A DNA stretch of 64,000 nucleotides from Tridacna crocea (Eukaryota > Mollusca > Bivalvia > Cardiida > Cardiidae): contig OX031071.1 in the NCBI GenBank assembly GCA_943736015.1, positions 12,434,119 to 12,498,118 on the forward strand, written 5' to 3'. Each line of letters starts with the position of its first letter. Position 1 is the first letter of the stretch. Below the pieces are notes generated by a model. It did not search any database. It was given only the letters and a program-made list of their open reading frames with translations, and was not told where the DNA came from. Positions 1-64,000 of the stretch are shown one piece after another. A program made the position numbers and the translations under genes.

Positions 1-1113
1 TGACCCTTTTCAAAAATTGTTGGCGAAATTTTGATCCGTCAAGAAACATGGCTCTGGTGAATAGGGGCTTCTTGCACTGTACAGAAATGAAGAAATTCTT
101 AAAAATTCTTCTTCTCTGTAACCGCTGGTCAGATTTTAAAAAAATTTCACAGAGATGTTCCTTGGATGACCCTTTTCAAAAATTGTTCGCGAAATTTTGA
201 TCTGTCGAGAAACATGGCTCTGGTGAATGGGGGCTTCTTGCACTATACAGAAATGAAGAAATTCTTGAAAATTCTTCTTCTAAGAAACCGCTGGTTAGAT
301 TCTTAAATAATTTCACAGACTTGTTCCTTGGGTTACCCTTTCCAAAAATTGTTCGCGAAATTTTGATTGGTCAAGAAACATGGCTCTGGTGAATGGGGGC
401 TACTTGCACTATATAGAAATGAAGAAATTCTTGAAAATTCTTCTTCTCTGAAATGGCTGGACAGATTTTGAAATAATTTCACAGAGATGTTCCTTGGGTG
501 ACCCTTTTCTAAAATTGTTCGCAAAAGTTTGATTGGCCAAGAAACATGGCTCTAGTGAATGGGGGCTACTTGCGCTATATGGAAATGAAGAAATTCTTGA
601 AAATTCTTCTTCTCTGAAACCTGTGGTCACATTTTAAAATAATCTGACAGAGATGTTCCTTGGGGGACCCTTTCCAAAAGCTGTACATAAAATTTTGATC
701 CATCAAGAAACATGGCTCTTGTGAATGGGGGCTACTTGCACTATATGGACATGATGAAATTCTTTAAAATTCTCTTTCTCTGAAACCCCTGGTCAGATTT
801 TGAAATTATTTCAGAGAGATGTTCCTTGGGTGACCCTTTTCAAAACTTGTTCGTAAATTTTGATCCATCAAGAAACATGGCTCTCATGGATGGGGGCTAC
901 TTGCTCTTAAACAGAAATGAAGAATTCTTAAAAATTCTTCTTTTTGAAACTGATGGTCAGATTTCGAAATGACTTTTACAGGTGACCGTTTGAAAATTGC
1001 TTGGCAAAATTATAAATTTGGTTCCAGTGTTTCAATACCTCAAAAAAAAAATAGACTATGGTCATCTCAAAAATTCAGGTGAGCGATCCAGGGCCATCTT
1101 GGCCCTCTTGTTA
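1..1113 (+). repeat. Tandem-core element, 166 bp units (left end outside the window)
   Basis: About six diverged units with a 166 bp period (GTTCCTTGG recurs near 157, 324, 490, 656 and 822), each with AAGAAACATGGCTCT and GAATGGGGGCT. The right end reads TTCAGGTGAGCGATCCAGGG then GGCCCTCTTG, the same terminus as the element at 51130. It resembles bivalve pearl-type elements or BIV160-like satellites as I remember them. No coding capacity; the ORFs inside are repeat readings. Confidence 0.8.
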
Positions 1114-1625
1114 ATGATTTTAATTAAGCAGTAAATTTCCATAGATATATTGATAACAGACTTTTGTGATGCATAGAAAGAAAAAACTAGTGGGATCACT
1201 GCTATTTACAGCTTCTTAAAATCTACAAACTGAATCATTCAGATGATGGTATGGTTATTGATCGTCAAATGAAGCGGCAATTGCTAAGTGATCGGTTATT
1301 AGCCATCCCCCGAATGACAGGTTTAAATTTTAGAATCTCCCAAATTCAAAGCCTCAGCACTATACTATGATTTACTTATTGAGTTGATAATGAACGAACA
1401 AAGAGAAACCGCTGTGCCTACTTGAACACAGATTGATTGACTTATAATTTTCAATCCCTCTTACGCAGATTGGTCAATCCATGCATATATTTGATTGGGG
1501 GCGGGTACTTAATGAAGTAATCCAAGCACTTCAATTACGATAAGCCAGTGCCTTTGATCCAAAGAGAAAACGTGTTTGATTGTTTATTATCGGAGACTGG
1601 GGACAAATTAGCGAATTAACAATGT
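1114..1625. other. AT-rich spacer, nothing recognised
   Basis: Low-complexity AT-rich sequence between the tandem-core element and the first MITE. I see no exon, RNA gene or clear repeat here. Confidence 0.5.
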
Positions 1626-1854
1626 TTAACTCTTTACCAAACGACAAAATTTTAGACTTGTCCAAATCGAGAGCATTTACAGAGGACAAAATAGATGTTA
1701 CTGAAAATTTGAAATTTGTTTTGTGAAGGGTAGAAAACATTGTGGGAAAAGGAGAAAATGCTGGTTACCAGCATTTTCTCCTTTTCCCACAATGTTTTCT
1801 CAAGGCTTCTTTTTCAGGGTTGTCAAAAGTAGGGATTGTGTGGTAATGGGTTAA
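1626..1854 (-). mobile_element. Palindromic TTAA MITE, reverse, intact
   Basis: TTAACTCTTTACCAAAC to GTGTGGTAATGGGTTAA, with the central palindrome at 1733-1799 complete on both arms around GGTTACC. A reference copy for the family. Confidence 0.9.
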
Positions 1855-2056
1855 TATTGCACAGACATGTCAAACTCTATATCACACCTTCGCTGCGTCT
1901 TGGCGATATTGGATGTGCGTATGATGCAGTTTTTGTTGTCAGAACTGGCAAAGTTAACTTTGTATCTTTTTTATTATAATGATTATTTTGGTAAACTTTT
2001 GACAATATAGGCCTATACTAGTATTTGTTTCTGGTTAACTAGTTTCCAATTTCCTA

Positions 2057-3221
2057 AGGCCTGTTTCACATCAGCCTAACGATTTTTTCGTCGTACGACT
2101 TCCGCCGCAAACACAATTGCTACCTTTTCGCACATACTGCAAATTTGCAAAGCGATCTCCGTACGTTGTTGGTATGGTTGACTCACGAACTGTACATTGT
2201 CCGCAGATTGAACCTACGAAAAAAACAAAGTGAAGTGTTCAGACGGCTGTCATGCGGATATCTTAGGGCTGCCGCACAAATTCTCAAGGCACCTGCAAGA
2301 CTGCCGTAAGAATTTTCAATGTTTCTTACGACCACCGCACGGCAAGCACGGATTTGCAAGACAGCTGTACGGTGTTTGTGAGATCGCCTTAAGGAAGAAG
2401 AATTATCTCCTCTTGTCCAGATTTGGATATATATAGACACAATGGTATGCAGCAGCATCGTCATTCTGCGGAAGGCTTTCACAGAGTTAACTTTGGCTAT
2501 CCAGGCACAAAGGTTGTGTATTGCAGCCATGAACAGGATACTGGCAGATGAAGAACGGGACGGCGCTATTTTATGCTAAAGGCATATTTGTCACTCTTGA
2601 ACAAGCACATACTTTCTTCATCTGAACCCTGGGGTGGTGGTACCTAGGTTTTATCGGGTTCAATGGGAGGTTCAGCAACCATAGCCTTCCCCTTTCCCTT
2701 TTGAGATCTTTGTTTCTTAGGCATGGTCTTCTCTTCCTGAAATCTCGATAGCGACCGATGACGAACAAGATATAAAACTTTTTAAAAGAGGAGGGATGAC
2801 GCTAAGTTTTTGCAAGGCATTTGCGGGGCAGCAGTGTGAATCAATACATTGTTCGTACGTTCCGCAGTAGTCTTCAGACAGACTTTCACCAAGCGCAAGG
2901 CGTTCGCAATACAGCTGCGAGATGTTCATGCGATCATCGTGCAATCTTCGCAAGACAAACAGAAGTATAAAACCGTACGATTGATATGCGATGGTCTCAA
3001 GGTAACTGTACAGCTGCCGTGTGGCAACCGTACAGTTGCCGTGCGAAGTCAAAAATCGCAAAGAAATCGCAAAGAAAATGAGCATGTTGAAAAACCAGCT
3101 TGCGACGTCTACGGCGTTGGGAATTCGTACGAAAGTCTTGCGGAGTCCACGCGAAGTCCTGCGATTTGTCAAAAAATGTTCCCGTACGGCTGTCGTAAGG
3201 CTGATGTGAAACAGGCTTAAC
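2057..3221. mobile_element. 1.16 kb TIR element rich in CGTACG-type subterminal repeats
   Basis: Left end GGCCTGTTTCACATCAGCCT and right end AGGCTGATGTGAAACAGGC are inverted copies. Inside, CGTACGGC, GCTGTACGG and CTGTCGTA motifs recur in both orientations, as in foldback elements. Flanks carry TAAG on the left and TTAA on the right, so the target duplication is unclear. No transposase motif in either strand; the ORFs of 115-151 codons here look like chance readings of the repeats. Confidence 0.75.
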
Positions 3222-3350
3222 AGGTTAATCGGTCATTCGATCGGTTAACCATTGCCATGCCTAAATAAAACACAAGAAAACTATAAAACACAAGGCTATT
3301 TTGTAATGGGTCTTGCACCTCCAGTTACGAATGTTTTATTTTCATTTCAG

Positions 3351-3435
3351 ATCACAATGAGAAGTATATGGTGTATTCTTTGGTCGGGGTTGCTGCTCCT
3401 TGCTGGCTGGCTGCCCCATGATGCTTTCTGTCAAA
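3351..3435 (+). CDS. Exon 1: start codon and signal peptide
   Basis: A polypyrimidine tract and acceptor end at 3350, six untranslated bases follow, then ATG at 3357 with A at -3. The reading is MRSIWCILWSGLLLLAGWLP and then HDAFCQ: a short basic start, a hydrophobic core and a polar end with cleavage likely near residue 25. The donor GTGAGT begins at 3436, leaving one base of codon 27. The acceptor directly before the ATG means at least one non-coding 5'UTR exon lies upstream. An earlier in-frame start is not needed, since the signal peptide fits this ATG. Confidence 0.88.
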
Positions 3436-6400
3436 GTGAGTACACAACTTTCCAAGACTACAAAAATTTAGACTAAATCAAATTGAATGCATTAATTTTG
3501 TGGACAACAAATTTGACAAGAGGTATAATTATTTGTCTTTTTTAAGATAGATATATTGGTTAACAGCGTTTTCTCCTTTTTCCATTATGTTTTCAAAAGC
3601 CTTCATGTGTATAGTTATTAAAACTTTTAGCTTGACTGTTTTTGGAAAAAAAGTGGAGATATCATGACAGACAGTTAACTGTCAGTCTGTCACCTGTTAG
3701 CTTGTCTGGTTTATGATTTGCATTGTGATAGTGAGGAAAACTTTGACATTGTTTAGAAACTCTGTTATTACTAAAGATATTTACTTCCTATTTGGAAAAG
3801 TTGTTTACTATCAAAAGTGAAACTCAATCAATAGGGGCAGGTAACTATCAAATTAGTCTGACAAAGTTATGCCCCTTTCTCAACTTTAAAATTTCATGAA
3901 AATCAGACACTTGAAGCTGAAAATCAAGCACTTTAACACTTTCCCAAACAATCCCTGGTTTTTACAGGTCTGGAGTAGTAGCCTTTTGAAAACATTGTGG
4001 GAAAAGGAGAAAATGCTGGTAACCAGCATTTTCTCCTTTTCCCAAAATGTTTTCTACCCTATCATAGACATGAATCATCTTTACAGCAAGAGTTGAATTG
4101 TTGTCTGCAAATGATTTCAATTTGGTCTAGTCCAGAAGTTTGTCGTTTGGGAAAGGGGTTTAAAACTGGTTACCAAACAACAAAAATTATAGACTCGTCC
4201 AAATTGAAGGCATTTGCAGACGACATATTAAATTTGACTGAAAAAGATGAATTTGGTTTGGGAAGGGTGGAAAACATTGTGGGAAAAGGAGAAAATGCTG
4301 GTTACCAGCATTTTCTCCTTTTCCTACAATGTTTTCCATAGGCTTGTTTCCCAGGGTCGTTAAAAGTTGGGATTGTGTGGTAAAAAGTTAAGTCTTGTGT
4401 TGGCACCAACATGAAGTGCTCTTGTTAGAATTGTTACTGTAGTGATCTATTGTCGAATCCTAAATGTCTTGTTTGTATTTACCCATGCTATTTGTGTGCT
4501 TAGAAAATTTTGTTTTAACTCATTACCAATCGACAATATTGTAGACTTGTCCAAATTGAAAGCATTTGCAGACATCAAAATAAAATTGACTTAAAATTTG
4601 AAATTTGTTTTGTGAAGGGTAGAAAACATTGTCAGAAAAGGAGAAAATGCTGGCTACTGCTTCTTTCTCAGGGGCATCAGAAGTAGGGATTGTGTGGTAA
4701 TGGGTTAAATGACCCACTTCGAATTTCAAATTGGCACACTTTCATAAAGGGGATGGGGGTGGTTGTTTGACCATTGTTTTTCAACCCTAGATTCAACTCT
4801 GTAACCTATAGCTAAGGAAAACAATCTATGTTTGAGGTATGTTCAGTATGTTTACTACAAAATTAACACATTCAATATTATGTGTCTAAAATTTTGTTGT
4901 CTTTACAAAGGTAAATTATCATGAGATTGAATTTTTTCAGGAATGGTACCTCCCTCCATTGTTGAACCTCAAGGTAATTCATGGAGTCGAGACACGATTT
5001 ATAAAAGAGGGAACGATAATTTCACTATACAATGTAAAGCTACAGGAGTTCCAACACCAGAGTAAGAAAGGTTTCTTTTTATATGCCAGAAAAGATGTAG
5101 TCTGTTCCTGGCTAGTTTGGGGGAGTATATTGGAGTCGCCCTGTCCGTCAGTTCTTTCGTCTGTCTGTCCATGCATTCGACTAACTTAACTTTTATGTCA
5201 AACATCTTCTCTGAAACTACCCATCCAAATTCACAGAAATGATCCTGCCATGGTCCTCTTCAGAATTTCTTGAAATAATTTAATTCTTTCAAAAACTCTG
5301 TTTGCCATGGCAACAAAACTGAAAACTTTGAAAATCTTCAGAACTCTTCATATCTGAAACCGTAAGTCCTAGGGCTACCAAATTTGACATGTAGCTTGTA
5401 GAGGGTCTCTATTAAGGGTGCCCAAATTATAGCACGGGGTCAAATTTGGCCATGCCCTGCAGTCACAAGGTTTAGACCGGCGTACGTAGGGAAAATTAAA
5501 AAATATACTTGTATGAAGCGATTAGGCCTAGAACTACCAAATTATGCATGTTGTAGCTTATCTAGTGGGCCTCTACCAAGAGGGCCCAAGTTATAACCTT
5601 GGGGGTCAAGTTTGGCCCCACCCCAGGGTCACAAGTTTTTACATGGGCTTTTATAGTGAAAACTTGATAAATCTTCTTGTGACTAACTATAACACCTAGG
5701 GTTAATCTGTCTCATGGGTCTCATGTTTTACAGGGCCTTTTATTGAGAAAACTTTGAAAATCTTCTTGTTTATAGCAACACATTCAAGACTTGTTTTATT
5801 TGGTATGGGACTTTATTTTGTGGACCTCCTCCAGGATTCAAGTAATTGTTGCTTTGTAGCCAAAGATGGGTTTGCCATGGGGGTCATAACTTTCTCGTAG
5901 AATTTATAGAAGAAAATTTTGTATGTCTTCTAGTTTAAAACCAATTGGCCAAGTATTGTAATGTTTGGCTTGTAGTGTTTTTACTTATTAGCCAATGGAG
6001 CGATACAGAGCCATTATGACCCTCTTGTTTAACCCATTACCACACAATCCCTACTTTTGACGCCCCTGAGAATGAAGCCTTTTGAAAACACTGTAGGAAA
6101 AGGAGAAAATGCTGGTAACCAGCATTTTCTCCTTTTCCCACAGTGTTTTCTACCCTTCCCAGAACAAATTTCAATTTTTCAGTCACCTTTATTTTGTCGT
6201 CTGTAAATGCTATCAATTTGGATTAGTCTAAAATTTTGTCGTGTGGTAATGAGTTAACAAACCTGAGCCCAACCCTGATAGCATACTGAATAGTGCACAG
6301 GACTTAAGAACCGTGAGATTGCTAGTTTGACTCCCTAGCTTTGCCACTTTCTTTCACAGGATTGATGATAGTAATTGTCAAAAGATGTTTTCCTCTCTCA

Positions 6401-9400
6401 CTGCTGATCACTTTTTTGGCAATGTTTATCTCTTTACCAAACAACAATATTTTAGACTTGTCCAAATCGAAAGCAGTTGCAGACGACATAATAAAAGTAA
6501 CTGAAAATTTGAAATTCGGTTTGTGAAGGGTAGAAAACATTGTGGGAAAAGGAGAAAATGCTGGTTACCAGCATTTTCTCCTTTTCCCACAATGTTTTCT
6601 AAAGGCTTCTTCCTCAGGGTCGTCAAAAGTAGGGATTGTGTGGTAATGGGTTAAGTAGGAAAGCAGCCATTGGCTTGGGAAGAATGTTGTGCATAGTACC
6701 AATAAAAGAGACTCCAGCAAAGCATGGATAGGTGAACTGGCTGCCATGATATGACTGTAAACATTTTGAGAATGGCAATGTACTCCATACAATCAAAAAT
6801 AACCCTGAGGAAGAAGTCTGCTAAAAATGTTGCTTTGGGCAAGGTCAGATATGAAGGGCTAAACTCGTTACCAAATGACGAAACTTTGGACTAGTCCAAA
6901 TTAAAAGCATTAGCAGACAAGAAAATAAATGTGAATCAAAAATTAAAATTTTGTTTGGAAAGGATAGAAAACATTGTCAGAAAAGGAGAAAATGCTTTTT
7001 ACCAGCTTTAAATTTTTTTAAAAGCTATCAAAGGCTTTCTCCTTCAGGGTCGTTAAAAGTCGGGATTGTGAGGTAAAGAGTAAACTCTTGACAAATGACA
7101 GGATTTTAGACTTATTTAAACTGAAAGCATTAGCAGAAGACAAGAGTGACTGAAAAATTTCAATTTGTTCTGGGAAGGATGTTAAACATTGTGGGAAAAG
7201 GAGAAAACGCTGGTTACCAGCATTTTCTCCTTTTTCCACCATGTTTTTAAAAGGCTTCTTTCTCAGGGTCAAATTGAAAGGATTATGTTTTGGTTAACAG
7301 TTAAGAAGTTGCGTGATTAGGAGCATTTTTAACCATAGAAGTTTTTATTTTCGTTTATTCTAAAGGTACACATGGACCAAAAATGGAGAAAAGGTACAGA
7401 ACCAAAAAGGTGTCATCGGATATGATGAAAAAACAGGTGCTCTTCTGTTGGGAAAGAATTTTATGCCGTCTAATGACGGTGATTATCAGTGTTTAGCATA
7501 TAACAGTCAAGGAACAGCTATGACCCCTTTGCTTGAAATTTCTTTAGCAAGTAAGTAGCCATGAATTAGTTAGGATTTTTTTTTTGTTAATTTTCAACCC
7601 TTTGCCACACAATCCTGATTTTAACAACCCTGAAGAAAAAAAAAAACTGAAATCATAGCGGAATTAGGAGAAAATGATGGTATTCCCCTTTTCCCACGAT
7701 GCTTTTCTAACATATCAAAGACAAAAATGATCATTTGGGCTACATTTTATTTGTCATTTGCAAAATCTGTTAAATAAATGTTGCTTTACTCCTATCATTG
7801 CAATTGATCCTACATGCCCATGTGGTAAGGCAAAAGACTCCAGACGCAAGATTTTTTTCATTATAAATAATAAAGAGGAGATTGTAGCTTCTTCTATAGG
7901 TTTAATGGCAGTGAATAAGCAAATTTCTTTTTGAAATTCATCATTAAAACAGTTTGAAAAGTCTGTGACTGGGTTGATGTGAATTTGACATTTGTTCTGT
8001 CATGGGTTTCCGTGTTTTTGCATCGGTCCATTTTCCATGCATTTTAATAATTTGGAAAGTATTTATGGACATTTTGACATATATTCTACAAATTGTAAAT
8101 CAACAGCATGCTGTGGTGTTATTCTCGGTCCACTTTAGGAATGCGCCACTTCCCGACTTAGGATAGATTAATTTGCTGACTCATCGATTTTACCCGAGTG
8201 TTAACATCACTTTATCAATTAATACTGAAACGAGGAGTAAATCTAAGAAAAAAAAATTGTTTATGAACAGAAAACACTACATAAAAGGTAATTTTACTAT
8301 TCATGCACCTTAAACTCATAACATGTAACTTGTTAGGGGAAATTTAGCAAGATCTTCGACATTAACGATAAATCGCGATGGATAGCAAACTTTAAAAGAA
8401 AAACTAGTCCTCGGAGACAGCCTCCAATATTGTTGAATAAAAATACCTAACTTCAAGATACGGTTAACCGTTTAAATAGAACATAAAACTGATAAAAGAC
8501 AATGATGGATAATTGTCTGTATTGTTCTCAGCACTTGTGTTCTCTGACGGACTTGTAATATACAGTTAGGGTCGATTTTTTCACACTTCGCTGCCTGGAG
8601 GGGATTAGTGACACGCTGTTAATTGGATTATATATTCGAAGGCGGATATTCATGGTGTCTTTAACGGACTTGTGGCAAAGTTTAGATTAGAGATTACGAT
8701 ACTGAACGTAAGGCAATCCTGGGCGCTATTATGTGGCAGGAATTCCAGAAAAAGGGCAGGGTGTCCAGAGAAAGGGCAGGGCGTCTGAAAGAAGGGGCAG
8801 GGCGCCGCGCCCTTCTATTCCCCGCTAGCTGGAACACTGTCTTAATTAAATTCTTTTATTATCATTAATGTATTCAAACTTTATTCGGTTCAAACAACTC
8901 CACTTTTATTATCTTTTAACACAGATATGTGCGCTAAATGACCAAAACTGTCGATGTACCATAAAACAACGTACATTCATTCATTGCAGCCATGCATACC
9001 AATGTTCTTCTATTGAGGACATTTTAAGAACCAGGAATAATAATAGAGAACAGAGCTCCAGATATTTTCCAGACTCAAGGAGTTTTCACTCCCGACTTGT
9101 GGCAACAAAAGAGTGATTTACTCTCTACAGACAATTCTTTTTTGTCTAAAGAGAGTGAAAAAAGAAATTGAAAATCTAAAAGCACCTTTATATCTCTTCT
9201 TTATTCAATGCCTGTCTTACTTGATTCCTTGGCTTCTTATTTAAAGTTTTATGGCAGAGAAATTATGTATACTTTGACATTGTCTCATTACTTCAGAACT
9301 AATGTTTCTTGACTGTATTGTCAACTAATTTCACTACATTTCTCTGATACACTGATGTGATGCTTTTTAACATTTGCCCAGACATTATATTGACGGCATT

Positions 9401-12400
9401 CAACAGGCCTCAAACATTTCTATTCATAATTGATGTAATATTTGCTTCCTCACTATGTTTACATATTGCAATTTCGAAGCGATAAGTTAATTGCAGTGAT
9501 TTTAACTCTTGACCACATAATTATAGACTAAATTGAAAGCAATTGCAGGCAACATATTCGTTGTATAGTAGCTAAAATGATGATTTCTGTCTGAAATACG
9601 GTAGAAAACATTGAGGGAAAAAGGAAAACTCCTGTTTTCAATGACCTACTCCTTTAGGATTGTTAACACTTAGGAGAGTGTGGTAAAGGGTTAAGTCTTT
9701 ACTAAATGACAAAATTTTAGACTCGACCAAAGTTAAAGAGTTTGAAATTGACAAAATAAATGAGACTCAGAAATTGAAAATTGCTGTGAAAAAATTAGAA
9801 AACATTGTGGGAAGAGAAGAAAATGCTGGAAACCAACATTTTCTCCTTTTTTTTTCCCCCCACAATGTTTTCAAAAGCTTTCTTTCTCAGGCTTGTTAAA
9901 AGTCAGCATTGTGTAGTGAAGAATTAACCATTTTTTTGTTTTATGTCTGTAGGGGCTGTGCCTTTCACTGGGGCAGACTTTACCACAGCGTCTGACTTCG
10001 AGGGTAACTATTTGGCCTTAACTTGTAACAACGTACCACCCAGTGTACCACCGCACCAGTTCAAATGGAAGACGGGAGATGTAAGTCGCCTGAAAACTTG
10101 CTTCACTCTCTATTGAATGGCCCAGTTTTTGACTGGAATGAATTGAAAGGATATGCAGACAACAAATTAACTCTTTATCAGATGCCAAAATTTTAGACTG
10201 GTTCAAATTGAAAGCGTTTCAAGATGACAAAATAAATGTGGTTGAAAAAAGGAAAATTGTGGTTGGAAGGGTAGAAAACCAGCATTTTCTCCTTTTCTCA
10301 CAATGTTTTTTGAAAGGCTTCTTTCTCAGAGTCATTTAAAGTCGGGATTGTGTGGTAAAGGGTTAAATGGAACTCCGATGATGATTTCCGTTTTTGATAG
10401 GACAGGAAACGTTACCAGCATTTTCTACTTTTCCACTACAATGTTTTCAAAAGCTTTCTCTTTCAGTGTCTAAATATTTTAACTTCGGATACTTTGGCAG
10501 AGGATTATGTTTGCTTTGCGAAACCAGGATTTTATTTCTAGCTGAAATGGGCCTAGACCAGCAAGCGCATGTCATTGCTCTATGTCTGTCATGCTTTTAT
10601 ATGTGTTCATGTGTTATCTTTTATTTTAACCCTTTCCCAAACAACAAAGTTTGGACCCTTCCAAATAGAAATAGTTGGCAGACGACAATTTTTGATTTGG
10701 AGAAAATGGCAGGAAGTTCTCGAAAAGGGTAGAAAAACACTGTGGGAAAAGGAGAAATTGCTCGTTACGAGCAATTTCTCCTTTTCCCGCAGTGTTTTCA
10801 AAGGACTTTTACTGCATACACATAGAAACCAGGGCTTGTTTGGGAAAGGGTTAAAAGTCATATTTTCTGCAACTACCAATTCACATCTGGCTTAACTTCA
10901 TAGCAGTGGTCTCGGTATTATTCTCTTCAAAGTACTGTGAAAGAATTTGACTGCTGTAAAATTTCTGGTTGCCATGGCAACTAATTGACATTTAGTGGTC
11001 TTATGTGGCTCAGTGGTAAAGCATAGGACTCTTGGCTTGAATGTGGCATAAAACACCTTTCAAACAAACAAACAAATTGAAATTTATCGAAACTCTTTGA
11101 AAATGTGGCTGTAAGCATTTAAGGTCTAGAGCAACCCAATTTGGTTTGAGCTTCATGAAATAAAAATCTATAAAGTCTTTAAATGATAGCCTTTAACTCT
11201 ACCAAATGACAAAATCTCAGACTGGTCCAAATTGAAAGCATTTGCAGACAAAATAAATGTGACTCAAAAATTGATAGTGGACTTCGGAAGGGCAGAAAAC
11301 ATTGTTCGAAAAGGAGCAAATGCTAATCACCTAAAAGCATGAAATGAAAAATGATTGAGCCACACTCTAGCAAAAGGGTGCTTAACTGTTTACCAAACAA
11401 CAAAATTATATACTGGTCCAAATTGAAGGCATTAGCAGATGACAAAATAAATGGACTGAAAAATTGGAATTTGGTTTTGGAAGGATAGAAAACATTGTGG
11501 TTAAAGGAGAAAATGCTTGTTACCAGCATTTTCTCCTCCGACATAGTTTCTTAACCCATTACCACAGAATCCCTACTTTTGACGCCTCTGAGAAAGAAGC
11601 CTTTTGAAAACCCTGTGGAAAAAGGAGAAAATGCTGGAAACCAGCATTTTCTCCTTTTGGTCTGTCTTAGAGGACAGAGCCGACTGACCAGGGCCGATGC
11701 TTTTCACAGATGCATTTAGCCCCGTTCTCACAAAGCATGGCTCAATTTTAGTCACACTTGTTGTTGTTGTTTCATTCAGGCTGGTGACCTGGAAAGGGGA
11801 ACAGAGATTGTCACAGATGATAGACATGTTATTGACCCAAAGGGTACGTACCAAACCTTGACTGCTTTTCCACTTGATCATTTTCCAACACTTAGAGAGA
11901 AGGCCTATAACTCTTTACCAAGCAACAAAACAATAGACATGTCTGAATTGAAAGTATTTGCAAACTGCTAATCACAATGTGACCTAAGAAATTAGAATTA
12001 GAAATTAGAATTTGTTGTGGGGAGGGTACAGGGTTTACCAGCATTTTATCCTTTTCCCATAATGTTCTAAAAGCTTTCTCTGTCAGGGTTGTTAAAAGTC
12101 GGGATTGCGTGTTACGGATTAAAAACATTTGTGTAAAAAGAAAAGACTTTTTACCATCATTCAGATTTTAGTCTCTTTGGTCATAAATGACCCTAGTCCA
12201 GAGGTTTGCAAGTTTTTCATTTACTTTTTCACAGTCAAAACATTCTTAACTCATTACCACACAACAATATTTTAGGCTTGTCCAAATTGAAAGAATTTGC
12301 AGACATCAAAATAAAAGTGACTGAAAATTTGAAATTTGTTTTGTGAAGGGTAGAAAACATTGTGGGAAAAGGAGAAAATGCTGGTTACCAGCATTTTCTC

Positions 12401-15400
12401 CTTTTCCCACAATGTTTTCTAAAGACTTCTTTCTGAGGGGCGTCAAAAGTAGGGATTGTGTGGTAATGGGTTAAAAGAAATTTTCTTTTCCCAACCATAA
12501 ATCCTAGGGCAACCCAATTTGGCTGGTTCTGTTTGTGGGTCATTGCTAAGTTTGATCAAAATTAAGCATTTCAGCCAACTCCTTTCTTGGATTGATGATA
12601 GTCATTTGCAACATAATTCATTCTTTTCTCTGGGCTGACCATTATATGGACACTAGTTATATGGGAAAGCAGCCAGCGGCTTGGAGAGAATATTGTGTTG
12701 ATTTATTGTAAAAGAAACTCCAGGAAAGCATGAGTAGGTGTGCTGGTTATAAAAAGTCTTTAAGAAAGTCAAGTATCTAAAATTACATGTTGTGTTCCAT
12801 ATACAAGTAAATTATGAATTCGATTTTATGTCCTAGTGAATCATGATTGGCAGTAGATTTTGCAGCGGGTCTTTCCAATATGGCCACCACTCTGCATAAG
12901 CACTGACTAAAACCTTGGATCAAAGTATATGTACCATACTTTACATGACGGCCGGGAAGTTTTGGGATATTGGCTGTTAACCCTTTACCACACAATCCCT
13001 ACTTTTGACACCCCTGAGAAAGAAGCCTTTTGAAAACACTGTGGGAAAAGGAGAAAATGCTGGTAACCAGCATTTTCTCCTTTTCCCACAGTGTTTTCTA
13101 CCCTTCCCAGAACAAATATCAATTTTTCAGTCACATTTATATTGTCGTCTGCAAATGCTTTCAATTTGGACCAGTCTAAAATTTTCTCGTGTGGTAAAGA
13201 GTTAAATAAGAGCACCTTGTCTGTATGTTGCATTGCGCCCTGGCGCCTCAGTTAGGTGAAATATGGTAACAAAAATTTAACTATCTAATTATGCCCCCCT
13301 TCGTATTGCTTTGCACATGTTGGTTGGTCCATACATACGTCGGTATACCTTACCTTGTCTGGATAATAACTAGACGCAGAAATGACCTAGATTTGTCAAA
13401 TTTGGTTCAGACATTTGTATTGGATTGTAGATGATCCCAAATAATTTTGAGGTCAATCGGTCAAATGTAAAGGTCACAGTATGCTTTGTAAAGAGTTACA
13501 AGTCATACCATGTCGTGCTGATACACCTGCTTGGTTGTTTAGGGTATTGTACAAGAAAACTCCACCATTTTTGTTTTCAGGTACTCTTCATTTTCTTTGG
13601 CTGAATGGTTCTGATGCGAAGAGCTATGTATGTGGGTATTACAACACTATCATCAAAGTGGATATGTGGAATACACAGACCACCGCTGTCACTGTCCAGG
13701 ATGGATGTAAGTTTCACTTTCTTACCTTACCTGATTTAGAGGAAAATGTGAAGACATTGTCACAACCCTCTTGCTGTCATGCACAATAATACTAGTTTTA
13801 TGGTCAGGTGGCAGGGGACTTGGAAGCTTGTTCAGGGCTGTGGTGAATCACGTCGCCCTGAAGGGTCTCTCATAATCCCTGTTAACCCTTTACCACACAG
13901 TGATGATTTTTGATGCCCCAAGGAAAGAAGCCATATAAAAAATCGGGGGGAAAAGGAGAAAATATTGTAACCAGCATTTTCTCCTTTTCCCACAATATTT
14001 TCTACTCTATCAAATAACAATTTCAGCATTTCATCCAAATTGAAATTGTCATCTGTAACTGCTTTCTTTCCCTGAAAAATTCAAAAGACTTAACTGTTTT
14101 GACATGTTGTCTGCAGGCAGTTTTTAGTTTACAAGGAAGAAATCTGAAAATGCCAAATGATTTTTGCAGGTCATACTTGATTAGTAATTATGATATTCTC
14201 TTTTTTTCCAACAGGTATTTGTACATATTTTTATCGTAAATGCTGCTCAGTCAGTTACTTATTCAAAGAATCTACGGTTCAAAAATATAAAAAGTTCTTA
14301 TTATTTATAAAATCATGAATAGTTTTGTCTGTTTTAAGCAGCTAATGATCATGATTATGTCGATTTACTCAATTCAAGACAGCGCGACATCCCAAATCAA
14401 GTGTGCCAGGTGCCAGTGTCCAAAAAACTGTGATTTTATTGTTTCGACTGCAGAAGTTTTCCCTTTTTTCAAAGATAAGCCAATGAGCAAGAGACGTTCA
14501 GTTGCATTCATGAATCTGTATTTTAGTTTTGAAATTAATTTTTATGCATCCCTGGGAAGCGCACTGCTGATAAACGTGCATTCAGCTCAATATTTATGTG
14601 TATAAGGACGCGGAAATCTGCCCCTGTAAAACCCTGTGCCTAATTCTGAGTAAGAATTTTCATTGAAAAAGTTTCCACACCAGAGCGTTGATTCATTGAA
14701 CAAGGTTTCATTGCAGGGCATTGATGCATTGAAAAAGAACCCTCCATTTGATAATAGGCACATGTGGTGGGCTCATGTTGTTGATTCAAACAATTTCTTA
14801 ATGCATTATTTGTTTGTTTCCTGCTCCTGTTATATGTTTATTCATAGCTTTGTTTTAAGTGATTTCTAGCATATTTGATGCATTTTGTGATAAATTAACC
14901 CTCAGAAAGTGGGAAAGAAGAAAATGAAAGTCTACTTCTGTCTCCATCAGATTCAGGTTAATTGATCAAGTAGACTTTAGCCTGTTCTCACCAACCATTC
15001 TAAATTTATTTATTTCAGAATTCTACATTTTAAATTCAATGTCTTAGCCAGTCAGATGTCCATATTTAGGACTCTGGAATCAGCACAACACAATTGAGTG
15101 TGTAGAAAGGCGGTCTATTTGCCTATTTTCTTTACAGCATCCAATGACAACAAGTCTCCAACTATTAGATTCAATGAAGATGTTGTTGTAAGAGCTGGGG
15201 AGGACGCTGTTTTGTCATGCATCTTTTCCTACTACAGCAAAAACAGGTAATTTCTGCTATTGATTACAAAAACAGGTAATTTCTGTTACTGATTGCAGGT
15301 ATTTCCTGCTATTGATTACAAAAACAGGTAATATCTGTTACTGATTGCAGGTATTTCCTGCTATTGATTGCAAAAACATAATTTCTGCTTTTAATTGCAA

Positions 15401-18400
15401 AAAAAAACAAAACAAAAAAACATGAGGTAATTTTTGCTATTGATTGCAAAAACAGGTAATTTCTGCTATTGATTACAAAAACAGGTAATTTCTGCTATTG
15501 ATTACAAAAACAGGTAATTTCTGTTACTGATTGCAGGTATTTCCTGCTATTGATTGCAAAAACATAATTTCTGCTTTTAATTGCAAAAAAAACCACAAAA
15601 AAACATGAGGTAATTTTTGCTATTGATTGCAAAAACAGGTAATTTCTGCTATTGATTGCAAAAACATAATTTCTGCTTTCAATTGCAAAAAACCACAGGT
15701 ATTTTCTGCTATTGATTGTAAAATCATGTAATTTCTGCTTTTGATTAAAAAAAAAAACATGTGTAATTTCTGCTATTAATTGCAAAAAGCATGTAATTTC
15801 TGCAGTTGACTGCAAAAACGTTATTTCTGCTGTTGATTTCACCTAAAGTTATTTGCTACTGTGATGAAAGTTCTAGAGAGCCTTTGTCATGTTGTGGTTC
15901 TCTCTGTTAATCTTAACCCTTCATCAAAATACAAAATTTTAGAATTCTCTAAATTTGAAGGATCTACATAAGACAAACCAGATGTGCCCGAAATCATAGT
16001 TCTTATTACTTTGAGAAAGAAGAAAACATTGTTGGAAAAGGAGAAAATGCTGATTATCAGCATTTTCTCCATTTCCCACAATGTTTTCAAAAGCCTCCTT
16101 CCTAAACCACCAATAGCTTGAACCTTATTGAAAAGTGAGGAAATTGACAAAGTAAGCTAAGATTAGCTATTAGAAGTTGAGCATACAGTATTTCTTTGTT
16201 TACCAATATGATGTGACATGTTAGCCGTTGATGTGTAACCACTGGATAATTACATTATGGGGGACAGAAGAATAATAGCTGTTTCAATAAGTCAGCGGGT
16301 AAAGACTCTGGTTTTTAACGTAGTGGACCCGTAATAGAAACAGCTATTTCCACTATGATATTATCTTACAAAATTTGCTAAGATTAAAAATGAGTATTAC
16401 AGCATTTCTTTCACGGAGCCACTTTTTCCTTTTTGTCCTCCCTAGAATTATCATTTATAAACCTAAAATCAATATATTCTCATAACAAAAGGATATGATA
16501 ATTACCTCCCTTTTCTGAAAACTAACAAAAGTATCAACAAATAATTTCAAGATAGACATAAAAGGAATTTCGGGTCGGTTAAAAATGTACAAAAGTGTTA
16601 CGTTGTATAAATCTGTATTTATCAACTATCAAGAAAATTTATGCCATACTGAACTAGAAGTATTATGGGTCCACTACCTTAAGGTTGTTTGTTCAAATCT
16701 AAGTTGAGGCAGAATATTTATGCCCCCCTTTCGAAGAAATGGGGGTATATTGCTTTGCACTTGTCGGTCGGTCGGTCGGTCCGTAGACCAAGTTTGTCCG
16801 GAGCATAACTCAAAAACTATTTCAGGTATCATCTTGAAACTTCATAGGTGGATAGATCTCATTAAGGAGAAGTGCAGTGCACAAGAACCATAACTCTGCC
16901 CATCATATTTTTGGAGTTATTGCCCTTTGTTGATTTTCATACTTAATTTTTGACCGGAGCATAACTCAAGAACTATTTCAGGTATCATCTTGAAACTACA
17001 TAGGTGCATAGATCTCATTAAGGAGAAGTGCAGTGCAAAAGAACAACAACTCTGCCCATCATTTTTTGGAGTTATTGCCATTTGTTGATTTTCATACTTA
17101 ATTTTTGTCCGGAGCATAACTCAAAAACAATTTCAGGTATCATCTTGAAACTACATAGGTGGATAGATCTCATTAAGGAGAAGTGCAGTGTACAAGAACC
17201 ATAACTCTGCCCATAATATTTTTGGAATTATTGCCGTTTGTTGATTTTCATACTTAATTTTTGTCCAGAGCATAACTCAAAAAGTATTTTAGGTATCACC
17301 TTGAAACTTCATAGGTGGATAGATCTCATTAAGGAGAAGTGCAGTGCACAAGTACCATAACTCTGCCCATCATATTTTTGGAGTTATTGCCCTTTGTTGA
17401 TTTTCATATTTAATTTTTGTCCGGAGCATAACTCTAAAAGTATTTCAGGTATCACCTTGAAACCTTAAATGTGAAAAGATCTTATTAAGGAGAAGTGCAG
17501 TGCACAAGTACCATAACTCTGCCTATCATATTTTTGGAGTTATTGCTCTTTGTTGATGTTCAGACTTAATTTTGTCTGGAGCATAACTCAAAAAGTATTT
17601 CAGGTATCATCTTGAAACTACATAGGTGGATAGATCTCATTAAGGAGAAGTGCAGTGCACAAGAACAACAACTCTGCCCATCATATTCATGGAGTTATTG
17701 CCCTTTGTTGATTTTCATACTTAATTTTTGTCCGGAGCATAACTCTAAAAGTATTTCAGGTATTATCTTAATACCTCATAGGTGGATAGATCTTACTAAG
17801 GAGAAGTGCAGTGCACAAGTACCATAACTCTGCCCATCATATTTTTGGAGTTATTGCCCTTTGTTGATTTTCATAGTTAATTTTTGTCTAGAGCATAACT
17901 CAAAAAGTATTTCAGGTATCACCTTGAAACCTCATAGGTGGATTAAGCTTATTAAGGAGAAGTGCAGTGTACAAGAACCATAACTCTGCCCATTATATTT
18001 TTGGAGCTTTTGCCCTTTGTTGATTTACATACTTAATTTTTGTCCAGAGCATAACTCAAAAGATTTTTCAGGTATCATCTTGAAACTTTATATGTGGATA
18101 GATCTTATTCAGGAGAAGTGCATTGCACAAGAACCATAACTCTGCCCATTATATTTTTGCAATTACTGCCCTTTGTTGATTTTCGTACTTATTTTTTTTC
18201 CGGAGCATAACTCAAAAAAGTATGTGAGGTAAAATCATGAAACTTTAAAAGTTGATAGTTCACATAAATGGGAAGTACAGTGCCCAAGAATTGTTAATTT
18301 ATCATTAATAATTTTTGAGTAATTACCCTTTCTTCGTTTTTACACTTTGAACGTAAGAGTTTTTAATCACATTGGATGCCATTAGGGGGGCATACATGTT

Positions 18401-21400
18401 TTACAAACATCTCTTGTTTTTATTCATTTACCACATGATCCTATTTCCAAATGGGCTCTTTAAACCATTATCAAACAATCCCTGGTTTTTATGACCCTGA
18501 GATAGAAGCCTTTTGATAACATTGTTGAAAAAGGAGAACCAGCATTTTCTCATTTTCCACAATGTTTTCTACCCTGCTGGAAACAAATTTCAATTTTTGT
18601 GATACTTTTATTTTGTCGTCTGCAAGTGCTCTCAGTTTGGGCCTGTCTGAAATTTTGTATTTTGTTCTTGGTTTTGCAGCCGAGCACTGGTAGCTCAGTT
18701 GGTAATGTTTGGGACTTAAGAACAAGGGGTGGTATGTTTGATCCCTGGCTTGGCCAATTTCTTTCCAAGGATTGGTGATAGTCATTGGGACAGGATTTAT
18801 TGCTCTCCCAATACTGATCATTGTTTTGACAATGGCTATTTGGGTATTTTAAAAGAGACTCCAAGAAAGCATGGATAGATGTACTGGCCACCTTGATATA
18901 GCTGAAATAATGTTGAAAACTGCATTAAACACAAAGCAATGGATCAATCTTTGTTTTACAGGAACAAGTTGCGAGTCTCATGGACTTTTGGTGGAAAAGT
19001 AGTGCAAGACAGTACTAAGTTCCAGCACATCATTGAAAATGTTCAGTTGCCTACAAAGACAAAGAGTGATGAAGGACGGTACCTCTGTGAAGCAATGGTT
19101 GACGGCTATGAAGTAAAAGCTCATGTGAATTTAATGATAATTGGTAAGTACAGGGCCTAGTTTCACCAAGGCAGTTACGAACAAAATTTGCGTAAGTTTT
19201 ACATGTTTAGTTTTCGTGTATCTGGTGGCAGATTAATGCCACTATACTTTAGTTACACAGGGTTTTCCCTTGTCTTTGAAAATTAGGGGTCATTGTGACC
19301 TCATTCCTTGTTAGTTGAGGGTCATTTCTTCAACTTATGGGGTCAAAATAAATGGATCTCTTAGTCATCAAGCAGGATTTAAAAGCATCACCTTTAAACT
19401 CTAAAAAAGAAAAGTCTGCATGTCATTTCTGAAGGAAAGGTCGATTTCACTTTTTGGAAAACGAAACATTCTTGTCAGAATTGCTGCTTGACGTGGCTTG
19501 ATCTGCAGTTGTAGGAAGCAGATGAAAGAAGAATGTCAGTTTTCTTCGTAGTTACATGAATTTCCACGAACAGCACAGACTGGTAATGTGTAATTTTATG
19601 TACAGGAAGTAATGTAAAATAAGCTGTGAAATACTGAGAACTATACCAAGACTTCAATTGAGCCCATAATTTACAACACATGTCCAATATACTTTATGAC
19701 AAAATTGCGTAAGCCAGTCTAATTCTATAAATAAGTTCCTGGAAAACCATCTTCTTCTCTGAAACCGATGGTCAGATTTTGTAATAATTTCACAGAGATG
19801 TGCCTTGGATGACTCTTTTCAAAAAGTGTTTGCGAAATTTTGATCCATCGAGAAACATGGCTCTTGCGAATGGGGGCTGACCCTTTTTAAAAATTGCTCG
19901 AGAAACATCAAGAAACATGGCTCTGATGGCTGTGGGCTATTTACAGTATACAGACATGAGGAAATTCTTAAAAATTCTTCTTCCTCAGAAATGGCTGATC
20001 AGATTTTGAAAAAATGGGCTATGGTTCTCTCAGAAATTCAGGTGAGTGATCCAGGGCCATTTTGGCCCTCTTGTTTTTGTAACTACCTTGGTGAAATGGG
20101 GCACAGAACATTTATGGGTGCATTGAACACTTCAACCTGTTACCAGACAATCCCGTCTTTTACCAAGCCAAGAAACAAAGGCTTTATGAGAACATGGTGG
20201 AACAAGGATAATATGCTGGTTACCATGGAAATAGACTTTTGGAAATAAACAGTTCTTGCAGATTGTAAATGTGACCCACAAATTGAAACTTGTTTTCTGA
20301 AACGTAGGAAAGGTCATGGAAAAGAAGAAAACCCAGGTCACCAGCACTTTCTCCCTTTTCATTCTGTTGGTCTTAACATGCGTTGAATAGATATAAATGT
20401 TCTTCTATTTGATTTTTGCAGGACCCCCTCAATTTGAAGAAGGAAAGTCCCTAAAAGCGATATGGGTCCCGAAGGGTCAAGACGCTGTATTCAACTGTGA
20501 TGCTTATTCCCATAATTCCCATGTGTATGCACCAACATGGCTGAAAAACGGGGTACCTATAGTAGGTTAGTATATATAGAGAGTGTTTACTTTTCTTTTA
20601 TTAGCTCACCTGAGCAGGAAGTGGTTGACTCTTTACCACACAATCCGGACTTTTAACGACCCTGAAAAGAAAGCTTTTGAAAAGATAGTGGAAATAGGAG
20701 AAATGCTGCAACCTGCATTTTCTCCTTTTCCCACAATGTTTTCTACCCTGCCTAAATCGAATTTCTATTTTTGATTCACATTTGGTTTGTCTGCAGATGC
20801 TTTCAATTTGGACTAGTCTTAAATTTTGTAGTTTGGTAAAGAGTTAAGGTGAGCTTTTTTGATTGTGCTATGTCTATCTCCTATCATTCTTTATGTGTAG
20901 TTCCTTGTCAACTTTTACCTTATGTATACTTCAGAGGCCACATTTTCAGTCCAATACTCATGAAACTGTAGAAGAATGTTTAACTTACTATGATCTTAGA
21001 TGAATTAAAAAATAGGTCATGTCGGGTCAAAAATAAGGTCGCTAGGTTCACTCTTAGAAAAAGCATGTGAAGACTCTGGTGACCACATTTTGAGTTCAAT
21101 ACTCATGAACATTGGTCAGAGTATTTGTCTTGAAAATGATTCATTTGAATTCAAAGACTAGATCACTAGGTCATATCTGAGAAAAACCTTGTGAACACTG
21201 TAGAGGTCACATTGTCATAGCAATACTCTTGAAAGTTGATGGGAATGTTTCCTTTAAATTATTTTACTTATGATTGAATCAAAACTAGATGACCAGTTCA
21301 TATTTAAAGAAGAAAAAAACTTGTGAACATTCCAGAGACCACACTTTGGTGTAATACTCCTGAAACTTGGGGAAAATGACTGTCTGGATAATATTTTGGA

Positions 21401-24400
21401 GCAGTGTGGAAGTGGGCCATGTGGATTTAACCCTTTACCTCACAATCTGGAGTTTTAACAACTCTGTGAAAGGATGAATAAAAACATACTGTGAAAAGGA
21501 GAAAATGCTGATAACGAGCATTTTCTCCTTTTCCCACAGTGTTTTTTGCTCTTTCAGAAAAAGATAACTATCATTTGAACTACATTTAAATTAATGCCTG
21601 CAAATGCTTTAAATTTGGACTAGTCTAAAGTTTTGCTGTGTGCTAAAGGGTTAAAAACTTGGTCTAGAGGTCAAATTAAAAAAAAAACACCCTTGGGTAT
21701 GCTCTTGAGGCCATATTTTCAGTCCAGTGCTCTCGAAACTCTTTACTGAACAACACAATTGTAGACTGGTCCCAATTGAAGGCATTTGCAAACAACAAAA
21801 TTAACATAACACTGAAATTTAAGTTTGTTGTGGGAGGGAAGAAAAGATTGTGGGAAAAGTGGAAAAAATGCTGGTTACCAGCATTTTCCCCTTTTCCCAC
21901 AATGTTTTTAAAAGACTTCTTTTTCAGGGGTGTGAAAACTAGGGATTGTTTGGGTAAGGGTCAAGTTGGACATGTCTGAAACTGAAGAATTAAAGATAAC
22001 TATTGTTAAATTATAGACTGGTGCAAATTGAAAGCATTTGCAGATGACAAAGTAAATGTGACTGAAAAATTGAAATTTGGTTTGGGAAGGGTAGAAAGCT
22101 GTATGGTAAAAGGAGAAAATGCTGGTTACCTGTATTTTCTCCTTTTCCCACAATGTTTTTAAAAGGCTTATTTTTCAGGGTCGTTAAAAGTATAATTCTA
22201 TACCAAACAACCAAATTCTAGACTAGTCCAAATTGAAAGCAGATGCAGACGACAAAACAAATGATGTAACTCAAAAATTGAAATTTGCTTTCCAGCGGGG
22301 TATAAAACATTGCGGGAAAAGGAGAAAATGCTGGTGACCAGCATTTTCTCCTTTTCCCACAATGTTTTCAAAAGGTTTCTTGCATAAGGTCGTCAAAAGT
22401 CGGGATTGTGTGGTAAAGGGTTAACCATGTATTCAAGTCAATGTTGTGAATAAATATTCTGTTCTCTTCTGTTCTGTTACAGGTTGTTTACCCTCGCAGT
22501 TTGAATGTGGTAACAAAGCACCTAATGGTACATCAATTTGTCTACCAATGAGTCGAAGGTGCAACTCGTTCCCTGACTGTGATGATGGCAGTGATGAAGC
22601 TGCATGCCCTGGCAAACGTAAGACATTTGTACAAAAAAGTTGTCAGATTGGCTACAAATTTTATCTTCCCTTCCCCCACACACATCTCTGCAGGGATTAT
22701 TTTGATATCCCCGCAAAACGAATGTTTTCGTCGGTATACTGGAATCAGCCTGTGTGTCTGTCCGTGTATCCATCTGTGTGTCTGTGTGTCCGTCTGTGTA
22801 CAAAATACTAGCAATTACCTGTTTCTGTCAAGGTGCTGGCGGGAGTATTAAGTGACATTCAATGATAGCTCTAGCTCTTTCAGTATTTATTGGCTGTGTA
22901 AAACTCTAACATTGTGGACTAGGGTATCTTGTATTTCCTAGACAAAGAGTTATTTCATGGGGTGGGGGTGGGAGATGTATTCATCACATTTAGTGATAAC
23001 ACGTATTCATCACATTTAGTGATAACACGTATTCATCACATTTAGTGATAACTCTGCTTTCTGTTTTTCCTAATCCAGTGTCACAATTTTTCTGTATTTT
23101 CAGTGTCCTGTTTGGAGGGAACTGTGGAATGTAATGGAAGGTGTATTCCAAGCGGTCAAACATGTACCGAAGTAAAATGTGAATACCCCGATTTTATGTG
23201 CCGCAACCAACAGTCTTGTCTTAAAATAGATGATGTATGTAATGGGAAAGATGATTGTGGGGACAACTCGGATGAATCTGCATGTGGTATGTTTTTATGC
23301 CTTTCTCACCCTTTTTCCAGAAGTTGGATGCAAGATGCATTGTATGCCATGATGTGTGTGATTATTTATTTTTCTTCTCAATGTCCCGCCGTCTGCCTAT
23401 CTGTTTGTCTGGTTTTGTTTCTGTGGTCAGACTCTCAGAAGCTGTTTATCCTGGGATAAACCAGTATTTTCTCCTGTTTCCACTATGTTTTAATTTATTA
23501 CCACACAATCCCTACTTTTGATGACCCCGAGAAAAGAAGCCTTCAGAAAACATGTTTGGAAAAGGAGAAAATGCTGGTAACCAGCATCTTCTCCCTTTCC
23601 CACGATGTTTTCTACCCTTTACAAAAACAAATTTCAAATTTTAATTCACTCTTGTTTTGTCGTCTGCAAATGCTCTCAATTTGAACAAACCTAAAATTTT
23701 GTTGTTTGGAAATGAGTTAAAAACCCTCCTTCCTCAGAGTCCTTGAAACATAGGATACCTTGGTAAAGGGTTAAATTCAGTTAACTCATTATCAAACGAC
23801 AAAATTTTAGTTTTGTCCAAATTGAAAGCATTTGCAGACGACAAAATAAAAGTGACTGAAAAATTGAAATTTGTTTTGTAAAAGGGTAGAAAACACTGGG
23901 AAAAGGAGAAAATGCTGGTTACCAGCATTTTCTCCTTTTCCTACAGTGTTTTCATAAGACTTCTTTCTCAGGGGCATCAAAAGTAGGGATTGTGTGGTAA
24001 TGAGTTGAATGAGAGCCAATCAGAATTTCTAATGGAGGATAACTTTGTCATATTTTCAGCGGGCAGGGATGACTTTGTAGTAACCGGTTACAGATTCAAC
24101 TCCCAGAGGACCAAGATGACCATTCCAGAGGTAGAACTAAACCAGAACCTGTGTATACAGTGCGCCGTAAGCAACAAATACGGAACTAGCTTTGGAGACG
24201 GCTGCTTGACTGTTATAGGTAGCTTTCAACTCTTTACCTGACAACAAAATGTTTGATGTCAAAATATCGAAATAGAAAGCGTTTGTAGACGGCAAAATAT
24301 ATCTAGTTCAAGTGATGTATTTTGTCTCTAACAGGATAGGAAGCATTGTGAAAAAAGAAGGAAAATGCTGGTTACCAATATTTTTCTCTCTTTTTTTTTT

Positions 24401-27400
24401 TCCTACTAAGTTTTGAAAAGACCACGTTTTCTAGCCTTTCAGGGATAAATATCATCATTTGGGCCATGTTTGATATATCTTCATATGCTTCGAAATTGGT
24501 CCAGTCTAAAATTTGTGGGTGGTTAATCGATTACCACACAATCCCTACTTTTGACACCCCTGAGAAAGAAGCCTTTAACATTGTGGGAAAAGGAGGAAAA
24601 GCTGGTAACCAGCATTTTCTCCTTTTTCCACAATGTTTTCTACCCTTGAGAAAATAAATTTCAAATTTTTTGTCACTTTTATTTTGTCATCTGCAAATGC
24701 TTTCAATTTTGACAAACCGAAAATTTTGTTGTATGGTAACAAGTTAACCCTTTCCCAGATGACAAATTTGTGGACTAGAACAAATTGGAAACATTTGCAG
24801 ACGACAATTCAACTCTTGCTGAAAAGATGATTTCTGTCTATGATAGGGTAGAAAACATGATGGGAAAAGGAGAAAATGCTGGTAACCAGCATTTTCTGCT
24901 TTTCCCACAATGTTTTCTAAAGGCTACCATTGCAGACCCGTAAAATCCAGGGATTGTTTGGGAAAGGGTTAAGAGTACTGGAAATAGTGAGATTGTTGTG
25001 TGAAAATGTTTTCAATTTAGAGCTAATCCCTTACCACATGATAAAAGCTTCAAACTGTTCCAAATTCAAAGCATTGCAGGCAACGTAAATAATTAACCCT
25101 TTGCCACACAATGACGACTTTTAACTCTTTACCACATGATAAAAATGTAGACTTGTCCAGACTGAAAGCATTTGCAGACGATAATTCAAATGTGTCTAAA
25201 ATAATGGTGTTTGTCTTTGATTGATAAGAAAACATTAAGGGAAAAGGAGAAAATGCTGGTTACCAGCATTTTCTCCTTTTCCTTTAATGTTTTCAAAAGG
25301 CTTCTTCCTCAGGGGTCGTTAAAAGTAGGGATTGTGTGGTAAAGGGTTAATGACCATGAGAAAGAGGCCATTTGAAAACTTTATAGGAAAAAGAGAAAAT
25401 GCTGTTAACTAGCATGTTCTCCTTTTCCCACAAAGTTTTGTACTCAACCACAGAAAAAATGCATCATTTGAGCCACTAGAAAGTTATCGTATGTAAAGGC
25501 TTTCGACTTAGATATGTATAAAATTGTGCCTTGTGGTAAAGGGTTAAATGTAGATTAGATGATTAGATTAATGAAAAAAAAAAAAAAAAATTAATATAGT
25601 GTGATACAGAGTTAATGAGGTTACCATCCATTTCAGACAATATCAACATTCTAACAGAACCAAACAAGACATACACTGTGGAACCTGGGATGTTCCTCAA
25701 TGTTGCTATTGATGCAACCACAGATGCCATCTATGCTGATCAACTGAACTACGAGTGGCACTGGTTTAGGGAAGTTGAAGATCCAAACAACCCTGGAGAA
25801 AAAATAGTCCGTGAGTCCTTTTTTGCTGTAGGTCAAACAAGGTGGAGAGGGAGGGGCTGGGTGTAGGTTAAACCTTTACCACACAATGATGACTGACGAC
25901 CTTTTGAAGGAAGCCTTTTGAAAAAATTTTGGCAAAAGAAGAAAGTGCTGACTCCTTTTCCCACAATGCTTTCTACCCTATTACACCATTGTATTTGAAA
26001 ATTTGTAGGAAAACTCTCATTGTAATAGGGTCTTGACACTTTTCTGACAACATATCAAACAGAGTTTGGTAAGTTGCCTTTTAGTTGCAGTACTGCGAGT
26101 GGTTGTCCTGATGTAAATGGGAGTACTACATGGCTCAAGGAAGGGTGAAGGTTTAACTCACTACCACACAATCCCTACTTTTGATGACCCTGAGAAAGAA
26201 GCCTTTAGAAAACATAAGTGGGAAAAGGAGAAAATGCTGGTTAATTTTTTTCCCCACGATATTTTCTACCCTTCACAAAACAAATTTCAAATTTTCAGTC
26301 ACTTTTATATTGTTGTTCTGTAAATACTATTGATTTGGACAAGCAAAAAATTTTGTTGGTTGGTAAAGACCTAAGATTTCGAAATGTGTTGGAACCCGGT
26401 GTGATCATCTCATAAGTTGCTGGTTTTTGGTAAGGATCAATTAGTTAATCAATCAGTCAACCTGCATATTGGAGTGCAACAATGATATTTTTGGTCGGGC
26501 AGAGTGGAACTTTGTCCTGATTTCTGAGAAACAGATTGGCCCCCCCCCCCCACAACATATGCCCTTTTCTGAAAGATTCGTGAACCTTACTGGTATATTC
26601 TTTCTTTCAAAGAGACAAACAAAGCAGTGATTTAACCTTTCCCAAAGGACAAACTTTTGGATTAGACCAAATTGAAAGCATTTGCAGATGACAATTCAAC
26701 TCTTGCTGAAAAGATGATTTCTATCTATGATAGGGTAGAAAACATTGTGGGAAAAGGAGAAAATGCTGGTTACCAGCATTTTCTTCTTTTCCCACAATGT
26801 TTTCAAAAGGCTACTATTCTAGATCGGTAAAAACCAGGGATTGTTTGGGAAAGGGTTAATAGACAGAGAAAGTGTCAGAAATCATTTTTGGATGAGGGAA
26901 AGAGCACTTTAACTCAAATGTGATGGCAAAATCAGTCTGAAAATACATTTGATCACTGCCAGAAATTGACCACATGATTTTCCATAAATTTGTGAATCAT
27001 TTTGGAAAAACACTGAGTCATTCCAAATGTAGTCAAAATGACGTCTTTCAAGGGGTTTTCCTAAAGGTCACAGCCTCAGAACTTATCACAGATGCATATT
27101 TCTGTATCATACTTTGAAATTATGGGCACAAAGAGTACAAACAACTGATGAATTATTTAGGGAAAAATGATTGTTTTCGATAACATGAGATTCTTTTCAT
27201 TTTAAATTTGTATTTGACCCATTTCTTCTGATTAGAGAACTTCTCGAGAATGATTTTATGTCTGTAAAAGGTTTCATAGCAGCCAAAAAAAGCAGTGAGC
27301 AAAAAATATTAATAGCAAACAGAGATTCACAAGGATATGAGTATTCACAAAGTGATGAGGGTCAATCAATACTTGAAACAATGTTGATATTGGCTTTAAG

Positions 27401-30400
27401 GTAGTAGACCTGTTAATACCTCTAGTGCTGCATGGCATAAAATTTTCTTGATTGTTGATAAATACGGATTTATACAGATATAATACTTTAGCATATTGTA
27501 ACCCACCAGAAATCCCTTTAATGCATAATTTGAAACTATTTGTTGATACTTTCGTTATTAGTTTCCAGAAAAGGGAGGAAATTATTATTGCCCTTTGTAA
27601 TTAGAATATAGTGGTTTTAGATTTATTAATGAAAATTTTAAGAGGGAAAAAAGGGGAAAAAAAGTGGCTCGGTTAACCCATTACCACACAATCCGTACTT
27701 TTGACGCCCCTGAGAAAGAAGCCTTTTGAAAACACTGTAGGAAAAGGAGAAAATGCTGGTAACCAGAATTTTCTCCTTTTCCCACAGTGTTTTCTACCCT
27801 TCCCAAAATAAAATTTCAATTTTTCAGTCACCTTTATATTGTCTGCAAATATGCTTTCAATTTGGACCAGTCTAAATTTTTCTCGTGTGGTAATGGGTTA
27901 ATGCATAATTTGAAACTATTTGTTGATACTTTCGTTAGTTTCCAGAAAAGGGAGGAAATTATTATTGCCCTTTGTAATTAGAATATAGTGGTTTTAGATT
28001 TATTAATGAAAATTTTAAGAGGGAAAAAAGGGGAAAAAAAGTGGCTCGGTTAACCCATTACCACACAATCCATACTTTTGACGCCCCTGAGAAAGAAGCC
28101 TTTTGAAAACACTGTAGGAAAAGGAGAAAATGCTGGTAACCAGAATTTTCTCCTTTTCCCACAGTGTTTTCTACCCTTCTCTGAATAAATTTCAATTTTT
28201 CAGTCGCCTTTATTTTGTCGTCTGCATATGCTTTCAATTTGAACCAGTCTAAAATTTTGTTGTGTGGTATAGAGTTAAAGTAATGCAATAATACTCTTTT
28301 TTTTAATGATAGCAAATTTTGTAGGATAATATTATAATGGAAATAGCTGTTTTCTTTTATGGGTCCACTACCTTGACCCATTACCAGACGACAAAATTTT
28401 AGCTCTGTCCAAATCGAAAGCATTTGCAGACGACAATTTCAGTCTGGCTCAAATGGTGCAATTGCTTATTGATTAGGTATAAAACATTGTCGGAAAAGGA
28501 GAAAATGCTGGTAACCAGCATTTTCTCCTTTTCCCACAATGTTTTCAAAAAGCTTCTTTTCCAGGGGCGTCAAAAGTAGGGATTGAGTGGTAATGGGTTA
28601 AAAACAAATTTGAAATTTTCAGAGCCAGTCAAGCTGCCTCCACTTGGATACGAGAATGTCTTTAAGGTGTCTATGAAAGGTAAAAATTTGACAATTGTTG
28701 TACCTGATGTGGATGAAGACGATGAGAACTCCTACAAAAGATACATGGATGTTGCTGGTGGTGAACAGAAGTACTCTGTAATTGTGCAACATCCAAATGA
28801 CAAAGTTGTAAGAAATTTCACCATTACTGGAGTCACGGTGGAGCCACCTGGTGAGTATGAACAAATTCACTCTTTACCTAACGATGACATTTTATACTCA
28901 TCCAAACTGAAAGCAATTGCAGACAACAAAATAAATGTACCTCAAAAACTGAAATTCGTTTCTAGCAGGGTAGAAAACATTGAGGAAAAAGGAGAAAATG
29001 CTGGTTATCAGCATTTTCTTCTTTTCCCACAATATTTTCAGAAGGCTCTTATCTCGAAGGTGTAAAAACCAGGGATTGTTTGGTAAAGAGTTTAGAAAGG
29101 GGGATAGCTAACTGCATCCTTGCTAATGAGGTTTGAAATTATTATTGGTGTCTTTAGGTCTGTTGGGTTACATCTAAATGCCTTCCTGTAAGACATACTC
29201 CCAACTTTTAACCATCCTGAGGAAGAAGCCTTTTGAAAACATTGTTAGAAAAGGAGAAAATGCTGGTATGCAGCATTTTCTCCTTTTCCCACTACCCTTT
29301 CAAGTACAAATTTTGTCATTTGGACTTTGTTTAATTTGTACTTCTGCAAGTGCTTTCATTTTGGACTAAAATTTTGTCATTTGTTAGATAGTTGAAATGA
29401 ATGATGACAGAATTTTTTCCTTTGAATGGATAGAAATGATTACAAGAAATCAGTTTTTTTAAATCCTTTTACTTTGAGGTTGTTAACCCTTTACCAAAAA
29501 ACAAAATCTTAGACTGGTCCAAACTGAAAGCACTTGCAGACGAAAAAATATATGTAACTAAAAAATTGAAATTTGTTTCCAGTAGAGTAGAAAACACTGT
29601 GGGTAAAGGAGAAAATGCTGGTAACCAGCATTTTCTTCTTTTCCCACAATGTTTTCAAAAGGCTTCTATCTCTGGGTTGTAAAGAACGCGGATTGTTTGG
29701 GAAGGGGTAAATACAAGGAAAGGATTGAGAAAAAGATTTAACCCTTTACTCCATAGATACTCATTTCTACACATTGCTTGTAGGAGCCTTTGGAAAATAT
29801 TGTGGCAAAAGGTGAAATTGCTCGTGACGAGCAATTTCACCTTTTGTCACAATGTTTTCTATGCTATCAAAAGGTGTCATATACCCATAAAAAACGGCTT
29901 CATCCTTGCTGCTATTTAGGGTCAGTTAGAGATACCATAGAAATGCCAAATGGGGTAAAGGGTTAAGTATGGTATGGAGCCCAAAGACGGAGCATACTTG
30001 TATGAGCTTATGCAGAAGACCAGATTCACCAGCCACTCTTGAGAACAATCTTTGTCTTATTCTCGGGATTTTCTAAATTTAAAAGCAACAGAACTTGATT
30101 GGCTAAACCAAATGGTTAATATATCACCTGAAGACCAGGTTCACCAGCCATTCTTGAGAACAATCTTTGTCTTATTCTCAGGATTTTCTAAATTTAAAAG
30201 CAACAGAACTTGATTGGCTAAACCAAATGGTTAAGATATCACCTGAAGACCAGTCAAGAATGAACAATCTTTGTCTTATTCTCAGGATTTTCTAAATTTA
30301 AAAGCAACAGAACTTGATTGGCTTAACCAAATGGTTAAGATATCACCTGAAGACCAGATTTACCATCCATTCTTGAGAACAGTCTTTGTCTTATTCTCAG

Positions 30401-33400
30401 GATTTTCTAAATTTAAAAGCAACAGAACTTGATTGGCTAAACCAAATGGTTAAGATATCACCTGAAGACCAGATTCACCATCCGTTCTTGAGAACAATCT
30501 TAGTTTTATTCTCAGGATTTTCTAAATTTAAAAGCAACAGAACTTGATTGGCTAAACCAAATTGTTAAGATATCACCAGTCAGAAGCCAAGAAACGTCTG
30601 ATATTACATCATTCTATTTTGTTCTGTTTTCAGTGGTTATACCAGCTACAGCCCAAGCCAGTTCAAATCTCTGGCTTATTGCAGTCATTCTTGGTGCAAT
30701 CGTTCTGATTGCCCTTGTAATCTTTATTGTGTGTGTTGTCTGTAAGAGGGATCCAAGAGGGGCTTATTATGGTAAGTATAACCCTTTACTCCATAGATAC
30801 TCATTTCTTCATATTGCTTGTAGGAGCCTTTGGAAATCATTGTGGCAAAAGGTGAAATTGCTCGTGACGAGCAATTTCACCTTTTGTCACAATGTTTTCT
30901 ATGCTATCAAAAGGTGTCATTTACTCATCCTTGCTGTTATTTAGGGTCAATTAGAGATGCCAAAGCAATGCCTTGTGGGGTACAGGGATAAATAAGGGGC
31001 TGATTTTGGTGGATAAAAATAAGAGCTAACAAATGGTTTGACAGTTATTTGCCAACCAGTCTAAAATGCGTTGAGACTGTTATTCTAGAATTTGAAAGTA
31101 GCACAGTTTCAAAGAAACCATGTTGAAAAGTGTAACCTTGAATTTTTGGAAAATTTCTAGACTTGTCTTACTTGAGGCTTTTTCAGAAGACAAATTGAGA
31201 ATAGCTCATAGAATGTAACTGTAAAAATACTGTAGGAAAATGGGGGGGGGGGGGGGGGAACAGTAACCATGAGTACTTGAAACATGGGATCTTTTGACAG
31301 AGTTGTAAAGTATAAAAGTAAGTCAGAAAGTAACATCTTAGCAGTATATTTTAGGTCCACTGGCTAAAGACCAACAAGACCATATCTGTTGTTCATCTGT
31401 GCATGTATACAAACATAAGCCATTTCACACATCTCCTTCTCTGAAATACTGCCCATCTAATTTGGATGAAACTGCACAGACATGATCCTGCCATTTCTCT
31501 CTTGAGATTTTCAGTCAAAACGCTTGTTGCCATTGTGTCAAAGCTGAAAAACATGGAAAATCTCTAAAATTTTCTACTTTGGAATCGTAGTAAACCTAAG
31601 GCTACCAAATTTGGCATTAGCTTCATCTTATAGAGCCCTATGAAGGTTCTACAAATTGTAACCTTGGGATCAAAACTTGCCATGCCTGGGGTCACAAGTC
31701 TTATACATTGAAAACATGGGAAACAAAAAATGTCTTTGTTCCTAACCATAAAGTTTTAAGACTAGAAAATTTGATGGTTACCAGCATTCTCTCTTTTTCC
31801 CTCATTGTTTTTAAAAGGCTTGTCTTTAAATTCAGGATTGTGTGGTAAAGAGTTAAATGGCTTATATAATGAAAACTTACATAATTGTCTGTTCCCATCC
31901 ATTAAGTCTATGTGTCCTGGTATCATGATATAGCTGGTTTCATGTTGAAAACTGTTTCAAGTTTCATGCAAAGAAACACAGAGCTTGGCACATATTTAAT
32001 GTATTTTTCCAGTGGACAAGAAAGAACATGAGGCTGGAAATGATCCAGAACAAGAATTAAAGGACAGCGGATTTCATGATGTAGGACGAGTGTAAGTATG
32101 CTGCTAGAGTCTCCCTTATATGTGTGTAGCCTGTGTGTAAACCTGTACCCTTACTAAGCCACTACCAATTTAACCCTTTACCAAATAGATGACTAAATTT
32201 TGACAACTGCAAAAATGAAGGCCTTTGAAAACATTGTGTGAAAAGGAGAAAATGCTGGTAACCAGCATTTTCTCCTTTTCTCACAATATTTTCCACTTTA
32301 TCAAAGATAACTCTCCTCATTAGAGCCACATTGAATCTGTAGGCTGTAAAATCTAATTTGTTGCCTCTTTCCTCTTTGAATTTGGGAGACTAAAATTGTG
32401 TTGCCTGGTGAACAGTCGAGTGATTAGATTTAGATTGTAGATTTCTCCATTTTGAAAACTGTTTGTGGACATGTTGGATGTGGCTCTAATGGTGAGAAGA
32501 GGTGGAAGTACTGGTTAACAGCATGTTTTCAAAGGCATGGTTCATAATGGTTTTTAAAAGACAGAATATTTGATAAAGGGTTTTTAATGCTCTTGAGGGA
32601 AGAGTGGAGCAATATTAGATGGCAGGGAAAAAAAAAATCCCTCTAAAAGTAGACCTAGGCACCCTCACACAGCAGCTTTTAAGTAGCAAGGTCTCGATGT
32701 TGTGGTTCCTTTCTATGTTTTTATTATGGTTTAACCTATTTCCCTGTTAACGCTTTACCAAACAATCCCTGGTTTTCATGACTCCAAGGAGAAGTCTTTC
32801 AAAAACATCATTGAAGAAGAAGATGATGCTGGTAACCAGCACATAATGCTGGTAACCAGCATTTTCTCCTTTTCCCACAATGTTTTCTACCCTTCCAAAA
32901 TTAAACATAAATTTTAGAGTTGCATCAATTTTGTTGTCTGCAAAAGCTTTCATTTTGGACAAGCTAAAAGTTAAATGTGTCTTATATAATTACTTTCTTT
33001 CCCGGGAAGGGTAGAAAACATTTTGGGAAAAGGAGGAAATGCTAGTTGTCGGTATTTTCTCTTTTTGCAACCATGTTTCAGCAGAATCTTATCCTCCAGA
33101 GTTGCTTGTGATTGTTTGGTGAGTGGGGTAACCTTTCTTAAACCCTCCTAAAACTAGTTTGGTATGAATGACTCTGAGAGCAAAATTAATGTTATAGTTT
33201 ATTTCTACCAAAGAATAGAATTTTGGACTTGTGTAGATTGAAATCATTTGCAGACAATTTGTGAAATGTAATTTTGTTGATGATTTTTGTCTTTGATAGT
33301 TATGGGAGAGGAGAAAATGCTGTTTATCAGAGTTTTCTTCTTTTCCAAGACTGTTTTCGAAACCCTCCACCTTTTTAGGGTTGTTAAAACTCATGATCAT

Positions 33401-36400
33401 GTAAGAAAGGGTACAGCCTCTGAGTGCCACCTTTGCAGCCAGATTAAATCAAGATTATACTGTGCAAAATATGTTATCTGGTCTTGGGATCTTTACTATC
33501 TATTATGTTGAGAAATTCACTTAAATAGCAAAACCATAAAAAAAGCAAAATTTTTTGGTTACTATGGTGCTTTCAGGGTTATTCACAGAAATAGAGCTTT
33601 CTTACAGTCTTTGACTGTGGTAATTGGTTGTACCCTTGTCCACTTTATACCAAACTGGCTATAGTTAGACTTACAGGCTATTATTTTTTAAAGACAACTA
33701 ACTCTTAATATTCAAATGGCACAAAGGAAAATTAAGTTGTAAAATGTTAACATATTTATTCTCTGTACAGAATAACATTGTGGGATAATTAATTTCCTTT
33801 CTAGAAATGTTTTAGAAAATGTTTTACTTGAATCTTTACAGCCTACAAAATCTCTTGCTTATCCAATCACAGAGTCCAGGTTGAGGGAGTGATTTTGATT
33901 TCAAAATTGAAAATGTGAATGATTCTCCACTAAACCCTATGTTATAGGTACTCATTAGAATTATCTCATTGAGATGATTCTAATGGGTACTGACAACATA
34001 GGGCTTGGAAGAGTAATAATGGTTTTAGAATGCCATCACTCCCTCTTATCTGGAGCTCAGTTAAATCAAAAGCACATCCCAACAAGATTAAATTTGACTG
34101 AAAAGTTGGAAATCAGTCTAACCCTTTCCCAAACAATCACTGGTTTTTACAACCCTGAGATAAAAGCCTTTGAAAACATTGTGGGAAAAGGAGAAAATAC
34201 TGGTAACCAGCATTTTCTCCTTTTCCCACAATGTTTTCTACCCTGCTAGAAACAAATTTCAATTTTTGAGTTTTTTTTGTCGTCTGCAAGTGCTTTCAAT
34301 TTGGACCAGTGTAAAATTTTATTGTTTGGTAAAGAGTTAACCCTTTCCCAAACGACAAAGTTTTAGACATGTTCAATTCGAAGGCACTTGCAGAAGACCA
34401 AATAGAACTAACTCAAAAATTGAAATTTGTTTTCAGAATGGCAGAAAACATTGTGGGAAAAGAAGAAAATGCTGGTTACCAGCATTTTCTCCTTTTCCTA
34501 CAATGTTTTCAAAAGGCTTCTTTCTCAGGGTCGTAAAAAACAGGGAGTGTTTTGTAAAGGGTTAAAGGATAGAAAAAGGTTCTTGAAATACTGGATTGTC
34601 TGGTGAAGACCGATAATAGGATTTTGTATAGTATAATCTTGAAACTTTGGTCTGTATTGACCAGCCAATCGTAATAACATTCCTAGACTTGTTCTCCAGA
34701 TTGTTCTAAACGTGAAAGTATCGCAGCATATGATTGGCTAAACCAAATCTGATTGGCTAAATGGTTTATCCAATCCAAAGTTTGGTTACTTTCACGGTTA
34801 CAAGATCTTGGAGAGTAAGTGAATACAGTGTTGTTCCTAGGCCGAACATACAGGGGGCGCGGGGGGACGCTGGTGTCCCCCTGGGTAAAATCTTAGGGGA
34901 CATGTAAAACTTAGGGACAAAGACCACTTCAAATACATTTGACTTTGTGCATGTAAAATATACCAGTGTTGATATTACTACAACCCTTGTTGCAAACAAA
35001 TGGCTTGGATTTTTCAAAGCAGACACACAACTTGCCTTACAGATACCCATTTGAATCATTCACTCTTAACCCTTTACTCCATAGATACTCTTTTCTACAC
35101 TTCGCTTGTAGGAGCCTTTGGAAAACATTGTGGCAAAAGGTGAAATTGCTCGTGACGAGCAATTTCACCTTTTGTCACAATATTTTCTATGCTACCAAAA
35201 GGTGTCATTTACACATTAGAAACCGCTTCAACCTTGCTGTTATTTAGGGTCATAGATGACATAGAAATGCCTGATGGGGTAAAGGGTTAACCGTGAGATT
35301 TTGTCCAGCTAGTTCCAAAATATCCTACTATTTTTCTGTTTGGACTGAAAACAAAAAAATGGACACAGTCTATGATGCACACTCCCTCTCCACTCTAGAA
35401 CAGAACAGAATGGAGAACTCACAGACTGCATAATATTGCACAATGCAGTGAGAAAATGAAAAACTTGAGAGCGCCCAATGTTAGATTTACTAGGGGGGCA
35501 TTTTCAAAAATATTGTGGGAATCCTGTAATGACATGGCCCAGGCACAACACTGGTGAATAACATTAGAGTATTCACAAAGAATGGTTGGTGAATACAAAC
35601 CCTGTATGATCAGTGCATGTGCTAACTCTCTCTGTACTATGTCCTAATTCACTCACAGCTGTGCTTGCACTTCAAAAGGTTTAGAAGTGCAAGAAAATGC
35701 TCAAAGACTGATGGGTGGGGGATGTTTCTGTTTTCAGGGGAGGAGAAGTTGGATCAAACCATATTGACGCAGGAAATTATTTATAGAACATTTTTGTGTA
35801 AATGTGAGCATTTTATGTGACATTGTGTGCAGAAACTGCGACATTTCTCATGATGTACTATACATGGAGTGTTTGAAACCTAGACGATGTTTGCACCAAA
35901 TTTTGGGCTTGTATATGTTATATTGATATGGATCACATTGTTGGCAGAGAATTTTTGAAAAAGGACTTCTTCAAGTGTCTGTGTCGTGATTGTGTTCAGA
36001 GTTTGTGCCTTCTTTTTGTTTTAAACAAGAATATTGAGGAAGATTGATTTCGAGAAATTGCATAAAAGTGGAGGCAAAGGCCGTGTATTGTTAACCCTTT
36101 TCCAAACAATCCCTGGTTTTGGCGACCCTGATTAAGAAGCCTTTTGAAAACATTGTGGGAAAAGGAGAAAATGCTGGTAATCAGCATTTTCTCCTTTTCC
36201 CACAGTGTTTTCTACCCTTCCCAAATCAAACTTTGATTCTTTAGTCACATTTATTTTGTTGTCTGCAAATGCTTTCAATTTGGACCAGTCTATAAATTTG
36301 TCCTTTGGTAAAGAGTTAACTCATTACCACACAATCCCTACTGTGAAATAAGCCTTTTGAAAACACTGTGGGAAAAGGAGAAAATGCTGGTAACCAGCAT

Positions 36401-39400
36401 TTTCTCCTTTTCCCACAGTGTTTTTCTACTCTTTCCAGAACAAATTTCAATTTTTCAGTCACCTTTATTTTGTCTTCTGCAAATGCTTTCAATTTGGACC
36501 AGTCTAAATTTTTCTCGTGTGGTAAAGAGTTAATTAACTGTGTGTATGTGTCTTTTCTGTTTGTGGTAATCATGTTGAACCTTTTCCAAACAACACAGAA
36601 CTATACTTGTCCAAATGGAAATGACTTGTGAACAAATTTGGTATGTCTCAGATGGTTATTTCTATCTTTGGAAAGACATGAAATATTTTGGAATAAGGGG
36701 AATAGCTGATTAATAGCACTTTTTCCTTTTCATACAATGTCATAGTGAAAGGACTTTTTATCAAGTTTGTTTAAATTTGGGCTTATTTTGGATTAACCTT
36801 TGAATAATAGTTCTGTCCTGAGTTTTGCTGCGCCTGATTAAAAAAAACTTTCGAAAGCAATGTTGAAAAAGGAGATAATGGTGGTTGCCAGCATTTTCTT
36901 CTTTTCCCACAATGTTTTCATCCCTTACACAGACAATTTCCTTCCTTTGAACTTCATCTAAATTGTTGTCTGCAAAATCTTTGTACAAATCTGTAATTTT
37001 GTGGGGGAGTAAAGACTTAATGTTTTCTCTAACCAGATTATCTATGATTATCATGCGATTAATGATGGGTATCAGGTGGTTGCCGGAAGAAAAATTAAGC
37101 CTTTACATTTAAATAACTGTGTTCAGGTAATAATGTGTGTGTAAAGACATGGTTAGTTTGCCATTTACATAGTAAATAATAATTTGTTCATAAAGGCAGG
37201 GTTCATTTATCATTTACACAAATAATAATGTGTTCATAAAGAATGGGTTTATTTGTCATTTACATATACATGTACAAATAATGTGTTTGGAAAGAGAGGG
37301 TTCATTTGCCATTTACAATTACTAATAATAATGTATTCGTAAAGACATAGTTCATTTGCCATTTTCATATACTAATGATAATATATTTGTAAAGACATAG
37401 TTCACTTGCATATACAAATAATAATATGTTTTGAAAGACATGTTTTGTTTACCATTTACTTGTGCAAATAATAAAGACCGGGTTCATTTGCCATTTTACA
37501 TATGCAAATAATGGTGAGTTCTAAAGACATCATGCATTTGCCATTATCATAAACAAATAATATTTTAATAAAGACAGGGTTTATTTTCCATTTACCTATA
37601 CAAATAATAATGTGTTTGTAAAGAAGGTTCATTTGCCATTTATATTTACAGTATTTTGTGTTGGGAGACATTTAGTATGGCCAGATTTTCTGATTGTCTA
37701 GTTTTGTTGGATGCACATGTTTTAACACTGATATAATCAGACTTATAATTCTATGCATCGCTTGTAGGAGCCTTTGGAAAACATTGTGGCAAAAGGTGAA
37801 ATTGCTTGTGATGAGCAATCACAAATGTCACAATGTTTTCTATGCTATCAAAAGGTGTCATATACACATAAGAAACCGCTTCATCCTTGCTGTTATTTAG
37901 GGTCAATTAGATATCTACAGAAATGCCTTATTGTGTAAAGGGTTAAAGATCACATATTGAACTTGGGTGGGGGGGGGGGGGATGTAAATAATCAATTTGG
38001 AAAAGTCTAACAATTTGTTGTTTTGTAAGGTGTAAATTCTATAGTGTTGTGGAAAAAAAAAACATGTCAGTTGAGGGATAGTCCTACTTTATTGCTAGTC
38101 CCATATTATTTACTTCTAATCTATAGTATAACTGTATTCCCAGTGCCAATGTAGATATCATATTCTGATATGTAGTAAAACAGTTGCAAACTTGGATTAA
38201 GATTAATATTTAGATCCTTTTCATAGATAAGTTTGTTTGATTATGATCTTAACCCTTTCCCAAACGGCCAATTTTGGACCACACCAAACTGAAAGCATTC
38301 TGCAGATGACAACTTAACAGTTGCTTAAAAGATGATTTTTCTATATGATGGGGTAGAAAACATTGTGGGAAAAGGAGGAAATGCTGGTTACCAGCATTTT
38401 CTCTTTTTCCCACAATGTTTTCAAAAGGCTTCTATTCCTGACCCGTAAAAACCAGGGATTGTTTGGGAAAGGGTTAATTTGATTGTGCCGTAGTCTTTAT
38501 CATTTTACTGGCTGAGAATGGCCATTGAATTTGTTTGGCACTATTTCCTATTTAGGAGCTTGTGTCATGGCATTGTGTGCATCCTGAATCTGTCCATGTG
38601 TTTCCTTTTATTATCCCCCGCCGAAGGCGGAGGGATATAAGTTTAGCGTTGTTCCTCTGTTCGTCCATCCGTCTGTCTGTCCGTCCGTCCGTCCGTCCAT
38701 GTGTCAGTCCCAGTGACTATCTTCAATACCGTTGGACGGAATTTCATGTAAAACAATTTTGGGAAACTATACATGTATAGAATAACCCATTCTGCTGAGA
38801 CTTTCTTTTTCTTTTTTTGATTCAATGCAAAATGGCCGACTGGGAATGATTTTAAGTTATGCGGTTGATTACACTTTTGATGTTTTGAGTCTTATCTTGA
38901 AAACTATACAGTTTTTACATTGAACTTGTTTATTTGAAAACTTTCTTGTCCAAAATTCCAAGGCCTAGGACTGTAAAATTTGGCATGTAGCTTCATATAA
39001 TGAAGCTTTATATGAAACTTAACTCTTTATCTCACAATTCCAACTTTTAACGACCCTAGGAGAACAAGCTTTTGAAGACATTGTAGGAAAAGAAGAAGAT
39101 GCTTTTACTCAGCATTTTGTTCTTTTCCCACAATATTTTTTTACCCTATCGAAGAAAATTGCACCATTTGATCCACTTGGAAATTGTAGCCTGCAAATGC
39201 TTTTAATTCAGATGAAGCTACAATCTTGTTGTGTTGTAAAGGGTTAACTAACCCTTTACTCCATAGATACTTATTTCTACACATTGCTTGTAGGAGCCTC
39301 TTAAAAACACTGTGGCAAAAGGTGAAATTGTTCCTTATCATGAGACCAAGGGCTTGCTCTGAGATCGAAATTTTACCCTGTCCCACTAGTCATAAGTTTT

Positions 39401-42400
39401 TTGTAGGCTCATATAATTATATATTGGTTTACATAGGCACCAACTGATTTGCCACAACTAGAATTCAAATAATGACAGCTCTGTGGTTTCATGACTTTCA
39501 CATAAGCTTTTATAGAAAAAAACTTCAAAAATCTTCATGTTTGAAACTATTTGGCCCAAAAGTGCTATGTTTGGCTTGAATGCCTTCTTAGAAGCCAGCA
39601 GTTAGTACAAGACCATTACAGCCCTTTTTCAAAATTAATGTTTTCGGGGATATACTGGAATCAGCCTGTCTCTCGGTGTGACGGTATTTGTGTCCGTCTG
39701 TGTACAAGATACTGTCAAAGTGCTGGGGGAGGGGGGGAAGGCGTATAAAGTCACATTCAGTGACAGGTCCAGTTTTATTCCTAGCTTGGAATTGTTATAT
39801 TTTGTTTGTTTATATGCATAATGTTACGGGAGACCACTCCTTCCTGCATAGCATTCTCCCGATTTAAATACAATACCTGGCTACTGCGTCAGGGAGAAAT
39901 CTCTTTGGCTCAGTGGTTAAGGTATTGGCCTTGCATCCGGGAGTTCCGAGGTTCGAATCCCGCTCGGACCCTTATTTCTGCCATGCATTTATTCATTTGT
40001 TTCTTTGTTACGGACTTTGTTTGTAAGAATAAACTCCTGAGTAATGACATCATCTTGTAACCACATTGTCCAGAGTTTTGAATGCCAAGGAAAAGGACCT
40101 TTGAAATCATCATGGGAAAATATGGTTTAACTCATTACCAAACGACAAAATTTTAGGTTTGTCCAAATTGAAAGCATTTGCAGACGACAAAATAAAAGTG
40201 ACTATAAATTTGAAATTTGTTTTATGAAGGGTAGAAAACATTGTGGGACAAGGAGAAAATGCTGGTTACCAGCATTTTCTCCTTTTTCCACAATGTTTTC
40301 CTAAGGCTTCTTTCTCCGGGGCATCAAATTAAGGGATTGTTTAGTAATGGGTTAAAATCATTTTCTACTTTTCCACATTGTTTTCTACTTTTTCAAAGTC
40401 AGATGTCATAATTTTTGCAACTTTTGATTTGTTGTCTGAAAAAACTTCCAGTCTGGATCAGTCTAAAACTTTGTCGTCTGGTAAAAAGTTTTGAAGATGA
40501 ATTAGATTTTTTATATTTGTAAATTTTGAAATTGACATACAGTACTTTGCTTGCCATTTTATGATAATAAAAGATATTTGTCTTATTATATAGCTTTTCT
40601 ATGTGTGTCGTATTTATGTACACATTTATCCCTTTTACACACATCCCAGCAAAAGGAGGCTTTTGGTAACCTGCATTTTGTCCTTTTCCCTCAATGTTTT
40701 TTTTTTTTATACCCCCGCAAAGCAAATGTTTTCGGGGGTATACTGGAATCATCCTGTCTGTCTTTGGATCCGTCCGTCTGTGTGTCTACCCATGTAGTAG
40801 TCTGTCCCTGTGTCTGTCTTTGTGTCTGTCTGTGTACAAAGTGCAGGGGGCAGATTGGGGGGGGGGGGTGTATTAAGTCACATTCAGTGGCAGTTATAGT
40901 TTATCCTATTATAGACAGATTTCATCATTTTAGCTACATTTATGTTGTTGTCTGCTTATGGTTTCAATTTTGGACCCTTCTAAATTCTTTTAGTTTGATG
41001 AGTTGAGAGGCAGCTATCCATGGCTTATCATCAAATACACTTTTTTTTTTCTCTAAAATACCTCAAAATACCTGTCTCTTATGTATTAGTGGTTTTCCAG
41101 CTATTGCCCAACGAATATGTGATTCAGCAAATTCAAAGTTTTCTTTGATAAAAAGTGAAAAATACTATATTGATATAATAAATGTGAAATTGTCAAGTTG
41201 AAATACACAGTTTATTGAAATGCAGTATTGGGCCTTACTAACTCATTACCAAATGACAAAATTTTTGGCTTGCCCAAATTGAAAGCATTTGCAGACAACA
41301 AAATAAAAGTGACTGAAAATTTGATATTTGTTTTTTGACGGGTAGAAAACATTGTGGGAATAGGAGAAAATGCTGGCTACCAGCATTTTCTCCTTTTCCC
41401 ACAATGTTTTCTAGAGGCTGCTGTCTCAGGGTTGTCAAAAGTAGGGATTGTGTGGTAGTGGTTACCCCAGAAAAAGAAAACTTTTGAAAAATTTAAGGGA
41501 AAAGAAAATGCTGTCAGCCAACATTTTTTTCCTTCCCCAGAATGTTTCCTAACCTTGATCAAAATACAGCAAATCTGCTAAACTGACCTATCTGCAAATG
41601 TAGCAAACACCGCAGAATATCTGTGTTATTACAAAAGATATTTTGACTTCAAACTTTTACAAGTGGTTTACTGTCAAAAGTGGAACCTGTACAAAAAAGG
41701 CAGGTAACTGTCACATAGTATTTTTGACACAGTTATGCCCCTTTTTCAACTCATACATTTCACAGAAAATCAAGCAATGGAAGCTAAGTGATGTCATCCT
41801 CACGCAGTGCTTTTGTTTGGTTTTAAAGCCATTTTTGTTTACATAATTATTTTCTAGAACTTTGCGAATTTAAATCTGCATATATGCCACTCCCAGGATG
41901 TTTTGTTCTAAAGCCATCTCTGTTGAGATTTTGTCTAACTCTTCATGAAAAATGAAATCTGTTGGTATCTCTCAGAATGTTTGGGGCTAAAGCCAGTTTT
42001 GTTAAGACTTTGTCTATAACTTTATGAAGTGAAATTTGCTTGTATGCCAGGCTCAGAATGTTTTGTTCTAAAACCAGCATTGTTAGGTTTTTGTCTAAAA
42101 CTTTGAACGATGAAATCTGTTTGTGTGCCAGTCTCGGGATTGCAACAAGCAAGTTCTACACATCATGTCTGCAGTGAAATATTTCTTTTTATGCTCTCCG
42201 AAACATTTTGGGGGAGCATAATTATAGTCGCCATGCTGTGCTTACGTCCATGTGTCTGAGTGTCGGTTCATCCCTCTGTCCGAAGCCATTTCCCCACAAC
42301 CCTTGACCAAATTTTATAAACTTCATATCTGAACTCCTTGGAACAATGCACAAATACTTTTTTACCGGTTTCTCAATTTGAGACTGTGTCATGGAAAAAG

Positions 42401-44473: not shown

Positions 44474-44740
44474 TTAAAAGTGTCTTTTACATTCAGAAAT
44501 TAATAGGTCATTTTTGTAATAATCATTTTAACTCTTTTTATATCGTGACTTTAAGAACTTTGTACGGGGCCTAAAGTAGCTTGTGTCATGTGTTTTTGTT
44601 CGAAGGACCTGAAAATTGAAGAAAAACAATGTGGTTGAAGTCCAGTAGGACGGTGGAACCAAAATCAGGCTGCACATTCCATTGTAGTCTGATCTTGATC
44701 TTGATCAAATACTAATAAAGAGTCTAAAGTTGTTCTCAGT
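44474..44740 (+). other. 3'UTR of the adhesion gene
   Basis: About 250 bases between the TAG and the first downstream MITE. It includes an AGTCTGATCTTGATC stretch at about 44688-44704 that recurs at 61738-61755, so part of the UTR is a dispersed repeat. A MITE begins directly after the expected cleavage site. Confidence 0.7.
44714..44719 (+). terminator. Polyadenylation signal AATAAA
   Basis: Canonical AATAAA in ACTAATAAAGAGTC, 241 bases after the stop codon, followed by a T/G-containing stretch (AGTTGTTCTCAGTG) where cleavage would be expected at about 44732-44742. Confidence 0.7.
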
Positions 44741-44742
44741 GC

Positions 44743-44971
44743 CTAACTCTTTACCACACGAGAAAATTTTAGACTGGTCCAAATTGAAAGCATTTGCAGA
44801 CAACAAAATAAAGATGACTGAAAAATTGACATTTGTTCTGGTAAGGGTAGAAAACACTGTGGGAAAAGGAGAAAATGCTGGTTACCAGCATTTTCTCCTT
44901 TTCCCACAATGTTTTCAAAAGGTTACTTTCTCAGGTGCGTCAAAAGTAGGTATTGTGTGGTAATGGGTTAA
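44743..44971 (-). mobile_element. Reverse MITE at the gene's 3' end
   Basis: CTAACTCTTTACCACAC to GTGTGGTAATGGGTTAA; near-perfect hairpin; starts within a few bases of the predicted cleavage site. Confidence 0.88.
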
Positions 44972-45590
44972 AGAAACAAGCTATTGATTTGGCTTATCAC
45001 CCCTTCAGAAAACTTCAGTCTAAAGTCTCATGCAAATTCAAAGTATTCAGAGATACCATTCCAAAAGTGGCCCAAATGTTAAAGCTTGCCTGTAGTAGAG
45101 TAGAAAATGTGGAAAAAGGAGCGTGTTGGGTATCAGCATATTCTCCTTTTGCCGCAAACAATTCAGTATTTCCAAGACCCGGAAGGTTGAACATTTTGAA
45201 AACATCATGGGAAAAGAAGAAAATGTTAATAAATGGAACTTAGTCCTTTTCTCACAATACTCTCAATCCTTTCACTCACATGTCCTATTATTTTTCCCAT
45301 ATTTACTGTATATGTGGGTAGATACGCATTTTGAAAAATTTGTAAAATACTTATTACAGACTTGCATGTTTGCAAAATTCAGACACTCATTATTTGTCGC
45401 TACATTTGTAGTAACATATGTGAATAGAAAAGTTTGCAAATTTTTCAAATTTGCAAAATTGCAAAAATTTTCATGTTGCAAAAGTTTCCTATGTCATCTG
45501 CAAACGCTTCAAATTTGGACTATTTCAATGTAAAAGAAATGTAACGTTTTCATCCCATCTCTCATTAGTTAGCATATATGTACAGGGAAA
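44972..45590. other. Decayed MITE debris and AT-rich spacer
   Basis: 45085-45170 and 45190-45270 hold weak hairpin-side fragments (GTAGAAAATGTGGAAAAAGG; GGGAAAAGAAGAAAATG). 45320-45490 repeats TTTGCAAAATT-like words. No exon. Confidence 0.5.
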
Positions 45591-45594
45591 ACAT

Positions 45595-45819
45595 TTAACC
45601 CTTTCTTAAATAATTCCTTGTTTTTACGACTTGTAGAGGCCTTTTAAAAACATTGTGGGAAAAGGAGAAAATGCTGGTAACCAGCATTGTCTCCTTTTCC
45701 CACAAGGCTTTCTACCCTGCTGGAAACAAATTTCATTTTTTGAGTTTCGTTTAATTTTCTGTCTGCAAGGGCTTTCAATTTGGACCAGTCTAAAATTTTG
45801 TCGTTTGGTAAAGGGTTAA
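45595..45819 (+). mobile_element. Forward MITE
   Basis: TTAACCCTTTCTTAAATAA to GTTTGGTAAAGGGTTAA; left arm perfect, right arm CATTGTCTCC with one change. Confidence 0.83.
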
Positions 45820-45980
45820 TCAGCAAACATGAAGGCCTCAGGTAATACACAAAACTAGCTAACATGTACTAGTATTTCAAGTTTTGAATCGTAACATTTC
45901 ACATTATGCAGTTTCAAAGACAATATGTTGCAGTACTATGTAATGTAGATTTGGATAATGGATATCTTTACGAATGACTT

Positions 45981-46206
45981 TTAACTCTTTCCCAAACAAG
46001 CCCTGGTTTTTACGTGTTTGCAGTAAAAGTCTTTTGAAAACTGTGGGAAAAGGAGAAATTGCTCGTGACGAGCAATTTCTCCTTTTCCCACACTGTTTTC
46101 TACCCTTTTTGAGAACTTTCTGCCATTTTCTCCAAATCAAAAATAGTCTTCTGCTAACTCTTCCAGGTTTGGAAGAGACCAAAATTCGTCATTGGGAAAG
46201 GGTTAA
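45981..46206 (+). mobile_element. MITE subtype B, forward
   Basis: TTAACTCTTTCCCAAAC to CATTGGGAAAGGGTTAA; tip AAATTGCTCGTGACGAGCAA; flank TGTTTGCAGTAAAAGTC as in the other B copies. Confidence 0.88.
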
Positions 46207-46434
46207 CTCATTACCAAACGACAATATTTTAGACTGGTTCAAATTGAAAGCATTTGCAGATGACAAAATAAAAGTGACTGAAAATTTGAAATTTCTTTTG
46301 TGAAGGGTAGAAAACATTGTGGGAAAAAAGGAGAAAATGCTAGTTACCAGCATTTTCTCCTTTTCCCACAATGTTTTCTAAAGGCTTTTTTTCTTGGGGG
46401 TGTCAAAAGTAGGAATTGTGTGGTAATGGGTCAA
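46203..46434 (-). mobile_element. Reverse MITE sharing TTAA with subtype B copy
   Basis: TTAACTCATTACCAAAC to GTGTGGTAATGGGTCAAC; good hairpin with an extra AA in the left arm. Confidence 0.86.
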
Positions 46435-46453
46435 CAAGGTAGTAGACAACTTT

Positions 46454-46686
46454 TAACTCTTTACCAAACAACCCCAAATTGTAAGGACCCTGAGAAAGAG
46501 GCCCATAGAAAACATTGTGGGAAAAGGAGACAATGCTAGTAACCAGCATTTTCTCCTTTTCCCAAAACTTTTTCTACTGTATCTTTATTGAAGTCAGAAA
46601 TCATCATAATGATAAGATTTAATTTTTTGTCTGCAGATGCTTTGAATTTAGTTCAGTCCAAAAATTTGTCGTTTGGTAAAGAGTCG
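46454..46686 (+). mobile_element. Forward MITE
   Basis: TTTAACTCTTTACCAAAC to GTTTGGTAAAGAGTCG; hairpin with CAATGCTAGT left and CAGCATTTTC right. Confidence 0.8.
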
Positions 46687-46689
46687 AAG

Positions 46690-47050
46690 CATTCTGTGAG
46701 AAACAATGTTTGTTACAAGCAGTTGCTACATCTGGCATAATGTTCTCTATCACTAATATTGCTTTGTCTAGATAAAAATAGCTTGTATTTTAATGTGTTA
46801 AATATATATCATATGAATCCCATATATACATATTAAATGTTTAGCGTTTATCTTTCTCAGTGTTGAAATGTACATATGAGGAGCTTTTTTAGTCATTTTT
46901 CACTGTTATGTGTAGCACATAAAAAAATTTCAAGTGCAATTCTGTATCCCAAAGTGAATCTGTAGTCAATTGTATGTATCATCTTTAACTTTTGACAATA
47001 ACTTGTTTGCACAACATGTGAAAAGTGAAAGGCCGTAAAGTCCCTGCACT
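46690..47050. other. AT-rich spacer
   Basis: Includes an ATATATATC/CATATATACATA stretch; nothing recognised. Confidence 0.5.
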
Positions 47051-47057
47051 TTTTTTT

Positions 47058-47286
47058 TTAACTCTTTACCAAATGACAAAAAATTAGACTGGTCCAAAGT
47101 GAAAGGATTTGCAGACGACAAATTAAATGTAACTGAAATAATGATTTTTGTTTTGGATGGGGAAGAAAATACTTTGAGAAAAGGAGAAAATGCTGGTTAC
47201 CAGCATTTTCTCCTTTTCGAACAATGTTTTTGAATGGTTTCTTAAACAGGAGTGTTAAAAGTCGTGACAGTGTGGTAAAGAGTTAA
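47058..47286 (-). mobile_element. Reverse MITE
   Basis: TTAACTCTTTACCAAATG to GTGTGGTAAAGAGTTAA; inner hairpin perfect, outer stem changed (ACTTTGAGAAAAGG against CTTTTCGAACAATG). Confidence 0.83.
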
Positions 47287-47373
47287 GAGAAGTAAACCCT
47301 ATTATGTGAGATACATTTCATAACTCATCTTCGAAATCTTTCGATATATGTGTCCACAATTATAGTAATAGAG

Positions 47374-48041
47374 CTAACTCTGTGCCAAACAATCTCTGGT
47401 TTTTACGACCCTGAGATAGAGGTCTTTTGAAAACATTGTGGGAAAAGGAGAAAACACTGGTAACCAACATTTTCAACTTTTCCTTCCATGTTTTCTACCT
47501 TGCTGGAAACACATTTCAATTTTTATTTGCATTTATGTTGTTGTCTGCAAATGCCTTCAATTTGGGCAAGTCTGAAATTTTGTTGTTTGGGAAAGACTTA
47601 AGCATTTGAAATCATATGTTGAATATATGAGATGCTCTTTGGAAAAAAAAAGTTTAAGCCCCTTTTTCCTCAGAGCAGGTCAAATACATATGTTATTGTA
47701 CAAAAGTAACTATTAATGAATGATAGTGTATGTAAGGTCTATTTTTAGTACATATTATTTCAGTTCAATATATCTTTTGATGAACATATTTGTTACCAAC
47801 ATTCCTTATACCTTAGTTCTTCACCACTCAATCTCGACTTTTAATGACCCTGAGAAAGAAAGCCTTTGAAAATATAGTGGGAAAAGGAGAAAATGCTGGT
47901 AACCAGCATTTTCTCCTTTACCCACAATGTTTTCTATCCGTTTCAAATTAAATTTCAATGTTTGATTCACATTTATTATATCTTCTGCAAATGCTTTCAG
48001 TTTAGACCAGTCTAAAATTTTATTGTTTGGTAAAGAGTTAA
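47374..48041 (+). mobile_element. Two forward MITEs with spacer
   Basis: 47374-47601 (CTAACTCTGTGCCAAAC to GTTTGGGAAAGACTTAA, decayed right arm) and 47814-48041 (TTAGTTCTTCACCACTC to GTTTGGTAAAGAGTTAA, good hairpin). Between them, AT-rich sequence only. Confidence 0.78.
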
Positions 48042-48533
48042 CAGACTGTGTAGGTCCAGATTTGACTGCATGTGTTACGCAGTATGTCCGAGTCCTGCTT
48101 GGTAGTTTAAAGATTATTTCTGAAAGATTATCTCCCAATTTTTGCCCTCACTCTGTCCTCCAGTGCACTGATCAGTTCTTCCATCCATAAAGACTTGTGC
48201 AAAAAGATGAGAAGCAATTCAGCAATTCAATGATTAGGGAAGCTTTTGGAGCTCATCTCCACCCTAGAAACTGTTTGATCTATGTTGGAGTGTCTGTGGG
48301 CAAGGCACTCCAGATACTAAGTATAGGCAATATGTGAAATCAATGAATTTCGTTTATTTCTCATTGTTTTGAGCCCGTTATCCAGTCGGAGTCAAGATAC
48401 ATGCATGTGTCAGATTCTCTATGACCTTTTATTAAACATTTTTACAAACCTGATAAAGAAGGTGTCTGAAAACATTGCAGGAAATGGAGAAAATGCTGGT
48501 AATTACCATAATTATTCTGCTTTTCTAGCTATG
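48042..48533. other. Intergenic spacer
   Basis: Mostly unique-looking; a decayed MITE-side fragment at 48445-48510 (CTGATAAAGAAGGTGTCTG, GGAGAAAATGCTGGTAATTA). Confidence 0.45.
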
Positions 48534-48756
48534 TTAACCCTTTCCCAAACAAGCCCTGGTTTTTACTGTCTGCAGTAAAAGTCTAAACACTGTGAGAAAA
48601 GGAGAAATTGCTCATAACAAGCAATTTCTCCTTTTCCCACAGTGTTTTCTACCCTTTATGAAAACTTTCTGCCATTTTTACAAAATCTAAAATTGTCGTC
48701 TGCAAACTCTTTCAGTTTGGAAGAGTCCAAAATTTGTCGTTTGGGAAAGGGTTAAA
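48534..48756 (+). mobile_element. MITE subtype B, forward
   Basis: TTAACCCTTTCCCAAAC to GTTTGGGAAAGGGTTAA; tip TTGCTCATAACAAGCAA, changed on both arms relative to the other B copies (CG to CA on one side, CG to AG on the other). Confidence 0.88.
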
Positions 48757-49049
48757 ACTTAGGAGTGTGAGGCGAAGAGTTTAGCTACATTTGATCTTAT
48801 GCTTTGAATATTGAGAAAAGTAGAATTTTGTTGTCAGGTAAAAAGTGAAATATTGAAGCATAATGTTCATTCAACTAATCATGTTATGCATACTGTAGCA
48901 ATATCACCTGAACCTGTTTTCTTTGACAATAATTGTTGTAATGTAGACGATCATGTCCCCATTCTTTGTACATGTATATAGCTGTACATGAATTATTTCG
49001 CGTCATTGTATATATCATTATACTTGTAAATCAATACATAATCATATAC

Positions 49050-49905
49050 TTTTGAGCTCACCTGACCACAAAATGCTCTAGTTAAGCTTTTGTGATCATG
49101 TCGTGTCAAGTGTCCATCATTTGTCATCTGTTGTCAATTTTTATGCTCTAGAGGTGACATATTCAGTCTGGTACTCATGAAACTTAGTAAGAATGTTTGT
49201 TTTGACAATATCATGGACTACTGTAGGTCACTAGCTAAAAATTCAGAAAAAGCTCGTGCCCACTCTGCAGGCAATATTTTCAGCCCAATGCTCATAAAAA
49301 TTGGCCAGATTTTTTTGGTCATAATAATATATCGGACTATTTCAAAATATAGGTCAGTCTCGCCAAAAAAAGTAGGTCACTGGGACAACTGTAAGAAAAA
49401 CCCTGTGGACTCTCTTGAGACCACAATTTCTGTTCAGATTTCTTGAAAGTTGGTCAGAATATTTGTCTTGGTGATATTTGAAAATAAGTCGTATTTGGTA
49501 AAATTGATGTTCACTAAGACAGATCCTGAAAGAACCTTGTTTTAACTCTTTACCACACAATCCCGACTTTTAACGACCCTGAGAAAGAAGCCTTTTGAAA
49601 ACATTGTGAGAAAAGGAGAAAATGCTGGTAACCAGCATTTTCTCCTTTTCCCACAATGTTTTCTACCCTCCCCAAACCAAATTTCAATTTTTCAGTCACA
49701 TTTATTATGTCGTCTGCAAATGCTTTCAATTTGGACCAGTCTACAAATTTGTCGTTAGGTAAAGAGTTAACTTTAAGGGCCATATTTTTCAGCACAATAC
49801 ATGTAAGCTATTTAGGATGTTTGTTGTGATGTCCTGCAAGAAATTGGAGAAGTCAAAAGGGAAGAGGTGAGCAGCGCAGAGCCATCACAGCTCTCTTCTA
49901 AATTT
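49050..49905 (+). repeat. AGCTCACCTGA-headed dispersed repeat with nested MITE
   Basis: Head TTTTGAGCTCACCTGACC, units with ACTCATGAAACTTAGT and AGGTCACT, tail GAGGTGAGCAGCGCAGAGCC then CAGCTCTCTTCT. A MITE at 49542-49770 interrupts it. Confidence 0.68.
49542..49770 (+). mobile_element. Palindromic TTAA MITE, forward, perfect
   Basis: TTAACTCTTTACCACAC to GTTAGGTAAAGAGTTAA with an almost perfect palindrome (GTGAGAAAAGG). Confidence 0.9.
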
Positions 49906-50019
49906 ACCCCTGACTGCGAGATGTTGAATTGGGCATACAGAAATAATTTTTTTCCCTATTATGATACTATGTTGTTCAGTGCAAATTTGATTTAAGAGAT
50001 ACTGCTAAAATGATTGGGT

Positions 50020-50336
50020 TTGGCCTATGGGGCAGAAAAACATTATGGGAAAAGGAAACCATTCTGGTTACCAGCATTATCCTCTTCTTGCACAATGACT
50101 CCCAAGAGCTTTCTTCCTGAGTTTTAACTCTTTCCCATGAATCAAAAGTTTCAACTTGTCCAAATAAAAAGTACATATATTTGCTTTCAACAAACTCAGT
50201 GTATTTCAAAAGTATGAAATATCTGACTTTAAAATGTAGATAGAGGAAAGTTCAGGTTAGATAGCTTTCTCTTCTTTTTCCACAATGTTTGGCGTGTCAG
50301 GGTGTTAAAACTAAGGATTGTGTGGTCTAGAGTAAA
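50020..50336. mobile_element. Decayed MITE pieces
   Basis: 50020-50122 is the right part of one copy (GGGGCAGAAAAACATTATGG, GAGCTTTCTTCCTGAG). 50123-50336 is a second without a clear left arm (TTAACTCTTTCCCATG to GTGTGGTCTAGAG). Confidence 0.6.
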
Positions 50337-50361
50337 ATTTTTAAGATTACATGGTAAATTG

Positions 50362-50814
50362 TTAACTCTTTACCACATAATCCTGACTTTAACAACCCAG
50401 AGAAAGAGGCCTTTTGAATACAATGTGGGAAAAGGAGAAAATGCTGGTAACCAGCATTTTCTCCTTTTCACACAGTGTTTCCTACCTTTTCCAAATCAAA
50501 TTTAAATTTTTCAATAACTTTCATTTTGTCGTCTGCAATACTTTCAATTTGGACCAGTCTAAAATTTTGTTGTGTGGTAAAGAGTTAACCAGTAACCAAA
50601 CAACAATATTTTAGACTGGTCCAAATTGAAAGCATTTGCAGACGACAAAATAAAAGTGACTGAAAATTTGAAATTTGTTTTGTGAAGGGTAGAAAACACT
50701 GTGGGAAAAGGAGAAAATGCTGGTTACCAGCATTTTCTCCTTTTCCCACAATGTTTTTAAAAAGGCTTCTTTCCCAGGGGCGTCAAAAGTAGGGATTGTG
50801 TGGTAATGGGTTAA
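50362..50814. mobile_element. Forward and reverse MITEs sharing a TTAA
   Basis: 50362-50588 forward, 50585-50814 reverse, common TTAA at 50585. The reverse copy has a near-perfect hairpin with ACTGTGGG left and CCCACAAT right, a rare uncompensated change. Confidence 0.88.
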
Positions 50815-51125
50815 GAGAGTGTAAAAAAGGCCTGTTTTTATTACTTACATTTTAATGCTAATATTAGTTCTTTAATATCACAGTCATACCAGATATTTGG
50901 TTGTACATGTATTGATTTTTCTGCTAGAAATAGAATTGATGCTAATTTTTTAATCTGTTCTTTTACTGAATACATTGTTTTTTTGTGTGCAACTTATGCA
51001 AGCTTTTTATAACATATGCTGATTTATATTGTTTTTTCTGTGGTTTTAACCCTTTACTGAACAATCCTATTTAGGAAAATTATTTGAAAATATGGAAAAA
51101 GTGGTACATTTTTGTGAATTAATAA
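50815..51125. other. AT-rich spacer
   Basis: TAACCCTTTACTGAACAATCC at 51045 is a MITE end stub followed by decayed sequence. Otherwise nothing recognised. Confidence 0.5.
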
Positions 51126-51129
51126 TTAG

Positions 51130-52732
51130 CTCACCTGAGCACAACGTGCTCAAGGGGAGCTTTTAGGATCACCCGGTGTCCGTCGTCCGTCGTGCGTCGT
51201 CTGTCGTGCGTCGTCAACAATTCTTTAAACATCAACTCCTCCTAAACCGCTGGGCGGATTTGGACCAAACTTGGCAGGAATGTTCCTTGGGAGGTCCTCT
51301 TTAAAAATTGTTCACAGAATTTGATTCCATGAAAAACTCTGGTTGCCATGGCAACCAAATGGAATTTTTTAGCAAATTCTTTAAAAATCTTCTCCTCTGA
51401 AACCGCTGGTTGGATTTTAAAATAATTTCACAGATATGTTCCTTGGGTGACCCTTTTCAAAAATTGTTCGTGAAATTTTGATTCGTCAAAAAATGTGGCT
51501 CTGGTGAATGGGGGCTTCTTGCACTATACAGAAATGAAGGAATTCTTTAAAAATCTTCTCCTCTGAAACCGCTGGTCGGATTTTGAAATAATTTCACAGA
51601 TATGTTCCTTGGTTGACCCTTTTCAAAAATTGTTCGTGAAATTTTGATTGGTCAAAAAATGTGGCTCTGGTGAATGGGGGCTTCTTGCACTGTACAGCAA
51701 TGAAGGAATTCTTAAAAAATCTTCTTCTCTGAAACCGCTGGTCAGATTTTGAAATAATTTCACAGAGATGTTCATTGGGTGACCCTTTTCAAAAATTGTT
51801 CGCGAAATTTTGATTGGTCGAGAAACATGGCTCTGGTGAATGGGGGCTACTTGCACTATACAGAAATGAAGAAATTCTTAAAAATTCTTCTTCTCTGAAA
51901 CCGCTGGCCAGATTTTAAAATAATTTCACACAGATGTTCCTTGGGTGACCCTTTTTAAAAATTGTTTGCGAAATTTTGATCCGTCAAGAAACATGGCTCT
52001 GGTGAATGGGGGCTTCTTGCACTATACAGAAATGAAGAAATTCTTAAAAATTCTTCTTCTCTGAAACCGCTGGCCAGATTTTGAAATAATTTCACAGAGA
52101 TATTCCTTGGGTGACCCTTTTCTAAAATTGTTCGCGAAATTTTGATTGGCCAAGAAACATGGCTCTAGTGAATGGGGGCTACTTGCACTAGATGGAAATG
52201 AAGAAATTCTTGAAAATTCTTCTTCTCTGAAACCCGTGGTCAGATTTTAAAATAATCTGACAGAGATGTTCCTTTGGTGACCCTTTCCAAAAGCTGTACA
52301 TATAATTTTGATCCGTCAAGAAACATGGCTCTTGTGAATGGGGGCTACTTGCACTATACGGACATGATGAAATTCTTTAAAATTTTCTTTCTCTGAAACC
52401 CCTGGTCAGATTTTGAAATAATTTCAGAGAGATGTTCCTTGGGTGACCCTTTTCAAAACTTGTTCGTAAATTTTGATCCATCAAGAAACATGGCTCTCGT
52501 GGATGGGGGTTACTTGCTCTTATACAGAAATGAAGAATTCTTAAAAATTCTTCTTTTTGAAACTGATGGTCAGATTTCGAAATGACTTTTACAGGTGACC
52601 TTTTGAAAACTTGGCAAAATTATAAATTTGGTTCCAATGTTTCAACGCTAAAAAAGAAAAAAAAAAAATAGACTATGGTCATCTCAAAAATTCAGGTGAG
52701 CGATCCAGGGCCATCTTGGCCCTCTTGTTTTA
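51130..52732 (+). repeat. Complete tandem-core element, nine 166 bp units
   Basis: Left end TTAGCTCACCTGAGCACAAC, CGTGCTCAAGG, then GTCGTCCGTCGTGCGTCGTC; units recur at 51282, 51439, 51604, 51771, 51938, 52105, 52270 and 52437. The last units match the last units of 1-1113 (AACTGATGGTCAGATTTCG, GACTTTTACAGGTGACC). Right end TTCAGGTGAGCGATCCAGGG then CCCTCTTG. Ends are partly inverted (CTCACCTGA / TCAGGTGAG). Confidence 0.88.
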
Positions 52733-52759
52733 CACCAGCAGAAAACAAAATTTCAGACT

Positions 52760-52988
52760 TTAACCCATTACCACACAATCCCTACTTTTGACACCCCAGA
52801 GAAAGAAGCCTTTAGAAATCATTGTGGGAAAAGGAGAAAATGCTGGTAACCAGCATTTTCTCCTTTTCCCACAATGCTTTCTACCCTTCACTAAACAAAT
52901 TTCAAATTATCAGTCACTTTTATTTTATCGTCTTCAAATGCTTTCCATCTGGACAAGCCTAAAATATTGTTGTTTGGTTATGAGTTAA
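52760..52988 (+). mobile_element. Forward MITE
   Basis: TTAACCCATTACCACAC to GTTTGGTTATGAGTTAA; near-perfect hairpin (ATTGTGGG/CCCACAATG). Confidence 0.88.
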
Positions 52989-53740
52989 ATATTTAGAACA
53001 TTTGCAGCCTACATTGTATTTCAGGCTTGAAAGAGTTGGAATCGTTTCTGAAGGAAATAAACTTGATGGAAAAGGAGAAAATACTGAGTACTAGTATTCT
53101 TAGCTCAGATGTTTTCAAAGAAGGCATCTAGTTATTGTTATAGAACTGGTGTCGTCTGTTTTGTGGGTTATGTCTTGGAAAAGTTTTGACATTTTGTTAT
53201 ATCTCTGTTATTATTGAAGATATGTACTTCAGACTTGGACATACTGTTAACTATCAAAAGGGGAACTCATACAACAGGCACAGAAAAACAGTCAAATAGT
53301 TTTGACACAGTTACATCTCTTTTTTGGAGTCATAAAAACCAGGGATTGTTTGGTAAAGGGTTAAAATTTTTATTGAAAATGGAATTGCTCCCAAGTGTTG
53401 TTGGCACTCGCATGTGGTGCTGATGCTGCATTTAATACTGCTACATATGTAAGATGGGTTTTTTCTGTCAGTAATAGAACCATGAATGTTGCAATCCTTT
53501 TTTGTTGCAAAATGTCAAAGATGGCTAGAGGTATCTAGCCTTGAACATCTAGGTTTGTTCCTCAGGTCAGAAAAAATCCATTTCAGTTTTGTAACAGTCT
53601 AAAGTGTGTACGTACATGTATATACATGTGTTTGTGTATGTGACATTTTTAAACATCTAAATATGCACTCTCTAAATAAGCACTGTGCAATTTTTTGTAT
53701 AAAATACATGTAAAAACCTTTTAAAACTTCTCATCTTGTT
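52989..53740. other. Spacer with dispersed repeat piece
   Basis: 53200-53310 matches 3755-3880 and 41620-41750 (ATTGAAGATATGTACTTCAG, ATCAAAAGGGGAACTC). A MITE end stub (CATAAAAACCAGGGATTG to AAAGGGTTAA) is at 53331-53363. Confidence 0.5.
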
Positions 53741-53959
53741 TTAACCCTTTACTGCATGACAAAATTTTAGACCTGTGGGAACTGAAAGCATCTGCTGGTC
53801 ACACTTTCAATGTGACTCATAAGATGTGATTATTCTTCAATATGATAGAAAGCATTGTTGGAAAAGGAGAAAATGCTAGTTACCAGCAATTTATCCTTTT
53901 CCCACAATGTTTTCAACATCCTCTTTTTTAAAAGTTGTCATTATGTGGTAAAGGGTTAA
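53741..53959 (-). mobile_element. Reverse MITE
   Basis: TTAACCCTTTACTGCATG to ATGTGGTAAAGGGTTAA; hairpin with ATGCTAGTTACCAGCAA, shortened right side. Confidence 0.82.
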
Positions 53960-54007
53960 ATGGGCCTTTGAGATTGGGCCCTATAGACCACTTACTCTTT
54001 TGATAGT

Positions 54008-54213
54008 TTTAACTTTTACCAAGGAATGAATTTTAGACTCTTTAATTTAAATATTTGCAGAAATATTCTTAATTCTTACTTGATAGTGTTGAAAACATTG
54101 TGACAAAAGGAGAAAATGCTGTTTACCAGCATTTTCTCCCTTCCCCACTATGTTTTGAAAACACTCCTGCCTTGGGGATGTTAAAACTTGACAATGTTTA
54201 GTAAATAGTTCAT
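54008..54213 (-). mobile_element. Reverse MITE, decayed
   Basis: TTTTAACTTTTACCAAGG start, hairpin ATGCTGTTTACCAGCAT with a CCCTTCCCC right arm, ends GTTTAGTAAATAGTTC. Confidence 0.72.
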
Positions 54214-54837
54214 TATAAATTCCTAGACTGTCTGGTTGGCTTGCTTGTCTTCAAATGTAGTTCCAGAAATGAATATGGAATGGCTAATAAACAAGGACCA
54301 TGGTTTCATAGTGATATCGTGTAAAGCTTTTCAGACCATATTTGCTGTAAATGATTATATTTAGCTAATTTTTCCTTTTCAGAAATACTGTTGGAAATTT
54401 TGTTGTCTTTTAAAGTGTTTAAATCAGTGCACAATATAGTCAGTTTTTCTTCTGTATTTTCGTCAATTTCATCGACAGTGACTTCAGTTGTAGATTTTCA
54501 TAAAACTTCATTGTGTTTTCTCATCAATTGTCATGGTTACCAGGTTGATGTTAGGCCCTCAGTGTATTATATAGATTTTATTTATTTAATAAAATTATAC
54601 ACTTGCGAAAGGTGATTCGACCTGGCTCACTTTTTGACCAGTGTTTATATGTAATAAACAAAAAATGTTATTTGTAGACCAAAAATATATCACATGATAG
54701 AAGCGTTTTCTTATAGTTAGATTATAGATAGTTGTTGGTGGAAAGTGTGGCTCATTGGATTTGGAAGTTACTGACAAATGAGGGCATGTCAGAATCATAA
54801 AATTATGTATTTGAAATACCCATATTATATGTGGATG
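54214..54837. other. AT-rich spacer with a 74-codon frame
   Basis: A plus-strand frame at 54391-54615 is hydrophobic and Ser/Phe-rich but has no recognisable domain. TGTAATAAAC at 54650 would serve as a polyadenylation signal but no transcript is evident. Confidence 0.4.
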
Positions 54838-55302
54838 TTAACTCATTACCAAACGACAAAATTTTAGGTCTGTCCAAATCGAAAGCATTTGCAGACGACA
54901 AAATAAAAGTGACTAAAATTTTGAAATATGTTTTGTGAAGGATAGAAAACATTGTGGGAAAAGGAGAAAATGCTGGTTACCAGCATTTTCTCCTTTTCCT
55001 ACAATGTTTTCTGAGGACCTCTTTCTAAGGGGCGTCAAAAGTAGGGATTGTGTGGTAATGGTTTAATTGTTTTAACCCATTACCACACAATCCCTACTTT
55101 TGATACCCCCAAGAAAGAAACCTTTAGAAAACATTGTGGGAAAAAGGAGAAAATGCTGGTAACCAGCATTTTCTCCTTTACCCACAATTTTTTCTATATT
55201 TTTACAAAACAAATTTTAAATTTTCAATCACTTTCATTTTGTTGTATGCAAATGCTTTTGATTTGGACAAGCCTAAAATTTTGTCGTTTGGTATTGAGTT
55301 AA
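54838..55302. mobile_element. Reverse then forward MITE
   Basis: 54838-55066 reverse (TTAACTCATTACCAAAC to GTGTGGTAATGGTTTAA) and 55072-55302 forward (TTAACCCATTACCACAC to GTTTGGTATTGAGTTAA), both with good hairpins, five bases apart. Confidence 0.86.
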
Positions 55303-55364
55303 AGTGTTGCATTGATGAATTGAGACAAATTGCATTTTGACTCTTTTTCTTTTGTGAGACCCAG

Positions 55365-55755
55365 GTTCATGTTTACCAACCATTCTTAACCCTTTCCTGA
55401 ACGGCCCTGAGAAAGAAGCCTATTGACAACATGGTAGGAAAAAGAAAAAATGCTGGAAAGCAGCATTTTCTCCTTTTTTCCTCCATGTTTTCTACCCTTC
55501 AAAAAACAAATTTCAGTCTTCAGACACATTTATTTTGTTGTCTGCAAATGCTTTCAATTTGGTCCAGTCTAAAATTTTGTTGTTTTGTAAAGAGTTACAA
55601 ACATTCTTTTTCTTGTTCTCCAAGATCTTCCAAGTTTGGCAGTTACAAAGCTTCTGATTGGCTAAACCAAATCAGATATTGTCTTGTTTTCAAATATAGA
55701 AAATTCTGGAGAATAAGACGGAGAATGTTCTTAAGAATGGTTGGTTAATATGGGG
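55365..55755. mobile_element. ACCAACCATTCTTAAG foldback split by a MITE
   Basis: Left arm TTTACCAACCATTCTTAA, right arm TTCTTAAGAATGGTTGGTTA. Between them ACATTCTTTTTCTTGTTCTC, GATTGGCTAAACCAAATC and GAATAAGACGGAGAATG. A forward MITE 55386-55597 sits at the TTAA inside the left arm. Confidence 0.75.
55386..55597 (+). mobile_element. Forward MITE nested in a foldback
   Basis: TTAACCCTTTCCTGAACGG, missing the CAATCCC..TTTT stretch, hairpin tip ATGCTGGAAAGCAGCAT, ends TTTTGTAAAGAGTTAC. Confidence 0.8.
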
Positions 55756-55929
55756 CCCCTTTTTATGTAGTTTTATGAACTAGGCAAATAAATTACCATG
55801 CAGGTTTACTGTATCATGGTCTTAGAAGATATGAAAGGTGTATAGACTTAAGCATATTTATCGTATGATTATTTCTTATTAATTAACAATTACATGTAAA
55901 TTATCATTTATTTTTTTTCTCAATTTGCT

Positions 55930-56515
55930 CATAGTGAGCTTTTGTAATCAAGCTGTGTCTGTCATACGTTGTACGGTGTAAAGCTGTCAACACTTACCTT
56001 ATGTGTATTCGGGAGGCCACCTTTTCAGTCTTCTGAAAATTGGCCTAAATTTATGTCATGTTAATACCATGAACAAGACTAAAAACTGTTATGAGAGTCA
56101 AAAAGTAGGTCACTTGAATTATAGAAAAACCTTGTGTGCACTCTAGAGGTAACATTTTTAGTCCATTACTCATGAAACTTGTTTGAAATGTTTTTCAGGA
56201 TTATACCTTGAACCATTTTGAAATTGGGTCACTTGGGTCAAAATGTAGATCAGTGGTAAAAGTCGTAGAAAAATCTCATATGCACTAGGCTTATTTATTG
56301 TCCAGTTTTATCCTAGGAAAACCTTATGTGCTCACTAGAGGCCACAATTTCAGTCTTAGACACTTGGACATTGATGAGAATATTTTTCTTGATAATCTTG
56401 TATCTTGTTCAATTTTGAAACTTCATAATGCTTTATAGAAAAAAATAGGTTTCTTTGTCAATTCCAGATAACTTCTACTCAGGTGAGCAATTCAGGGCCA
56501 TTGACTCTCTTGTTT
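55930..56515 (+). repeat. Fragment of the AGCTCACCTGA-type repeat
   Basis: GTGAGCTTTTGTAATCAAGC, ACTCATGAAACTTGTT units and the tail CTCAGGTGAGCAATTCAGGG then GACTCTCTTG. Confidence 0.65.
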
Positions 56516-56561
56516 TAATCTTCAGACATGTAAATAACATGCTCTAGCATTTGTACATGGT

Positions 56562-56772
56562 TTGCAACACGCGAAAAGGGACGTTTGGACATTTGCGAAA
56601 CGTGTCATCGTGGATCAGCCTTCACAGTCCGTGCAGGCTAATAGCAGACGACACTTTACAACTACTTTTAAGTTTTGTGCTACAGTAGACTTTTGCAAAA
56701 CAGAATATTGTATAAAAAACCCGGAACGACACTTTACACAAATGTCCGAATGGCCTTTTCGCGTGTTGCATG
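56562..56772. mobile_element. 210 bp TIR MITE, TGCAACACGCGAAAAGG family
   Basis: Left TGCAACACGCGAAAAGGGAC then TTTGGACATTTG; right CAAATGTCCGAATGGCC then TTTTCGCGTGTTGCA, inverted with few mismatches over about 33 bases. Contains GTGGATCAGCC and AGCAGACGACACTTTAC, words recalled from other bivalve MITEs. The 72-codon frame across it is not a gene. Confidence 0.85.
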
Positions 56773-57404
56773 TCATGTAACTATAGTGGTTTTTTAACCA
56801 TGCTTTTGATCTTTTTTTCTCTCTGTGGGTTTGAGCTAGGATTATTATCTCTTGTAAAGCTATTGCCTTGCTCTTATGAAAATTCTGTTGCTTGTTTTGA
56901 CTTGGATTTATTGAATTTATTAATGCATGACCAAACAGGCTATTTTAAGAAATGGGTCTAACAAGTATGTGACATGCAAAGCTCAGCTCTTTGAACTAAG
57001 TAAAAGAATCCTTTTCAAATGACTCTGACAACATTGTGAGAAAAAGAGCAGTTGTTTCAACAAATAGTCACGCCTATTTCCATGATAGTTTCAAAGTTAG
57101 TATTGTGACATGGTATGGTAATTTATTGCTAATATACATGCAACCATATTTATCAATTTTTCAGGTTCAAGGTTTTTTAATTCAAAAGGAAAGAAAACAT
57201 AACTAAAGCCAGTTTAGTTTCTGATAAACAGTTAATGGTCTGTGTTTGTGTAAAAGAAATGAATGTATCACATCATTATGAAAATTCTGACTGCCCAGTA
57301 AGAACTTAAGATGGAGAAAATGGAGAATTTTTTAGCTTTGAATGAATAAAGAATGCTTCTTAGAAAAAGTGTTTTTTGTTTGTTTGGTGTTAACCCGGTA
57401 TTAA
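56773..57404. other. AT-rich spacer, nothing recognised
   Basis: No exon, hairpin or repeat that I can support. Confidence 0.45.
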
Positions 57405-57757
57405 ATTCTTTACTAGATGACCTCATGATAAACTTACCCATTTTGGAAGTATTTGCAGATAACAATTTGAAACTGAATGTTGGGATTTGTCTACAAAACG
57501 CTGAACAAATAGTGGGAAAAGGAGAATTAACCCTATACCACACAATCCCTACTTTTGACGCCCCTTAGGAAGAAGCCTTTTGAAAACATTGTGGGAAAAG
57601 GAGAAAATGCTGGTAACCAGCATTTTCTCCTTTTCCCACAAAGTTTTCTACCCTAACATAGCAAAATTGATCCACTGGAGTCTCTTTCAAATTGTCGTCT
57701 GCAAATGCTCTTAATATTTGGATAGGTCTAAAATTTTGCTGTGTGGTAACGGGTTAA
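57405..57757 (+). mobile_element. MITE inserted in an older truncated MITE
   Basis: 57405-57526 is a reverse remnant (TTCTTTACTAGATGACC, TATTTGCAGATAACAATTTG, GTGGGAAAAGGAG). 57527-57757 is an intact forward copy (TTAACCCTATACCACAC to GTGTGGTAACGGGTTAA) placed at the remnant's left hairpin arm. Confidence 0.83.
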
Positions 57758-57774
57758 GTTGCATCTTCATCAGT

Positions 57775-58085
57775 CATGACCAGCCTGCATAGCTCGGTTG
57801 GTAGAGCGTAGGACTTGTCATCATGAGGGTGTGGGTTTGATTCCCATGGCTGGCCATCTAGAATTACTATTAGTCTATCGGATGAGACGGTAAACCGAGG
57901 TTCTGTGTGACGGTGCCATACACCAAGCATGTAAAAAAAAACAAGGCGAAACTTAGATGGGTTTCGTCTGGTATCTTCACTATTGTCCGTAACAATACTA
58001 ATGTTCTTCAGGGGGCGGCGCCCATATGGGAAAGCGGTAGCGACAATAAACGCAAACTCAATGTTCATTAGTAATGATTAATCCA
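57775..58085 (+). mobile_element. tRNA-derived SINE with conserved central region
   Basis: Head CATAGCTCGGTTGGTAGAGC (A box) and GGGTTTGATTCCCATGG (B box), then ATCGGATGAGACGGTAAACC and GAGGTTCTGTGTG, like a widespread invertebrate SINE central domain as I recall it. The tRNA acceptor halves do not pair. The tail ends near GTTCATTAGTAATGATTAA. Confidence 0.8.
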
Positions 58086-58152
58086 TATATATACAACTCG
58101 GACAGTGCTTAGCCTAGGATTATTCAGAGAGAAAACGATAGTAGTTATACTG

Positions 58153-58266
58153 TCAGGGGACTTGGAACTTGTGCACGGCTATGCTGAATCGAGTCGCACG
58201 GAAGGCGAAGTGGCCACATGATTTACCACAGCCGTGAACAAGTTTCTAAGTCCCCTGCCACTTGAC
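58153..58266. mobile_element. 110 bp foldback, AGGGGACTTGG family
   Basis: Left TCAGGGGACTTGGAACTTG, TGCACGGCTATG; right CACAGCCGTGAACAAG, TTTCTAAGTCCCCTGCCAC. Arms are inverted over about 45 bases with a short loop. Confidence 0.8.
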
Positions 58267-58410
58267 TTTACAACCAATTTATTTTCTGCAAAGTTTTACC
58301 TTCAATGTATGTTAAGCGAAATTTACCAGGTTTTTTTCTGGTTTCAAAAATTGAGTATCACTGTATTCTGACGAAGTAGAATTCCTGTTGCTGAGAGCTC
58401 CAATGAAAAC

Positions 58411-58434
58411 TGACGTCAATGGGAACTGACGTCA
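58411..58434. promoter_or_regulatory. Paired full CRE sites
   Basis: Two perfect TGACGTCA palindromes at 58411-58418 and 58427-58434, each preceded by AAC, 16 bases apart. The full CRE is the known CREB/ATF site. A GCCGCCATTTTGG motif (YY1-like) follows at 58493-58505. Together they suggest a promoter. Confidence 0.55.
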
Positions 58435-58556
58435 CTGATACCTTGGCAAATGTGCAGTTTATTGCATAATCTCGGTTTAAATCTCGATCAATGCCGCCAT
58501 TTTGGATGTTGTGTTGAAAGTGTAGTCATGTATACAGGGCATTCGGCATACCTCGG

Positions 58557-58686
58557 ATGATGGGAGCCATCAAAGCCCTCGGCTGTATCTGGTGGGTTGA
58601 TATGCAGCAGATCGGTACATTCATTAAGAAGGAAATAAGCCGGTTTACCGTTCTGAAAATTGTCAGGCTCTCTTACAAAAGAAAAC
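58557..58686 (+). CDS. Possible first coding exon downstream of the CRE pair
   Basis: ATG at 58557 (or 58560) opens a frame MMGAIKALGCIWWVDMQQIG and TFIKKEISRFTVLKIVRLSY then KRK, ending at a good donor GTGAGT at 58687. Evidence: promoter-like sites 120-140 bases upstream, balanced codon use, and no repeat match elsewhere in the window. Against it: no recognised domain and no downstream exon identified. Unknown product. Confidence 0.3.
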
Positions 58687-58960
58687 GTGAGTTTCAATTT
58701 TCTATCGAAATCTTTCTAGCTATATCTCATTATACAAACAGTTCGTACATTATTTTTTTTTTAAGTGGTTTATGAATTCCGATTGAAGTTTTCGCCGACA
58801 AGTAAACAGATGTGAATAACTTCATCGGTGTTGTTTATAAATGTCTTAGCTAAACGACTGTTGTTCCTAGAAAGACAGAATAGTTTTGTAAAGGATTAAC
58901 GATATCTGGTCCATAACTCAAATGATTGCAAGTTTGAACAAGACATTCCCATCATGTCTG

Positions 58961-59155
58961 TTATGCCATTTTCTTTTCTTCGTCAATAACAATTAAATGT
59001 TTGAGATGGTTTATTTGTCGTTGTAGCTCTGCTGTAGATCTCACTTGACGTTCTACAGAATCTATAAATTTCAAAGTTCTTGAAATACTTCGTACTGGTG
59101 AACCTAGATCTCGTGGGAATTTCAACTGATTCCCCTTCGACTGTCTTGCACCAGT
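58961..59155 (-). CDS. Possible last exon of an unknown minus-strand gene
   Basis: Read on the minus strand, GTTGTGTTTCAG is a good acceptor next to 59155, followed by 64 codons and a TAA at 58961-58963: TGARQSKGNQLKFPRDLGSP, VRSISRTLKFIDSVERQVRS, TAELQRQINHLKHLIVIDEE then KKMA. The second half has helix-forming heptad-like Leu/Ile spacing, suggesting a short coiled coil. AATAAA on this strand is available at 58458-58463. No domain is recognised; upstream exons would lie at higher coordinates or outside the window. Confidence 0.45.
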   Translation of the reverse strand, partial: TGARQSKGNQLKFPRDLGSPVRSISRTLKFIDSVERQVRSTAELQRQINHLKHLIVIDEEKKMA

Positions 59156-59319
59156 CTGAAACACAACACGTTGAAAATATTTTGATGTTTGTCTTGTCAG
59201 CAAAGACTATTACATGAAAATGTATACATTGCAAATATACTTTCGATAAATCACCTCATTTAGATCTACATTGTTCCGTTATATAGAAGTTACTGGATAT
59301 TTGTTTTTCTCAGAAAAAG

Positions 59320-59440
59320 ACTAATGGGTTTTTTGCTCCACTGGCTTATGTCATGGCCCGGTGTCCGTCGTTCGTCCGTCCGTCCGTGAACTTTTATTTC
59401 AAACATCTTCTCTGAAACTACCGATCCAATAGACGATTTG
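59320..59440 (+). repeat. Head fragment of a GTCCGTC-type repeat
   Basis: GGCCCGGTGTCCGTCGTTCG, TCCGTCCGTCCGTGAAC and CATCTTCTCTGAAACTACC match the heads at 51180 and 5200; the body is missing. Confidence 0.6.
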
Positions 59441-59734
59441 CCAATTAAATTTGATATAAGCGATATTTCCGTTTTATCGTAAGCGGCGCACCGGAAGTAT
59501 CACGTGACACCGGACAGTCAAAGCATTATTTCAATAACAAATGCCGTTCACAAATCCTTTAAATTTGGACAATTTCATCACTGAAAAAAAGAGACATAGT
59601 AAGAAATCTGTATGAAATCAATTCTAACACAATTTATTAATATTTCATGACATTGCTTTTGAAAAAAATAATTAGGAATAGACAAAATACGCATTTTATG
59701 AGATCGTATTGAAATAAAGAGCATGGAGAAAGTA

Positions 59735-59955
59735 AGAATGAACTTGCCCTCTGTAACCTGTATAAAATTCACAATCCCGTCCACTAATGATCACCAAACG
59801 GGTAAATAAATATGAAACAAAAGATAAGAAGGGTCAATTTAATGTGACACGTGTGTGTTAATCTGTAAGTACATTACAGCTGTTCTAAAGGTCTTCCGCC
59901 CTGTCCAGCACAGTGCGATACCGAGATCAAAGGAACACCGAGTTAACCCTTCACT
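59735..59955 (+). repeat. Left arm of a diverged inverted repeat
   Basis: GACACGTGTGTGTTAATCTG and TACCGAGATCAAAGGAACAC, then CGAGTTAACCCTT, match the reverse complement of 61262-61475 (right arm). Probably the ends of one element or an inverted duplication. Confidence 0.65.
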
Positions 59956-60210
59956 CATTTTTTTTGTATAAAACTTCATTAGACGCGTATTTTAAATACA
60001 TATACTCAAAATGAAGCTTGAATAATTATTTTGTGAAGAAGGTATGGAAGGTTTGAAATTTGAAGCCACGTTTCTTTCGTTCATGATCTATAATATAAAG
60101 TTATTCTTTTATAGGAACAAATGCCTGAAAGTGCAACAAAGACGTTTGATAATAGTGCTATAATATCAGTAAATGGACTGTCCCTGTCTTTCTGAAGACA
60201 CTGGACAGCT

Positions 60211-60580
60211 ATTTAACCTTTTACCAAAGTATTCCGAGTTATGGGGATCCGGAAAAAAAGGGGGCAGACGTGCTGATTTTGCTCATTTTATGTTGTCTCA
60301 CTTTCTCAACCTTAACCAAATACCTCCCCCCCCCCCAAAAAAAAAAAAACGTTATCAATATACAGTTCAGAGACATCTGTGAAAAATGAATTTTCAAAGT
60401 GTGAGAGAAGATATTGTGGGAAAAAAGGAAGGGATTGCAACTAGCACTTTCTCCTGTCCCAACAATATTCTTTTAGTTTTTCAAGGACAATTACAACCAT
60501 TTGGCCTTTTTTTATTCGATCGTCTATATATGCTAAGTATCTGGACGAGTCCAAGCTGTTGACGTCGGGTGAAAACACTT
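60211..60580 (+). mobile_element. Decayed forward MITE
   Basis: TTTAACCTTTTACCAAAG start, C/A homopolymer junction at 60325-60350, weak hairpin (GGGAAAAAAGGAAGGGATTG), GATCGTCTATATATGC side. Confidence 0.5.
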
Positions 60581-60593
60581 ACGGCAACTATTT

Positions 60594-60820
60594 AACCTTT
60601 TACCAGACGACAAAATTTTAGACTGGACAAAATTGACAGCACTTGCAGATGACAAAATACGTTACTCAAAAATTGGCATATTCGATTCCAGCAGGGTATG
60701 AAACATTGTGGGAAAAGGAGAAAATGCTTGTTACCGGCATTTTCTCCTTATCCCACAATGTTTTCAAAAGGCTTCTATCTCACGGTCATAAAATCCAGGA
60801 AGTGTTTGGTAAAAGGTTAA
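60594..60820 (-). mobile_element. Reverse MITE
   Basis: TTAACCTTTTACCAGAC to GTTTGGTAAAAGGTTAA; the end change TTTTACC/GGTAAAA is matched on both sides. Good hairpin. Confidence 0.87.
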
Positions 60821-60821
60821 A

Positions 60822-60965
60822 ACCCTATACCACATGACACAAGCTTTTTACGACCCTGAGAAATATTGCTTTTGAAAATGTTGTTAAATAGGGATAAAGT
60901 TCTGGTAACCAATATTTTCTCCTTTTTCTTTGCTATCCAAAAATAGCGAAAAAAAGGGGAAAAAT
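60822..60965 (+). mobile_element. Truncated forward MITE
   Basis: AACCCTATACCACATGAC, CGACCCTGAGAAATATTGC, hairpin nearly lost (TTCTGGTAACCAATATTTTC). Confidence 0.65.
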
Positions 60966-61261
60966 AACATTTATATAACTGCAATAGACCTTCCCTATTT
61001 TTATGTCTGATTGGTCAACTAATGTTTGCCGAATTCCGTAGCTAAATTTGTAACGTACAGGCTCGAAATCCAGGGGTTGGTGGTTTGAATTATTCAAACT
61101 ACCAGTATTAAAGTGATAGTAAATCTTTTTTTAAAATCGTTCCAGTATCTGCAAATAGACAGCCGCAGTCTATTTACCAAAAACTGGGACATTATACAGT
61201 TTGAATTTACGGGATTCATTTTCAGTGGGCAAATACGTGCTATACTTGTTTTCATTGAAAA
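60966..61261. other. AT-rich spacer
   Basis: Nothing recognised. Confidence 0.4.
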
Positions 61262-61475
61262 GCTAGTAAAGGGTTAGCTGGGTGTTCCTTTGATCTCGGT
61301 ATTTCACCGTCAAAGTGGGTGCATCTATTTGAAAAGCTGTTATGCTCTTCTTTGGCACCGACTAACACACACGTGTCATAATTGCTTATTACGTTCAGTC
61401 TGACGTTGATCACATGTAAAGGTTTGGAATTGTTTAAATCTGTTACAGGGGGTAAGTCTGTTGTAATCATAGGCC
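61262..61475 (-). repeat. Right arm of the diverged inverted repeat
   Basis: Complement of 59735-59955 (shared ACACGTGTGTGTTA, ATACCGAGATCAAAGGAAC, TAACCCTT). On the minus strand it holds a 76-codon frame (61252-61482) that I do not accept as a gene. Confidence 0.62.
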
Positions 61476-62130
61476 CCTTCAATTTTTTGTTTTCAAATGC
61501 ATGATTATGTAACCTGATTTAACTGGTCTCAGTTTAACTGTATATTTGCACTCATTTCTTTCGGAATGGGAGGGGGACTTGATTTTCAAGTTATTAAACC
61601 TTATCCTACTAAATAATAATATGACACAAATTTTAAAGTCGATAGTAAAATCCCAAATATTATTTCAAAGGAATATCTCAAGGTAAAATATCTCCGTTTC
61701 GGACAGTGTAGATCTAGGATCAGACTGCACGTTTTTCGTAGTCTGATCTTGATCTAAATTATCTGCAAAAAGTCGTTGAGTCGCGCTTCGCAGCATAAGG
61801 GTTAATGCAGTCTGCATACAAAAAGTTCTATCAACACGCCCGACAGGAGACAGCGGTGCTTATGATCTCTGAAGTTTACCGAAAGATTGACAAAACGAGT
61901 TTTTTTTTGTGTGTGTATTCGAAAAAGATGATTGATAAAACTACCAGCATGGCCGATTTAGGGTTTTTGTTGTCTTATTTATCAAGTTTAGGGTGAATTC
62001 CATTTAAAAAATATGACCTTTCCACTATTCGGTATATTCAAGACTGGGAAAGATTGTCCGGTGGAGAGTACTCGCAAGGGAAGTAACTCGTGGTGACGCG
62101 TCAGTAATGGAATTTGGCAGATGGTCTATT
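61476..62130. other. Spacer with GATCTTGATC repeat piece
   Basis: AGACTGCACGTTTTTCGTAG and TCTGATCTTGATCTAAAT at 61720-61760 match the 3'UTR piece at 44668-44704. No exon. Confidence 0.5.
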
Positions 62131-62700
62131 TTGATCACAGAAATGATACTGCCATGGTCCTCTTCAGAATTTCTTGAAAAAAATTGATTTCTTAAAAAAT
62201 TCTGGTATTCTGGTATTAAAACTGAAAAATATTGAAAATCTTTGAAAATCTTCTTTTCTGAAACCATAAGGCCGAGGGCTACCAAATTTGGCAAGAAACT
62301 TTATCTAGTGGAACTCTACCAGATTCCTTCAAATGATAGCCCTGGGGTCAAAAGTGGCTCCGCTGCGGGGGTCACAATTTTTATATGGGCTAATATAGGG
62401 AAAACTTAAAAATCCTTTTGGTACCCAGCCAGAAGGCCTAGGGCTACCAAATTTGGCATGTATCTTTATCAGGTGGACATCTACCAAGAGTGCCCAAGTT
62501 AAGCCCTGGGATCAAATTCGGCCCAGCCCCGGGGTTCACAAATTTTAAATGGGCTTATATAGGAAAAAGTTTTAAAAAATCTTCTAGTACCTAGCCATAA
62601 GGGATAGGGCTATCAAATTTGGCATGTAGTTTTATCTACTATATGTGGCGTTGTCTACCAAGGGGGTACAAATTATATCCCTGGGGTCAGATTTAAGTTT
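62130..62700 (+). repeat. Dispersed repeat, units with GGGCTACCAAATTTGGC
   Basis: Three units around GAGGGCTACCAAATTTGG, TAGGGCTACCAAATTTGGCA and TAGGGCTATCAAATTTGGCA, spaced about 155-165 bases. Body of the 5085-6030 family. Confidence 0.68.
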
Positions 62701-62748
62701 TCCAATTTCGAGGGATGGACCGAACTGCTTTCATGGATTGGTGGGGCT

Positions 62749-62948
62749 ACAACCCTTCACCAAAACAAACCTTCCCGTCTTCAAGACCCTGAGGAAGAGG
62801 CCCTTTGAAAGTATTGTTGGAAAGGACAAGACGCTGGTAACTACCTTTTCCCCTTTTCTCGCAACGCTTTTTACCCTTTTAAGTCAAACCTCATTATCTG
62901 AGATCCATGGTCTGCAATGCTTTCAATCCGTTTTCGTCTAGTAGGCTA
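62749..62948 (+). mobile_element. Decayed forward MITE
   Basis: CAACCCTTCACCAAAACAAAC, AAGACCCTGAGGAAGAGGCC, degenerate hairpin (GGACAAGACGCTGGTAACTA), GGTCTGCAATGCTTTCAATC side. Confidence 0.65.
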
Positions 62949-64000
62949 ACTGGTTTTTAGTACAAAGATTTTACAGAAAATACAATGAAAGTGACTGTCT
63001 TCATTTTGTGGAAAGAAGGATTTAGCATTAATACCCACTGGTTTTGATGTGTTTTCTGTTTGATGATTGTACGTGAACCTTGTCAGGGGATCAACATCGG
63101 GATCTGGGGGTCTGTAGAGTTTAGGTTTGAACTCTGGTGGATGTTCTGCTAGGATATCCTTTGGTTTCGTTGTGTACTCCTTGAAAGTTAAACCATATTG
63201 TAATATCAGTTATTGTCGTGATTATACCTCTTTACAAGACACAAAATGCCGATTGTCTAAAAAGACCCCCCCCCCCAAAAAAAAAAAAAAAAAGTATAAA
63301 CTGTGCTATATGCATATGTCCTACAAAAATATTCACAAAATGGCCGATGATTACGTATGAGGACGTCATCTTCGTTTCACATACAAAACAAAAACAAAAA
63401 AGGCCATCTGTGTCATTCCCATATTTGATTCATCGACGTTCTACACTGCTAAAAAAAGAGGAATACGTGTTCTTTATTTTGATCACAAAACAATTCTTTC
63501 TACAGGTACAAGAAAAGGCATATAATTTTCTGCGGGTAAGTCTATTCCGACCTAACAGTACAAGATCTCAGAACAGGCTAAACGATTTGGCTTGCACAAA
63601 AGATGTATGGGCTGTGCTTGTAAAAACCTTTCTTTTTTCGATACGCCCACAGACTTATAAGGGAACCGGAGGTGTAATTTTTTATTTATTTTGTATTCTT
63701 CTTTCATGCGATTTGACAAAAATATCAACAAAAGATTGAAATAAACAAAGAAATCATTTTTTCCCTTAATTTTCGTCTTAGCATAGATCACTGGCATTTA
63801 AAATAAATGAAAAAAAAAAAAAACCTCGCCAATTTTGACGATTAAGAATATAACTTGATGGCATATGTTTCCATGGGCACAAAGACTGAGTTTTAGGGAA
63901 CTATGAATGATATGAATTTTGGTATTCGTATGTTCCTTTAATTATTTTGAGCCGTGTATTATGATTGGATTATGTTGTAAGCGCTTGTACGATATTGATG
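62949..64000. other. Right flank, nothing firmly supported
   Basis: AT-rich sequence with C/A homopolymer junctions at 63268-63292. One acceptor/donor pair (CTTTCTACAG ending 63505; GTAAGT at about 63536) would frame a 30-base microexon, too short to judge. The 173-codon frame at 63218-63739 crosses the homopolymers and has no domain. Confidence 0.4.

Follow-up and report, generated by a model that had tools for sequence, protein, structure and literature searches.

The 64,000-nucleotide stretch of Tridacna crocea DNA analysed here (the window) contains a gene for which a first-pass annotation proposed that LDL-receptor class A (LDLa) modules are inserted inside an immunoglobulin (Ig) domain of an L1-type receptor, raising the question of whether this arrangement is real and, if so, how it arose and what it may do. 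The gene comprises 17 exons on the + strand (3357..44473) that give a spliced model of 813 aa (Table 1). When 22 relatives were compared with the window by tblastn (E ≤ 0.01), 15 clusters of matches were obtained, one on each of 15 of the 17 exons including exons 9-12; exons 1 and 5 were matched by none of the 22 at this threshold, and no further cluster within the window was matched. An exon 6 end at 13703 was rejected, there being no GT at that position, while the GT donor at 13706 yields the 813-aa protein. An open reading frame at 26029-26145 was likewise rejected as an exon of the fifth Ig-like domain, as it is matched by none of the relatives and exons 13 and 14 are matched instead. The gene is probably expressed as a spliced transcript in its own species.

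Table 1. Exons and LDLa modules of the window gene (positions in the window).
Feature	Position	Strand	Content	Phase; length	Evidence
Exon 1	3357..3435	+	Signal peptide, start codon		No tblastn match
Exon 2	4941..5061	+	Ig1, half 1		Spliced model, tblastn
Exon 3	7366..7550	+	Ig1, half 2		Spliced model, tblastn
Exon 4	9953..10080	+	Ig2, part 1		Spliced model, tblastn
Exon 5	11780..11843	+	Small exon, Ig2		Sole candidate in splice-phase scan; no tblastn match
Exon 6	13581..13706	+	Ig2, final part		Spliced model, tblastn
Exon 7	15138..15246	+	Ig3, half 1		Spliced model, tblastn
Exon 8	18962..19143	+	Ig3, half 2		Spliced model, tblastn
Exon 9	20422..20565	+	Ig4, half 1, with C357, W371	1-1	tblastn
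Exon 10	22483..22617	+	LDLa module 1	1-1; 135 nt, divisible by 3	Pfam, tblastn
LDLa module 1	22485..22607	+	C381-C421, 6 Cys, consensus calcium box		
Exon 11	23104..23286	+	Half module and LDLa module 3	1-1; 183 nt, divisible by 3	tblastn
Half module (middle)	23109..23165	+	C427-C445, 4 Cys; complete 6-Cys module in two unionid relatives		
LDLa module 3	23178..23285	+	C450-C485, 6 Cys, consensus calcium box		
Exon 12	24060..24218	+	Ig4, half 2, with C517, C520, C534	1-1	tblastn
Exon 13	25637..25810	+	Fifth Ig-like domain, Cys-free, half 1		tblastn
Exon 14	28623..28850	+	Fifth domain, half 2		tblastn
Exon 15	30634..30771	+	Transmembrane helix		tblastn
Exon 16	32013..32091	+	Conserved cytoplasmic membrane-near segment		Best of 3 candidates in splice-phase scan; tblastn
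Exon 17	44266..44473	+	Tail of ankyrin-binding type NEDGSFIGLY, C-terminal KEATV, stop codon		tblastn

The proposal that exons 9 and 12 encode the two halves of Ig4 held in coordinates, splice phases and residues, with C357, W371 and C520 where they had been placed. Exons 10 and 11 lie between these halves and encode an LDLa module, a half module and another LDLa module, as had also been read, and Pfam recognizes two LDLa stretches there (E 5.7e-17 on the insert alone). When the Ig4 halves are joined without the insert, they reach 24.4 bits against the I-set model, above its cut-off of 23.7, and remain below the cut-offs of Ig_3 (25.4 bits; cut-off 30) and Ig_2 (21.2 bits; cut-off 27). The spacing between the Trp and Cys at the positions of W371 and C520 is 144-171 residues in complete carriers of the insert versus 40-44 in rows without it. 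A location of the LDLa modules between Ig domains was rejected, since the array falls between W371 and C520 of a single Ig. The intron inside Ig4 is of phase 1 and follows the Trp, and those inside Ig1 and Ig3 are of phase 2 and precede it. The calcium boxes that had been claimed are of consensus type in both full modules, which carry the six Cys and acidic box of PF00057, while the middle module, with four Cys, falls short of the six of that family. The presence of LDLa modules inside Ig4 is thus confirmed, and chance is excluded because 17 of 22 aligned relatives have an insert at the identical place.

These relatives were gathered with a word-based homologue search, so that all counts are lower bounds. 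The family was found with residues 485-813 as query, which returned at least 26 proteins among 4319 candidates; the whole protein returned at least five (E ≤ 1e-5; 7999 candidates scored) and residues 1-377 at least four among 6323 candidates, in both cases without the bivalve family among the matches listed. Four of the 26, P0029-P0032, were kept out of the alignment, three being L1 proteins of Sarcophilus and Sminthopsis and P0032 a 727-aa protein with fibronectin type III (FN3) domains. One of the 17 carriers, P0021, is a truncated gene model and was excluded from trees, identity means and counts of complete inserts. Eleven of the 22 aligned relatives have a named organism, all of them molluscs, and their database names are general only (neurofascin-like, NRG-like, neuroglian-like, contactin, hypothetical). 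The named carriers are heteroconch bivalves: the site is filled in clams, the zebra mussel and freshwater mussels, and it is empty in five relatives, Pinctada, Pomacea and three others, with a C'-D connection of only six residues in Pinctada P0024 and five in Pomacea P0026. None of the 22 has LDLa modules outside Ig4, and the suspicion of a lineage-specific architecture is borne out among them. Eight carriers are frames of 796-836 aa on contigs of 2.6-4.5 kb, which suggests that these are spliced transcripts, the contig type being inferred.

All 17 complete carriers retain the insert position and two six-Cys modules, and conservation across the insert matches that of the surrounding Ig4. The middle module has lost two Cys in most carriers and has six in the unionids Potamilus and Sinanodonta, while the insert of P0007 contains two half modules. 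A strict calcium box, defined as C[DN]..., D before C, [DN] and [ST]DE, occurs at least once in 15 of the 17 complete carriers and twice in six of them, and is absent from P0008 (Dreissena) and P0019 (Mya). At the other end of the protein, the Bravo/FIGEY tail family PF13882 is matched by all 23 rows, including residues 714-802 of the window protein (E 2.6e-11). The tail motif reads FIGLY in the window protein, its fourth letter varies among relatives, and the tail of Sinanodonta P0023 reads FIGLH.

The origin of the array was read from a tree built without the insert columns, as a second tree that included them would be circular for this question. In this midpoint-rooted tree, in which Pomacea is a flagged long branch, all carriers lie on one side of a single branch (support 100/98). 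The window protein falls among 15 Imparidentia-like rows, its branching position there being unsettled, and this placement assigns the window gene, a genuine one, to the heteroconch bivalves. Most simply, the array entered once, as phase 1-1 exons, in a heteroconch ancestor and has since been kept, the direction of change being taken as a gain. At the level of sequence, the arrangement looks like an old, kept invention and not an error, because relatives in other clams and in freshwater mussels share it.

Structure models were made for relatives of the window protein and were based on 21 sequences. In that of P0008, the Dreissena row, the insert site lies between the predicted strands C' and D of Ig4 and the LDLa modules would project from the Ig sandwich, in agreement with the first-pass annotation; the middle of the insert is of low confidence (pLDDT about 55-60). 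Ig1-Ig4 are predicted to form an N-terminal horseshoe as in the L1 family, low-confidence stretches having been excluded from the fits to axonin-1 and neurofascin. A helix is modelled at residues 686-710 of P0008, and the transmembrane stretch of the window protein lies in exon 15. Comparison with a viral fold library gave only generic matches to Ig and beta-sandwich folds.

It is quite probable that the product of the window gene is an FN3-less Ig receptor of L1-like build, with a nested LDLa array that was gained once in heteroconchs and kept, giving a membrane-anchored receptor with a knob. Ig1-4 would form the horseshoe of L1/contactin-type receptors, and the array would project from the Ig4 edge, forming a knob held by disulfides and, in the window protein, probably by calcium. 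This knob may serve to bind a partner or ligand. Through its single transmembrane helix and FIGLY tail, the receptor would be tethered to ankyrin and the spectrin-based cytoskeleton, and a role in adhesion is plausible. More tentatively, we propose a heteroconch receptor class in which the germline LDLa array at the C'-D edge of Ig4, on an L1-type horseshoe, could be the main ligand-binding part, disulfide-held and in most members calcium-held, with the Ig domain as scaffold for a foreign binding domain. If so, full modules would have been cut down to halves and a single half module doubled, while the Ig frame persisted.

Other readings were weighed against this anchored knob receptor. Exons 10 and 11 could be an optional cassette, such that inserted and plain Ig4 forms are both made and the switch is the function; their phases and lengths would permit this, and if both are skipped, a reading frame of 706 aa remains open, its uninterrupted Ig4 scoring above the I-set cut-off. 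No LDLa-free isoform was found for any carrier among the at least 26 proteins (4319 candidates), however, though isoforms could be concealed by the 90% clustering and by annotation with one model per gene, and P0021, with the only shortened insert, seems to be a truncated model when compared with P0019; we think a switch of this kind unlikely. The receptor might instead serve immune recognition in blood cells, with microbes or microbial products as ligands of the LDLa knob, rather than adhesion or nerve wiring, but rapid change of an ectodomain is not specific to immunity and the tail matches the ankyrin-binding type of L1 proteins, and such a role is similarly doubtful. That the insert is a functionless, tolerated graft held by its own disulfides alone appears improbable: the array does tolerate change, given the Cys loss in the middle module, the half modules of P0007 and the two carriers lacking a strict calcium box, yet its position, six-Cys modules and level of conservation speak against it. 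Finally, although many other genes carry similar LDLa exons, the idea that exons 10 and 11 come from a separate gene or transcript lying within intron 9, or from misassembly, found no supporting evidence, is refuted for the relatives by the Ig4a-LDLa-Ig4b order in 17 of 22, in named genomes and on short contigs, and is most improbable for the window.

The interest of the preferred reading is that a whole multi-domain array would have been placed partway through an Ig fold by exons of matching phase, and subsequently retained. With the site preserved empty in Pinctada and Pomacea and filled in clams, the zebra mussel and freshwater mussels, the family offers a natural experiment on how a domain nested within an Ig domain is tolerated and put to use, and on how adhesion receptors can acquire new binding surfaces.

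Compared with the L1 family (L1CAM, neurofascin, NrCAM, CHL1 and Drosophila Neuroglian), the description as an L1-type receptor stands only in part. The tail and the predicted Ig1-4 horseshoe are L1-like, but the window protein misses two defining features, as FN3 repeats are absent and there is only a Cys-free fifth domain. L1 proteins are defined by three to five FN3 repeats, and the 23 rows match 14 families at E ≤ 0.01, FN3 (PF00041) not being one of them; likewise, in place of six Ig domains there are four Cys-bearing ones, with a single Cys-free domain where the L1 family has Ig5-Ig6. The tail motif of L1 proteins is FIGQY, and the LDLa array in Ig4 is a feature of the window protein. 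Members of the L1 family also mediate homophilic or heterophilic adhesion and bind ankyrin, properties that the window protein may share. Pinctada P0024, a hypothetical protein (33% identity), and Pomacea P0026, annotated as neurofascin-like (31%), belong to the same FN3-less family, with the same domain order and tail, but have a continuous Ig4 where that of the window protein is interrupted. To our knowledge, Sidekick, contactins/axonin-1, DCC and hemolin have no LDLa insert; contactins are GPI-anchored and hemolin is secreted, whereas the window protein has a transmembrane segment. With the LDL-receptor family the array shares the six-Cys module, the consensus calcium box (modules 1 and 3) and phase 1-1 exons, but here the modules are nested in an Ig domain and the middle one is cut to four Cys; neither EGF nor beta-propeller repeats occur among the 11 Pfam matches (E ≤ 0.1) of the window protein.

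Searches of open-licence PMC papers listed no description of LDLa modules inside an Ig domain, although a full text may mention one. In bovine antibodies, the ultralong CDR H3 is a loop of somatic origin that is placed between F and G in a V domain. The array described here is by comparison encoded in the germline, as a domain inserted at the C'-D connection, and the two are not homologous. These antibodies are described as raising a Cys-rich mini-domain from an Ig fold (PMC5994613), as here, and if the Ig domain does serve as scaffold, the clam receptor would offer a germline-fixed parallel to them.

The 17-exon gene spans 41 kb of genomic sequence, and its spliced product agrees with the residue numbers (C357, W371, and C520) on which the first-pass annotation based its proposal of low-density lipoprotein receptor class A (LDLa) modules lying within the fourth Ig domain. 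Searches by tblastn with related proteins matched 15 of the 17 exons and found no match elsewhere in the 64-kb window; for exons 1 and 5, support comes from reading frame and splice sites alone. As the lengths of exons 10 and 11, which encode the insert, are both divisible by three, omission of the two would keep an open protein of 706 residues.

Positions of gene features and repeats in the window
Feature	Position	Strand	Remarks
Gene, 17 exons	3357-44473	+	813 residues and stop, given exon 6 end at GT donor 13706
Exon 9	20422-20565	+	phase 1 in, phase 1 out
Exon 10	22483-22617	+	phase 1 in, phase 1 out; length multiple of three
Exon 11	23104-23286	+	phase 1 in, phase 1 out; length multiple of three
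Exon 12	24060-24218	+	phase 1 in, phase 1 out; holds C517 and C534
Fifth Ig-like domain	25637-28850		cysteine-free
Exon 17	44266-44473		tail C-terminus KEATV
Tandem array, ~29-base unit	15238-15589; 15608-15838		first unit holds exon 7 splice donor (15246)
Satellite-like array, 156-base unit	16793-18290		9.6 copies, intron 7
Satellite-like arrays, 166-base units	1-964; 51374-52583; 62264-62636		

All six exact CAGGTAATTTC sites of the window fall in the stretch of ~29-base repeats, so that exon 7 is followed by repeated donor-like sites. A palindromic hairpin repeat with the core AAAAGGAGAAAATGCTGGTTACCAGCATTTTCTCCTTTT is present in 63 copies (≤6 substitutions) across the 64 kb, about one per kb and also inside introns of the gene, and resembles a short mobile element of very high abundance.

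Pfam assigns to the window protein Ig domains, two LDLa stretches, and a Bravo_FIGEY tail (714-802, E 2.6e-11), with no match to FN3. The isolated insert is recognized as LDLa (E 5.7e-17). When joined, the two Ig4 halves exceed the I-set cut-off (24.4 bits versus 23.7) but not the Pfam cut-offs for Ig_3 and Ig_2. Modules 1 (C381-C421, box CNSFPDCDDGSDEAAC) and 3 (C450-C485, box CNGKDDCGDNSDESAC) each contain six cysteines and the middle module four. In the models of two relatives, a helix is predicted to precede the last two strands of the fifth Ig-like domain. The KEATV terminus, a possible PDZ-type end, is kept in 15 of the 18 insert-bearing rows.

A homologue search with residues 485-813 recovered 26 proteins at E≤0.001 among 4319 candidates, and 22 of these (P0007-P0028; P0029-P0032 were omitted) were aligned with the window protein. 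Eleven of the 22 are named to species, all molluscs, and their database names are neurofascin-like, NRG-like, neuroglian-like, contactin, and hypothetical. The insert lies between the same two Ig4 halves in 17 of the 22, among them a truncated Mya gene model (P0021, 13 insert cysteines). Among the carriers with a species name, Dreissena polymorpha, Mya arenaria (three models), Ruditapes philippinarum, and Mactra antiquata (two) are Imparidentia, and Potamilus streckersoni and Sinanodonta woodiana are Palaeoheterodonta; all belong to Heteroconchia. The pearl oyster Pinctada imbricata (Pteriomorphia), the snail Pomacea canaliculata, and three further rows are the five without the insert, with five or six residues at this position, and W371 and C520 are 40-44 residues apart without the insert versus 144-171 with a complete one. 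Across all 23 rows C357, W371, N374, and C520 are invariant, and Pfam matches LDLa in 18 and Bravo_FIGEY in 23, with FN3 absent from the 14 families matched. Two further Ig4 cysteines near the F and G strands, C517 and C534, occur in all 18 insert-bearing rows and in Pomacea, are jointly missing from the other four insert-free rows, and likely form a second Ig4 disulfide. Paralogue pairs in Mya (P0009/P0019) and Mactra (P0011/P0014), each on contigs of equal listed size, suggest growth of the gene family by duplication within one chromosome; in both Mactra paralogues isoleucine replaces the second Ig3 cysteine (C313 in the window protein).

In a midpoint-rooted maximum-likelihood tree of 22 rows built with the insert removed, a branch supported at 100/98 separates the 17 carriers, window included, from the remaining rows, a separation equalled by none of 500 label shuffles. 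Since neither the snail nor the pearl oyster has the insert, it was most simply gained once, in the heteroconch stem; the Pomacea branch is flagged as long and its placement is unsure. The middle module is complete, with six cysteines, in unionids and a four-cysteine half module in the other complete carriers. Two consecutive half modules in one relative (P0007, 20 cysteines) raise the possibility that half modules were duplicated as units. Complete inserts hold 16 (14 rows), 18 (two), or 20 (one) cysteines, and so all could pair inside the insert. Within the insert, the 17 carriers share a mean pairwise identity of 44.6%; the two Ig4 halves give 44.3% and 49.6%, the remaining domains (Ig1, Ig2, Ig3, and the fifth) 35.5-39.4%, and the tail 72.8%.

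Eight carriers (P0007, P0012, P0013, P0015-P0018, P0020), 796-836 aa in length, are encoded by contigs of 2649-4539 bases. Given the 41-kb window gene, these contigs, whose source type is not given, are most simply read as spliced transcripts, evidence on the exon 9-10-11-12 joining that bears on the relatives and not on the window's own species.

LDLa modules of other receptors bind basic ligand patches with the assistance of calcium. Of the 17 complete carriers, 15 have at least one strict calcium box, and six of these, including the window protein, have two; no such box occurs in either LDLa module of P0008 (Dreissena) or P0019 (Mya), although their inserts retain 16 cysteines. On the presence and absence of these boxes, the window protein is likely to bind calcium, a capacity that may have been lost in P0008 and P0019 and is no fixed trait of the family. 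The FIGQY motif of L1 proteins links to ankyrin, and the FIGLY tail would connect the receptor likewise. Since the residue after FIG is L, I, M, V, A, E, or Q in relatives and the Sinanodonta tail has H in place of the last Tyr, ankyrin binding would not be assured for every relative. In neurofascin, Ig1 is packed against Ig4 and Ig2 against Ig3, with homodimerization through Ig1-Ig2 (PMC9633819). An LDLa array projecting from the C'-D edge of Ig4 would not need to block this interface and would supply a second binding surface.

The first-pass designation of an L1-type receptor stands for the tail and for the horseshoe, as predicted in the model of a relative, but not for the FN3 repeats and six Ig domains, which the window protein lacks; it is therefore better termed L1-like than a member of the L1 family. 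Searches of open-licence papers listed no description of an Ig domain interrupted by LDLa modules. The component parts are of known kinds; within the scope of these searches, their nesting and its history in bivalves appear to be new.
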